Of a DNA stretch of 54,443 bases, positions 1 through 54,443 are shown one piece after another. Location: positions 1-54,443 of the forward strand of contig JAICYS010000008.1 in NCBI GenBank assembly GCA_025934105.1, read 5' to 3'. The stretch's first letter is position 1, and every line of letters begins with the position of its first letter. The stretch is from Myxococcota bacterium (lineage in GTDB: Bacteria > Myxococcota_A > Polyangia > Fen-1088). Made by a program: the position numbers and the translations under genes. Under the pieces are notes generated by a model. The model did not search any database. It was given only the letters and a program-made list of their open reading frames with translations, and was not told the DNA's origin.

Positions 1-1
1 C

Positions 2-1555
2 GCCGGGTCGTTGCGCGCGCCGGGCGACCAGCGCGCCCGGGCCGGCGCGGCGCTGGCCGCCGAGGCCGCCGAGGCGATGCGCGCGCACCCCGATCGCAGC
101 GCGGCCACCACCAGGGATCCGCCGCTGCCGCTCACCGTCGATCGGCCGCTGGCGGCGTTCAGCGCCTGGTACGAGATGTTTCCCCGCTCGTGCGGGCCGG
201 AGGGGAAGCACGGCACGCTGCGCGACGCGGAGGGCCGGCTGGACTACGTCGCCGACCTGGGGTTCGACGTGGTTTACCTGCCGCCCATCCACCCCATCGG
301 GCGCGCGCACCGCAAGGGACGCGACAACAGCCTGGCGGCGGAGACCGGCGATCCCGGCAGCCCGTGGGCGATCGGTGGTCCGGAAGGGGGGCACAAGGCC
401 GTCCACCCGCAGCTCGGGACCGTCGAAGACTTGCGGCGGTTCGTGGCGGCGGCCCGGCAGCGCGGCCTGGAGGTGGCGCTGGACGTGGCCTTTCAGACGT
501 CGCCCGATCATCCCTACGTCAAGGACCACCCCGAATGGTTCCTGCACCGCGCCGACGGCTCGGTGCAGTTCGCGGAGAATCCGCCCAAAAAGTACGAAGA
601 CATCTACCCCTTCGACTTCGCGGGCCCGGCCTGGCGAGCGCTCTGGCAAGAGCTGCGCAGCGTGTTCCTGCACTGGATCGACCAGGGCGTCCGCGTGTTT
701 CGCGTCGACAACCCGCACACCAAACCGATTCCGTTCTGGCGGTGGTGCATCGAGAGCGTCAAAGCCCAGCACCCCGACGTGATCTTCTTGGCGGAGGCCT
801 TCACCCGCCCCAAGCTGATGTACGTGCTGGCCAAGGCGGGGTTCTCCCAGTCGTACACGTACTTCACCTGGCGCACCTCCAAGAGCGAGCTGACCGACTA
901 CGTGCGGTCGCTGGCCGAGACCGAGGTGCGGGAGTTCTTTCGCCCCAACTTCTGGCCGAACACGCCGGACATCCTGCCCGAGCACCTGCAGGTGGGCGGG
1001 CGCGGCATGTTCATCGCACGCGCGGTGCTGGCGGCCACGCTGTCGCCGAGCTGGGGCATCTACGGTCCGCCCTTCGAGCTGATGGAGCACGTGGCGCGGC
1101 CCGGCGCCGAGGAGTACGCGCAGAACGAGAAATACCAGCTGCGCCGCTGGGACCTGGACGACCCGCGCAGCCTGCGGCCGATCATCAAGCGGTTGAACCA
1201 CATTCGACGCGACAACTCGGCGCTGCATCGGCTGGCCGGCACGGTCTTCCACCCGACCGACAACGACCGGTTGATCTGCTACAGCCGGCGCAGCGGCGAC
1301 GGGCATAACCTGTTGCTGATCGCGGTCAACCTGGATCCGCACCATGCGCAGACCGGTTGGGTCGACCTGAATCTGGACGCGCTGGGGATCCCGTCGGACG
1401 CTGCGTTCCAGGCCCACGACCTGATCGGCGACGGCCGGTACCTGTGGCGCGGCGCGCGCAACTTCATCAGCCTGGATCCGGCGGCCATGCCGGCGCAGAT
1501 CTTCCGGCTGCGCCATCACCTGCGCACCGAACGGAACTTCGAGTACTACCTATGA
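2..1555 (+). CDS. glgE: Alpha-1,4-glucan:maltose-1-phosphate maltosyltransferase GlgE, 5' end outside window
   Basis: The enzyme transfers maltosyl units from maltose-1-phosphate onto alpha-1,4-glucans in the cytoplasm (GH13_3 family). The reading frame is open to the left edge, so the N-terminal domains are missing; 517 residues are visible against about 660-700 for the family. The TTG at 11 is not a credible start. Motifs in order: FSAWYEMFPRS, the substrate loop PPIHPIGRAHRKG, FRVDNPHTKP with the nucleophilic Asp at nt 707-709, and LAEAFTRPKLM with the acid/base Glu at nt 794-796. The C-terminal beta domain ends in FEYYL. The stop overlaps the maltokinase start by ATGA, so the two are translationally coupled. 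Motif identity is clear; only the 5' extent is unknown. Confidence 0.95.
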   Translation, partial: AGSLRAPGDQRARAGAALAAEAAEAMRAHPDRSAATTRDPPLPLTVDRPLAAFSAWYEMFPRSCGPEGKHGTLRDAEGRLDYVADLGFDVVYLPPIHPIGRAHRKGRDNSLAAETGDPGSPWAIGGPEGGHKAVHPQLGTVEDLRRFVAAARQRGLEVALDVAFQTSPDHPYVKDHPEWFLHRADGSVQFAENPPKKYEDIYPFDFAGPAWRALWQELRSVFLHWIDQGVRVFRVDNPHTKPIPFWRWCIESVKAQHPDVIFLAEAFTRPKLMYVLAKAGFSQSYTYFTWRTSKSELTDYVRSLAETEVREFFRPNFWPNTPDILPEHLQVGGRGMFIARAVLAATLSPSWGIYGPPFELMEHVARPGAEEYAQNEKYQLRRWDLDDPRSLRPIIKRLNHIRRDNSALHRLAGTVFHPTDNDRLICYSRRSGDGHNLLLIAVNLDPHHAQTGWVDLNLDALGIPSDAAFQAHDLIGDGRYLWRGARNFISLDPAAMPAQIFRLRHHLRTERNFEYYL

Positions 1556-3147
1556 CGCAGCTCGGGGCGAGGTCGTGGTGGAGGGCGCTGCTCGACGGCG
1601 CGGGACGCCAGGCGCTGGCGAGGCGATTGATCGGGTACGCGCGGGAACGGCGCTGGTTCCGGGGCAAGAGCCGGGCGATCCGCGAGGCCCGCGTGGCGGA
1701 CGCGGTGCCGCTCGACGCCGAGACGCTCGACGCCGCGGCCAACGTGCTGGTGGTGCTGGAGGTGGCCTACGCCGACGGTGAGTCGGACCTCTACGTCCTG
1801 CCGCTGGCCTGGTCGGCGCCGGAGGCGCTGCGCGGGCTCCGCGATCGCCAGCCGCACGCGGTGATCGGCGGCGACGACGGGCTGGTCGACGGCCTGGCCA
1901 CCGGCGGCGCGGCGGCGGCGCTGTTCGATCTGGCGCAGGCCGCGGTCACCCGGCGCGGTGAGCGCGGCGCGCTGTCCGGCGAGAGCTCGGAGCTGTTCGC
2001 GCGGGTGGCGCCGGCGGCGGGCGCGGCGGCGCTGGGCCTGCGCGTCGCCGGCGTCGAGCAGACGAACTCGACGGTGATGTTCGGCGACCGCGCGCTCTTG
2101 AAGGTGTATCGCCAGCTCAGCGCCGGGCCGAACCCCGAGCTGGAGGTAGGACGGTTCTTGGAACGCGCTTGCGACCCACCCTGCGTTCCGCGGGTCCTGG
2201 GCGCGCTCACCTACCATCCGGACGGCGCGCCGCCGCGCAGCCTGGGCATCGTCCACGAGCTGATCGCGAACCGCGGGGATGCCTGGGCGCTGGCCCAGCG
2301 CGAGCTGGGGCGCTTCTTCGCGCGGCCGGCCGATGCGCCGCCGGACGCGGGGCGGTTCGTCGCCCACGGCGCCCTCCTCGGGCGTCGCACCGGTGAGCTG
2401 CACCTGGCGCTGGCGGGCTGCGCGCGGCCGGTCCCCGACGCGGGCCCGGATTTCGCGCCCGAGCCGCTGACCGACGGCGATCGGGGCGCGCTGGCGGATC
2501 GGACCGAGGCGATGTTGAACGACACGCTGGCGGCGCTGGGCCGGTCGGGCCGGCCCTGGCCGCTGGCCGATCGCCTGCTGGCGCCCGACGGACGCCGCGC
2601 CATCGCGCGCGTGCTGGCCGACTTTCGCGAAGCGCCGCTGCAGACGGTCAAGATCCGCACGCACGGCGATCTCCACCTGGGTCAGGTGCTGGCGGTGGCG
2701 CGGAAAGCAACCCACCGACCCGACGTCGACGACGACAGCGCCGTCGACGACTTCGTGATCATCGACTTCGAGGGGGAGCCGGCGCGCCCGCTGCGCGAAC
2801 GGCGGGCCAAGGGGTCGCCGCTGCGCGACGTGATGGGGATGGCGCGGTCGTTCGATTACGCGCCGGAGGCCGCGTTGCGCGCCGGCGGCGCCGCGCCCGG
2901 GCGCAGCGGATGGGCGCGCGCCTGGACCCGGCAGGTGGCCGGGGCGTATCTGGACGCCTACCTCCAGACCGTCGCGGGCGCCCCGTTCATCCCGCGCGAC
3001 CGCGCGCAGCTCGCGCGGCTGCTGGCCTATTACGAGTTGGAGAAGGTCGTCTACGAGGTCGGGTACGAGTTGAACAATCGGCCGGACTGGCTGGACATCC
3101 CGCTGCGCGGGTTGCTGGCGGTGGCTGGCCTGGAGAGCGGCACATGA
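1552..3147 (+). CDS. mak: Maltokinase (maltose-1-phosphate forming)
   Basis: Phosphorylates maltose with ATP to give maltose-1-phosphate, the donor used by GlgE. The ATG at 1552 overlaps the glgE stop by four bases, and a longer in-frame extension upstream lies inside glgE and is not used. The 531-residue product has the aminoglycoside-phosphotransferase-like kinase fold: a central VEQTNSTVMFGDRALLKVYR stretch (lysine of the ATP site), the catalytic loop THGDLHLGQVL near residues 370-380, the metal-binding IIDFEGEP and the family-typical RRAKGSPLRDVMGMARSFDY. The C-terminus ends in YYELEKVVYEVGYELNNRPDW. It is slightly longer than typical maltokinases (about 450). A trehalose synthase supplying maltose is not in view and may lie to the left. 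Confidence 0.93.
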   Translation: MTQLGARSWWRALLDGAGRQALARRLIGYARERRWFRGKSRAIREARVADAVPLDAETLDAAANVLVVLEVAYADGESDLYVLPLAWSAPEALRGLRDRQPHAVIGGDDGLVDGLATGGAAAALFDLAQAAVTRRGERGALSGESSELFARVAPAAGAAALGLRVAGVEQTNSTVMFGDRALLKVYRQLSAGPNPELEVGRFLERACDPPCVPRVLGALTYHPDGAPPRSLGIVHELIANRGDAWALAQRELGRFFARPADAPPDAGRFVAHGALLGRRTGELHLALAGCARPVPDAGPDFAPEPLTDGDRGALADRTEAMLNDTLAALGRSGRPWPLADRLLAPDGRRAIARVLADFREAPLQTVKIRTHGDLHLGQVLAVARKATHRPDVDDDSAVDDFVIIDFEGEPARPLRERRAKGSPLRDVMGMARSFDYAPEAALRAGGAAPGRSGWARAWTRQVAGAYLDAYLQTVAGAPFIPRDRAQLARLLAYYELEKVVYEVGYELNNRPDWLDIPLRGLLAVAGLESGT

Positions 3148-5054
3148 CCGACAGAGACGTCACGCTGGGGCCCATCGACCTGCACCTTTTGGCCGAGGGG
3201 ACGCACGCCCGGCTGTTCGAAAAGATGGGCGCGCAGGTGACGGCGCGCGACGGAAGGCCCGGCACGCAGTTCTCGGTCTGGGCGCCCAACGCGGAGACCA
3301 TCGACCTCATCGGCGACTGGAACGGGTGGCGCCTCGGCGAGACCCCGATGCGGTCGCTGGGCCCGTCGGGCGTCTGGCAGGCGTTCGTGCCGGGCGTCGG
3401 GCCCGGGCAGCGGTACAAGCTGCACATTCGGTCGCGCCACGACGGGTACACGGTGAACAAGGCCGACCCGTTCGCCTTCGCCAGCGAGGTCCCGCCGCTG
3501 ACCGCCTCCGTCGTCGCCAGCCTGGATTACGGCTGGAACGACGCCGACTGGATGCGCGCGCGCCGCGAGCGGAACGCGCTGGAGGCGCCCGTGTCGGCCT
3601 ACGAAGTGCACCTCGGCTCGTGGATGCGCGATCCGGCGCGCCCGGGGCAGGTGTTGAGCTTCCGCGAGCTGGCGCCCCGGCTGGCCGAGCACGTGCAGCG
3701 CTGCGGCTTCACGCACGTCGAGCTGATGCCGATCATGGAGCACCCGTTTTACGGGTCGTGGGGGTATCAGGTCACCTCGTTCTTCGCGCCGAGCGCGCGT
3801 TACGGCGCGCCGGAGGACTTCATGTTCTTCGTCGACACGCTTCATCGCAGCGGGATCGGCGTGCTACTCGACTGGACGCCGGCGCACTTTCCCACCGACG
3901 AGCACGGCCTCATCTACTTCGACGGAACGCACCTTTACGAGCACGCCGACCCGCGGCGCGGGCTTCACGCCGAATGGGGAAGCGCCGTGTTCAACTACGG
4001 CCGCAACGAGGTCCGCAGCTTCCTGCTGTCGAACGCGGTGTTCTGGCTGGACCGCTACCACATCGACGGGCTGCGCGTCGACGCGGTCGCCTCGATGCTG
4101 TACCTGGACTACGGCCGCAAGGCCGGCCAATGGATCCCCAACCAGTACGGCGGCAACGAGGACCTGGAGGCGGTCGACTTCCTGAAGACCTTCAACGCCA
4201 CCGTCTACCGCGAGCGGCCCGACGTGCAGACCATCGCCGAGGAGTCGACCGCCTGGCCGATGGTGTCGCGGCCGACCTATCTGGGCGGCCTGGGGTTCGG
4301 GCTGAAGTGGGACATGGGTTGGATGCACGACACGCTGGCCTACTTCCAGAACGACCCGGTCTACCGGCGCTACCACCACAACAAGCTGACCTTCCGCGGC
4401 CTCTACATGTTCAGCGAGAACTTCGTGCTGCCGCTGTCGCACGACGAGGTCGTGTACGGCAAGCGGTCGCTGCTGAACAAGATGCCCGGCGACGACTGGC
4501 AGAAGTTCGCCAACCTGCGGCTGCTCTACGCCTATATGTGGGCGCAGCCCGGCAAGAAGCTGCTGTTCATGGGCGGCGAGTTCGGGCAGTGGAACGAATG
4601 GAACCACGACGTCAGCCTGGACTGGCACCTCTTGCGGCAGGGGGCGGCGCACGGCCAGCTGCAGCTCCTGATCGGCGAGCTCAATCGCCTGTATCGGGCC
4701 GAGCCCAGCTTGCACCGGCGTGACGCCGACCCGCGCGGGTTCGAATGGATCGCGGCCGACGACGTCGAGAACAGCGTCTACGCGTTCCTGCGCACGGGCG
4801 GCGACGGGGACCAAACGATCCTGGGCGTCTTCAACTGCACGCCGATCCCGCGGTTCAACTACCGCATCGGCGTTCCCGGCGAAGGCGTCTGGGCGGAGGT
4901 GCTGAACACCGACGCGGCGGCGTTCGGAGGCAGCAATCACGGCAACGTGGGCGGCGTCGAAGCTACGCCTGTCCCCTCGCACGGCCGGCCGTTCTCGCTG
5001 AACCTGACGCTGCCGCCGCTGGGCGCTCTCTACCTCAAGCGCGCCGACGGCTGA
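3144..5054 (+). CDS. glgB: 1,4-alpha-glucan branching enzyme GlgB, GlgE-operon copy
   Basis: Introduces alpha-1,6 branches into the linear glucan made by GlgE. The ATG at 3144 overlaps the maltokinase stop (ATGA). The 636-residue protein has one N-terminal CBM48-like module (FSVWAPNAETIDLIGDWNGW) and lacks the extra N-terminal module of the 728-residue E. coli enzyme. The GH13 barrel carries HVELMPIMEHPFYGSWGYQ, nucleophile Asp313 in DGLRVDAVASMLY, acid/base Glu366 in TIAEEST and the transition-state Asp in LPLSHDEVVYGK. A C-terminal all-beta domain follows (SLNLTLPPLGALYLK). It is the last gene of the glgE-mak-glgB unit. A clearly paralogous glgB lies at 30088-31983 on the other strand. Confidence 0.95.
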   Translation: MTDRDVTLGPIDLHLLAEGTHARLFEKMGAQVTARDGRPGTQFSVWAPNAETIDLIGDWNGWRLGETPMRSLGPSGVWQAFVPGVGPGQRYKLHIRSRHDGYTVNKADPFAFASEVPPLTASVVASLDYGWNDADWMRARRERNALEAPVSAYEVHLGSWMRDPARPGQVLSFRELAPRLAEHVQRCGFTHVELMPIMEHPFYGSWGYQVTSFFAPSARYGAPEDFMFFVDTLHRSGIGVLLDWTPAHFPTDEHGLIYFDGTHLYEHADPRRGLHAEWGSAVFNYGRNEVRSFLLSNAVFWLDRYHIDGLRVDAVASMLYLDYGRKAGQWIPNQYGGNEDLEAVDFLKTFNATVYRERPDVQTIAEESTAWPMVSRPTYLGGLGFGLKWDMGWMHDTLAYFQNDPVYRRYHHNKLTFRGLYMFSENFVLPLSHDEVVYGKRSLLNKMPGDDWQKFANLRLLYAYMWAQPGKKLLFMGGEFGQWNEWNHDVSLDWHLLRQGAAHGQLQLLIGELNRLYRAEPSLHRRDADPRGFEWIAADDVENSVYAFLRTGGDGDQTILGVFNCTPIPRFNYRIGVPGEGVWAEVLNTDAAAFGGSNHGNVGGVEATPVPSHGRPFSLNLTLPPLGALYLKRADG

Positions 5055-5212
5055 CGCGCGCTCCGCCGGCGCGACGAGGCTTGGCCACGCGTTCTGTCCG
5101 GGCGGGTCGATGCGATTGGCCCCGTTCGGAGCGCGCGCGGCGAAGCCGGCCTCGGGGCCAGGCGCGCAATCACTTAAACAGGTGAAGGGCCGAGGGGACT
5201 CGGGCCCGGCGG

Positions 5213-5274
5213 TCGAAAATAGCGGCACGTTCGGCCGGCACGGCTGGTCGGCCCGGGCGTGGACGCTATTTCGA
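5213..5274. repeat. Long imperfect inverted repeat after the glgB operon
   Basis: TCGAAAATAGCG (5213-5224) pairs with CGCTATTTCGA (5264-5274) apart from one bulged A, and inner segments GCACG/CGTG and CGGCCG/CGGCC can extend the stem. It overlaps the end of the decayed reading frame to the right and lies about 160 nt past the glgB stop. It has no U-tract, so it may be a structured 3' end, a factor-dependent terminator or a remnant of a mobile repeat. Confidence 0.4.
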
Positions 5275-5945
5275 CGGCGGCGCGCCATAGCCGGCGAGCC
5301 GCGCGCAAACGGTGGCGCCGCCGGGCGCCACGGCGCAGATCGTTCCCGCGCAGCAGGTCGAATCGGTCGGGCGGCAGGGATCGCCGGCCGGCGCGCAGGT
5401 CGGTCCCAGCGACGAGGGGTCCACGGACAGATCGGGGGGCGCGCAGACCAGCGCGCCGGGCGGGCCGACGGGCTTCAGCCTGGCCGATTCGCCGTACGGC
5501 GCGGTCTGCATCTGACCCGTGGAGGCCGAGACCCGGCGCCGTCGCGTGCGGATCACGCCGGCGCGCGATCCGCGCCGGTCTTGGCGGCCGCGGCCGCTTC
5601 CGCCCGACGTGACCGCCGCTCTGCCTCCGCGATCCAGGCGGCGCCGGTCCATCATGTAGAGCAGCTCGTTGCGATCGGCGTGGGCCGGCACCTTGCGCCG
5701 CTGCCGGTCGACGGTCAGGTCGAACAAGACGTTCCCGTTGATCCCGTCGTGGTCGCGAACCGGCGGTTGCCGTAATCGTGCGTGGCCATCGGCCACTCGC
5801 CGTCCGTCGCCGGCGCGGCGGACTGCTCGGCCGCGGGCTGGAACTGATGTCTCGACGGTCGTGTCTGCGGTGCGGCCGTGCTCCGCGAGCACCCGGCCAC
5901 CGCGGTCAATTCCAGCGCCACGAGAGACAGACCTCGTGCGTGCAT
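5266..5945 (-). pseudogene. Decayed PQQ-dependent dehydrogenase remnant with Cys-rich tail
   Basis: This fills most of the roughly 1 kb between glgB and the next gene. An ATG at 5945 starts a lipoprotein-like leader (LSLVALELTAVAGC), followed by GEWPMATHDYGNRRF, the N-terminal signature of PQQ-dependent alcohol/glucose dehydrogenases. Within about 15 bases the match jumps to a second frame reading DHDGINGNVLFDLTVD and RKVPAHADRNELLYMMDRR, which in intact enzymes lies hundreds of residues further on. This suggests an internal out-of-frame deletion near 5760. The second frame then runs through low-quality sequence into a tail with CRPTDSTCCAGTICA, a Cys pattern from some other secreted protein, and stops at 5266. 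Frame break and fusion are seen directly; the parent family is assigned from motifs. Confidence 0.6.
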
Positions 5946-6065
5946 TCGACCGGAACGTGAGGAGTGTTCCCGTGAAGGCAACGGTCGAGCCGCCGGGGGC
6001 GAGCGTTCAGGGGGATTCCTGATTGCGAACCGGGCCACCGTGCCGACATCGACAGGGGAGGTCCG

Positions 6066-7025
6066 ATGAAAGGCGACGACGCGCTCTCGGGCGACGACGG
6101 GCTGGTGCTGCCTCAGGGCAGCGAGAGCGCTCGCGAAGACCGGTTCGGCAGCGGCTCGGTCGAGTTCGTCGGAACGGCAACGGTGATCATCCGCTACGGC
6201 GGCTTCACGCTGCTGACGGACCCGAACTTTCTGCATCGAGGCGATCACGTGCATCTGGGATTCGGGATGACGGCCCCGCGCCTCACCGAGCCGGCGTTCG
6301 ACATCCAGAACCTGCCGCCCATCGACCTGGTGGTCCTGTCGCACCTTCACGGCGATCACTTCGATCAGATCGTCGAGCAGCGGCTGGACCACGCGCTGCC
6401 GATCGTCACCACGCCCGAGGCGGCGCGCGCGCTGCGCCGCAAGGGCTTCCGCGCGGCGCGCGGGCTTTACACCTGGCAGCGCCTGGTGGTCAGCAAGGGG
6501 TTGTCGCGCCTGACGATCACCAGCATGCCCGCCCAGCACGCGCCGGGGCTGATGCAGCTGGTGTTGCCGTCGGTGATGGGAACGATGCTGGACTGGCGGC
6601 CGAGCGACAGCCTGCGGCCGGCGATGCGCGTCTACGTCACCGGCGACACCTTGCTGCGCAACCAGCTGCGCGAGATTCCCCGCCGCTTCCCCGACATCGA
6701 CCTGGCGCTCTTGCACCTGGGCGGCACCCGCCTGTTCGGCGTGCTCTTGACCATGGACGCGCGGCAGGGCGTCGAGGCGATCCGCAGGATCCAGCCGAAG
6801 AAAGCCATCCCCATTCACTTCGACGACTACCCGGTGTTCAAGTCGCCGCTGGCCGACTTCCAGCGCGAGGTCGACGCCGCCGGGTTGAGCGACCGGGTGG
6901 TCTACCTCGAGCGCGGGATGAAGTACGACTTCAGGGTCCCGCGCGAGCGCTGGACGGCGCCCGTCGACGCGGCAGCGTCCGCGCGGCCGCTCGCGCCGCC
7001 GCCCGCGCCTCAGTCCCGCCGGTGA
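6066..7025 (+). CDS. MBL-fold metal-dependent hydrolase (UlaG-like)
   Basis: A 319-residue metallo-beta-lactamase-fold protein. An N-terminal strand pair VEFVGTATVIIRYGG and LLTDPNF precede the metal site LSHLHGDHFDQI (HxHxDH). Further elements are YVTGDTLL, LLHLGGTRLFGVLLTMD and PIHFDDYPVFKSPL, which supply the remaining His/Asp ligands. This order resembles the UlaG/RomA-type hydrolases (lactonase- or phospholipase-like), but the substrate cannot be read. The ATG at 6066 follows a strong Shine-Dalgarno GGGGAGG at about 6055-6061. There is no signal peptide, so it is probably cytoplasmic. The C-terminus is Ala/Pro-rich. The decayed dehydrogenase diverges from its upstream region. Confidence 0.85.
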   Translation: MKGDDALSGDDGLVLPQGSESAREDRFGSGSVEFVGTATVIIRYGGFTLLTDPNFLHRGDHVHLGFGMTAPRLTEPAFDIQNLPPIDLVVLSHLHGDHFDQIVEQRLDHALPIVTTPEAARALRRKGFRAARGLYTWQRLVVSKGLSRLTITSMPAQHAPGLMQLVLPSVMGTMLDWRPSDSLRPAMRVYVTGDTLLRNQLREIPRRFPDIDLALLHLGGTRLFGVLLTMDARQGVEAIRRIQPKKAIPIHFDDYPVFKSPLADFQREVDAAGLSDRVVYLERGMKYDFRVPRERWTAPVDAAASARPLAPPPAPQSRR

Positions 7026-7071
7026 GCACGTCGGGCGGGCGCCGCCGCGCGACCGAGCTCCCCGCCCGGAG

Positions 7072-7758
7072 CTACCTGTTGCCGGTCCAGCCGGGCGGCA
7101 GGCGGCGCGCCTTGCGGAGCTGCTCGGGCGGCATGACGCCGACGGAGATCGACAGCGACTCCTCGGCGCACTTCACCAGGTGCCACCAGGTCGACGGGAT
7201 GTACAGCCAGTCGCCGGCGATGAGGCGGCTCTGGTAGACGGGCGACGTCTCGGCGCGAACGCAGGTGAAGTCCAGCCGATCGCCCAGCACCGTGTCGCGC
7301 GCGACGGTGTTCTGACGGAAGTAGTAGTCCTTCACGCCGGCGGTCTGCGCGATGAACACGTCTTCGAAGTCGTAGTGCCAGCCGTAGCTGTTGGTGCCGC
7401 CGGGCGTGGCGTACACCTGGACGTGGACCTCGCCGGGCAGCGCCGCCTCGAACCCGTCGGCGAGCGCGCGCAGCCCGGCGTCGTGCTGCTCGGCGCCCCG
7501 CACCACGACGCTGATGCCCGCCTGCATCAGCGCGCGCGCCTCGCCGGCCGAGCGCGGGGTCGGAACCTGGAAAAGCTGGCCGGCGCGCACCGTCATCACG
7601 TCCAGCGGCCTGTCGCTGCGAAGGACGCGGTCGACGGTAACCCAGTCCAGCGCCGGCACCGCGCTCTTGGCGGCGGCCGGTCGCGCGAACGGCGCCGCCT
7701 GGAAGTGCGCGCGCAGGAACCAGTCCAGATCGTCCGGGGCCAGCCACTCCGTCAGCAT
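7072..7758 (-). CDS. Cupin/JmjC-like 2-oxoglutarate-type oxygenase
   Basis: A 228-residue protein of the cupin_4/JmjC-like superfamily, which includes ribosomal protein and small-molecule hydroxylases. Iron ligands are readable: the H-x-D pair in YGWHYDFEDVFIAQ and the distal His in LYIPSTWWHLVK. The DYYFRQNTV strand lies between them, where the co-substrate is usually bound. I chose the ATG at 7758 (MLTEWLAP); the frame stays open further upstream, but that stretch overlaps the divergent DUF2071 gene and has no family character. The protein is shorter than the classic ribosomal oxygenases and lacks an obvious C-terminal winged helix, so its substrate may be different. It is divergent from the next gene with only 49 bases between starts. 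Confidence 0.78.
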   Translation of the reverse strand: MLTEWLAPDDLDWFLRAHFQAAPFARPAAAKSAVPALDWVTVDRVLRSDRPLDVMTVRAGQLFQVPTPRSAGEARALMQAGISVVVRGAEQHDAGLRALADGFEAALPGEVHVQVYATPGGTNSYGWHYDFEDVFIAQTAGVKDYYFRQNTVARDTVLGDRLDFTCVRAETSPVYQSRLIAGDWLYIPSTWWHLVKCAEESLSISVGVMPPEQLRKARRLPPGWTGNR

Positions 7759-7807
7759 GCGTGCCTGCTTGACGGACGCGAACCGGCCCTCATGATGGGC
7801 AGGGGAG

Positions 7808-8518
7808 ATGCTGGACCGCATTCCCGTGGGCCACCAGAAGTGGCGCGATCTGCTGTTCCTGCACCAGCCGGTGCCGGGGGAGCTGCTGCGGCGCCTGGTG
7901 CCACAGCCGCTCTCGATCGACCGCTTCGAGGGGCAGGCGTGGGTGACGCTGATTCCGTTCGCCATCCAGGGCAGTCGGCCGGCGGGCGCGCCGGACCGCC
8001 TGAGCATGAGCTTCCTCGAGACGAACCTGCGCACCTACGTGCGGTCGCCGCAGGGTGAGCCGGGGATCTTCTTTTTCTCTTTGGAGGCATCGTCGTGGCT
8101 GGCGGTGGCGGGGGCGCGCGCGGCGTACGCGCTGCCGTATTTCCCCGCGCGGATGGAATGCCACAAGGACGCGGACGGCGCCACCGTCAGCTACCGCTCC
8201 GTGCGGCGACTCGGCGGGGCAGGCGCGGGGCTGGCTGTCACCTGGCGGATCGGCGCGCCGCTGGGCACGGCCAGCCCGGGCACGCTGGACCACTTCCTGG
8301 TCGAGCGGTACGTGCTCTTCGCGCAGCGGCGCCATCGCCTGCTCGGCGCCCGCGTCCGTCATGCGTCCTACCCGCTGCGCGCCGCGGCCGTCTCGTCGCT
8401 GGACGAGACGCTGTGCGCGCAGGCGGGGCTGCCCGCCATGCCGTCGCCCCCGCCGATGGTCCATTTCTCGCCCGGCGTCGACGTCGACATCTTCTGGCGG
8501 CACCCGCTTTGCCCGTGA
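7808..8518 (+). CDS. DUF2071 family protein (YqjF-like)
   Basis: A 236-residue soluble protein matching the DUF2071 pattern: an N-terminal QKWRDLLFLHQPVP with LLRRLVPQPLSIDRFEGQAW, then VTLIPFAI, ETNLRTYV and GIFFFSLEASSWLAVAGARA, followed by a second half with FLVERYVLF. Members are acetoacetate-decarboxylase-like barrels of unknown reaction, so no substrate is claimed. The start at 7808 follows AGGGGAG with almost no spacing; no better in-frame start is available. It diverges from the cupin oxygenase, and the two probably share a very short promoter region. Confidence 0.82.
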   Translation: MLDRIPVGHQKWRDLLFLHQPVPGELLRRLVPQPLSIDRFEGQAWVTLIPFAIQGSRPAGAPDRLSMSFLETNLRTYVRSPQGEPGIFFFSLEASSWLAVAGARAAYALPYFPARMECHKDADGATVSYRSVRRLGGAGAGLAVTWRIGAPLGTASPGTLDHFLVERYVLFAQRRHRLLGARVRHASYPLRAAAVSSLDETLCAQAGLPAMPSPPPMVHFSPGVDVDIFWRHPLCP

Positions 8519-8600
8519 GGAGCTCCCCGAAGATGCCGGGCGCACCGCGGCGCTGGCCCCGGCGCGCCGGCCATTGGCCGTCCGACGACGCCAGCCGGCC

Positions 8601-9686
8601 TCACGGACCAGAGCCGCCGGCGCTTCGGTTCGAAAAGCGCGCGTTGCCGAGGCCGGTGCCGATGGTCAGCACGCCCCAGTGGTCCACGTCCTGAACGTAG
8701 GCCAGGTCGCTGAGGCCGTGAACGACGGCGTCGTTGTGCAGGACCACCAGCGTGCCGTGTCCGTCGATCTTCGGGATCAGCTCGCGCAGCCGCTGCGGCA
8801 GGTTGAACCGGCTGCTCTCCCAGTTGCCGGGCAGGTTCTGCCCGCCCCGCTCGATGCGCCCGTCGGCGGCGATGATCCCGGGGCAGCCCACGCCGATGAA
8901 GGGCGCCAGCTTCACCTGGCTCTTCTCGGACCGCTTGATCAGCCGCTCCAGCATGTTGCCGATCTTTTCGACCGCCTCCTCGCGCGAGGGCTTGGCCTTC
9001 TCGTCGGCGTAGCGCCACAGCTCCAGCTCGTCGACCGTGCCGCGCGCGATGTCGCCCGACTTCTTGGCGTTCTTCCAGGGGCGCAGCTCGACCAGGCCGG
9101 CCCGCAAGTTCGACCCCCCGATGTCCACGGCCAGGATCGCGTCGTGCCCGTCCAGCATCCAGGCCGGCGCCAGGTGGATGGCGCCCAGCAGGCCGGCCTC
9201 GTCCGGGTGGTTGCGCACCGGCACGAGGTCGATCTTGTGCCCGGCCGCCTTCAACAGCACCGACGTCCGCCCGATGGCCAGCTCGCCCACGCGGCTGGAC
9301 CGCAGGCCGCCGCCCACCACGATCCGCTGGGTGTCGCGCCACGACTTCAGCTTCAAGAAGCGCGTCACCACCGTCGACAACTCGCCGGCGAAGTCTTCGA
9401 TGGCGCCCTGAATGATGCCGGCGGCCTCGGGCTCGCCCTCGACCAGCACCTTGTCCATCTTCTTCTTGGGCAGCTCGTCGCTGGGCGTGTCCCCCAGCGG
9501 GTCTTCGTCCGTCGCGTTCCGGATCCGGTCGCGCCATTCGTCCAGGATGGCGCGAAAGGCCCGGTTGCTGGCGCGGTCGCCGATGAATCCTTCGGCGTCG
9601 CGCAGCTCGGCGTTGTAGGCGTCCACCGTCACGACCTGCAGGTCGGCCGATCCGTGCGCGATGCTGATGGGGGCGGGGTCGCTCAC
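8601..9686 (-). CDS. ROK-family sugar kinase-like protein with circularly permuted motif order
   Basis: The 361-residue product contains ROK kinase elements in an unusual order. Residues roughly 70-160 resemble the normally C-terminal lobe: AAGIIQGAIEDFAGELSTVV, RIVVGGGLRSS (near 124) and DEAGLLGAIHLAP. Only then does the normally N-terminal phosphate loop appear, LAVDIGGSNLRAGLVEL (Asp188), followed by GVGCPGIIAADGRIE, GGQNLPGNW, NDAVVHG (catalytic-type Asp near 318) and IGTGLGNARF at the very end. Each motif occurs once, so this is a permutation rather than a duplication. The CxCG zinc motif of classical ROK enzymes is absent. The start is uncertain: GTG at 9686 (VSDPAPIS) is chosen without a good ribosome site. 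Glucose kinase activity is plausible but unproven. Confidence 0.72.
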   Translation of the reverse strand: MSDPAPISIAHGSADLQVVTVDAYNAELRDAEGFIGDRASNRAFRAILDEWRDRIRNATDEDPLGDTPSDELPKKKMDKVLVEGEPEAAGIIQGAIEDFAGELSTVVTRFLKLKSWRDTQRIVVGGGLRSSRVGELAIGRTSVLLKAAGHKIDLVPVRNHPDEAGLLGAIHLAPAWMLDGHDAILAVDIGGSNLRAGLVELRPWKNAKKSGDIARGTVDELELWRYADEKAKPSREEAVEKIGNMLERLIKRSEKSQVKLAPFIGVGCPGIIAADGRIERGGQNLPGNWESSRFNLPQRLRELIPKIDGHGTLVVLHNDAVVHGLSDLAYVQDVDHWGVLTIGTGLGNARFSNRSAGGSGP

Positions 9687-9836
9687 ACGTGCAATATGGG
9701 CACGACCACCGACGAAAGCTGTTTCCGGTGAGGCATTGCGCTCGCCGGCCGGCGAGCTGATCCGTCCCGGGCAGCCGGTGCGTCCGTTCGACCCACGGCG
9801 GCTCCCCATCGCAAACGCGCGGCATCGGGCGAGCGA

Positions 9837-10739
9837 TCACGAGAGCCGATCGAGCAGCGCCGGGATCTCGGGCAAGATCTCGCGCGCCAGATAGCCGTGG
9901 TGTCCGATCCGGCGGGCCAGCGCGTCGCCCGCCCGCGCGTGCAGGTAGACGGCCCACACGGCGGCGCGCAGCGGGTCGGCGCCGCGCGCGCACAGGCCGG
10001 CGACGATCCCCGACAGCGCGTCGCCCGACCCGGAGGTGCCGAGGCCGCTGTTCCCGGCCGTGTTGTGGAAGACCGCGCCGTCGGGCGCCGCGATGAACGT
10101 GACGGCCCCCTTGAGGACCACCACCGCGCCCAGCCGCGCGGCGGCCTGGCGCGCCATCTCCAGCGGCGCCGCCTGGACCCTCTCTTTCGAGACGTTCCAG
10201 AGCATCGCCATTTCGCCGGCGTGCGGGGTCAGCACCAGCCGCGGCCGCCCGCGCCCCCGAACGGGACGGCGATCGCGGAAGGCGGCCAGCGGCGCGGCGT
10301 CGACCACCAGCGGCGGCCCCTCGGGCCCGCGCAGGCAGTGGCGCACCAGCGCGACGCCGGCCCGCTCGTCCATCATCCCCGGGCCCACCAGCAGCGCGTC
10401 GCAGGCCGCCGCCTCGTTCTGGATGGCGGCGCAGGCCCGGGGCGCCAGCTCGCCGCTGCGGGTGTGGTTCAACCCGATGACGCGCGCCTCGGGGACCGCC
10501 ACCGCGACCCAGGGGGCCACGCGCCGGCCGGTCGCGATCTGCAGCTTGCCCGCGCCGGCCCGCAGCGCGGCCGTGGCCGACAGGATCACCGCGCCCGGGA
10601 TCTGGTCCGAGCCGCCGACCACCAGCACGCAGCCGCGCCCGTCTTTTCCCTGCCGGCCGTCGACGGGCGGCAAGCGCATCCGGCGCAGCAACGCCGGCGT
10701 GATCCGGGCCGACCCTTCAGCGCGCGGCGGCCGGCGCAT
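9837..10739 (-). CDS. nnrD: ADP/ATP-dependent NAD(P)H-hydrate dehydratase (NnrD/YjeF C-domain)
   Basis: Repairs hydrated NADH/NADPH (NADHX, NADPHX), dehydrating the S-epimer with a nucleotide. The 300-residue ribokinase-like protein begins ITPALLRR, then GRGCVLVVGGSDQIPGA, AGAGKLQIATGR, LLVGPGMMDE, VLTPHAGEMAML and the nucleotide/catalytic motif GNSGLGTSGSGDALSGIVAG with Asp as general base. It ends in YLAREILPEIPALL, typical of the family. The epimerase half (YjeF N-domain) is not fused and is not in the window. The start at 10739 overlaps the preceding phosphatase gene by 23 bases, suggesting one transcript. A later Met lies downstream of the conserved ITPALL, so the longer form is preferred. 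Confidence 0.9.
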   Translation of the reverse strand: MRRPPRAEGSARITPALLRRMRLPPVDGRQGKDGRGCVLVVGGSDQIPGAVILSATAALRAGAGKLQIATGRRVAPWVAVAVPEARVIGLNHTRSGELAPRACAAIQNEAAACDALLVGPGMMDERAGVALVRHCLRGPEGPPLVVDAAPLAAFRDRRPVRGRGRPRLVLTPHAGEMAMLWNVSKERVQAAPLEMARQAAARLGAVVVLKGAVTFIAAPDGAVFHNTAGNSGLGTSGSGDALSGIVAGLCARGADPLRAAVWAVYLHARAGDALARRIGHHGYLAREILPEIPALLDRLS

Positions 10740-11496
10740 CGCTCTCGCGGGTGACGGGCGCGCCGGCCTGTTCCAGCGGCGCGACGAAGTTGGCGAGGCG
10801 CAACTGCATCGCGCGCTGGTCGGGCTCGCGCGCGTAAGCCGTCACCGAGCAGTTGGGGACCTCGGCCTCGGCGTCGATCTGCAGCACGCGGGCTTCGGTC
10901 ATGCCTTCGACCAGGTAGCGGAAGCAGAGCACGATGACCTGGTGGGCGACGATCAGCACCCGCTCGTCGCGGCAGCGCAAGGACAGGAACTCGGCGAGCG
11001 AGCGGAGGCGCAGGATCACGTCGCACCAGCTCTCGCCCGAGGGGGGCCGGTAATAGAACTTGCCCAGGCGCGCCCGCAGCTCGGCCTGCTCGGGATAACG
11101 GGCCGTGATGCCCTGCCTGGTCAACCGATTCAGCATGCCCAGCTCCCGTTCGCGCAGGCGCTCGTCGCTGAGGCATCGGTCCGGTGGCAAGTCCAGCGGC
11201 GCGGCGGCGGCCATCAATCGGGCGGTGTCGATGGCCCGGAGGTATGGCGAGCACATAACCAGCGTCGGCCGTTCTTCGCGCGGCTGTCGGGCGAACCAGG
11301 ACCCCAGCGCGCGGGCCTGCTGCTCGCCCAACTCCGACAGCGGCACGTCGACGTCCCGATGGGCGATCTCGATCGACCCGTGGCCGGCCGCGGTGGCGCG
11401 CATCGCGGCCAGGTTGCCGGCGCTCTGGCCATGCCGGACCAGCCACAGCCGAAGTGGCAGGTCCGGCAGGCTCGGACCGGGAGCGGCGGCCTTCAC
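10717..11496 (-). CDS. Histidine phosphatase family protein (phosphoglycerate mutase-like)
   Basis: A 259-residue protein with the phosphohistidine motif LWLVRHGQSAGN near the N-terminus, PLSELGEQQARALGSWF, SPYLRAIDTARL (acidic and Arg pocket residues) and the second catalytic His in VLIVAHQVIVLCFR. This is the catalytic core of the broad-specificity phosphatase/mutase superfamily; the substrate is not deducible. The start is a GTG at 11496, needed to include the first strand, without a clear ribosome-binding site. It lies 26 bases after the DUF2383 gene and overlaps the NAD(P)HX dehydratase gene, forming a likely three-gene unit. Confidence 0.85.
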   Translation of the reverse strand: MKAAAPGPSLPDLPLRLWLVRHGQSAGNLAAMRATAAGHGSIEIAHRDVDVPLSELGEQQARALGSWFARQPREERPTLVMCSPYLRAIDTARLMAAAAPLDLPPDRCLSDERLRERELGMLNRLTRQGITARYPEQAELRARLGKFYYRPPSGESWCDVILRLRSLAEFLSLRCRDERVLIVAHQVIVLCFRYLVEGMTEARVLQIDAEAEVPNCSVTAYAREPDQRAMQLRLANFVAPLEQAGAPVTRESDAPAAAR

Positions 11497-11507
11497 GGCC
11501 GTGAAGG
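11490..11507. promoter_or_regulatory. 18-bp perfect palindrome at a translation start
   Basis: CCTTCACGGCCGTGAAGG reads the same on both strands. It covers the GTG start codon of the histidine phosphatase gene and lies just behind the DUF2383 stop. It could be an operator or an RNA hairpin that controls translation; chance in GC-rich DNA cannot be excluded. Confidence 0.35.
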
Positions 11508-11522
11508 TAAGTCCGCAGCCGC

Positions 11523-11954
11523 TCAATGAAGCGAGTGCTTGAGCGTGCTCAGCGAGCGGTGGGTGGCTTCCTGGGCCGGCAGCACGTCCTGTTCGACGAG
11601 CGCGCGCGACGCGGGATCGAGCTTGTCGATGTCGCCCTTGTAAAGGCGCAGCCCGCGATCCTCGCCCTCTTCCAGCGCCGCGATGGCGGCCTTTTCGCCG
11701 AAGGACTTGGCGCCTCCTTCGACGAGGCGCGCGAAGGCACCCCAGGCGCCGGAGGTCTCGTCGGGCTGGCCGCCCAACCGGACCACCTGCTGGCGCAGCT
11801 TCTGGACGCGCAGCTCGTGCGACCGGCAGGCATCCTCGAGCTGCGTGCGCGCGTCGCTGCCGGTCAGCTTCTCGAGCGCCTGCCGGTAGGTCTCGACGGC
11901 CGAGATTTCGCCGCGCAGGAGCTCGTTCAACGTATCGACTGGATTGGTCTGCAT
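11523..11954 (-). CDS. DUF2383 ferritin-like four-helix protein
   Basis: The 143-residue product is all-helical and matches the PA2169/DUF2383 ferritin-like type: VDTLNELLRGEISAVETYRQ with an ExxxxY-type helix, ACRSHELRVQKLRQQVVRLG, then GGAKSFGEKAAIAALEEGED and a final helix with LPAQEATHRSL. The E...E..H pairs could form a di-iron site but metal binding is inferred. The ATG at 11954 is preceded by a strong GGAGG five bases upstream, which fixes the start. It is the first gene of a minus-strand group with the histidine phosphatase and NAD(P)HX dehydratase. Related proteins are often linked to stress, but no such role can be read here. Confidence 0.82.
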   Translation of the reverse strand: MQTNPVDTLNELLRGEISAVETYRQALEKLTGSDARTQLEDACRSHELRVQKLRQQVVRLGGQPDETSGAWGAFARLVEGGAKSFGEKAAIAALEEGEDRGLRLYKGDIDKLDPASRALVEQDVLPAQEATHRSLSTLKHSLH

Positions 11955-12073
11955 GGGATCCTCCTTCACCTTGGCTCTCGTCCTCGAAGTTAGGCATGGG
12001 ACCGGATGGGGCAACGCATGGACGGCCGCCGCTTGGGCCTTGTGGCGCCCCGAGCGCCTCTTAACGTGAGGAT

Positions 12074-13327
12074 GTGGCGCATGCGTTGAAGATCGTGCCG
12101 GTTTCGGACACCGCGGCCGATCCCGTCTCGTCGGCGCGCGCGGCCGGGCTGCGCCACGTCGAGGACACCCGGCCCGGCATCCGGCGCCGGCCGACCGGCA
12201 AGAAGGCGCGGCAGGGCAAGCGGTTCGTTCCGCAGTTCGTCTACGAGCAGCCCGACGGCCGCCGCGTCGACGACGCCGCCACCGAAGAGCGCATCCGCAA
12301 GCTGGCCATCCCGCCCGCCTGGACCGACGTCTGGATCTGCCCCGATCCCGGCGGTCACCTGCAGGCCACCGGCCGGGACGCGCGGGGCCGCAAGCAATAC
12401 CGGTATCACCCGCGCTGGCGCGACGAGCGCGACAGCACCAAGTACTCGCGGATGATCGCCTTCGGCCAGGCGCTGCCTCACCTGCGCCGGCGCATCGCCG
12501 GCGACCTGCGGCTGCCGGGGCTGCCGCGGCGCAAGGTGCTGGCCACGGTGGTCCGCCTGCTGGAAACGACCTTCATGCGGGTCGGCAACGAGGAGTACGC
12601 GCGCAGCAACAAGTCGTTCGGGCTGACCACGCTCAAGGACCGCCACGTGGACTTCGGACCCGCCGAGGTGCGGTTCCATTTTCGCGGCAAGAGCGGCGTC
12701 ATGCACGACGTGGCCGTGCACGACCGCGCCGTGGCGCGCATCGTGCGGCGCTGCCGCGATCTGCCCGGCCAAGAGCTGTTTCAATACCTGGGCGAGGACG
12801 GCCAGCCCGCCACCATCGACTCCGCCGACGTCAACGATTACATCCGCGAGGCGACCGGGCACGACTTCACCGCCAAGGACTTTCGGACCTGGGCGGGGAC
12901 GGTGCTGGCGGCGCTGGCGCTGCAGGAGGTGGACGCCGCGGCCGAGAGGCTGCCGCGGCGGAGCAGCCGCCCGGGGCCGCGCAAGCCAAGCCCGCGCGAC
13001 GTGTCGCGCGCCATCGAGCGGGTGGCCGAGCGGCTGGGGAACACGCCGGCCGTCTGCCGAAAATGCTACGTCCACCCGGAGGTCATCGCCGCCTACATGG
13101 ACGGGACGCTGGCGGCCGCGGTGAAGCGGCCGGTGGAATCGCACCTGGCGGCGCGGCGGCCGGGCGCGCTGCGCCCCGAGGAGGCGGACGTGCTGGCGTT
13201 GTTGCAGCGGCGCCTGGCCGAGGAGAAGCGCGGCGGCCGCCTGGAAAAGCAGCTGCGGCGATCGCTGCGGGCCGTGGGGCGGACGGGTCGGCGCGCAGGG
13301 GGGCACCGGTGGCGCTCGACGGCGTGA
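12074..13327 (+). CDS. DNA topoisomerase IB (poxvirus-like)
   Basis: Relaxes supercoils through a transient 3'-phosphotyrosyl nick. The 417-residue protein starts at a GTG (MAHALK) after a short GAGG; it has the N-terminal domain RRRPTGKKARQGKRF, ..IRKLAIPPAWTDVWICP, GRKQYRYHPRWR, and the catalytic domain with RVGNEEYARSNKSFGLTTLK (catalytic Arg and Lys), FRGKSGVMHDV, DFTAKDFRTWAGT (catalytic Arg) and the nucleophile Tyr332 in CRKCYVHPEVI. All expected residues are present. The C-terminal tail is basic (RRSLRAVGRTGRRAGG). It is convergent with nothing but is overlapped by the HAD remnant at its 3' end. Confidence 0.94.
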   Translation: MAHALKIVPVSDTAADPVSSARAAGLRHVEDTRPGIRRRPTGKKARQGKRFVPQFVYEQPDGRRVDDAATEERIRKLAIPPAWTDVWICPDPGGHLQATGRDARGRKQYRYHPRWRDERDSTKYSRMIAFGQALPHLRRRIAGDLRLPGLPRRKVLATVVRLLETTFMRVGNEEYARSNKSFGLTTLKDRHVDFGPAEVRFHFRGKSGVMHDVAVHDRAVARIVRRCRDLPGQELFQYLGEDGQPATIDSADVNDYIREATGHDFTAKDFRTWAGTVLAALALQEVDAAAERLPRRSSRPGPRKPSPRDVSRAIERVAERLGNTPAVCRKCYVHPEVIAAYMDGTLAAAVKRPVESHLAARRPGALRPEEADVLALLQRRLAEEKRGGRLEKQLRRSLRAVGRTGRRAGGHRWRSTA

Positions 13328-13690
13328 TCTTCGACTTCGACGGCGTGCTGGTCGACTCCAACCCGGCGCACGTGACGGCCTGGCAGCGCGCCTTCCAGCA
13401 GTGCGCTACAACGTCGAGCCCGATCGGATCTTCGTCGAGATCCGACCCTGCACCCCGCCCTCCAGGCGCTGCGGGTGGCGGGGCACCAGTTGGGGGGGCG
13501 CCGGCGCGCCGGCGCCATCCTGGCCGCGACGCACGAGCCCTGCCCGATGTGCCTGGCCGCCGCCGCCGAGGAGGCGGTCGATCTGGTCCTGTTCGCCGAG
13601 CCCCCGCCACCCGACCACGGCGCGGGTCGCCTCCGCCCGCCCAGCGGCACGCCGCTGACGGCGTTGCGCCAGCCGTGCGCCTGCCCCCGG
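13309..13690 (+). pseudogene. Mosaic remnant: HAD phosphatase start joined to nucleoside deaminase fragment
   Basis: A GTG at 13309 overlapping the topoisomerase end opens a HAD-type start, LDGVIFDFDGVLVDSN with DxD nucleophile motif and HVTAWQRAFQQ. The HAD match then continues in another frame as RYNVEPDRIFVEI (from 13401), and directly behind it a third frame (from about 13443) reads HPALQALRVAGHQLGG and ATHEPCPMCLAAAAEEAVDL, the PCxxC zinc motif of the cytidine/guanine deaminase superfamily. The usual HAE catalytic triplet reads HPA, so the Glu is gone. All three frames are used in under 300 bases, so no intact protein results. The remaining sequence to 13775 is not recognisable. Confidence 0.6.
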
Positions 13691-13775
13691 GCCGCCGCGT
13701 CCAGGGACGATCGCCGCGCCCGACGGCCGCCGTTTGCTCGGCCGTTTGCCCCGCCGTTTTCGCCCCGCCGGGCGA

Positions 13776-14138
13776 CTACCGATGGCGGCCGTCGAACTTG
13801 TGCACGTTCAGCTTGTCGACGTCCACCTCGTCCAGGCAGCGGACGTTGATCGCCACCTGCGCGCCTCCGTCGCGCCCGGTGCCGCGGGCGAACGATTTGA
13901 TCCCGCAGACGCTGCAGAACAGGTGGTGGATGACGTGCTTGTTGAACTGGTAGTCGGTCAGGGCCTCGCCGCCCGAGCGCAGGGTGAAGGCGGCCTCCGG
14001 GACGAACGTCAGCAACGTCCCCGCGCGCCCGCACATCGAGCAGTTGCAGGAGATGACCGGCTGGGTCAGATCCAGCCGGACGTCGTACCGCACCCGGCCG
14101 CACTGGCACCCTCCGGAATAGGTCTTGGCTTCGCTCAT
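13776..14138 (-). CDS. GFA family protein (glutathione-dependent formaldehyde-activating enzyme-like)
   Basis: A 120-residue zinc-binding protein of the GFA/CENP-V family. The Cys pattern is complete: GGCQCGRVRYDV, SCNCSMCGRAGTLLTF and HHLFCSVCGIKSF, giving CxC, CxxC and CxxC zinc ligands. The end DVDKLNVHKFDGRHR is also typical. Most relatives have unproven substrates, so formaldehyde activation is only a family label. The start at 14138 (MSEAKTYSGG) gives the conventional length; a longer frame upstream would run into the neighbouring gene. It precedes the mosaic remnant on the opposite strand and appears to be a single-gene unit. Confidence 0.88.
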   Translation of the reverse strand: MSEAKTYSGGCQCGRVRYDVRLDLTQPVISCNCSMCGRAGTLLTFVPEAAFTLRSGGEALTDYQFNKHVIHHLFCSVCGIKSFARGTGRDGGAQVAINVRCLDEVDVDKLNVHKFDGRHR

Positions 14139-14190
14139 TGGGCTGATGCTAAGGCCGCCGCCCGGGGTTTGGCAGAGGTTGCAACAATCT

Positions 14191-16521
14191 TCACATCGCC
14201 TGATGGGCGGCGTCGGTGTGCAGGCGCAAGCCGACGGTGGTGTCGGTCGACGCGCCCCAGCCCAGGTCCTGCCGCTGGACCGCGAAGACGTCGACGCCGA
14301 TGGTGAGGAACAGCGCCGGGACCAGCGGCACCGACAGCTTGGCGGTCCCACGCAGCTGGTGCTGCCGCGTGTCGCCCGGGTCGACGAAGTCGTAGTTCAC
14401 CAGCCCCTCCAGGCGGACGGCCAGCGCGCCCCAGGTGGCGATGGCCGTCGGGTCCAGCGTCGCGCCCGCCTCGATGACCGCCTGCCAGCGCCCCGCGCCC
14501 CCGGGAGCCAAAAGCTCGCTCTGCGCGCCGGCCCCGCCGCGCACCTTCAGCCGCGGCGTCAGCGTGAACTGCGCGCCGGCCGTCGGGGTGAGCTGCAAAT
14601 GGTGGTAGTTCCGCAGCTGCGTCGGCGTGACCTCCGGGCGGCTGAATTCCGACTCCAGCCAAAGCCGCACGTAGGGGTCGGGGATGGCCGGCTTCGGAAA
14701 GCGCCGCCAGTCCCGCAGGCCGCGGTAGCTGTAGGCCGCGATGGCCGTGATGAGGTCGGTCGATTCGGCGGAGACCGCCGGCATGCCGGCCGGCTGCGTC
14801 CGGGTCCAGCCGTATTGCGCGTCGAAGCGCGCGTCGATCTCGTGTCGCGGGTGGCGGAGCTGCGCCACCAGCGTGGCCTCGCCCTTGACCGACGTCTGCT
14901 GGGCGCGTGCCAGCTGCGCGTCGGTGTAGGCCGGGCCGTTCGAGATGGAGGTGTCGGCGAAGTCCATCTCGCCGTCGGTCAGCACCACCACCAGCGGCCG
15001 GTCGACGGGCGGCGGCCCGAAATCGGTGGCGGCGTCGACGCCGGGATCGCCGTCGCGGGCCGCGGTCTGGCCGCGCAGGAAGTCGGCCACGCTGGCGCGC
15101 AGGTCCGGCGCGCCCGGCAGGGGCGCGAACGGCAGCGCGTGGGGCGGGAAGATGCCGTCACCGCCGCCCGCCACGAACGCGATGGTCGCCACCCGGTAGG
15201 CGCGGGCCTTGTCCAGCGGGCGGCCGTTCACCTGCAACCCGCCCGGCGCCTTGGCGACCCCGGCGGCGGCCAGCTTGGGATTGTCCAGCGCGGCTCCAAT
15301 CAAGGAGGCGACCACCGGGCCCGGCACGCGCGCGGCGCCGATCACCGCGCCGTACGGCAGGGCGCGCTGCAGATCGCCGTCGGTCAACGTCCCCTCCAGC
15401 GGGAACGGCGCGCGCTTGACGAAGGCCCGATTGACCAGCGCGATCTCGGCGCCCGCGCGGCGGCGCATCACGTTCAGCACGTAGGTCACGAAGGCATCGC
15501 GGGTCAAGGTCCCGTGGATCGGACCGGGGGCGGCCGGACGCGACGCGCCCGCGCAGTAGCTGCTTTCGGTGGCGCGCAGCCGCGCTTCCACGTCGGCGTC
15601 CGGCGCGGCCGACGGCAGCACGGGCTCGACCTGGATCTGGCCGCCCGTCAGGCGCACCCGCGACAGGCCGGTGGTCCCCGGCGGCGAGCCGACGACCGGC
15701 GGAGCCCCGGCCCGCCGTAGTTCCAGAAGCGCGCGGGACGTGTCCTCCTCGGTGAGGCCGGCGCCCAGCATCAGGTCCGGCGCGGATTGGCCGGCCAGGT
15801 GGCGGGCCAGGCGGTCGGCTTCGTCCAGCGCGCGCGCGTCCCGCGGGCCGTCGATCATCGCGACGACCGTGGTCGCGCCTTGCCGCCGCAGGCGCGTGAC
15901 CCCTTCCTTGATCGCCGCGACCGGATCGCCGAGTCCCAGGCCGGCCAGGCGCTCGGCCGGGATCCCCGCCAGCACCGACGGCGAGATGGTGGCCAGGACC
16001 CCGATCGCGCGGCCGCCCCGGCGGACGATCAGGTCGCGGCGGACGGCGCCGCACGCCGGCCGGCGGGCGTCGCACGTCAGGTTGCTGGCCAGCACCGGCA
16101 ACCCGGCGGCCGCCAGGCGCGGCAGCAGCGCGTCCAGCGTCGCGGCGGGGAGCGACAGCTCGTTGTGGCCCAGCGCGATCGCGTCGTAGTGCCCGCGCGC
16201 CAGGATGGCGGCCAGCTCGCCGGCGTGCTGGGCCTGGGCGCCCAGCAGGGCGGCGGCGAAGGGATCGGGGCCCGCCCAGTTCCCGCCCAGCAGCGCCAGC
16301 GACGCCGGGGCCTCGACCCGGGCGGCCGCCAGGGCGGCCACGATCGCGGCGGCGTCCGGCGGGGCGGCCCCCGGCTTGCCGCAGGTCGGCTGCGCGAATC
16401 GCCCGTCGACGTCGGCGTGAAACAGGATCTCGATCGGCGCCGGATCGGCGGCGCGGGCGGGCGCGGCGGCCAGCGTCGCCGCCGCCAGGATCACCCATCG
16501 CTGCTTCGCCAGGCGCAACAC
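14191..16521 (-). CDS. Secreted 5'-nucleotidase-like protein lacking metal ligands, with C-terminal barrel-like domain
   Basis: The 776-residue product starts at GTG 16521 with signal peptide QRWVILAAATLAAAPARA. Residues about 25-260 follow the metallophosphatase half of 5'-nucleotidases: EILFHADVDGR stands where the DxHG motif belongs, LGGNW for the GD strand, LGHNELSLPA for GNHE(F)D, AMIDGPRD for the SHxG strand and LMLGAGLTEE for GGHTH. The C-terminal substrate half keeps LQRALPYGAVIG and FVAGGGDGIFPP. Beyond residue 480 there is an Asp-rich strand and then about 250 residues of alternating strands (QFTLTPRLKVRGGAG, ALFLTIGVDVFAVQ), suggesting a periplasmic or outer-membrane barrel. Loss of nearly all metal His suggests a non-catalytic protein. 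The function is unknown. Confidence 0.65.
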   Translation of the reverse strand: MLRLAKQRWVILAAATLAAAPARAADPAPIEILFHADVDGRFAQPTCGKPGAAPPDAAAIVAALAAARVEAPASLALLGGNWAGPDPFAAALLGAQAQHAGELAAILARGHYDAIALGHNELSLPAATLDALLPRLAAAGLPVLASNLTCDARRPACGAVRRDLIVRRGGRAIGVLATISPSVLAGIPAERLAGLGLGDPVAAIKEGVTRLRRQGATTVVAMIDGPRDARALDEADRLARHLAGQSAPDLMLGAGLTEEDTSRALLELRRAGAPPVVGSPPGTTGLSRVRLTGGQIQVEPVLPSAAPDADVEARLRATESSYCAGASRPAAPGPIHGTLTRDAFVTYVLNVMRRRAGAEIALVNRAFVKRAPFPLEGTLTDGDLQRALPYGAVIGAARVPGPVVASLIGAALDNPKLAAAGVAKAPGGLQVNGRPLDKARAYRVATIAFVAGGGDGIFPPHALPFAPLPGAPDLRASVADFLRGQTAARDGDPGVDAATDFGPPPVDRPLVVVLTDGEMDFADTSISNGPAYTDAQLARAQQTSVKGEATLVAQLRHPRHEIDARFDAQYGWTRTQPAGMPAVSAESTDLITAIAAYSYRGLRDWRRFPKPAIPDPYVRLWLESEFSRPEVTPTQLRNYHHLQLTPTAGAQFTLTPRLKVRGGAGAQSELLAPGGAGRWQAVIEAGATLDPTAIATWGALAVRLEGLVNYDFVDPGDTRQHQLRGTAKLSVPLVPALFLTIGVDVFAVQRQDLGWGASTDTTVGLRLHTDAAHQAM

Positions 16522-16644
16522 GCGGTGCCGAGATGGTGCGCATCGGCCGGCCGTGCGTCCATACGCCGCGACGGAAGCCGGATATCCGTGAATGGGACGC
16601 GCGTGATCTGGGTTACCTTGACCCGATATTTTCGGCGCGCTTTG

Positions 16645-17076
16645 ATGGCGGCCGTGAAGACGCGCGACTTCAAGTGGCCTGGATTGGCCTTCGTCTTCGT
16701 GGCGGCTCTGCTCGTCGGGGCTGCGCGCGGGCACGCCGAGGACCGTAACAAGTGTGGGTGTTACAAGGACGGCCCCACCTGCTATTGCGACAAACAGGCC
16801 AAGTGTGGCTGCCCCGGCGAGTGCGAGCCGAGGGGCTGTGAAGAGAAACGCGAGCGCGAGCTGAACAAAGAGATCGAGGAGGAGACGAAGAAAGCCTCCT
16901 CGGGGCAGAAGCGGACCGGGGCCGCCGAAGAACGCGCCCCTGCGCGCCCGGCCAAACCCAAGCTGAGCGCGGCGCAGGCCAAGCAGCTGGCGAAGCTCAT
17001 CGATTTATTTCTGGCCGATCACCCGGACGCGCGCGGGCGCTCCGTCGAAGACGTGCGCAACCAGCTGGCCGAGTGA
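16645..17076 (+). CDS. Small secreted Cys-rich protein
   Basis: A 143-residue protein of unknown function. The ATG at 16645 gives a signal peptide (KWPGLAFVFVAALLVGAARG, cleavage after AHA-like GHA). A short mature domain follows with ten Cys in about 35 residues: KCGCYKDGPTCYCDKQ, KCGCPGECEPRGCE. Next is a charged helix (KRERELNKEIEEETKKAS), a Pro/Ala linker and a C-terminal helical segment AQAKQLAKLIDLFLADHP. CxC spacing could hold a metal or form disulfides; I do not recognise a named family. It lies between the divergent nucleotidase-like gene and the kinase gene, 56 bases before the kinase start, and may be cotranscribed with it. Confidence 0.7.
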   Translation: MAAVKTRDFKWPGLAFVFVAALLVGAARGHAEDRNKCGCYKDGPTCYCDKQAKCGCPGECEPRGCEEKRERELNKEIEEETKKASSGQKRTGAAEERAPARPAKPKLSAAQAKQLAKLIDLFLADHPDARGRSVEDVRNQLAE

Positions 17077-17132
17077 CGGGCGGCTGACAGTGAGGCGCGC
17101 GGTGCGCTGCGCGTGGTAACTTGGTACCGGGG

Positions 17133-18866
17133 ATGGCGCAGCACGGCCGGTACAAGATCGAGAGGCGCGTCGCCGACGGCGGGATGGCGGAGATCTTCCT
17201 GGCCACCCAGCTGGGGCGCGAGGGCTTCCAAAAGCCCGTCATCTTGAAGCGGATCAACGGCGCGATCTACGCCGACCCGCAGTTCCGCAACATGTTCATC
17301 GACGAGGCGCACATCTCGATGAGCCTCGCCCACAGCAACATCGCGCAGGTCCTGGACCTCGGCGCCAGCGCCGGCCGCTACTTCCTGGTGCTGGAGCTGG
17401 TGGACGGCTGGGACCTGGGCCGCGTCCTGCATCGGGCGGCCGTGGCCGGCGTGCGGCTGCCGCGCGAGCTGGCGCTGCACATCACCGCCGAGGTGTGCCG
17501 CGCGCTGGCCTACGCGCACGCCAAGACCGACGGTTCGCGCCCGCTGGGGATCGTTCACCGCGACGTCAGCCCGCACAACATCCTGCTGTCCGAGCAGGGC
17601 GAGGTGAAGCTGACCGACTTCGGCATCGCCAAAGCGATGAACAAGCGCGAGCACACCGGCGTCGGCGTCGTGAAGGGGAAGGTCGCGTTCATGTCGCCCG
17701 AGCAGGCGCAGGGCCGGCCGATCGACGCGCGCTCCGATCTGTTCGCGCTGGGGACGGTGCTTTACCTGCTGGTCACGCGCAACCGCCCCTTCGAGGGCGG
17801 CAGCGAGCTGGAGACGCTGCTGCGCGTGCAGAAGGCCGAGTTCCGCGCGCCGGGCGAGGTGGCGCCGGACCTTCAGCCACAGGTCGCGTCGCTGGTCTCA
17901 CGCGCCATGCAGGCGGACCCGGATCGCCGCTACCAGACCGCCGACGAGATGCTGGCCGACGTCGAGCGCGTGCTGCGCACCGTCTTTCACCCGGTGGGCC
18001 AGACGGAGCTGAAGAAGTGGCTGGCCGATCTGAGCGCCAGGGACGGCGTTCCGCCCATCAGCCGGGCGGCGCCGCGGCCGGACAGCGCGCAGAATACCGG
18101 CAACGATCTGGACGAGCAGGACGTCGTGCTGCTGGACACCGACGCCGACCTGGTCGACGGGCAAGAGCCGACCTCGCTGGCGGTCGTCAACGGCGGGGCG
18201 GCCGGCGCGGGCAGCATCGGCGTCCACCCGCGCCCGACGCGGAGCCGCGTGACGATGCCGGACCTGCCGGTGCCCGAGGACGCCGAGATGCTGGCCGAAC
18301 GGGCCGGTCCGGGGGAGCTGGCCCTGCCGGTCCCCGAGGACGAACGCCCCGGACGGCGGCGGCGGCGCAGCAGCGGCATGTCGATCCTGTTCATCGGCGC
18401 GCTGCTGGTGGCCGGGGCCTGGTTCGGGGGCAAGTACGCCCGCGTGCTGTTCCATCTGGGCGGCGCGGCGCCGGCCGCGCCCGTGGCGGCGGCCAACGCT
18501 GCCGCGGGGGCGCGCGCGCTTGCGCCCGCCGACCGGCCGCCCGCGGCCCAGCCGGTCAAGAAGAACGAAGCGGCCGCGGTCACGCGCGACGGAGGGCCGA
18601 CCCGGCCGCGGGCGGCGGCCGCCGAGTCGCCGGGGGCGCGTCACGCCTCCGACGCGCCGGCCGCCCGCGAGAGCGAAAGACGGCGGCGCGCCAGCGCCGG
18701 TGACCGGCCGATGGACTTCGTGGGGCGGGACATCGCCAACCTGAAAGACCAGATGGCGCCCGATCCGTCCCTGCTGCCGCCGCCGGCTCCGCCGCCCAAA
18801 GCCGAGGAGCCGGCCGCGCCCCCACCTCCTCCCACACCGCCTCCCGCCAGTTCGGAAAACCCCTGA
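17133..18866 (+). CDS. Transmembrane Ser/Thr protein kinase (PknB-like)
   Basis: A 577-residue Hanks-type kinase. The kinase domain (about 8-270) shows RVADGGMAEIFLA (glycine loop), VILKRI (ATP lysine), the catalytic loop IVHRDVSPHNILL, TDFGIAKAM (DFG), MSPEQAQG (activation/APE region) and DARSDLFALGTVLY. The juxtamembrane part is long, then a transmembrane helix SGMSILFIGALLVAGAWFGG near residues 415-435, and an Ala/Pro-rich tail ending in a run of prolines (PPPPTPPPASSENP). The ATG at 17133 is preferred over a TTG at 17121. The VHRDVSPHN variant is frequent in myxobacterial kinases. No PASTA or other sensor domain is seen; the outside tail is low-complexity. Confidence 0.93.
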   Translation: MAQHGRYKIERRVADGGMAEIFLATQLGREGFQKPVILKRINGAIYADPQFRNMFIDEAHISMSLAHSNIAQVLDLGASAGRYFLVLELVDGWDLGRVLHRAAVAGVRLPRELALHITAEVCRALAYAHAKTDGSRPLGIVHRDVSPHNILLSEQGEVKLTDFGIAKAMNKREHTGVGVVKGKVAFMSPEQAQGRPIDARSDLFALGTVLYLLVTRNRPFEGGSELETLLRVQKAEFRAPGEVAPDLQPQVASLVSRAMQADPDRRYQTADEMLADVERVLRTVFHPVGQTELKKWLADLSARDGVPPISRAAPRPDSAQNTGNDLDEQDVVLLDTDADLVDGQEPTSLAVVNGGAAGAGSIGVHPRPTRSRVTMPDLPVPEDAEMLAERAGPGELALPVPEDERPGRRRRRSSGMSILFIGALLVAGAWFGGKYARVLFHLGGAAPAAPVAAANAAAGARALAPADRPPAAQPVKKNEAAAVTRDGGPTRPRAAAAESPGARHASDAPAARESERRRRASAGDRPMDFVGRDIANLKDQMAPDPSLLPPPAPPPKAEEPAAPPPPPTPPPASSENP

Positions 18867-18889
18867 GCCGCCGCCTCCCGCCTTTCCGC

Positions 18890-18921
18890 TTTCGCCGGCA
18901 GCCGTGGGGGTTGAGGCGAAA
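18890..18921 (+). other. Inverted repeat between kinase and lipoprotein genes
   Basis: TTTCGCC (18890-18896) and GGCGAAA (18915-18921) form a 7-bp stem with an 18-base loop in the 83-base gap. There is no U-tract, so it may be a leader hairpin or a weak factor-dependent stop. Confidence 0.3.
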
Positions 18922-18949
18922 CGCGAGACTGACGAAAGGGAGAGATACG

Positions 18950-19984
18950 ATGACCACGACGGCGATGGTTCGTTTGGCTGTTTGCGGCGCTCTTCTGGCG
19001 GCTGCGGGCTGCGGCAAGGCCGGCGACGACGAGTTCGAGGGCAGCACGCCCACCAAGGACACGGTGGCGCTGGAGCTCCCGTCCTCGACGGCGAACGCGC
19101 CGGCGACGGCTCGCGCGGGCGGCCTGTCGGTCCGGGGTGGCGCGCTGCTGGGCGACGTCGCGAAGGACTACCTGCTGACCGCGACGGTGGTCGGCGTGGT
19201 CAACGGCGCGGCCGCCTCGATCTTGAACCTGGTGCGCGACATCACCGACTTTCCACCCACCACGATCAGCGGCGACACCGCCGTCTGGGGGCCGGCCACC
19301 GCCGCGCTCAGCGCGAACACCTATCGCTTGACGGTCACGCGGACGGCGCCGCACGTGTTCACGTACCAGCTGGACGGCAAGGGGAAGAACGCGCCCGACA
19401 CCGCCTTCGTGACCGTGCTGTCGGGAACGCACACGCGCGCGCTGGACGCGAGCGGGAACGTGATGAAGGGGTTCGGCAGCGGTGACTTCACGCTGGACTT
19501 CGACGCCGCGGCCACGCTTCCGCAGCACGACGACGGCGTCGGGCAGATCGCGTTCCAGTACTCGCGCACCAGCCCCACCGCGACCACCACCATCGGCGTG
19601 ACGTTCGCGGGCGTGCAGGATCACTGCGACCCGACCACCTGCCAGACCAGCGGGCAGATCTTCGACGCGGTCTACGCCTACACCGCCACGCCCGGCGACG
19701 GCGGCGATCTGCAGTACGCCGACATGAAGGACTACCTGCCCGCCAGCAGCGCCAAGGAGACGCTGGAGCTTCACAGCCGCTGGCTGCAGACCGGCACGGG
19801 CCGGACCGACATGCAGCTCTCGGGCGGCGACGTCGGGGCGGCGGCCCAGACCTCCAGCGAGTGCTGGGACGCGAATTTCCTCTCGGTGTACAGCGGCACG
19901 ACCTACGATCCCACGCTGGACTGGGGCGTCGAATCGAGCTGCCCGTTCTCCACCGCCGCCTACGCGTCGCTGGCGGTGCAGTAA
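18950..19984 (+). CDS. Hypothetical lipoprotein
   Basis: A 344-residue exported protein. The ATG at 18950 follows AAAGGGAGAG and yields the lipoprotein signal MVRLAVCGALLAAAGC (lipobox AAGC), so the mature protein starts at Cys. The remainder is strand-rich with many Thr and Asp (YRLTVTRTAPHVFTYQLD, TTTIGVTFAGVQDHCD) and four late Cys, two in DHCDPTTCQ and two in the last 50 residues, likely disulfides. No known domain or catalytic motif is recognised. The gene has its own ribosome site and sits between kinase and PilZ genes with no evidence for a shared pathway. Confidence 0.75.
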   Translation: MTTTAMVRLAVCGALLAAAGCGKAGDDEFEGSTPTKDTVALELPSSTANAPATARAGGLSVRGGALLGDVAKDYLLTATVVGVVNGAAASILNLVRDITDFPPTTISGDTAVWGPATAALSANTYRLTVTRTAPHVFTYQLDGKGKNAPDTAFVTVLSGTHTRALDASGNVMKGFGSGDFTLDFDAAATLPQHDDGVGQIAFQYSRTSPTATTTIGVTFAGVQDHCDPTTCQTSGQIFDAVYAYTATPGDGGDLQYADMKDYLPASSAKETLELHSRWLQTGTGRTDMQLSGGDVGAAAQTSSECWDANFLSVYSGTTYDPTLDWGVESSCPFSTAAYASLAVQ

Positions 19985-19990
19985 GGAACC

Positions 19991-20008
19991 ACGTCGGACG
20001 TCCGACGT
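19991..20008. promoter_or_regulatory. 18-bp perfect palindrome downstream of the lipoprotein gene
   Basis: ACGTCGGACGTCCGACGT is self-complementary and its right half (GTCCGACG) is repeated once more to 20014. It lies 6 bases after the lipoprotein stop and about 120 bases before the PilZ gene. It could be an operator or a stem in the transcript; no U-tract follows. Confidence 0.35.
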
Positions 20009-20126
20009 CCGACGCTGCCGCCGCTGGCCCCGCTCGCGCCATGATCGTGGCGCGCCCAAGTGAGGGCTGGATTCGAGGTGCGATGTTGTCGTACCATCAA
20101 CACCTACTCCGCCGGAGAAAGACGTT

Positions 20127-20453
20127 TTGGCCGAGCACTTCAGGAGAATCGACCCGCGCTACGAACGCCAGCTCGACGTCGAGATCTCGTTCGAGGGTAA
20201 GAAGCAGATCTCGCAGACGCAGAACATCTCGCTCGGCGGGATGTTTCTGACCGCGCCGTCGCCGCTGCCGATCGGCGCGACGGTGCAGCTGCGGTTCACG
20301 CTGCCGACGCAGCCCGAGCCGGTCGAAGTGGCGGGCGACGTCCGATGGGTCGTCAAGACCGGGTCGGGCGACGCGTCCGGCATCGGCATCCGCTTCCAGG
20401 GCCTGCGCGCCCGGGACGTCTGGGCGCTGAACCGGTTCTTCCAGAGCGCGTAG
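20127..20453 (+). CDS. PilZ domain protein
   Basis: A 108-residue single-domain PilZ protein, the fold that binds cyclic di-GMP or its degenerate relatives. The N-terminal Arg-rich segment RRIDPRYERQLDVEI and the NISLGGMFLTAP element (D/NxSxxG) are both present; the strands VQLRFTLP, VEVAGDVRWV and GIGIRFQGLRARD follow. RRxDPRYER provides Arg residues in place of the canonical RxxxR, so binding is plausible but not sure. The start is a TTG at 20127, with GGAG about nine bases before it. Such small PilZ proteins are numerous in myxobacteria and often act in motility or polarity. Confidence 0.87.
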   Translation: MAEHFRRIDPRYERQLDVEISFEGKKQISQTQNISLGGMFLTAPSPLPIGATVQLRFTLPTQPEPVEVAGDVRWVVKTGSGDASGIGIRFQGLRARDVWALNRFFQSA

Positions 20454-20490
20454 GCCGCGGAGCTCGGCGGCCGCCGGGGTCCGGGCGCGA

Positions 20491-22890
20491 TCAGCGCAAC
20501 CCGTCCGGCAGCAGCGGCGAGGGCGGCCCCGCATACGTGACCCAGAGCTGGTGGGCGGCGCGGGTCATCGCCACGTGAAGCAGGCGGCGGGCGTCGTCGC
20601 TGGCCGGGTAAGACGCGTCGGTCACCTCCAGCAGGATGACGATGTCGAACTCCAGGCCCTTCGACTGCCGGACGTCGGTCACGTCGATGCCGGCCGTGAA
20701 CGAGAAGTCCTGGTCGTCGACGAGGCGCAGGTGCGGGACCTCGGCGCGGGCCAGCGCCTCGTAATAGAGGCGCGCCTGCTCGGGATGCCGTGCCAGCAGC
20801 GCGACCGAGGCGTCCGGCTCGGCGCGCACCAGCTCTTTGAGCGCGTGCGACAAGAAGTCGGCGCACTCGCCCGACGACGAGAAGGGGAATGACTCGACCG
20901 GCGCGCCGGCCCGCGGGGCCACCGGGCGGACGTCGCCCATGAGCGGGCCCAGCACGTGCTCGGCCGCGTCGACGATCTCGCGCGTGGACCGGTAACTGAC
21001 CCGCAGCGGTTCGACCTTCTCGTGCGCGATGTTGAGGAAGTCGAGCAGCTCGGCCCAGTTCGAAAACCCGTGCTCGGGCGCGATGGCCTGCGCGGTGTCG
21101 CCCGCCAGCGTGACCGAACGCTGAGCCGACGTCGCGTCCAGCAGCACCGACAGCTCGAGCGGCGAGAAGTCCTGCACCTCGTCGACCATCAGGTGCTCGT
21201 AGGCCAGCGCCGACTTGGGGTCGGCCTGCTTGCCCCAGGCGGGGAGGCGGCCGCGCTGGCGCTGGTAGATCCGCAGCAGCAGCGCTTCGTCCTCGGCGTC
21301 CAGCGCGAACCGCTCGTCTTCGCCGCCGTCGGCCGACGCGGCCTGTGGCCCCCTGCCCGCGCCGCGCAGCCGCTCGCGCTCGACGCACCAGCGGTGGATG
21401 TCCTCCAGCTGGCCCGGCGAGAACAGCCCGGGCGCGTGCCGCCCGAACCCGTCGGCCAGCGCGGCCCGGTCGGTCAGCAGGCCCGCCCACTCGGCCAGGA
21501 CGTCGCGCGTCCGCGACCGCATGGCGCGGCCGGCGTTCTCCAGCACGTTGCGCGCCGCCGGATCCAGCGCCCCGTCGCGCACCCAGTGCGCCAGCGCCGT
21601 CACGCGCAGGTCGGCCGCGCCGCTGGTGGTGTCCCAGAAGGCCAGCGCCGCCGCCGCCTCGGGCCTGTCGCCCAGCTCGGCCTGCAGGCGTTCGCGGCAC
21701 CAGGCGGCCAGCGCCGCCTGCCGGTCGTCGACGATCCGCAGCATCGCGCCGTGCGCCTTGGCGCGCATCACCAGCGGGGGCGTCTCGTCGGTGATCGGCA
21801 CCTCCGCCAGCGTCGGGAACGCCGCGCGCCGGGCCGCCTCGGCCCAGGCGGCGAACGTCATCACCGGCACGCCCGGAACCTCCAGCGACGGCAGCACGCG
21901 CGAGACGTAGGCGGCCAGCGCCCGCTGGTAGACGATGACCAGCATCTTGTCGGGGCGGAAGCGGCGCGGATCGGCGAAGGCCAGGTAGGCGATGCGGTGC
22001 AGGCCGATGGTGGTCTTGCCGCTGCCGGCCGAGCCCTGGATGGCCACCAGCCCCGAGGCCGGCTGCGTGATCAGCTCGAACTGGCGCGGGTCGATGAGGG
22101 CGGCGATGGCCGGCAGGTGCCGGTCGGGCCGCCGCGAGCCGTGTTCGTCGAACCCCAGCTTGCCCCGCACGGCCGGCGGCGGCGGCAGGGCCGGGACGGC
22201 CGGCGCGCGCTGCGGGATCAGCTCGGCCGCCGAGCCGTCGCGCGCGATCTGCAGCCGCGCCTTGTGGGTGGCGATCTCGCGCCAGGTGCCGCTGCGCAGC
22301 TCGCGCGAGTAGGTCCCCTGCGGGGCGGCCACCCGGCGCAGCTCGCCCTCGACGATGGCCACGGTGCGCCGGGCCAGCACCTCGCCCTCGACCAGCCGAT
22401 CGCCCAGCCGCTCTTCGTAGGCGTCGCCCTCTTCGTACCGGTAAAAGAGGCGGGAGACCGGGGCGTTGCGCCAGTCGACGATCTGCACGCCGCCGCCCGG
22501 CTCGACGTAGCTGCGCGCGCCGATCAGCACGTCGCGCCGCTTGCCGTTCTCTTCCAGGCGCATGTGCCCGAAATAGGGCGACTTGCGGTCGACCGGCGGC
22601 GTGTCGCCCTTGCCGCGCTGGCGCGACAGCGCCTCGATGCGGTGCATCTGCTCCAGGATCGACCCCTGGTCCTCGGGCTTGGCTTCGGCCAGCGCGTCGC
22701 GCAGCTCGATCAGCGCGCCGGCGTCGTCGACCTGGATGCGCCCCTTGCGGGGCGAGGCGTCGTCCAGCTTGCGCAGCACGACCGAGAGGAGCTGTTGCTC
22801 TTCGCGGACGATCAGCGGCGCCGGCGTTTCAGGCGTCGGGTCGGCAGCCGCGGTCTGGAGACGGGGGTCGTTCACGAGATCGGTCAGCAT
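20491..22890 (-). CDS. Superfamily I helicase / HelD-UvrD-like ATPase
   Basis: A 799-residue SF1 ATPase, beginning at ATG 22890. The N-terminal ~300 residues are an extended region with coiled-coil-like stretches (REEQQLLSVVLRKLDDA, SILEQMHRIEALSRQRG) as in HelD proteins. Helicase motifs follow in order: AIQGSAGSGKTTIGLHRI (Walker A), LMVDEVQDFSPLEL (Walker B), VTLAGDTAQAI, VSYRSTREIVDAA, VRQSKGLEFDIVILLE and LHVAMTRAAHQLWVTYAG. HelD proteins release stalled RNA polymerase, whereas UvrD-type proteins unwind DNA; the N-terminal architecture favours HelD-like, but this is inference. It is divergent from the ArsR-methyltransferase gene. Confidence 0.88.
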   Translation of the reverse strand: MLTDLVNDPRLQTAAADPTPETPAPLIVREEQQLLSVVLRKLDDASPRKGRIQVDDAGALIELRDALAEAKPEDQGSILEQMHRIEALSRQRGKGDTPPVDRKSPYFGHMRLEENGKRRDVLIGARSYVEPGGGVQIVDWRNAPVSRLFYRYEEGDAYEERLGDRLVEGEVLARRTVAIVEGELRRVAAPQGTYSRELRSGTWREIATHKARLQIARDGSAAELIPQRAPAVPALPPPPAVRGKLGFDEHGSRRPDRHLPAIAALIDPRQFELITQPASGLVAIQGSAGSGKTTIGLHRIAYLAFADPRRFRPDKMLVIVYQRALAAYVSRVLPSLEVPGVPVMTFAAWAEAARRAAFPTLAEVPITDETPPLVMRAKAHGAMLRIVDDRQAALAAWCRERLQAELGDRPEAAAALAFWDTTSGAADLRVTALAHWVRDGALDPAARNVLENAGRAMRSRTRDVLAEWAGLLTDRAALADGFGRHAPGLFSPGQLEDIHRWCVERERLRGAGRGPQAASADGGEDERFALDAEDEALLLRIYQRQRGRLPAWGKQADPKSALAYEHLMVDEVQDFSPLELSVLLDATSAQRSVTLAGDTAQAIAPEHGFSNWAELLDFLNIAHEKVEPLRVSYRSTREIVDAAEHVLGPLMGDVRPVAPRAGAPVESFPFSSSGECADFLSHALKELVRAEPDASVALLARHPEQARLYYEALARAEVPHLRLVDDQDFSFTAGIDVTDVRQSKGLEFDIVILLEVTDASYPASDDARRLLHVAMTRAAHQLWVTYAGPPSPLLPDGLR

Positions 22891-22965
22891 AGTGTCCAGA
22901 CCCGCCGGTGTCACCAGGAACGCCGCCCCGATTCTCGATTGCCCCGGGGCGGCGCCGCGGGCGCG

Positions 22966-23001
22966 TTGACAGGGGCGCGGCCGGCGATATATCTGTATAT
23001 C
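22966..23001 (+). promoter_or_regulatory. Sigma-70-type promoter with overlapping inverted-repeat operator upstream of the metH operon
   Basis: TTGACA at 22966-22971 matches the -35 consensus. After 16-17 bases an AT-rich -10 stretch (TATATC/ATATCT, 22988-22994) follows. Covering this is a perfect inverted repeat GATATA-N4-TATATC (22986-23001), standing out in ~70% GC DNA; TATATCTG is also repeated directly at 22988 and 22996. A protein bound here would block RNA polymerase. The adjacent ArsR-family gene is the obvious candidate. The Shine-Dalgarno before 23024 is weak. Confidence 0.7.
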
Positions 23002-23023
23002 TGCATCAACGGATGCGTGGCGA

Positions 23024-23953
23024 ATGACCCTGGCCCAGTACACGGACGCGCTCGGCCTCCTGGCTGACGAAAACCGCATGCGGCTCTGCGCCCTGCTGCG
23101 CGAAAGAGAGCTGTGCGTCACCGATCTGGTGAAGGTCACCGGCATCGCGCAATCCCGGGTGTCGACGCACCTCGGCCGCCTGCGGGAGGCGGGCTTCGTG
23201 CGGGACCGGCGCAACGGCCCGCAGTCTTTTTACGCGCTGGAGGCGCGTTCCCTGCCGGCCGCCGTGCGGGCCTGCCTGGAAGAGGCGGTCGGTTCGGGCG
23301 ATCCGACGCTGGACAGCGACCGCAAGCGCCTCAAGGAGCTGGAGGCGGACCGGCGGGGCGGCGGCTCCGACGGGTTGAGCGACGATCTGGAACGCGACTA
23401 CTCGCCGGGGCGGACCTGGCAGTCGCTGGCGGTCGGCACCGCCGCGCTGCTGCAGCTGGGCGACGTCCTCGACATCGGCTCGGGTGACGGCGCGGCGGCG
23501 GCCACCGTGGCCCCGTACTGCCGGTCGCTGACCTGCATCGACGCCAACCCGCGCGCCATCGAAGCGGCCCGGGCGCGGCTGGCCCGGCACGACAACGTCC
23601 GGGCGCAGGTGGCGGACGCGCACGAGCTTCCGTTCGCCGAGGCGTCGTTCGACGCCGCGCTGGTGTTTCACACGCTGACCTACGCCGAGCGGCCGCCGCG
23701 CGTGGTGGCCGAGTGCGCGCGCGTCTTGCGGCCCGGAGGGCGGGCGGTGGTGCTGTGCCTCGACGAGCACCGCCAGTCGCAGGTGACGGCGCGCTACGGC
23801 GAGCGCCACCCGGGGTTCTCGCCGCGTGCCCTGCGCGGCATGCTGGGGCGCGCCGGGCTGACCGTCCTGTCGGCCCGGGTCGCCTCCCGCGAAATCAAGC
23901 GGCCGCACCTGCAGGTGGTGCTGGCCATCGCCCAAAAACCTGTTGCCTCGTAG
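23024..23953 (+). CDS. ArsR-family regulator fused to SAM-dependent methyltransferase
   Basis: A 309-residue fusion. Residues ~1-85 are an ArsR winged helix-turn-helix: [17 protein letters not shown], the recognition region [20 protein letters not shown] and the wing [15 protein letters not shown]. From about residue 135 a class I methyltransferase follows: [17 protein letters not shown] (SAM motif I), [28 protein letters not shown] and [17 protein letters not shown]. The CVTDL Cys is lone, so no arsenic/zinc site is expected; the methyltransferase domain probably serves as a sensor of SAM or SAH. It is seven bases before metH and behind a promoter with an overlapping inverted repeat, suggesting autoregulation of methionine synthesis. 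Related single-domain SahR regulators control such genes in Proteobacteria. Confidence 0.88.
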
Positions 23954-23960
23954 AGCTCTC

Positions 23961-27782
<3,822 letters not shown>

Positions 27783-27783
27783 C

Positions 27784-29154
<1,371 letters not shown>

Positions 29155-29174
29155 GACGGATGTATAACCCGCCC

Positions 29175-30017
29175 ATGGGTCGATCGACATTCGGAACCCG
29201 CGAAGGGTCCCGCCCCTCCCCCGTCGGACTGCGCCGGGCCTGGACCCCCTGCGTCGCGGCCGTGATTTTCGTGGCGTTCGGTTGGTCGGCCGCGGCGCGT
29301 GCCGAGGCGCCCTGGGTGTGGCGCGGCCTGGTGGTGCCCCACGGCCAGATCGCCTTCGACATCGGCGGCGGGCTGGGCCACGTCCCCGACCCGAACGGCG
29401 GCACCGGCTTCGGCCTCAACCTCGAGCTCAAGGCCGGCGTCGCGCCGCGGTTGGAGCTGGGAATCCGCACCGGCATCCGGGCCGACGACCTGGGGCGCCG
29501 CACGGCGGCCGACGAGTACGGCCGGGCCTTCGACACCGAGACCTACGGGACCAACGGCGACACCGTCGCCAACCCCGAGCTGCACCTCGAGTGGGCGGTG
29601 GCCCGCGGCCCGGCCGCCGAGCTGGGGCTGGAGCTGGCCGCTTACCTGCCCATCGAGGGCGGCTCGCGCTTCGGCATGCTGTTCGCGCTGCCGCTGGCCC
29701 TGCACGCCGCCAGCATCCGCATCGACACCGGCCTTTACGTCCCGATCCTCTTTTACGATCACACCTACACCGTCAGCATCCCCATCGACCTCTGGATCCA
29801 GGCCACGCGCACCTTCTGGTTGGGGCCGCTCTTCGGGATGCGCTTCGCTCACCAGGGGAACGCCCGCGGCGAGTCCTTCCCGTTCGGCTTCGGCATCGGC
29901 AGCGAGATCGCCCCCAACGCCGACCTGCGCGCCTGGTTCCTGTTCCGCGACATCAGCGCCGACGAAGCCGCCCGAACCTTCGGCGCCGGCCTGGCCTTCG
30001 AGATCCGGTTCGGGTGA
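29175..30017 (+). CDS. Hypothetical outer-membrane/periplasmic beta-barrel-like protein
   Basis: A 280-residue exported protein: signal peptide AWTPCVAAVIFVAFGWSAAARA, then a strand-rich body with alternating residues (GFGLNLELKAGVAPRLELGI, AAELGLELAAYLPI, ASIRIDTGLYVPILFYD, YTVSIPIDLWIQ, FGMRFAHQG) ending in AFEIRFG, an aromatic near the C-terminus as outer membrane barrels have. There are 10-12 candidate strands. No motif points to transport or enzyme function. The ATG at 29175 is used (an in-frame ATG at 29160 is also possible). It diverges from miaB. Confidence 0.7.
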   Translation: MGRSTFGTREGSRPSPVGLRRAWTPCVAAVIFVAFGWSAAARAEAPWVWRGLVVPHGQIAFDIGGGLGHVPDPNGGTGFGLNLELKAGVAPRLELGIRTGIRADDLGRRTAADEYGRAFDTETYGTNGDTVANPELHLEWAVARGPAAELGLELAAYLPIEGGSRFGMLFALPLALHAASIRIDTGLYVPILFYDHTYTVSIPIDLWIQATRTFWLGPLFGMRFAHQGNARGESFPFGFGIGSEIAPNADLRAWFLFRDISADEAARTFGAGLAFEIRFG

Positions 30018-30087
30018 CCGCCGGCGGCTGACGTGGAGCGTGCGCGTCGATCGTGGACGCGCGGCCAATCGCGTCCCCCGGCGCGCG

Positions 30088-31983
30088 TCAGGGGCCCGGC
30101 TTCAGATACAGCGCGGCCAGCGGCGGCAGCGTCAGGCGCAGGGAGGCGGGGCGGCCGTGGGCGGGGTGGGCGTCGGCGGTGACGGCTCCCAGGTTGCCCA
30201 GGCCGCTGCCGCCGAACGCGCTGGCGTCGGTGTTCAGGATCTCGCGCCAGGTGCCGCCCAGCGGGACGCCGACGCGGTAGTCGTGGCGCGGGACGGGGGT
30301 GCAGTTGAGGACCACCAGGATCACCTCGTCGGGGGCGCGCCCCTTGCGCAGGAAGGTGTAGACGCTGTTGTCGTCGTCGTTGGCGTCGACCCACTCGAAG
30401 CCGAACAGGCCGGCGTCGTAGACGTGCAGCGCCGGCTCGCGCTGGTACAGGCGATTGAGCTCCATCACCAGCGTCATCAGCTCGACGTGCAGGGGGTCGT
30501 CGCCCAGGAGGTGCCAGTCGACGCTGCGGTCGTGCGCCCACTCGTCGTACTGGCCGATCTCGCCCCCCTGAAACAGCAGCTTCTTGCCGGGCTGGGCCCA
30601 CATCTGCGCATAGAGCAGGCGCAGGTTGGCGAAGCGCTGCCACAGGTCGCCGTGCATCTTCTGCAGCAGCGAGCGCTTGCCGTGCACGACCTCGTCGTGT
30701 GACAGCGGCAGGACGTAGTTCTCGCTCCAAAAGTACATGCCGCGGAACGTGATCCGCTGGTGGTGGTAGCGGCGGCCGATCGGATCGCCGCTGAAGTAGG
30801 CCAGCGTGTCGTGCATCCACCCCATGTCCCACTTGAGGCCGAAGCCCAGGCCGCCGGTGTACGTGGGGCGCGAGACGCCCGGCCAGGACGTCGACTCCTC
30901 GGCGATGGTCTGCGTGTCGGGATGGTCGCGGTACGTGGCGGTGTTGAACATCCGCAGGAACTCGATGGCTTCCAGGTTCTCGTTGCCGCCGTAGCGGTTG
31001 GCGACCCACTCGCCGCCCCGCCGCCCGTAATCCAGGTACAGCATCGACGCGACCGCGTCCACGCGCAGTCCGTCGATGTGGTACCGGTCCAGCCAGAACG
31101 TGGCGTTCGACAGCAAGAAGCTGCGCACCTCGTTTCGGCCGTAGTTGAAGATCGCGCTTCCCCACTCGGCGTGCACGCCCTGGCGCGGGTCGGCGTGCTC
31201 GTAGAGGTGCGTCCCGTCGAAGTAGATGAGGCCGTGCTCGTCGGTGGGGAAATGGGCCGGCGTCCAGTCGAGGACCACGCCGATGCCTTCCTGGTGCAGG
31301 TGATCGACGAGGAACATGAAGTCCTGCGGCGTGCCGTAGCGGGCGGTCGGCGCGAAGAACCCGGTCACCTGGTAGCCCCACGAGGGATAAAACGGGTGCT
31401 CGGCGATCGGCAGCAGCTCGACGTGCGTGAAGCCGCAGCGGCGCACGTGGGCCGCCAGCTTGGGCGCGATCTCCCGATACGTCAGCCAGCGGTTCTTTTC
31501 TTCGGGCACGCGCATCCACGAGCCGAGGTGCACCTCGTAGATCGACTGCGGCGCGTCCAGCGCGTTGCGCGCGCGCCGGGCCTGCATCCAGTCGCCGTCG
31601 GCCCAGTCGTGGTCCAGGTCCCAGACGATCGACGCCGTGGCCGGCGGCAGCTCGCAGCGGATGCCGTAGGGGTCCGCCTTGTCGACGCGGTAGCCGTCGT
31701 GGCGCGACTCGATGCGATACTTGTAGCGCGTCCCCTTGGCCAGTCCCGGGACGAAGGCCGACCAGATGCCGGACGCGCCGACCGGCTGCAGCGGCGCCGG
31801 CGCGCGGCCCCAGCCCTCGAAGTCGCCGATGACCGAGACCCGCGCCGCGTTGGGTGCCCAGACCGCGAACGCCACCCCCAGGCGCCCGCCTTCGGTGGTG
31901 AGGTGCGCGCCCAGACGCTCGTAAGCGCGGGCGTGCGTTCCTTCGGCGAAGAGGTGTAGGTCGACGTCGCCGAGGCGGGGCAT
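30088..31983 (-). CDS. glgB: 1,4-alpha-glucan branching enzyme GlgB, second copy
   Basis: A complete 631-residue branching enzyme, paralogous to the GlgE-operon copy at 3144. N-terminal CBM48-like part FAVWAPNAARVSVIGDFEGW, then HVELLPIAEHPFYPSWGYQ, HIDGLRVDAVASMLYLDYG (nucleophile Asp), QTIAEESTSWPGVSRP (acid/base Glu) and LPLSHDEVVHGKRS. The motifs and order match throughout, and the catalytic parts are highly similar to the first copy (YNYGRNEVRSFLLSN and HEHGLIYFDGTHLY-like stretches are nearly identical), but linkers and the N-terminus differ. It is a single gene between a barrel-like gene and the TPR gene, not in an operon with other glycogen genes. Confidence 0.95.
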   Translation of the reverse strand: MPRLGDVDLHLFAEGTHARAYERLGAHLTTEGGRLGVAFAVWAPNAARVSVIGDFEGWGRAPAPLQPVGASGIWSAFVPGLAKGTRYKYRIESRHDGYRVDKADPYGIRCELPPATASIVWDLDHDWADGDWMQARRARNALDAPQSIYEVHLGSWMRVPEEKNRWLTYREIAPKLAAHVRRCGFTHVELLPIAEHPFYPSWGYQVTGFFAPTARYGTPQDFMFLVDHLHQEGIGVVLDWTPAHFPTDEHGLIYFDGTHLYEHADPRQGVHAEWGSAIFNYGRNEVRSFLLSNATFWLDRYHIDGLRVDAVASMLYLDYGRRGGEWVANRYGGNENLEAIEFLRMFNTATYRDHPDTQTIAEESTSWPGVSRPTYTGGLGFGLKWDMGWMHDTLAYFSGDPIGRRYHHQRITFRGMYFWSENYVLPLSHDEVVHGKRSLLQKMHGDLWQRFANLRLLYAQMWAQPGKKLLFQGGEIGQYDEWAHDRSVDWHLLGDDPLHVELMTLVMELNRLYQREPALHVYDAGLFGFEWVDANDDDNSVYTFLRKGRAPDEVILVVLNCTPVPRHDYRVGVPLGGTWREILNTDASAFGGSGLGNLGAVTADAHPAHGRPASLRLTLPPLAALYLKPGP

Positions 31984-32050
31984 CCGCTCATCGTACCTGC
32001 GATCGCGGGTTTTGACTCGGGTGCCGGGGCCGCCTTACTGTCGAAGGTCG

Positions 32051-32860
32051 ATGGAGAAACGTCGGGGAGCGTTGCTGGGCTTGATCGTGGTGGCGCTGCT
32101 GGGGCTGTCGAGCGCGGCTCGCGCCGACCACGCGACCGAGATGAAGGCCCGCGAGGACTTCGCCGCCGGCCGCTATGACGACGCGCTGGAGCTGTTCGCC
32201 AAGCTGTATGCCGAGACGCTGAACCCGATCTACCTGCGCAACATCGGCCGCTGCCACCAGAAGCTGCGGCATCCCGACAAGGCCATCGACGCCTTCAAGG
32301 ACTACCTGGCCAAGGGCAAGAAGATCTCGACCGACGAGCGCGCGGAGATCAACGGCTACATCAAGGAGATGGAAGACCTCCGCGACGAGCAGGCCAAGCA
32401 GCCACAGCCGCCGCAGACCGCTCCGCCCGCCAACCCGACGGCGGCCGCCGCGCCGCCGGACGCCACGCCGCCACCGGTGCAGCCGCTGGCGGCCGCCGGC
32501 ACGGAGCCGCCGGCCGGCACCTACCCGCCCGGCACCTACCCGCCCGGCACCTACCCGCCGTCCGGCACGTACCCGTCCGGCACGTACCCGCCGTCCGGCA
32601 CGTACCCGTCCGGCACGTATCCGCCCGGCACCTATCCAGCCGGCGATCCCTCCCTCCAGCCGCAGTCCGGCGGGACGCTGGTCGGCCAGCCCGGCCCGGC
32701 GCCCCAAGCCCAGTCGGCGCCCGTGTACACGCGCTGGTGGTTCTGGACGATCATCGGCGCCGCCGTGGCCGGCGGCGTCGTGACCGCGGTCGTCCTCGGC
32801 AGCGGCACCGATCGGCCGGCTTGCAGCGCGCCGGGCGTCACCGGGCTGGTGTGCAAGTGA
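32051..32860 (+). CDS. TPR protein with GTYP-repeat linker and C-terminal membrane helix
   Basis: A 269-residue secreted or membrane protein. Signal MEKRRGALLGLIVVALLGLSSAARA is followed by one to two TPR-like helical pairs: ARDFAAGRYDDALELFAKLY-type repeats (ADHATEMKAREDFAAG, YLRNIGRCHQKLRHPDKAID). A Pro/Ala-rich stretch leads into eight GTYP units, and then a single transmembrane helix WWFWTIIGAAVAGGVVTAVV before a short Cys-containing tail (CSAPGVTGLVCK). The ATG at 32051 is preceded by GAAGG. The stop overlaps the next gene's start by GTGA, so the WD40 lipoprotein is probably translated together. Such TPR/tail proteins occur often in myxobacteria, with unknown role. Confidence 0.78.
   Translation: MEKRRGALLGLIVVALLGLSSAARADHATEMKAREDFAAGRYDDALELFAKLYAETLNPIYLRNIGRCHQKLRHPDKAIDAFKDYLAKGKKISTDERAEINGYIKEMEDLRDEQAKQPQPPQTAPPANPTAAAAPPDATPPPVQPLAAAGTEPPAGTYPPGTYPPGTYPPSGTYPSGTYPPSGTYPSGTYPPGTYPAGDPSLQPQSGGTLVGQPGPAPQAQSAPVYTRWWFWTIIGAAVAGGVVTAVVLGSGTDRPACSAPGVTGLVCK
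32516..32642 (+). repeat. Tandem GTYPP/GTYPS coding repeat
   Basis: Eight copies of a 15-18 bp unit based on GGCACSTACCCG encode GTYPP, GTYPPS, GTYPS and GTYPA. It forms the Pro/Tyr linker before the membrane helix of the TPR protein. The unit length alternates (15 or 18 bases), pointing to slipped-strand growth of an in-frame repeat. Confidence 0.8.
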
Positions 32861-34497
32861 ACGCGCGCCGGAAGCTGCTGGGCCTGCTGCTGCTCGCCGG
32901 TTGCGGCGCGGCGGCGGCGGTCGCCGGCTGCAAGGACAAGGAATCGCTGGTGGTCGTGACGTTGCAGCCCGGCGCCGACGATCCCGGCGTCGACAAGGCG
33001 AGCGTGGACGTCGGCGGCAACAAGCAGATCTTCGACCTGCCCGGCAAGATGCTTCCGGCCAGCGGCGTCAGCTTCGGCGTCTACGTCCCGTCGAGCCTCA
33101 AGGGGATTCAGCCCATCAGCGTGCTGGCCTGGTCGTCGCAAATGCCGAACTGCGGCGGCGAAACGGGCAGCGGGCAGGTCGACATCGCCTCCGCCGGCGG
33201 CCTGTCCGGGCCGGTCACCATTCAAATGTCACCCAGCGCGGCCGGCTGCCCGGCCAGCGGCGGCAGCTCGGGCGGCGCGGGCACCAGCGGAACCGGCGGC
33301 ACGACGGGCACGGGCGGCACCACGGGAGCCGGCGGCACGGGTGGGGCGGGGGGCGCCGGCGGGATGCCTGGCCGCGGCGGCGCGGCCGGCGGCGGCACGG
33401 CGGGCAATCCCGGAAAGGGCGGCAGCTCCGCGGCGGGCGGCCACGGCGGCGCTTCGGGCTCCGGCGCCGGCGGCTCGCCCGCCGGAGGTTCCAGCGGCGG
33501 CGGGATCAGCACCTGCTCGGAGTACGACCACGGCGACGCCGGCCAGTGCGCGACGTCGGCCTGCACGAACGACTATGCGATCTACGGCGCGGCCTTTTCG
33601 CCCAAGAACGCCAGCCTGGCAGTCACCAGCGGCACCGACGGGCGCACCAAGGTCTGGACGATCGGCAGCGACGGCACGATGGCCGCCGAAGGCCACGTCC
33701 TGACCGGCACCGGTCTGGGGGCCGTGGCCTTCTCGCCCGACGGGACGCAGCTGGCGATCGGCCAGGACGGCGGCGTGCAGATCGTCAACGTCAGCACCTG
33801 GACGGCGGTGCGGACGCTGACCGTGGCGAGCATGGTCTACGGCGTGGCCTTCTCGCCGGACGGCACGCAAGTCATCACGCTGGACACCGACAGCTCGCTC
33901 ACGCCGACGTCCAGCCACGTCTACGTCCACGACGTGACGAGCGCGACCGCCCTGCACACGGCGGCCCTGGACAGCGGGTGGGCGCTGGGCGTGTCACCGG
34001 TCGCGACGGCCGGCGCGCTGGCCGTCGCCGTCACGACGACCACCGGAAACGCCCTGGTCTACACGCTGAGCGCGGCCGGGTTCTCGGCCCCGACCACGCT
34101 GTTGGTCACGTCCGACCAGTCGTACGCGGAGACGGCGCAGTTCTCACCGACGGGGACCTTGCTGGCCACCGGCGGCGACGACGGAATCGTGCAGTTCTGG
34201 CCGGTCCCGATCACCGGCGCCAAGCAGGCGCCCTCGATCGAGGTGAACAGTGTCACCAGCGGCAACAGCGACTGGGTGGACGTGCTGGCGTTCTCGCGCG
34301 ACGGCTCCGAGCTGGTGGTCGGCGCCGGCTACTTCGGCAGCGTCACCACGTACGCGACCGCCTCGCGCGCGCACACCGGCAACGAGCAGGACCCGAGCGC
34401 GAACTACGACGTCTCGTCGGTCGGCTATTCGCCCGACGGCAAGTGGATCATCGGGGGCGAAGCTGACTGCGGCTGCGTGTTTCTGTGCCGGCATTGA
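32857..34497 (+). CDS. WD40-type beta-propeller lipoprotein
   Basis: A 546-residue exported lipoprotein beginning at GTG 32857, four bases overlapping the TPR gene stop. The signal contains RRKLLGLLLLAGCGAAAAVAGC with the Cys as lipid site (either Cys). Residues ~130-215 are a Gly/Ser/Thr-rich linker (GTSGTGGTTGTGGTTGAGGT), and the remainder is a propeller with six WD40-like blades, each with FSPDGT: YAIYGAAFSPKNASLAV, GAVAFSPDGTQLAIGQDG, VYGVAFSPDGTQVITLD, ETAQFSPTGTLLATGGDDG, DVLAFSRDGSELVVG and SVGYSPDGKWIIGG. The upstream ~110 residues resemble an immunoglobulin-like strand region. Role likely surface binding or scaffold; no partner is known. It ends in a Cys-rich tail GEADCGCVFLCRH. Confidence 0.82.
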   Translation: MNARRKLLGLLLLAGCGAAAAVAGCKDKESLVVVTLQPGADDPGVDKASVDVGGNKQIFDLPGKMLPASGVSFGVYVPSSLKGIQPISVLAWSSQMPNCGGETGSGQVDIASAGGLSGPVTIQMSPSAAGCPASGGSSGGAGTSGTGGTTGTGGTTGAGGTGGAGGAGGMPGRGGAAGGGTAGNPGKGGSSAAGGHGGASGSGAGGSPAGGSSGGGISTCSEYDHGDAGQCATSACTNDYAIYGAAFSPKNASLAVTSGTDGRTKVWTIGSDGTMAAEGHVLTGTGLGAVAFSPDGTQLAIGQDGGVQIVNVSTWTAVRTLTVASMVYGVAFSPDGTQVITLDTDSSLTPTSSHVYVHDVTSATALHTAALDSGWALGVSPVATAGALAVAVTTTTGNALVYTLSAAGFSAPTTLLVTSDQSYAETAQFSPTGTLLATGGDDGIVQFWPVPITGAKQAPSIEVNSVTSGNSDWVDVLAFSRDGSELVVGAGYFGSVTTYATASRAHTGNEQDPSANYDVSSVGYSPDGKWIIGGEADCGCVFLCRH

Positions 34498-34512
34498 CCG
34501 CCCGCGGCGGAA

Positions 34513-34559
34513 TTGACCACTTTTAGGGGTGTTTTCTCCCCCCGTTGGCGGGCTATATT
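34513..34559 (+). promoter_or_regulatory. AT-rich promoter-like stretch before the M23 peptidase gene
   Basis: TTGACC (34513-34518) and TATATT (34554-34559) mark an AT-rich island with a CCCGTTGGCGGG hairpin between. The two boxes are too far apart (35 bases) to serve as one -35/-10 pair; TATATT alone could be a -10. It is eleven bases before the ATG at 34570, and a very short leader would result. Confidence 0.3.
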
Positions 34560-34569
34560 CCCTTGACGC

Positions 34570-35823
34570 ATGGGGGGCATTCTGCGTCGCGCCAAATGCG
34601 CGCTCGGAACGATGGCGCTGCTGGCCGGCACGGCTGGCGTGGCCGCCGCGCATCCGTGGCCGGCGCGCGCGCCCAGCGTCGAGCCCAAGCCGGCGCACCA
34701 GCTTCGCAACCCGGCCACCTGGCCGGCTGAACCCGCCGCTCCGTCGCCGGTCGACGCCGGCAAGTTCCAGGCTGCGTACGCTCACCTGTGCGGGGTGGAC
34801 GCGACCTCCGCCAAGGTGGCCCTGTCGGCCCAGCTCCTGACAGCCGCCGACGCCGCCGACACCGACCCGTTCACGCTGGCCGCGCTGGCCTACTTCAACA
34901 CCCGGTGCGATCCGTCCTTCCACAAGGACGGCCGGTACGGGCTGTTCGGGATCGAGCCGTCGATGTACCGCGTCCCCGGCGCGCCGGAACCGCCCGTCGA
35001 TCGGGGCCACCTCACGTCGCGCGCGCTGATGGACCCGGCGAACAGCCTCGCCACCGCCGCCGCGCTGCTCGAGATGTGGAACACCCGCCACAAAGAGCTG
35101 GACGAGTCGTTCGGCGGCGTCGCCCACCGCACCGGGGTGGCTCACTTCATCTGGGGGGACGAGGTCCGCTCCAGCGGGCAAGAGGATCTGGTGCTGACGG
35201 CGCGCCGCCGGATGATCGCGGCCTACAACCAGACGCCCGAGGTCACGCGCGAGGCGCCCATCGGCATCACCGTCGTTTCGCCGCTGGAGGCGCCGCCGCG
35301 GGTCGCGACCAGCGGCCCGGGTGACGACCGCGAAGGCGGCGTGCGAAAGCACCGCGGGCTCGACATCGCCGGGACCATCGGTGAGCCGGTGCGCTCGGTG
35401 GCGGACGGCACGGTCATCTTCGCGGGCGTGAGCGCGCCGGGCCACCTCCGCAAGGGGCCCATCCCGCCCGACCAGATCGGCCGCTGGGCGCACCGTCGCC
35501 TGTCGGTGGGCGGCATCTATCTGTGCATCGAGCACAAGCCCGAGCCGAACCGCGTGGTCACCTGCTACATGCACCTCGCGTCCTACGTGGTGGCCGAAAA
35601 GGATCAGGTCAAGGCCGGCCAGCTCATCGGGTACGTCGGGCGCACGGGCGTGAAGGTTTCCCCGCCGCACCTGCACTTCGAGGTGAGGGTCGGCGACCGC
35701 ATCACCAACCCGGTCCGCACGCTGGGCCAGATGGTGATCCCGCCGTCGGCGACCCTGACCCATCAGTACACGGTCAAGGCTCACCGCGCCCGCATGAAGA
35801 AGCTGCGCGCGCAGGTCAGCTGA
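34570..35823 (+). CDS. Secreted M23 (LytM) peptidase-like protein with degenerate transglycosylase-like domain
   Basis: A 417-residue exported protein, signal LGTMALLAGTAGVAAA. Residues ~55-220 look like a lysozyme-like SLT fold (FTLAALAYFNTRCDPSFHK, RYGLFGIEPSMY, DPANSLATAAALLEMW), but the catalytic Glu of the usual ES motif reads Asn in YFNTRCDPS, so that half is probably inactive. Residues ~255-400 form an M23 peptidase: HRGLDIAG (H261xxxD265), VRSVADGTVIFAG and SPPHLHFEVRVGD (H367xH369), all metal and catalytic ligands present. It may cleave peptidoglycan cross-bridges. The ATG at 34570 is the only sensible start. It is independent of the preceding lipoprotein gene. Confidence 0.85.
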   Translation: MGGILRRAKCALGTMALLAGTAGVAAAHPWPARAPSVEPKPAHQLRNPATWPAEPAAPSPVDAGKFQAAYAHLCGVDATSAKVALSAQLLTAADAADTDPFTLAALAYFNTRCDPSFHKDGRYGLFGIEPSMYRVPGAPEPPVDRGHLTSRALMDPANSLATAAALLEMWNTRHKELDESFGGVAHRTGVAHFIWGDEVRSSGQEDLVLTARRRMIAAYNQTPEVTREAPIGITVVSPLEAPPRVATSGPGDDREGGVRKHRGLDIAGTIGEPVRSVADGTVIFAGVSAPGHLRKGPIPPDQIGRWAHRRLSVGGIYLCIEHKPEPNRVVTCYMHLASYVVAEKDQVKAGQLIGYVGRTGVKVSPPHLHFEVRVGDRITNPVRTLGQMVIPPSATLTHQYTVKAHRARMKKLRAQVS

Positions 35824-35904
35824 GCGACGTCTGCCGGCCGCAGGCCGGGATCGGAGGCCAGCGAATCGCCGCGCCGCGAGAAGCCTGTTAGGGTTTACGC
35901 GGAC

Positions 35905-38154
35905 ATGATCCGCAAACAGGACGCGCTCGAGTATCACCGCATGGGTCGCCCCGGCAAGCTGGAGGTCGTCCCGACGAAGCCGCTGGTCACCCAGCGGGAT
36001 CTGTCGCTGGCCTACTCGCCCGGGGTGGCCGAGCCCTGCCTGGCGATCGCGGCCAACCCGGAAGCCGGCTGGGAGTACACGGCCCGCGGGAACCTGGTGG
36101 CGGTGGTCAGCAACGGGACCGCCGTGCTGGGCCTCGGGAACATCGGCCCCTTGGCCAGCAAGCCGGTCATGGAGGGCAAGGCCTGCCTGTTCAAGAAGTT
36201 CGCCGACATCGACGTCTACGACATCGAGGTCGACGCGCGCGAGCCGGCGCGGTTCATCGACACGGTGGCGGCGCTGGAGCCGACGTTCGGGGGCATCAAC
36301 CTCGAGGACCTGAAGGCGCCCGAGTGCTTCGAGATCGAAGCCGGCCTGCGGGCGCGCATGGCCATTCCGGTCTTCCACGACGACCAGCACGGCACGGCCA
36401 TCATCTCGGGCGCGGCGCTGCTGAACGGCGCCGAGCTGGCCGGCAAGAAGCTGAAAGACATGAAGGTGGTCTTGTCGGGGGCCGGCGCGTCGGCCATCGC
36501 CTGCGCCAACTTTTACGTCGAGCTGGGGATCGCGCTTTACAACATCACCATGGTCGACTCGGTGGGCGTGATCTACGAGGGGCGCAGCGAGGGGATGAAC
36601 CAGTGGAAGGCGCGGTTCGCGCGCAAGGACGACGGCGCCCGCACGCGCGCGGACGCGCTCAAGGGCGCCGACCTGTTCCTGGGCCTGTCCAAGGCCGGCC
36701 TCTGCACGCCCGAGATGCTGAAGACGATGGGGCCGAAGCCGCTGATCTTCGCGCTGGCCAACCCCGACCCGGAGATCAGCTACACCGACGCCAAGACGGC
36801 GCGGCCCGACGCCATCGTCGCCACCGGACGCAGCGATTTTCCGAACCAGGTCAACAACGTGCTGGGATTTCCGTACGTGTTCCGCGGCGCGCTGGACGTG
36901 CGCGCCAAGGAGATCAACGAGGCGATGAAGATCGCGGCCGCGCGCGCGCTGGCGGCGCTGGCGCACGAGCCGGTGCCGGACTCGGTCGCCGAGGCGTACG
37001 GCGTGCGCGCCTTCCGGTTCGGTCCGGATTACATCATCCCCAAGCCGTTCGACACGCGCGTGCTCTGGTGGTGCGCCCCGGCGGTGGCGGAGGCCGCCAT
37101 CAAGTCGGGCGCCGCCCGACTGCCGCTGGAGATCGAGGAGTACCGCGAGCAGCTGCAGCGCCGGCTGGGCGGCGTGCAGCACACCATCATGCGGCAGATC
37201 GTGCAGCGCGCGAAGAGCTCGCCCAAGCGCATCGTCTTCCCCGACGGCGACAACATCAAGGTGCTGCGGGCCTGCCAGATCGTGCTGGACGAGAAGATCG
37301 CCCGGCCGATCCTGCTGGGGAGCGAGCGCAAGATCCGGCAGCGGGCGGCCGACCTGGATCTGGACCTCGAGGGGGCGGAGATCGTCAACCCGTCCGAGTC
37401 GCCCCACCACACGACGTACGCCAATGAATATCTGGCGCTGCGCTGCCGGAAAGGGGTGACCGCGCTCAGCGCCGCCCGTCTCGTCAACCGCCGCATCCAC
37501 TTCGGGATGATGATGGTGCGCGCCGGCCACGCCGACGGCCTGGTGGCCGGCCTGACCGCGCCCTACCCGGACACCATCCGGCCGGCGCTGCAGGTGCTGG
37601 GCATTCGTCCCGACGTCCGGCGCGCGACCGGCATGTACATGATGCTGCTCAAGAACACGGTGAAGTTCTTCGCCGACGCCACCGTGAACATCGACCCGGA
37701 CGCCGAGACGCTGGCCGACACCGCCATCCAGGTCGCCGACGCCGCGCGCGCCTTCGAGGTGACGCCGCGGATCGCGATGATCTCGTTTTCGAACTTCGGC
37801 TCGGCGCCGCACCCCGAATCGCGCAAGATGGCCGACGCCGTCGAGATCGTGCGACGCCGGCGGCCCGACCTGGAGATCGACGGTGAAGTGCAGGCCGACA
37901 TCGCCGTCGAGCCGGAAAAAATGCACGAGCTGTTTCCGTTCACGCGGCTCACCGACGCCGCCAACGTGCTGATCTTCCCGTCGCTGGCCGCCGGCAACGC
38001 GGCCTACAAGGTCCTGGCCGCGCTGGGCGGCGCCACCGCCATCGGACCGATCCTGCTGGGCGTGAACAAGCCGGTGGCGGTCCTGCCGCGCGACGCCAAC
38101 GTCGACACGATCGTCAGCATGACCGCCTACACGGTGGCGCGCGGTCAGGGCTGA
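35905..38154 (+). CDS. maeB: NADP-dependent malic enzyme, MaeB-type with phosphotransacetylase-like C-domain
   Basis: Oxidative decarboxylation of malate to pyruvate with NADP, a source of NADPH. The 749-residue protein matches the large MaeB architecture. Malic domain (about 1-430): [39 protein letters not shown], the metal/catalytic [23 protein letters not shown], the NADP loop [18 protein letters not shown] and [21 protein letters not shown]-terminal (about 435-749) phosphotransacetylase-like domain: [52 protein letters not shown] and [19 protein letters not shown]. This second domain normally regulates rather than catalyses. Start at ATG 35905. Confidence 0.94.
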
Positions 38155-38194
38155 CCTCTCGTCGAGGCCGGCCCAACCCCCTCGTCGCGGCGCT

Positions 38195-38764
38195 CTACTT
38201 GAGGAGCTTGTCGGTGTCGACGGGCTCGCCGCCGGGGCGCTTGCGCGTGCTGGAGCTGGAGAAGCTGATCGTCGACCCTTCGACGGCGAAATAGGCGCGG
38301 CGGTCGGGCGGGATCGCGCCCGGGACGGTCACGTCGAACGGCTGGGCGACGCCGGGGGGCAGGTGAGCCAGCGTGAACGAGGCCTTCTTGTCGTCCAGCC
38401 GGACCGAGACCTGCACGCTGTCGTGCGTGACGGAGGTCGGGTTGATGACCTTGCCCGTGAGCCGGGTGTTGCTGCCCGCCGGACTGGCCGCCAGATCGAT
38501 GACGTAGAAACCCCCGGCGATCGGCTGCCACCCGGTCGCCGAGAGGTCGACCTCTTGAAAGACCGTCGCCGACAGCCGCCGGTCCACGTCGCGCACCGCC
38601 TGCTTGAACTGATCGAAACGGGGCCCGATGGCGGCGACTTCCGCTTCCAGCTTCGCGCGCGCACTTTGCTCTTGCCGCAGTGTGCGATAAAGATAGGCGG
38701 ATGCGCCCAGGCTGGCGAGAACCAGGACGAACAGCAACAAGGACCAGAGTCGGCGCCACGCCAT
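38195..38764 (-). CDS. Hypothetical single-pass membrane protein
   Basis: A 189-residue protein. The N-terminus MAWRRLWSLLLFVLVLASLGASAYLYRTL is a signal anchor, followed by a short coiled coil (ARAKLEAEVAAIGPRFDQFK) and a strand-rich domain (VDLSATGWQPIAGGFYVIDL, TRLTGKVINPTSVTHDSVQ, AYFAVEGSTISFSS) that looks like a small immunoglobulin/LEA-like fold. No family is recognised. The ATG at 38764 gives the best membrane start. It diverges from the lectin gene with 20 bases between starts. Confidence 0.65.
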   Translation of the reverse strand: MAWRRLWSLLLFVLVLASLGASAYLYRTLRQEQSARAKLEAEVAAIGPRFDQFKQAVRDVDRRLSATVFQEVDLSATGWQPIAGGFYVIDLAASPAGSNTRLTGKVINPTSVTHDSVQVSVRLDDKKASFTLAHLPPGVAQPFDVTVPGAIPPDRRAYFAVEGSTISFSSSSTRKRPGGEPVDTDKLLK

Positions 38765-38784
38765 CGCGTGATATTCTAACCCCG

Positions 38785-39741
38785 ATGTTCGCTTGGGGGG
38801 GTCGGTCCGCGCTCGCGGCCGTCGCGGGGCTCGCGGCACTGGTGTTGTTCGGCACGGTCTGTTCCGTCGACAACGCGGGACTCGTCAGCGGTTCTGGCGG
38901 CGTGGGCGGCGGCATCAAGGGCAACGGCGGCTCGGCCGGTCACATCGGCGGCCATGGCGGCGGGGCCGCCGGCGGCAGCGTCGGCTCTGGCGGCACGGTC
39001 GCCACCGGCGGCCATGGCTCTGGCGGCGTGGTCGGCTCTGGCGGCGTGGTCGGCTCTGGCGGCGTGGTCGGCTCTGGCGGCGTGGTCGGCTCTGGCGGCG
39101 TGGTCGGCGCTGGCGGCACAGCAGGCCACGGCAGCGGGGGGACGGCGGGCGGCGCCGGCATGGGCATGGGTGGCGCCGCCGGCAGCGGGGGCGACAGCGG
39201 CACCGGCGGAATGAACGGCACCGGCGGCCGCGGCGGCTCCGGCGGCCATCCTCCGAGCTGCGCCTCGTTCCCGGCCGGCATGTCGTTCACCACGCCCACG
39301 GACGGCCGCCTGCACTGCTACTGGGTTCACGGCAACCAGATCGACTGGAACAGCGCCGAGACCGTCTGCGAAAACGAGGGCGGCACGCTGGTGACCCTCC
39401 TGTCGGAGAGCGAGAACGCCTTCGTGGTGGATTTCGTGGCCGGCGTGGGTCTGTTCACGGGGATCGGCATGACCGGCCAGGTGTTCATCGGCGCGACCGA
39501 CGGAGCGGCCCTGGACGATCGCAACGGCGGCGGCGACTACGCCTGGATCACCGGCGAGCCCTGGACGTACCACAACTGGAATCGGAGCCAACCCGACAAC
39601 GCGTGCACCGGCTGCATGGGCCCGGGACCCAGCACCAGCTGCATGTGCGATCACCGCGGCGCCATCGCGTCCGACGGGACCTGGTATGACCGCACCGAGA
39701 CCTCGATGCGGCCGTTCGTCTGTGAAGCGATCGCCAAGTAA
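38785..39741 (+). CDS. Secreted C-type lectin domain protein with Gly-rich linker
   Basis: A 318-residue exported protein: hydrophobic signal GRSALAAVAGLAALVLFGTV, then a long Gly/Ser linker with repeated GSGGVV, and a C-terminal C-type lectin-like domain of ~145 residues. Conserved features are HCYWVHGNQIDWNSAETVC, GGTLVTLLSESENAFV, WITGEPWTYHNW and RSQPDNAC with a Q269-P270-D271 motif that in animal lectins gives galactose-type preference, and SDGTWYDRTE in place of the WND motif. Six or more Cys could form the usual disulfides. It overlaps the GH1 glycosidase gene by 20 bases. The start ATG 38785 sits 20 bases from the divergent gene; a TATTCT-like box lies at 38771-38778, giving a very short leader. 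Confidence 0.75.
   Translation: MFAWGGRSALAAVAGLAALVLFGTVCSVDNAGLVSGSGGVGGGIKGNGGSAGHIGGHGGGAAGGSVGSGGTVATGGHGSGGVVGSGGVVGSGGVVGSGGVVGSGGVVGAGGTAGHGSGGTAGGAGMGMGGAAGSGGDSGTGGMNGTGGRGGSGGHPPSCASFPAGMSFTTPTDGRLHCYWVHGNQIDWNSAETVCENEGGTLVTLLSESENAFVVDFVAGVGLFTGIGMTGQVFIGATDGAALDDRNGGGDYAWITGEPWTYHNWNRSQPDNACTGCMGPGPSTSCMCDHRGAIASDGTWYDRTETSMRPFVCEAIAK
39016..39105 (+). repeat. Five perfect 18-bp tandem repeats
   Basis: The unit GGCTCTGGCGGCGTGGTC occurs five times head to tail and encodes GSGGVV five times inside the linker of the C-type lectin protein. A sixth copy is diverged. Units in frame and identical suggest recent slippage. No spacer sequences, so it is not a CRISPR. Confidence 0.95.
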
Positions 39742-41137
39742 ATTCGCGCTGGCGCTGGCGCTGGTGCTGGCGGCCGGTTGCCGCGAGACGCTGCGGTTCA
39801 CGCCCGCTCAGATCGCCGCGCACCGGATGCTGGACGGCGCCCCGCCCGGGTTCCTGCTGGGCGCGGCCACGTCGGCGTATCAGATCGAGGGCGGCAACCA
39901 CAACGACTGGACGGCCTGGGAGAAGGGACGCTACCCCGACGGCAGGCCGCACGTCGCCGACGGGTTGACCGCCGATCGGCTGGACGACTCCTGGAACCGC
40001 TGGCCGGCCGACGTGGCTGCCCTGCGCGTGCTGGGCGCGAACGTCTACCGCCTGGGCGTCGAGTGGAGCCGCCTCGAGCCGGCCGAGGGGACCTGGGACG
40101 CGGCCGCGGCGGCGCGCTACCGGCAGATGTTCGCGGCGCTGCGGGCGGCGCACGTGGCGCCGATGGTGACCCTTTACCACTTCACGCTGCCGACCTGGAT
40201 CGCGGCGCGCGGCGGCTGGGACTGGCCGGGCACGCCGGCGGCGCTGGCGGCCTTCGCCGGGCGCGCCGGGGCCGCGTTCGGTGACCTCGTCGACTGGTGG
40301 TGCACCATCAACGAGCCGAACGTGCTGGTCGCCAAGAGCTACCTGGCCGGCCAGTGGCCGCCGGGCGCACGCGATCCGGCGCGGGCGGCGCGGGTCATGG
40401 CGGCCCTCATGCGGGCCCACGGCTTGATGGCGCTGGCGCTCCGCCAGAACGACCGTACCGACGCCGACGGCGACCAACGCGCCACCCAGATCGGGATCGC
40501 CCAGAACCTCCGGATCTTCGACCCGGCGTCGGCCAGCCCGCTGGACGGCCTGGTGGCGGGCGCCGCCGACGGGTTTTACGACGAGTCGTTCCTGGACGCC
40601 GTCACCCTGGGCCGCATCCGGGTGGTGCTCCCCGGCGTGGCGGACATCGACGAGCCGTTCCCTCCGCTGGCCGGCAGCTTCGATTACCTGGGCATCAACT
40701 ATTACACGCGCGACCGCGTGGTCGGCCGGCTCTCGGGCTCGCCGCCCTACCGCGCGCTGCCGGCGGACGATCGCCCGCACAGCGACCTCGGCTGGGAGAT
40801 CTACCCAGAGGGTCTCTATCGGCTGCTGCTCCGGTACAGCCACCGCGGCTGGCCGTTGCTGGTGACCGAAAACGGCGTCGCCGACGCGGGCGGCGCGATC
40901 CGACCGGAGTTCCTGCGCGCGCATCTCTATGCGGTCGACCGCGCGCGCGCCGACGGGGTGGACGTGCGCGGCTACATCTTCTGGTCGCTGCTGGACAACT
41001 TCGAGTGGTCGCACGGCGCGCGCGGCCGGTTCGGTCTGTTCTCGGTCGACTTCGCCGACCCGGACCTGGTGCGCCGCCCCACGGCCGCCGTCGCGACGTT
41101 CCGGGAAGCCGCGCGCAACCTGGGCACGCTGCGCTGA
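39722..41137 (+). CDS. GH1 beta-glucosidase/beta-galactosidase family lipoprotein
   Basis: A 471-residue secreted glycosidase. The start is GTG 39722, giving a lipoprotein signal (FALALALVLAAGC, lipobox AAGC). The (beta/alpha)8 GH1 fold is complete: PPGFLLGAATSAYQIEGG, YRLGVEWSRLEP, acid/base Glu198 in CTINEPNV, nucleophile Glu383 in LVTENGVAD, and YIFWSLLDNFEWSHG. Most bacterial GH1 enzymes are cytoplasmic, so a lipid-anchored one is noteworthy. The substrate (beta-glucoside, galactoside) is not certain; the nearby cellulases favour cellobiose or cello-oligosaccharide. It overlaps the lectin gene by 20 bases, suggesting coupled translation. Confidence 0.88.
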   Translation: MKRSPSKFALALALVLAAGCRETLRFTPAQIAAHRMLDGAPPGFLLGAATSAYQIEGGNHNDWTAWEKGRYPDGRPHVADGLTADRLDDSWNRWPADVAALRVLGANVYRLGVEWSRLEPAEGTWDAAAAARYRQMFAALRAAHVAPMVTLYHFTLPTWIAARGGWDWPGTPAALAAFAGRAGAAFGDLVDWWCTINEPNVLVAKSYLAGQWPPGARDPARAARVMAALMRAHGLMALALRQNDRTDADGDQRATQIGIAQNLRIFDPASASPLDGLVAGAADGFYDESFLDAVTLGRIRVVLPGVADIDEPFPPLAGSFDYLGINYYTRDRVVGRLSGSPPYRALPADDRPHSDLGWEIYPEGLYRLLLRYSHRGWPLLVTENGVADAGGAIRPEFLRAHLYAVDRARADGVDVRGYIFWSLLDNFEWSHGARGRFGLFSVDFADPDLVRRPTAAVATFREAARNLGTLR

Positions 41138-41272
41138 CCCAGGGCCGTTCGGTCAAGGCCAGCGGCCGACGAGCGGGCCGCCGGTCAGGCCGGGCGGCGA
41201 GTGAACGGCATCGGTTCTAACCCGGCTAAATCGCGGCGAGACAGAGGCTTGGCACGGGTCGGACCCCGGCTT

Positions 41273-41336
41273 GACTCGCAGGGGTTGCCTATGGTTGTGT
41301 GCTGCGAGTCCCATCGTTCCGTACATGCCGTACATG
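41273..41336 (+). promoter_or_regulatory. Hairpin and tandem repeat in the leader of the heme-c lipoprotein gene
   Basis: GACTCGCAG (41273-41281) and CTGCGAGTC (41302-41310) form a perfect 9-bp stem with a 20-base loop. It is followed by CCGTACATG twice in tandem (41319-41336). A TTGACT (41271-41276) coincides with the left arm and could be a -35 box. The gap from 41138 to 41358 holds no other gene. Function as operator or mRNA leader structure is inferred. Confidence 0.45.
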
Positions 41337-41358
41337 GGGTGGGGCCGTGGCTAGCCTG

Positions 41359-43266
41359 ATGAAGCGCGTCCGCTTGGCCCTATTCGTCTCGCCGTCATGC
41401 CTGTTGCTGGCGTGCGCGGGCGTCAAGTCGGCGCCCTCCGGCGCCGGGGCGACGGGCGGGTCGCCCGGGACGAATGGCAGCGGCGGCAGCTTGTCGATGG
41501 GCAGCGGCGGCAGCAGCGAGAGCGGCGCGGGCGGCAGCGCCGCGGCCGCGAAGTGCCCCGACGGCTGCACCGATTTCGCCGGCGGCCCCTTCGGTCCCGA
41601 CGGGACGACCACGGTCCCGGCCAACGCCGCGCAGATCTTCAGTGGCGCCCCCGCCGCCACCGGCGGCCCCTGCCTGCTGGAGCCGCAAGAGGGCACGCTG
41701 TTGCCCAACAACTGGCTGCGCCCGCGTTTCAGCTGGACGTCGACCGCGACCGGCGATCTCTACGAGTTGCACGTCACCGCGCCCAACCAGAACGCGGATC
41801 TGATCGTGTACACGGACAAGACCACCTGGACGATGCCGCAGCCGATGTGGCTGGGGCTGGCCAACCACACGCAGGGCATGCCGATCGAGGTGACGGTGCT
41901 CTCGGCGCACAACGGCTCGGTGTCGACGGGGACCAGCGCCTCGTTCACGGTCGCGCCCGTCGGCGCCAGCGGCAGCCTGGTCTACTGGTCGCCGCAGGGC
42001 TCGACCAACGGCGGCAACACGGTGGCCGGCCTGACGACCCTTTACGGTTTCGAGGTGGGCGACGACTCCGTCGACCAGGTGTTGGGCTGCGGCAAGGTGG
42101 CCGGCGTCCTCCAGTGCGACATCCAGACCTCGGACTGGGAGACGCTGGACAATGGCCTCGCCCCCGAGCCCGTGCAGTGCATCGGCTGCCACACCTCGAC
42201 GCCCGACGGCGAGTACATCTCGTTCAACAACTACTATCCGTGGGGTGGCGTGCTGGCGCCGGGGCAGCCCGACGCCATGGGGCACCGCCCGCCGCCGCCG
42301 TTCCTGGGAGCCGGCGGCTACAAGTCGTTCGCGCAGCCCTGGCTGGGGATCACGACCTATTCGATCAACCACTGGGCGGCGCTGGACCACGTCGTGGTGG
42401 CGCCGCTGGGCGGAAAGGGGTCGTCCACCAGCGACACGGACCAACAGCCGGGACTGGCCTGGTTCGATCTCGAGAACGGCACGTTTCCCGCGAACGGCCA
42501 GAGCCCGTTCACGGCGCTGAAGGGGATGGCCTGGGACTGGATTTTCCCCCCCACCTCCGGCCAGTACGCGGCCGCCCCCTCCTGGAGCCACCTGCCGCGC
42601 CCGGCCGACGACTTCATCGTGTTCACGGCGACCAGCAACGTGAAGTCCGGCCGCCTCGGCACCGGCACGGCGCACCTCTATCGCGTGCCGTACGCCAGGA
42701 CCGGCGCCCAGACGGCGATGCCGATCCCCGGCCTCGACGACATGACCAGCCCGAAGTACGCGCAGTACTACGGATCGCTGTCGTTCGACGACGCGTACAT
42801 CGTCTACGACCAGGTCGACGCCAAGTTGGCCGCTGCCGAACACGCCGACCTCAACACCAGCGACGCGGGCGGCAGCACGTGGAGCGGGATGTACATGCAG
42901 CCGGCCACCGAGCTTTACGTGACGCCGACCAGCGGCGGGCCGGGCATTCGCCTGGCGGCCAACGACCCGCCCAAGTGCCCGGGCCAGCCGGCCAGCCCGG
43001 GGGTCGACAACACCTGGGCCAAGTGGTCGCCCGAGGTGGCGACGTACGACGGGAACACGTACTACTGGCTGATCTTCTCGTCGTGGCGGCAGGGGGCCAA
43101 GGACGCCAACGGCTCGCCCATCGCGCAACTCTACATGACCGCCATCGTGAAGCCCGAGGCTGGGCCGATTCAGACCTACCCGGCCGTGTACCGTTGGAAC
43201 CAGCCCGCCAAAGTGAGTAATTTCACGCCCGCCTGGGACGTCTTCAAGATTGGCAACGTCGGTTGA
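41359..43266 (+). CDS. Lipoprotein with a single heme-c binding motif and beta-propeller-like body
   Basis: A 635-residue exported lipoprotein; ATG 41359 gives SPSCLLLACAGV with Cys as lipid site. After a Gly/Ser linker comes a strand-rich body with a fibronectin-like part (PRFSWTSTATGDLYELHV) and repeated strands typical for a TolB-like propeller (YGSLSFDDAYIVYDQVD, PGIRLAANDPPKCPG, YYWLIFSSWRQGAK). Residues 274-278 are CIGCH, a classical c-type heme motif, within QCIGCHTSTPDGEYISF. Proteins with the CxGCHxxSPDG context occur in Myxococcota and the function is not established. Heme would need a periplasmic attachment system. No nearby redox gene is in the window. The ATG is preferred to a GTG 12 bases upstream. 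Confidence 0.78.
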   Translation: MKRVRLALFVSPSCLLLACAGVKSAPSGAGATGGSPGTNGSGGSLSMGSGGSSESGAGGSAAAAKCPDGCTDFAGGPFGPDGTTTVPANAAQIFSGAPAATGGPCLLEPQEGTLLPNNWLRPRFSWTSTATGDLYELHVTAPNQNADLIVYTDKTTWTMPQPMWLGLANHTQGMPIEVTVLSAHNGSVSTGTSASFTVAPVGASGSLVYWSPQGSTNGGNTVAGLTTLYGFEVGDDSVDQVLGCGKVAGVLQCDIQTSDWETLDNGLAPEPVQCIGCHTSTPDGEYISFNNYYPWGGVLAPGQPDAMGHRPPPPFLGAGGYKSFAQPWLGITTYSINHWAALDHVVVAPLGGKGSSTSDTDQQPGLAWFDLENGTFPANGQSPFTALKGMAWDWIFPPTSGQYAAAPSWSHLPRPADDFIVFTATSNVKSGRLGTGTAHLYRVPYARTGAQTAMPIPGLDDMTSPKYAQYYGSLSFDDAYIVYDQVDAKLAAAEHADLNTSDAGGSTWSGMYMQPATELYVTPTSGGPGIRLAANDPPKCPGQPASPGVDNTWAKWSPEVATYDGNTYYWLIFSSWRQGAKDANGSPIAQLYMTAIVKPEAGPIQTYPAVYRWNQPAKVSNFTPAWDVFKIGNVG

Positions 43267-43422
43267 TCTCCTGCTGGAACCCTGGAAGCGTTTCTCCACC
43301 GCCCGGCGACGAGCTCCGTCGGGCCAGCCCTGGCTTCGTGCATGCGCCGTCGCGCGGCAAATTCGACACGGCAGCACGCAGCACCCGTAAAAATCGAGTC
43401 CTGCTGGTGCAGTGGGGGACTC

Positions 43423-43428
43423 TATAAC
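43423..43428 (+). promoter_or_regulatory. Putative -10 box upstream of barrel gene
   Basis: TATAAC sits 22 bases before the ATG of the barrel gene and lies just beyond GAGTCC/GGGGACTC, a short inverted repeat at 43396-43422. The -35 is not clear. A GAAGG ribosome-binding site follows around 43435-43439. Confidence 0.35.
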
Positions 43429-43449
43429 CCACCGAGAAGGTCCATCCCC

Positions 43450-45282
43450 ATGACGCGAAAACTGACTCCCTTCCTTCGATTGACACTTTCGACCCTGCTG
43501 GCGGTGCCGGCGTTGTCCGCCGCGGCGCTGGCGCAGGACAACCCGAACGCCGGCGCAGCGGCGGCCGCCCCCACGCCCGGGACGGCCAGCGTGCCGGCCG
43601 ACAACACGTCCGGTGCGGCGTCCGGCAACGCGCCCGCCAACCCGACGCAGGGGGCGGCGGCGACCAAGAAGAAGGGCGGTAGCGGCCCGGCCCTGGGGCT
43701 CAACCCCGAGGCGCCCCAGGTCGGCGGCCTGATCACGTCGCCCGCCGAGGTCGTCGCGCCGCCGACCGAGGAATCGACCGGCGAGTGGAAGTTCGACGTG
43801 ACCGGCTACTTCCGCGCGCCGCTGCGGTTCTCGTGGGGGCCGCCCACCACGCCGGACAACAACGCCACCGCCACCACCAACGACGCGGGGACGCAGCTTC
43901 GCACGCCGCCGCTGGTGCCGGACGCGAACTACATCGACTGGCGCTACACGAACAGCATGGTCGGCCCCTGGACCGAGCTGAACTTTCACTACGGCAACGA
44001 CCGCGCCAAGGCGACCGTCCAGATCGCGTCGTACAACATCACCGACTCGGGCTATCGCCGGCTGGAGGCGAACCTGGGCATCAACGAAGCCTTCCTGAGC
44101 CTCACGTATCCGGAGTTCATCGACGAGGACGCGCGGTTGACGGTGATCGCCGGCGCGTATACCAACCGCTACGGGGCCGCCGGGCGCTACGATGCGGGCC
44201 GCTACGAGACCTATCTGTTCGGCCGTACGCACACCGCCGGCCTGACCGTGACGTTCGACCAGGACTGGAACGACTGGACCTTCGAGGCCGAGGGGGGGTT
44301 CGGCGGCAAGCTGGAGCCGATTCCGTTCTACGGCGCGCCCGGCGCGCCGGGCGCGGGGACGCCGGCCAATCAGCAGCTGCCGGCCTGGGAGCCGTACCCG
44401 GGGCCGGTCCCGCAGGAGTCGACCTTCGTGGGTCACCTGCACGCGGGCGCGGTCTACAAGAAGCAGTGGATCCTTGGCGCCCACTACATCAACGTCTTCG
44501 CGAACGACAACGAGCGCGCGGGTTCGTATCAGGGCGCGAGCGGAGCGTGGGACGCGCCGGGCGCCGGCATGGGCGCGCGCGACCCGCAGGCCGCAAAGCC
44601 CAGCATCGTGATCAGCGGCGCCGACCTGAAGCTCCTGGGCGGCGTGCTGGGTGACGGCTACATCGGGTACTCGCACCTGTCGGCCACCAACGCGCTGTAT
44701 CTGGCCGACGCCATCGAGGTGCTGCACTCGTTCGGCGGCTGGCAGCTCCACGACAACTACTTCGGTCCGGCCGGCGCGACCGACCCGGTCACCGGCACCA
44801 TCGACAGCGTGGAGCTGCAGTACAGCTTCAGCTTCGGGCAGCTGTTCCACTACCCGCAGGCGTTCTGGGGCGATGGGGTCGACATCATCGGCACCATCTT
44901 CGGCATGTTCAACCACGTCAACCCCTCGAACGCGGCCTACAAGCAGAACAAGCTCAAGTACGGCACCGAATGGACGTATACGCCGCTGCCCTGGCTGGGG
45001 ATCGGCGGCCGTTACGACGTCGTCGAGCCAAACCTCGATCGGTCGGGCGAGTCGTTCTCCGTGCTTTCGCCTCGGCTCATCTTCAAGACCGCGTTCGTCA
45101 CGCACGAGCAGATCATGATCCAGTACTCGCGTTACTTTTACGGCTCGGACTACGAGCCGGGTATCGGCGCGGTGGCCGGCTTCATGAGCGGCTCGCAGTT
45201 CCCCTACAACTCGCAAAACGGCGGCTCGCAGCTGGGCGTCGACAAGAACGCCGCGCAGATCGCGGCCATCATCTGGTTCTAA
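43450..45282 (+). CDS. Outer-membrane beta-barrel (porin-like) protein
   Basis: A 610-residue protein. ATG 43450 with signal RLTLSTLLAVPALSAAALA; then a low-complexity Ala/Pro/Thr stretch (QDNPNAGAAAAAPTPG) and from about residue 110 a barrel: EWKFDVTGYFRAPLRFSWG, WTELNFHYGNDRAKATVQIA, RLTVIAGAYTNRYGAAGRYD, AVYKKQWILGAHYINVF, and final strands ending in IAAIIWF, the aromatic C-terminus used by the assembly machinery. About 16-18 strands are likely. Porin or ligand-gated channel function is inferred; its place in front of the CBM-like lipoprotein and cellobiose phosphorylase suggests cello-oligosaccharide passage. No plug domain or TonB box is seen, so it is not a TonB receptor. Confidence 0.8.
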   Translation: MTRKLTPFLRLTLSTLLAVPALSAAALAQDNPNAGAAAAAPTPGTASVPADNTSGAASGNAPANPTQGAAATKKKGGSGPALGLNPEAPQVGGLITSPAEVVAPPTEESTGEWKFDVTGYFRAPLRFSWGPPTTPDNNATATTNDAGTQLRTPPLVPDANYIDWRYTNSMVGPWTELNFHYGNDRAKATVQIASYNITDSGYRRLEANLGINEAFLSLTYPEFIDEDARLTVIAGAYTNRYGAAGRYDAGRYETYLFGRTHTAGLTVTFDQDWNDWTFEAEGGFGGKLEPIPFYGAPGAPGAGTPANQQLPAWEPYPGPVPQESTFVGHLHAGAVYKKQWILGAHYINVFANDNERAGSYQGASGAWDAPGAGMGARDPQAAKPSIVISGADLKLLGGVLGDGYIGYSHLSATNALYLADAIEVLHSFGGWQLHDNYFGPAGATDPVTGTIDSVELQYSFSFGQLFHYPQAFWGDGVDIIGTIFGMFNHVNPSNAAYKQNKLKYGTEWTYTPLPWLGIGGRYDVVEPNLDRSGESFSVLSPRLIFKTAFVTHEQIMIQYSRYFYGSDYEPGIGAVAGFMSGSQFPYNSQNGGSQLGVDKNAAQIAAIIWF

Positions 45283-45314
45283 AACGGCCCGTTCGTTCGA
45301 AACGAGGAATGACA

Positions 45315-46088
45315 ATGAAGAGCGACGCAATGAAACTGTTCCTGGGCCTCTGTGGCGGCTCGTTGCTGGCGATGGGGTGTGTGATCCCCGAGAAGCAGGC
45401 GCCCAGCGCGACGCCGGGATCGGCGGCCTCGATCGGCGGCGGCAACGCCTCCGCTGCCGGCGTGCCGGCCGCGCTGGCCGGATTCAAGGAGTGCCCGGAC
45501 GGCCTCATCGACGACGGCGAGGACGGCAACAACCAGAACCTCCCCATCGGCGACCGGGGCGGTTACTGGTACACCTTCAAGGACAAGGGGACGACCACCG
45601 TCGACCCGCCGGCCGGTGAAGAGGGCGGCACCTTCGCGATGAGCGAGGGCGGCCACAACTCGAAGTACGCGGCCCGCTTCCACGGCACCGTCGGCACGGG
45701 CGCCATCGTGTTTTCGGGGATGGGCACCAACCTGATCGACCCCAAGGGGCCGTACGACGCGTCCCGGTACGCCGGCATCGCGTTTTGGGCCAAGCGCGGC
45801 CCGGATTCGACCGGCAAGGTGCGTCTGAAGGTGCCGGACGTGAACACCGACCCGGACGGCGGCGTCTGCACCGAGTGCTTCAACGACTTCGGCGGCGACC
45901 TGAACCTGACCACCGACTGGAAGCTCTACATCTACCCCTGGAAGAGCATGAAGCAGGAGGTCGGCTGGGGGAACCCGCTGCGCCACCACATCACGCCCGA
46001 GAAGCTCTACGGCGTGCAGTTCCAGGTGAAGGTTCCGCGGGCCAACTACGACATCTACATCGACGATCTGAAGTTCATCTGCCAGTGA
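45315..46088 (+). CDS. Lipoprotein with carbohydrate-binding-like jelly-roll domain
   Basis: A 257-residue exported lipoprotein (ATG 45315 behind GAGG; lipobox LAMGC). The domain from residue ~60 has the look of CBM11/CIA30-type jelly rolls: LIDDGEDGNNQNLPI, GGYWYTFKDKGTTTVDP, KYAARFHGTVGTGAIVFSGM, SRYAGIAFWAKRG, TDWKLYIYPWKSMKQ and a closing DIYIDDLKFIC. Aromatic residues in the strands (Trp, Tyr) could contact glucan. Two Cys pairs, CTECF and the final C, are possible disulfides. It lies 32 bases after the porin gene and 52 before a terminator. Role as cell-surface glucan binder is inferred. Confidence 0.75.
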   Translation: MKSDAMKLFLGLCGGSLLAMGCVIPEKQAPSATPGSAASIGGGNASAAGVPAALAGFKECPDGLIDDGEDGNNQNLPIGDRGGYWYTFKDKGTTTVDPPAGEEGGTFAMSEGGHNSKYAARFHGTVGTGAIVFSGMGTNLIDPKGPYDASRYAGIAFWAKRGPDSTGKVRLKVPDVNTDPDGGVCTECFNDFGGDLNLTTDWKLYIYPWKSMKQEVGWGNPLRHHITPEKLYGVQFQVKVPRANYDIYIDDLKFICQ

Positions 46089-46139
46089 ACGCGTGAGGGC
46101 CGGCGGGCATTGGCCCGGCGGCTCGCGTCGCGGAACATC

Positions 46140-46168
46140 AAAAGGGCCCTTCGCGGGCCCTTTTTTTT
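46140..46168 (+). terminator. Rho-independent terminator after the lipoprotein gene
   Basis: AAAAGGGCCC (46140-46149), loop TTCGC, GGGCCCTTTT (46155-46164) form a perfect 10-bp stem followed by more T to 46168. It ends the porin-lipoprotein unit before the cellobiose phosphorylase start at 46184, so that gene needs its own promoter or read-through. Confidence 0.92.
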
Positions 46169-46183
46169 GTAGAGTAGCGCGCG

Positions 46184-48616
46184 ATGCGATTCGGATATTT
46201 CGACGACAAGAGCCGCGAATACGTCATCACCACGCCGAAGACGCCGTACCCGTGGATCAACTACCTGGGGTCGGAGAATTTCTTCGCGCTGGTCTCGCAC
46301 CGGGCGGGCGGCTACTGCTTTTATCGCGACGCGCGGCTGCGGCGGCTGATGCGCTACCGGTACAATAACGTTCCGACGGACGTGGGTGGCCGGTACTTCT
46401 ACATCAACGACGGCGGCGAGGTCTGGAATCCGAGCTTCGCGCCCACCCAGACCGCGCTGGACTCGTTCGAGTGCCGTCACGGCCTGGGCTACACGCGCAT
46501 CACCAGCGAGCGCAAGGGCGTGCGGGCGTCGCTGCTCATGCTGGTGCCGCCGGGGCACACCGCCGAGGTGCACGAGCTGCGGCTCAAGAACACCGGCTCG
46601 GTCCCCAAGAGCCTGAAGGTGTTCTCGTTCATCGAGTGGTGCCTCTGGAACGCCTACGACGACATGACGAATTACCAGCGCAACTTCTCGACCGGCGAGG
46701 TCGAGATCGAGCGCGGGGGCGCCACCATCTACCACAAGACAGAGTACCGCGAGCGCCGCGACCACTTCGCCTTCTACAACGTGAACGCCGACGTGGCCGG
46801 CTTCGACACCGACCGGGAGACGTTTTTCGGCCTCTACAACGACTGGAGCGCGCCGGACGTCGCCCTGAAAGGCGAGTCGGCCAAGTCGGTCGCCAGCGGC
46901 TGGTCGCCCATCGCCTCGCACGGCCTCGACGTCACGCTGGCGCCGGGCGAAGAGAAGACCTTCGTCTTCACGCTGGGCTACGTCGAGAACCCGCGCGACG
47001 ACAAATGGGAGAAGCCGGGCGTCATCAACAAGAAGCGCGCCCACGCGCTGATCGAGAAGTTCAGCAAGCCCGAGCAGGTGGCGGCCGCCATGAAGGCTCT
47101 GGCCGACCACTGGTCCAAGCTGCTGTCCAACTACTCCGTCGAGTCGTCCGACGAGAAGTTGAACCGGATGGTCAACATCTGGAACCCGTACCAGTGCATG
47201 GTGACGTTCAACATGTCGCGCAGCGCCTCGTACTTCGAGACGGGGATCGGCCGCGGCATGGGGTTCCGCGACTCGAACCAGGACCTGCTCGGGTTCGTTC
47301 ACCTGGTGCCGGAGCGCGCGCGCGAGCGCATCATCGACATCGCCTCCACGCAGTTCCCGGACGGCAGCGCGTATCACCAGTACCAGCCGCTGACCAAGCG
47401 CGGGAACAACGACGTGGGCAGCGGATTCAACGACGACCCGCTCTGGTTGATCTTCGGCGTCGCCGCCTACATCCGCGAGACCGGCGACTTCGGCATCCTC
47501 GACGAGCAGGTGCCGTTCGACAACGATCCCAAGACCAAGACCTCGCTGTTCGAGCACCTCAAGCGGTCGTTCAACTACACGCTGAACAACCTGGGGCCGC
47601 ACGGCCTGCCGCTGATTGGCCGCGCCGACTGGAACGATTGCCTCAACTTGAACTGCTTTTCGGAGACGCCGGACGAATCGTTCCAGACCACCGGCAACCG
47701 GACCGGCCGCACGGCGGAGTCGGTGTTCATCGCCGGCATGTTCGTGGGCGTGGCGCCCGATTACGCCTACCTGGCCCAGAAGCGCGGGCTGGCCGATGAG
47801 GCCAAGAAGGCGCGCGGCGAGGCGGCCAAGATGAGCGCCGCCATCCTCGAGCACGGATGGGACGGCGAATGGTTCCTGCGCGCCTATGACTTCTTTGGTC
47901 ACAAGGTCGGCAGCAAAGAGAACAAAGAGTCGCAGATCTTCATCGAGCCGCAGGGCTTCTGCGTGATGGCCGGCGTGGGCGTCGAGGGGGGTCAGGCCCG
48001 AAAGGCGCTGGATTCCGTCAAAGAGCGCCTGGACAGCAAGTACGGCATCGTCCTCAACAACCCGCCCTACAGCGAGTACCACGTCGAGCTGGGCGAGATC
48101 TCGTCGTACCCGCCGGGCTACAAGGAGAACGCCGGCATCTTCTGCCATAACAACCCGTGGGTCATCATCGGCGAGACGGTGATCGGCCGCGGCGACCGCG
48201 CGTTCGACTACTGGAAGAAGATCGCGCCGGCCTACCTCGAGGAGATCAGCGAGGTGCACCGGCTCGAGCCGTACGTCTACGCGCAGATGATCGCCGGCAA
48301 GGACGCCGTCCGCCACGGCGAGGCGAAGAACTCGTGGTTGACCGGAACGGCGGCCTGGAACTTCGTGGCCATTTCGCAGTACCTGCTGGGGGTTCGCCCC
48401 GACTACGAGGGCCTGCGCGTGCGCCCCTGCCTGGGCGGCGAGGTCGGCAAGTTCACCGTCACCCGCAAGTGCCGCGGTGCCGAGTACCGCATCAACGTCA
48501 AGAACAGCGGCAAGGGCGGGGCTCCCAAGCTGACCGTCGACGGCAAGCCGCTGGCCGGCGACCTCGTCCCCTACGCCTCCCCGGGCGCCACCGTCATCAT
48601 CGACTGCGAAGTCTGA
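46184..48616 (+). CDS. Cellobiose phosphorylase (GH94)
   Basis: Cleaves cellobiose with phosphate to glucose and alpha-glucose-1-phosphate in the cytoplasm. The 810-residue protein has no signal peptide and is close to the ~820 length of characterised bacterial enzymes. N-terminal signature: [34 protein letters not shown] and [20 protein letters not shown]; the catalytic barrel has the acid Asp482 in [11 protein letters not shown], phosphate loop residues around [10 protein letters not shown], and C-terminal [37 protein letters not shown] and [20 protein letters not shown]. The high match of the N-terminal motifs makes cellobiose rather than chitobiose the likely substrate. A good ribosome site is not evident. 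It starts 16 bases after the terminator. Confidence 0.92.
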
Positions 48617-48760
48617 GCGGCCGCCGCACGACGAGCTCCACGCGCCGAGCGCGGAGCTCGCGCTTTGCGTTCAGCGGTGGCGATCCGGATTCCCGCGGTC
48701 CCGCCGCGCTGAATCCGGAGCTGGTGCCCCGCGACGGTCCCCACCGATCGATGTTCGCGC

Positions 48761-48798
48761 AAAAAAAGGGCCGCTCGCCTTCAGGCGAACGGCCCTTT
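48761..48798 (-). terminator. Rho-independent terminator for the minus-strand lipoprotein gene
   Basis: AAAGGGCCG (48765-48773) and CGGCCCTTT (48790-48798) pair, with an inner TCGCCT/AGGCGA stem and TC loop. The flanking run of A at 48761-48767 becomes a U-tract on the minus strand, so it mainly ends the gene at 48836-49705; a weak TTTG flank may serve the plus strand. The 219 bases 48617-48835 hold nothing else. Confidence 0.88.
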
Positions 48799-48835
48799 GT
48801 TCCCGCAGCAGCGCCGAGCGGCGCCACACCGGTCG

Positions 48836-49705
48836 CTACTGTGTCAAGACCGACAGGTTGCTGATGCAGAAGCTGTACGGGATCGACATGTTGATGTTCG
48901 TGAACACCTGCCACTGGATCGACTGGATCTTGGTGACGTCGAACGCGTACTTCGTCAGATCGACAGGCGGATTCTGCGTGCTCAGGTACATGGGGCCACC
49001 GACGTCCGTCCAGTGGATGACGACGTGGCCGCCCTTGCCCGGCAGGCCCGAGTTCGACTTGAGCGCCCCCTGGTAGTAGGGCGAGTCGGTGCCGTGCTCA
49101 CCCGTGTACGGGAAGTTCACGCGCATATCGGCCGTCGGGATGGTGGTCGCGCCCGGGCCCGGCGTGATGTCGAACGCCACGCCCTTGTAGTTGCTGCCGT
49201 TCCAATCCATCTTCACGCCGGCGTCGCCACCGGGGTTGTTAAGGTCGAGGCTGATCCCGGCGCCCCACATGTCCGAATAATCGGACGTCCCGCTGGCGCC
49301 GTTCAGCACCTGCGCGGCGGTGCCGCTGGTGCAGAACGCGCCCGTGGTGGCGTCCGCGTCGAAGGGCTGGCCCGGCGTCGGGGTGTCGATCTTCGAGCAC
49401 TTGGTGATGTCGAAGCCGCCCTTCTTCACGCAGTCGCTGTTCTCGTGGTCGTCGCCACTCAGGTTGGCGTTCGGGCCGACGCTGTCGCCGTAGGCGTAAA
49501 GCGCGCCGATGATCCCGGTCGTCGTATCCATCGCGAAGCCGGTGTTGGTGATGTTGATCAGCATCTCGCCGGGGTGTTCGCTGCCGGAGCCGCCGGAGCC
49601 GCCGGAGCCGGTGGACGCGGGCGCCGGGCTGCTGGAGCTGCAGGCGCCGGTGGCGAGCGCCAGCGCGCCCGTCAAAATGCAAAGAGAGTGAGTGAGCTTT
49701 TTCAT
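48836..49705 (-). CDS. Lipoprotein with carbohydrate-binding-like domain
   Basis: A 289-residue exported lipoprotein. ATG 49705 follows AAAGGA; lipobox ALATGAC with Cys near 22, then a short STGSGGSGGSGSEH linker. The domain from residue ~50 resembles that at 45315: TTGIIGALYAYGDSVGP, SDYSDMWGAGISLDLNN, NYKGVAFDITPGPG, GGHVVIHWTDVGGPMYL and a C-terminal QSIQWQVFTNINMSIPYSFC with ISNLSVL, i.e. jelly-roll-like strands. The last strand WQVFTNINMSIPYSFCISN is similar in position to VQFQVKVPRANYDIYIDDL of the other lipoprotein. It is divergent from the GH8 gene and shares a regulatory region with it. Glucan binding is an inference. Confidence 0.72.
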   Translation of the reverse strand: MKKLTHSLCILTGALALATGACSSSSPAPASTGSGGSGGSGSEHPGEMLINITNTGFAMDTTTGIIGALYAYGDSVGPNANLSGDDHENSDCVKKGGFDITKCSKIDTPTPGQPFDADATTGAFCTSGTAAQVLNGASGTSDYSDMWGAGISLDLNNPGGDAGVKMDWNGSNYKGVAFDITPGPGATTIPTADMRVNFPYTGEHGTDSPYYQGALKSNSGLPGKGGHVVIHWTDVGGPMYLSTQNPPVDLTKYAFDVTKIQSIQWQVFTNINMSIPYSFCISNLSVLTQ

Positions 49706-49732
49706 GATCCTTTTAGGCCTCGTGTGATCGGT

Positions 49733-49809
49733 TGCGTTTGGAGAGGGGAGGGGAGCGGCGGCAAACGCAGACCGCCTGGGGAAGAGAGAATCGGTGTAGT
49801 ATCTTCCCC
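49733..49809. promoter_or_regulatory. Two dyads in the shared promoter region of lipoprotein and GH8 genes
   Basis: TGCGTTTG (49733-49740) with CAAACGCA (49762-49769) and GGGGAAGA (49778-49785) with TCTTCCCC (49802-49809) are two perfect 8-bp inverted repeats in the 185-base divergent gap. A TAGTAT (49797-49802) -10-like sequence lies in the second loop. They look like operator sites for a common regulator, though no regulator is encoded beside them. Confidence 0.5.
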
Positions 49810-49890
49810 GACCTTACCCCCGTCAAGCGGCTGGCCCGCAGCGTTCGGGCCCGTTTTCTGCTCTCATTTCCTTATCCAGGAGGCTTGTTG

Positions 49891-51159
49891 ATGTTGCGCG
49901 GCTCCGCCGGAGTTGGACTTCTGTTCGGCGCGATCTGGTTCACGGCGGGATGCTTCGGGGGCGGCGGCGGAGCATCGGGCAGCGGCGGCACCCCCGGAGG
50001 GACGGGCACGGGCGGCGCCGGCGCGGCCATGGTCATGGGCGACCCCAAGAGCTACGCCCAGACGGCCGGGGCCACGTTCCCGTTTCCGCAGGGCCACGCC
50101 TCCTCGATCTGCAACTTCCCCGTCTACGACACCGACGACGTCTACCAGGCCTACCAGAACTGGAAGACCAAGTTCTTCGACGGCACCAAGGTCGTTCGGC
50201 CCGAGAACGGCAACGACACCGTATCCGAAGGGATCGGCTACGGAATGTTGATGGCGGTCTTCGTGAACGACCAGACGACCTTCGACGCGCTCTGGGCGTA
50301 CGCGAAGATGCACAACGACGGCCACGGCTTGATGACCTGGTGCGTGCCGGCGGGCTCGGGCAGCTGTTCGGGCGGAGGCGCGGCCACCGACGGCGACGAG
50401 GACATGGCCTACGCGCTCCTGATGGCCAGCAAACAGTGGCCCACCCAGGCGAGCTACGCCACCGGCGCCACAGCCCTCATCAACGCCATCCTGCAGTACG
50501 AGGTCGACGGTTCGAACGTCCTCAAGCCGGGCGACAACTTCGGCGGCGCCGGTGAGATGAACCCGTCCTACCTGGCGCCCTCGTATTACCGCGCCTTCGC
50601 CAAGGCCACCGGCAACACCAAGTGGATGAGCGTCGTCGAGACCAGCTACAGCATCATCGCCGCCGTGTCCGGGCAGTATGGCCTGGTGCCGAACTGGGCC
50701 ACCTCGTCGGGGATGGGCATCGCCGGCCCGACCAGCGACGGCAGCGGCCCCAACTTTGGCTACGACGCCTGCCGCACCCCGTTCCGGATCGCGATGGACT
50801 ATTGCCTGAACGGCGAGCCGCTCGCCAAGATGTACGCCGCGCTGATCGCCGCGTTTTACGCGTCCAAGTCGTCGGCGACGACCACCGCCGGCATCATGGA
50901 CGGCTACACGCCGGCCGGCATGAACCCGGACGGGACCCTCGGCAACTACGCCGCCGGGATGGCGTTCCTGGGACCGGCGGGCGTGGCCGCCATGGCGGCC
51001 GGCAACGACACGCTCCGCGACATCACCTACAAGACCGTCTGGGCCGACACCACCCAGGGAGCGATGAAGCTGAGCGGCGTGTTCAGCTACTTCCACGCCT
51101 CCTGGGGCGTCCTGTCGATGCTGGCGATGACCGGCAACTTCTGGGACATGACCCAATAA
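49891..51159 (+). CDS. GH8 family glycanase (endoglucanase-like) lipoprotein
   Basis: A 422-residue secreted enzyme. ATG 49891 follows CCAGGAGG at good distance; the signal LLFGAIWFTAGC ends in a lipobox, then a Gly-rich stretch. The (alpha/alpha)6 GH8 domain starts at YAQTAGATFPFPQG and carries VSEGIGYGMLMAVF with the acid Glu113, ATDGDEDMAYALLMA with Asp167/169, and GYDACRTPFRIAMDY. Family members cut cellulose, lichenan or chitosan; the neighbouring GH9 and GH94 genes favour beta-1,4-glucan. The lipid anchor suggests action at the cell surface. It converges on the GH9 gene with 30 bases between stops. Confidence 0.9.
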   Translation: MLRGSAGVGLLFGAIWFTAGCFGGGGGASGSGGTPGGTGTGGAGAAMVMGDPKSYAQTAGATFPFPQGHASSICNFPVYDTDDVYQAYQNWKTKFFDGTKVVRPENGNDTVSEGIGYGMLMAVFVNDQTTFDALWAYAKMHNDGHGLMTWCVPAGSGSCSGGGAATDGDEDMAYALLMASKQWPTQASYATGATALINAILQYEVDGSNVLKPGDNFGGAGEMNPSYLAPSYYRAFAKATGNTKWMSVVETSYSIIAAVSGQYGLVPNWATSSGMGIAGPTSDGSGPNFGYDACRTPFRIAMDYCLNGEPLAKMYAALIAAFYASKSSATTTAGIMDGYTPAGMNPDGTLGNYAAGMAFLGPAGVAAMAAGNDTLRDITYKTVWADTTQGAMKLSGVFSYFHASWGVLSMLAMTGNFWDMTQ

Positions 51160-51189
51160 GCGCCGGCCTTCGCCGGGCCGCCGCCGCGG

Positions 51190-53796
51190 TTACGGCTTGG
51201 GCGGCGGCGCCGCCTTCACCGCGTGGCCCTTGCCGTGCGACCGGGCGCCGGTGCCGGCCTTCTCGTCGAGGAACGCCGTCACCCAGGCCAGCGGCGCGTT
51301 CCAGTTGATCGCCACCTCGTTGACCGACCAGGCCTCGATGTTGTCGGCGTAGCACTTCTCGGGCGCGCACCCCTGCAGGCCGGCCGCCTGCACGTACGGG
51401 TCCTGCAATCCGGAGTTCGGCCCGCCCGCCAGCACGCCGGGCGGCGGCGGCGGGAAGGCCGGGTTCGCCTGATGCGCCCAGAACCGGTGGTGCGGGTTCA
51501 CCAGCGGCCGCTCGCCGTAGCCGGTGACGTACGACTTGTCCAGCGGGTTCCGCCCGAGGACGTAGTTCACGGCCTCGGCGGCGGCGCGCAGGTACTTCGA
51601 ATCGCCCGAAAAATCATGCGCCAGCCCCAGCACGATCGCGTTGTTCAGCACCGCCGAGTTCGACCCCCACGGGTAGCCCTTGACGCCCGGCTTGAACGGC
51701 AGGCGGTAACCCTGCTGGTCGACCAGCGCCGCGAAGGCGTCGGCGGCCGCTTCGATGGCGACCTTGCAGTCGTCGATGTCCTTGGGTGGCAGCACGTTCG
51801 GCACCACCGCCAGCGAGATCGTCCCCAGCGCCGCCACCTCGCCCCAAGTGAAGGCGTTGGCCAATCCCTCGCCGCCCACCGACTGCGGGACCTTCTTGTA
51901 GAACGGCGACTTCTCGAGAAACGCCTTGTACACGTCCTTCTTGGTGGTCACGAACAGCTCGGCGGCCGCCCAGTAGAACTCGTCCTCGACGTGCTGGTCG
52001 TCGTACGGGCCGCCGCCGACGGCGGCGGTGCCGGCGTACACCGCCGGGTTGGCCTGCGCCGCGGTCCAGGCCTTCTCGGCGGCGGCCAGGCACTTGGCGG
52101 AGAACGCCTTGTCCAGCTTCTCCCAGATGCGGGCGCACTGCGCGGCCACCGCGGCGACGTTCAGCGTGGCGGCCGTCGACGGCGGCCACAGCAGGCGAGG
52201 CATCGGATCCTGATCGGGCCGCGTGGCCAGCGCCGTCCACTCCTTGTCGTGCACCTTGTGGTGGACCATTCCGGCCAGCGGCTGCCCGTCGGGCACCTGC
52301 ATCTTCAACAGGAACTCCAGCTCCCAGCGGGCCTCGTCCAGCAGGTCGGGGACCCGGTTGTGCTTCTCGGGGATGTTGAGCTTGCCGTCGCCGAAGTCGC
52401 CGGCGGTGCCGCGCGCCGCCGCCCGTTCGTACTCGTTCAGCAGCGTCCAGACCGCGATGCCGCCGTTCACGACGTACTTGCCCTGGTCGCCGGCGTCGTA
52501 CCAGCCGCCGCTCACGTCCAGCTTGTACGTGCACCCGGAGTTCGGCAGGCAGGGGACCGACTTGTCACCCTGGTTGGGCGGCACCTGCACGTGCCCGGCG
52601 GGGCGGGTCCATTGCTTGCCGCCGGCGTACGGCATGGCGATCGGGATCCCGCTGCGCGTCTGATAAAAGTAGGCGAGCGCGTCGTACTTGAGCTTGTGCA
52701 GCACGTTCGCGCCGATGTCGAACGGATGGCTGGTGTCGGCGCCGACCTTCAGGGTGTAGTCCTTGCCGGGCGTCTTCACCGACGAGAAGTCGATGATCTG
52801 CACGTCGTCTCCCGAGGCGGCGTCCTTGCCGGCCGGTTTCGTCTCGCCGGACGCGGCCACCGCGCCGCCCTTCTTGTGCAGCTCCCATTTGACGGGCGCC
52901 GCCTGCGTGGTCTTCAGCGTCGCCAGCTTGGGCAGGTCCGGCAGGTAGCCAACCTGATTGACCAACAGGTTCGGGATCGGCGCCTCCTCGGCGGTCGGCT
53001 TGTTGCTCTTCTTGAACTGCGGGTCGTCGAGGTGAACGTCGTCGAAGCAGACGGTGTACGGCGGGGCCGTGTCGCCGGCCATCGGGCCGCCGAAATGAAA
53101 AGCCAGCTCCGCGGTCGGGTCGTCGGCGGTCTCCATGGTGAACGCGCCCACGAACGTCTGCGGGTGCGTGGTCAGCTCGACGGTGTCGGTCCAGTACTCC
53201 TTGTAGGGCGGTCCCGACATGCCGACCTTGGCCTTCACCTGCACCGGCTTGGTGGCGTGGGCCATGTACGAGAGCGAGTAGGTGTGCCCCTTCTGGATGA
53301 CCATCTCGCGGTGGCGCGCCTGCGCGTCCCACGGGTTCACCCCCTTGTTCGTCACGGTGATGCAGAACTGCCCGTCCTTGACGGCCGCGCTGCCCTGGCC
53401 CGGCGTCGTGAACGACGTCGTCCACGGAATGTACTTGCCGCCGTCGAACGTGCTGTTGCTCAGCAGCTCGTGTCCCGACAGCGGCGGCGCGTGAACACCC
53501 GGCGAACCGTTCGTGGGCGCCGCGTTCCAGTCCATCATGGACGGCGGCGCGGGCGCGGCGGGCGGAGGCGCGGCCGGCGGCGCCGCTGGGGCCGCGGCGG
53601 CCGTCGCCGCCGGCGGCGTGGTTTGCGCCGGCGGTCCGCTGCACGCGGCGAGCGCCACGAGCAGGGACAGCGCACAACGCCCTGGCGGAGCTGCGCCCGG
53701 CCCCCCTGAGCCGTCGCGGGGGGCGCAAGAAGCCCTTTCAGGGTTCCTGTCTGAGCGTCGAGCGGACGCACCATGACGAGCAAGAAGTTCGGGCAT
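51190..53796 (-). CDS. GH9 cellulase with N-terminal CBM4/9-like and Ig-like domains, lipoprotein
   Basis: An 868-residue modular enzyme. The frame begins at ATG 53796; no other Met, Val or Leu start lies before the lipobox VALAACSG, so a 50-residue leader precedes Cys, or the true start is different. After a Pro/Ala linker, residues ~100-260 form a CBM4/9-like jelly roll (ELLSNSTFDGGKYIPWTTSF, FDDVHLDDPQF), then an Ig-like domain (NLLVNQVGYLPDLPK, TLKTTQAAPVKWELH) and the GH9 domain: DVSGGWYDAGDQGKYVVNGG with base Asp, NPHHRFWAHQ and WSVNEVAINWNAPLAW with acid Glu about 827. The combination Ig-CBM-GH9 is typical for processive or endo cellulases. The tail ends in a basic region. Confidence 0.93.
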   Translation of the reverse strand: MPELLARHGASARRSDRNPERASCAPRDGSGGPGAAPPGRCALSLLVALAACSGPPAQTTPPAATAAAAPAAPPAAPPPAAPAPPSMMDWNAAPTNGSPGVHAPPLSGHELLSNSTFDGGKYIPWTTSFTTPGQGSAAVKDGQFCITVTNKGVNPWDAQARHREMVIQKGHTYSLSYMAHATKPVQVKAKVGMSGPPYKEYWTDTVELTTHPQTFVGAFTMETADDPTAELAFHFGGPMAGDTAPPYTVCFDDVHLDDPQFKKSNKPTAEEAPIPNLLVNQVGYLPDLPKLATLKTTQAAPVKWELHKKGGAVAASGETKPAGKDAASGDDVQIIDFSSVKTPGKDYTLKVGADTSHPFDIGANVLHKLKYDALAYFYQTRSGIPIAMPYAGGKQWTRPAGHVQVPPNQGDKSVPCLPNSGCTYKLDVSGGWYDAGDQGKYVVNGGIAVWTLLNEYERAAARGTAGDFGDGKLNIPEKHNRVPDLLDEARWELEFLLKMQVPDGQPLAGMVHHKVHDKEWTALATRPDQDPMPRLLWPPSTAATLNVAAVAAQCARIWEKLDKAFSAKCLAAAEKAWTAAQANPAVYAGTAAVGGGPYDDQHVEDEFYWAAAELFVTTKKDVYKAFLEKSPFYKKVPQSVGGEGLANAFTWGEVAALGTISLAVVPNVLPPKDIDDCKVAIEAAADAFAALVDQQGYRLPFKPGVKGYPWGSNSAVLNNAIVLGLAHDFSGDSKYLRAAAEAVNYVLGRNPLDKSYVTGYGERPLVNPHHRFWAHQANPAFPPPPPGVLAGGPNSGLQDPYVQAAGLQGCAPEKCYADNIEAWSVNEVAINWNAPLAWVTAFLDEKAGTGARSHGKGHAVKAAPPPKP

Positions 53797-53888
53797 CGAG
53801 TCCTCGGGGGGAGCGGGGGCGCCGGCATGCCGCCGGCCGGCGTCGAGACCCTACCCCGAAAGGGGTTTCGTCGGAAGGCGCGGCGCCG

Positions 53889-54443
53889 TCACTGCGGCTC
53901 GGTGCCCCAGGCCAGGACGCCTTTGACGTAACCGGTGATGGTCGCCGTCGGGTTCACCGGCCCGGTCATCGAGGTCTGGCCGTTGGGGCACTTCTGGAAC
54001 GAGTAGTCGGGTCCAACGTCGAACATGTTGCTGAACCCGATCGCATGCATGCGCAGCTGGATGCTGGTGCTGTCGGTGTAGAGCGGCAGCGTCTGGGCGC
54101 CGGATTTGAACCCGACCTCCAGGTATTCGTTGGCGCCGGTGACGGCCGGCGACACCGGGACGTATTTCCAGGTGATGTTGCTGGAGTTGTACATCCAGTA
54201 ATCGATTTCCAGCGTGGGCGGATCCGTCGTTTCGCCCAGCGTGAACCAATAGCGAAACGTCACGTTGCTGAGCGGCAGGCTCATCGGCGAGGCATTGACA
54301 ACGTCGACTTGGACCGTCATTTGGCCGCCGTTGCTCGTCACGCAGGTGGCTTCGATGCAAAGCTGGTGGCCGGTGCAGGTCACGGCGGCCGCCCCGCCCG
54401 CGCCGGCCGCTCCGCTCGTTCCGGCCGCTCCGCTCGCGCCGGC
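53889..54443 (-). CDS. CBM3-like cellulose-binding protein, 5' end outside window
   Basis: Incomplete at the right edge: the frame runs through to 54443. The visible 184 residues begin with a Gly/Ala/Ser linker (AGASGAAGTSGAAGAGG) and continue as CBM3-like: MTVQVDVVNASPMSLPLSNV, FRYWFTLGETTDPPTLEIDY, VGANEYLEVGFKSGAQ-type strands and a C-terminal TITGYVKGVLAWGTEPQ. Family 3 modules bind crystalline cellulose by aromatic/polar planar strips; the YWFT and WMYN residues fit. A larger catalytic part may lie upstream outside the window. It follows the GH9 gene on the same strand with 92 bases between, likely part of the same set. Confidence 0.82.
   Translation of the reverse strand, partial: AGASGAAGTSGAAGAGGAAAVTCTGHQLCIEATCVTSNGGQMTVQVDVVNASPMSLPLSNVTFRYWFTLGETTDPPTLEIDYWMYNSSNITWKYVPVSPAVTGANEYLEVGFKSGAQTLPLYTDSTSIQLRMHAIGFSNMFDVGPDYSFQKCPNGQTSMTGPVNPTATITGYVKGVLAWGTEPQ

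Follow-up and report, generated by a model that had tools for sequence, protein, structure and literature searches.

A putative phosphotransferase with a circularly permuted ROK fold in a Myxococcota genome and its relatives in Pseudomonadota

The gene and the order of its motifs

The window analyzed here is a stretch of 54,443 nucleotides from contig JAICYS010000008.1 of a Myxococcota assembly (GCA_025934105.1), and it encodes a protein of 361 residues that carries the motifs of ROK sugar kinases in an unusual order (Table 1). A first-pass annotation had proposed that motifs normally found at the C-terminal end of these kinases precede the phosphate loop normally found near residue 10, and that a motif normally found in mid-protein closes the chain. 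The order RIVVGGGLRSS, DEAGLLGAIHLAP, DIGGSNLRAG and IGTGLGNARF (the last at residues 342-351) bears this out, and each motif does occur once, in a single uninterrupted frame. We took the GTG codon as the start to match the N-termini of the family described below; starting instead from the in-frame ATG at 9809 would lengthen the protein by 41 residues, an extension foreign to the family.

Table 1. Positions in the window of the permuted gene and of the parts of its product.
Feature	Residues	Position	Strand	Remarks
Permuted ROK-type kinase gene	1-361	8601..9686	minus	GTG 9686, stop 8601-8603
Canonical ROK C-terminal half, now N-terminal	1-180	9147..9686	minus	hhalign and fragment fold
New N-terminal segment in place of ExGH, CxCG...C and GC[LI]E	11-40	9567..9656	minus	
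RIVVGGGLRSS, adenosine-side GGG motif	121-131	9294..9326	minus	canonical place near the C-terminus
DEAGLLGAIHLAP, canonical C-terminal helix motif	162-174	9165..9203	minus	NCBIfam and hhalign
AWMLDGHD, linker from old C-terminus to old N-terminus	175-182	9141..9164	minus	rotation optimum 180
DIGGSNLRAG, phosphate-1 loop	188-197	9096..9125	minus	canonical place about residue 10
QNLPGNW, canonical NLxxW loop, sugar side	283-289	8820..8840	minus	invariant in 61/61
HND, with N318-D319 as canonical Asn and catalytic-base Asp	317-319	8730..8738	minus	hhalign alignment
IGTGLGN, phosphate-2 loop	342-348	8643..8663	minus	canonically mid-protein, here beside the C-terminus

Alignment and predicted structure of the permuted protein

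The Pfam ROK model (PF00480) matches the protein at 32.4 bits against a cut-off of 22.9, with its best stretch at residues 225-354. NCBIfam ROK models align in crossed order, the C-terminal part of the model first and the N-terminal part second: positions 211-283 of the 291 in the beta-glucoside kinase model match residues 92-171, and positions 4-141 of the polyphosphate glucokinase model match residues 186-352. For profile-profile comparison with hhalign, the canonical reference was a profile of ROK kinases from relatives of the host. In native order, residues 186-343 of the family profile matched canonical positions 5-138 (score 98.1) and residues 35-176 matched positions 181-299 (score 57.9), the second match being crossed relative to the first.

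The crossing disappeared when the family profile was doubled in tandem, which gave one continuous match of 186-531 to canonical 5-299, and also when the profile was rotated at residue 180, which gave a single match of 280 columns with about 21% identity (score 133.5, probability 99.1). Other rotations, taken in 30-residue steps, scored between 72.8 and 119.9, with the score dropping on either side of residue 180, and five column-shuffled controls scored 13.7-17.2. The optimum sits inside the AWMLDGHD linker between the old termini. The canonical segment order, with phosphate-1 N-terminal and GGG C-terminal, is thus replaced by one that is circularly permuted at residue 180, and colinearity with canonical ROK kinases solely after rotation near this residue agrees with the earlier proposal of a permutation rather than a fusion or duplication. 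We regard a circularly permuted ROK fold as nearly certain.

Structure prediction, which the first-pass annotation had suggested as a check, was run with AlphaFold2 using 61 family members and returned a single confident fold for the full chain (mean pLDDT 91.7, pTM 0.90), with high confidence in the linker as well; in this model the two-lobed ASKHA fold appears to be kept. A Foldseek search with the whole chain matched about 175 columns in ManNAc kinases and ROK repressors (for 2yhy, 177 columns with an rmsd of 2.3 and a TM-score of 0.44 on the target). A match to one half is expected because Foldseek is bound to sequence order and can align just one half of a permuted chain.

The coverage of chiefly the second half by the Pfam ROK model would also suit a fusion in which an unrelated N-terminal domain precedes an ordinary C-terminal ROK ATP lobe, one of two outcomes that had been named as refuting the permutation. 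We consider such a fusion very improbable. The N-terminal half (residues 1-181) folded separately (pLDDT 82.7), and its top eight PDB matches were all ROK-family proteins (probability 0.90-0.99, best E 0.026), including the ROK kinases 6jdh, 3vgk and 2aa4 (probability 0.99, E 0.026-0.037). These matches are modest yet consistent, with fragment-normalized TM-scores of 0.39-0.51 for the best ROK hits and none with E below 0.001. The same half aligns by itself to canonical ROK positions 181-299, at the score given above, and no trace of the canonical second half follows IGTGLGNARF. With both its profile alignment and its fold leading to ROK kinases, an unrelated N-terminal domain was ruled out.

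Distribution and active site of the permuted family

A scan of species-representative genomes gave 547 candidate stretches encoding relatives, the best 80 of which were read in detail. These 80 have the same segment order, an N-half followed by the ATP lobe, which is the arrangement the first-pass annotation had suggested looking for in homologs, and the complete members have their termini in common: nearly all have their start just ahead of a conserved HGA...YNxELRD...GFxGDRAS segment and their stop a few residues past LTIGTGLGNARFTNR (one locus is cut by a contig end, and some have short extra tails). The gene is also carried by 205 plasmid records, mostly from Rhizobium and Sinorhizobium, of which 204 cover most of the protein length; where these copies are annotated, it is usually as 'ROK family protein'. 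Since the order is shared by the 80 loci and the plasmids, neither a frame error, the second refuting outcome, nor a local rearrangement accounts for it. That an assembly or sequencing artefact displaced the halves has a negligible probability, since 80 independent loci and, in other organisms, 204 plasmid records show the same order across most of the protein, and we rejected assembly or frame error on these grounds. The gene first noticed in this window is therefore not a one-off; it belongs to a fixed family with several hundred members, which would be spread over Pseudomonadota and a number of Myxococcota.

We also searched 142 genomes of one alphaproteobacterial class with a query rearranged into canonical order. 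It recovered solely permuted members, in two pieces each, in five of these genomes, and no canonical-order close relatives or tandem intermediates were seen among the 142. Occurrence is patchy elsewhere, with the gene present in 27/199 genomes of one order. Of the 237 genomes in a sample of the phylum, the host's alone has the gene, which is absent from the other 236 and from 58 close relatives.

Contamination was considered as a source of the contig and judged unlikely, as pieces of a methionine synthase encoded on this contig share 76-85% identity with their counterparts in genomes of the same genus. Because the contig belongs to the genome and the gene is absent from relatives, lateral gain is the simplest reading and fits the window's copy best. 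In a tree, this copy forms a long branch, and no partner is grouped with it at good support.

Canonical ROK kinases carry ExGH, a CxCG..GC zinc site and then a Glu in a loop, and the roles of these residues, like that of the Asn-Asp pair, are established for glucokinase and human ManNAc kinase. The permuted family keeps the motifs associated with phosphotransfer: DIGG, GTG, GGG, QNLPGNW and HND are invariant in 61/61 members. The DxGG[TS] phosphate-1, GTG phosphate-2 and GGG adenosine-side motifs are all present with invariant glycines (G125-G127 in the last of these), and N318-D319 is found in every member. Also invariant are D188, G190, G191 and R195 in the phosphate-1 loop and T341, G343-G345, G347 and N348 in the phosphate-2 loop, soon after which the proteins of all members stop.

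The sugar and zinc motifs are lost. The absence of the CxCG zinc site, already noted in the first-pass annotation, holds for the family, in which neither CxCGxxGC nor its Glu was found among the conserved residues; the one conserved cysteine, C268, lies outside that region. Beyond the zinc ligands, no conserved E-x-x-H was found within residues 10-41 of the 61 members, and the Glu of GC[LI]E, the third sugar-binding Glu, is absent. The new termini of the family fall in the canonical ExGH/zinc loop. In the segment that stands there instead, at residues 11-40, L16, N25, G36 and D37 are invariant and H11, G12, Y24, E27 and R38 nearly so. It is uncertain how residues 11-34 pair with the canonical loop, as two alignments differ: hhalign pairs E32 (E or D in 57/61) with the canonical third Glu, and the modeled helix start puts the invariant G36, not E32, opposite this residue. 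In neither pairing do E-x-x-H and the zinc cysteines have a conserved partner.

From this pattern we infer that phosphotransfer was retained and the sugar pocket rebuilt without zinc. The conserved motifs suggest that the protein is likely an active phosphotransferase, and it is fairly likely that its sugar site is changed and zinc-free. With a segment of the pocket replaced, substrate preference has probably changed and a structural zinc would be unneeded. Because the canonical contacts E, H and E are all missing, the protein may phosphorylate no sugar at all.

Promoters, neighboring genes and possible function

Upstream of the gene we found GGAAC-N16/17-CGTT, the published EcfG general-stress motif (PMC3892343, PMC6599016), with at most one mismatch at 45 of 71 loci, nearly all alphaproteobacterial, against a background expectation of 1.2. 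The motif is exact at 13 of the 45 and lies mostly 47-83 bases ahead of the chosen start; loci with such EcfG/RpoE2-type promoters include L001, L008, L023, L046, L060, L076, L114 and L115. The 71 are the loci outside Myxococcota and the gamma/other set, and counts against background are given here as safer than enrichment probabilities, which treat related loci as independent. No EcfG-type promoter was found in the 7 Myxococcota loci scanned, and none was recognizable by eye in the sequence upstream of the window's copy. The main text of the EcfG-regulon and rhizobial-stress papers that we searched does not name the gene. For the alphaproteobacterial relatives only, membership in the general stress regulon is likely.

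No operon partner is common to the whole family (80 loci), and several lineages have trehalose, glycogen or osmoprotectant genes as neighbors. In Rhizobium and Shinella the gene adjoins otsB in divergent orientation, otsB is also present in the flanking sequence of three further loci, two from Hyphomicrobium and one from Rhizobiales (L064, L068 and L071), and in S. meliloti the gene adjoins the peptidase gene of the NAGGN osmoprotectant system. In Bradyrhizobium diazoefficiens, trehalose synthesis is controlled by EcfG (PMC8092242). Promoter and neighbors support a role in stress carbohydrate metabolism.

In the window itself, positions 77-5054 (+) encode a GlgE_C/alpha-amylase protein, a maltokinase N-terminal cap protein and a GlgB-type branching enzyme, a cluster that looks like a trehalose-to-glucan (GlgE-type) pathway and lies about 4-10 kb from the permuted gene. 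A second GlgB is encoded at 30091-31983 (-), and a set for degradation of cellulose or beta-glucan (GH1, GH94, GH8 and GH9 with CBM4_9 and CelD_N) at 39686-53796. Two predicted frames, both long and strongly biased in codon usage, have no Pfam match (41299-43263 (+), 655 residues; 18950-19981 (+), 344 residues). Close to the permuted gene, at 12074-13327 (+), is a bacterial topoisomerase IB; as the genes listed as dependent on EcfG in Sphingomonas melonis include one for topoisomerase IB (PMC6599016), this segment may be a stress-gene island.

Our best reading, which we hold to be quite probable, is that the family consists of naturally permuted, zinc-free, stress-induced phosphotransferases of the ROK type with a rebuilt sugar pocket. 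A short linker joins the old C- and N-termini, and new termini have arisen in the loop that leads from the IGTGxG phosphate-2 strand to the ExGH/zinc segment. In the cleft, ATP would be bound by DIGG, GTG and GGG, and D319 would be the base for a sugar-like hydroxyl that N318 and the QNLPGNW side keep in place. The strongly conserved new N-terminal segment, HGA...YNxE...GDRAS, takes the place of ExGH/CxCG/E, the part of the sugar pocket that zinc orders. In many Alphaproteobacteria, transcription of the gene would probably depend on the general-stress sigma factor EcfG, and the enzyme may serve stress carbohydrate or compatible-solute metabolism. More tentatively, by opening the zinc/sugar loop the permutation may itself have ended the enzyme's dependence on zinc and ExGH. 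The enzyme may now phosphorylate another sugar, or an osmolyte, that is linked to stress, and may be a long-standing component of the general stress response in Alphaproteobacteria.

Two rival readings bear on the reaction. A permuted kinase might use polyphosphate instead of ATP, or a polyol or osmolyte instead of a sugar. The rebuilt pocket and the osmoprotectant genes among the neighbors would suit another acceptor, and a polyphosphate-glucose phosphotransferase model does match, at 21.3 bits, far under its cut-off of 250; however, the adenosine-side GGG motif is invariant, and we think a different donor or acceptor somewhat unlikely. It is unlikely that the permuted fold has ceased to be a kinase and, through binding of ATP or of a sugar phosphate, takes part in the stress response as a sensor or a regulatory partner. 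ROK proteins have turned into repressors, as in Mlc and NagC, and the loss of ExGH, the zinc ligands and the third Glu, together with the stress-type regulation, would fit such a conversion, but neither N318-D319 nor any of the phosphate loops varies among the 61 members, which is unusual in a pseudo-enzyme, and a DNA-binding domain is absent from the 361 residues.

The first-pass annotation knew of no description of such a protein. This stands for the permutation, which we did not find described in the open-access literature that was searched; it does not stand for the proteins, whose members already bear the ROK family annotation. The search likewise gave neither an assay nor a solved structure. 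As far as we found, the permutation as such and the EcfG-type promoter upstream are new. The promoter offers a testable role for an uncharacterized gene of rhizobia and related soil bacteria.

Among known proteins, the rhizobial-plasmid 'ROK family proteins' WP_018070614.1 and WQO38951.1 belong to the permuted family and share about 54% identity with the window's protein, and their annotation gives only the ROK family name without mention of the permutation. The label conceals the permutation, and canonical ROK zinc and sugar specificity would be wrong if transferred with it. Polyphosphate glucokinase and hexokinase, of the ASKHA superfamily, have phosphate-loop motifs in common with the family and give weak profile and Foldseek matches, but they have canonical order and different sugar-site motifs, and the best sequence-profile matches of the family are to ROK proteins. 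ROK repressors of the NagC/Mlc type have an N-terminal winged helix-turn-helix, which is absent here by Pfam and in the model. With the ROK kinases (PF00480: bacterial glucokinase, ManNAc kinase, beta-glucoside kinase), every segment of the fold can be aligned after rotation, DIGG, GTG, GGG and Asn-Asp are kept and a two-lobed fold is predicted; unlike them, the permuted family lacks ExGH, CxCG...C and the third Glu and has a permuted order with termini in the zinc/sugar loop. Natural circular permutation of large two-lobed enzymes is rare, and because the break here lies in the loop of the sugar and zinc ligands, the permutation is coupled directly to the change in the active site, making the family a clean case for the joint evolution of permutation and new specificity.
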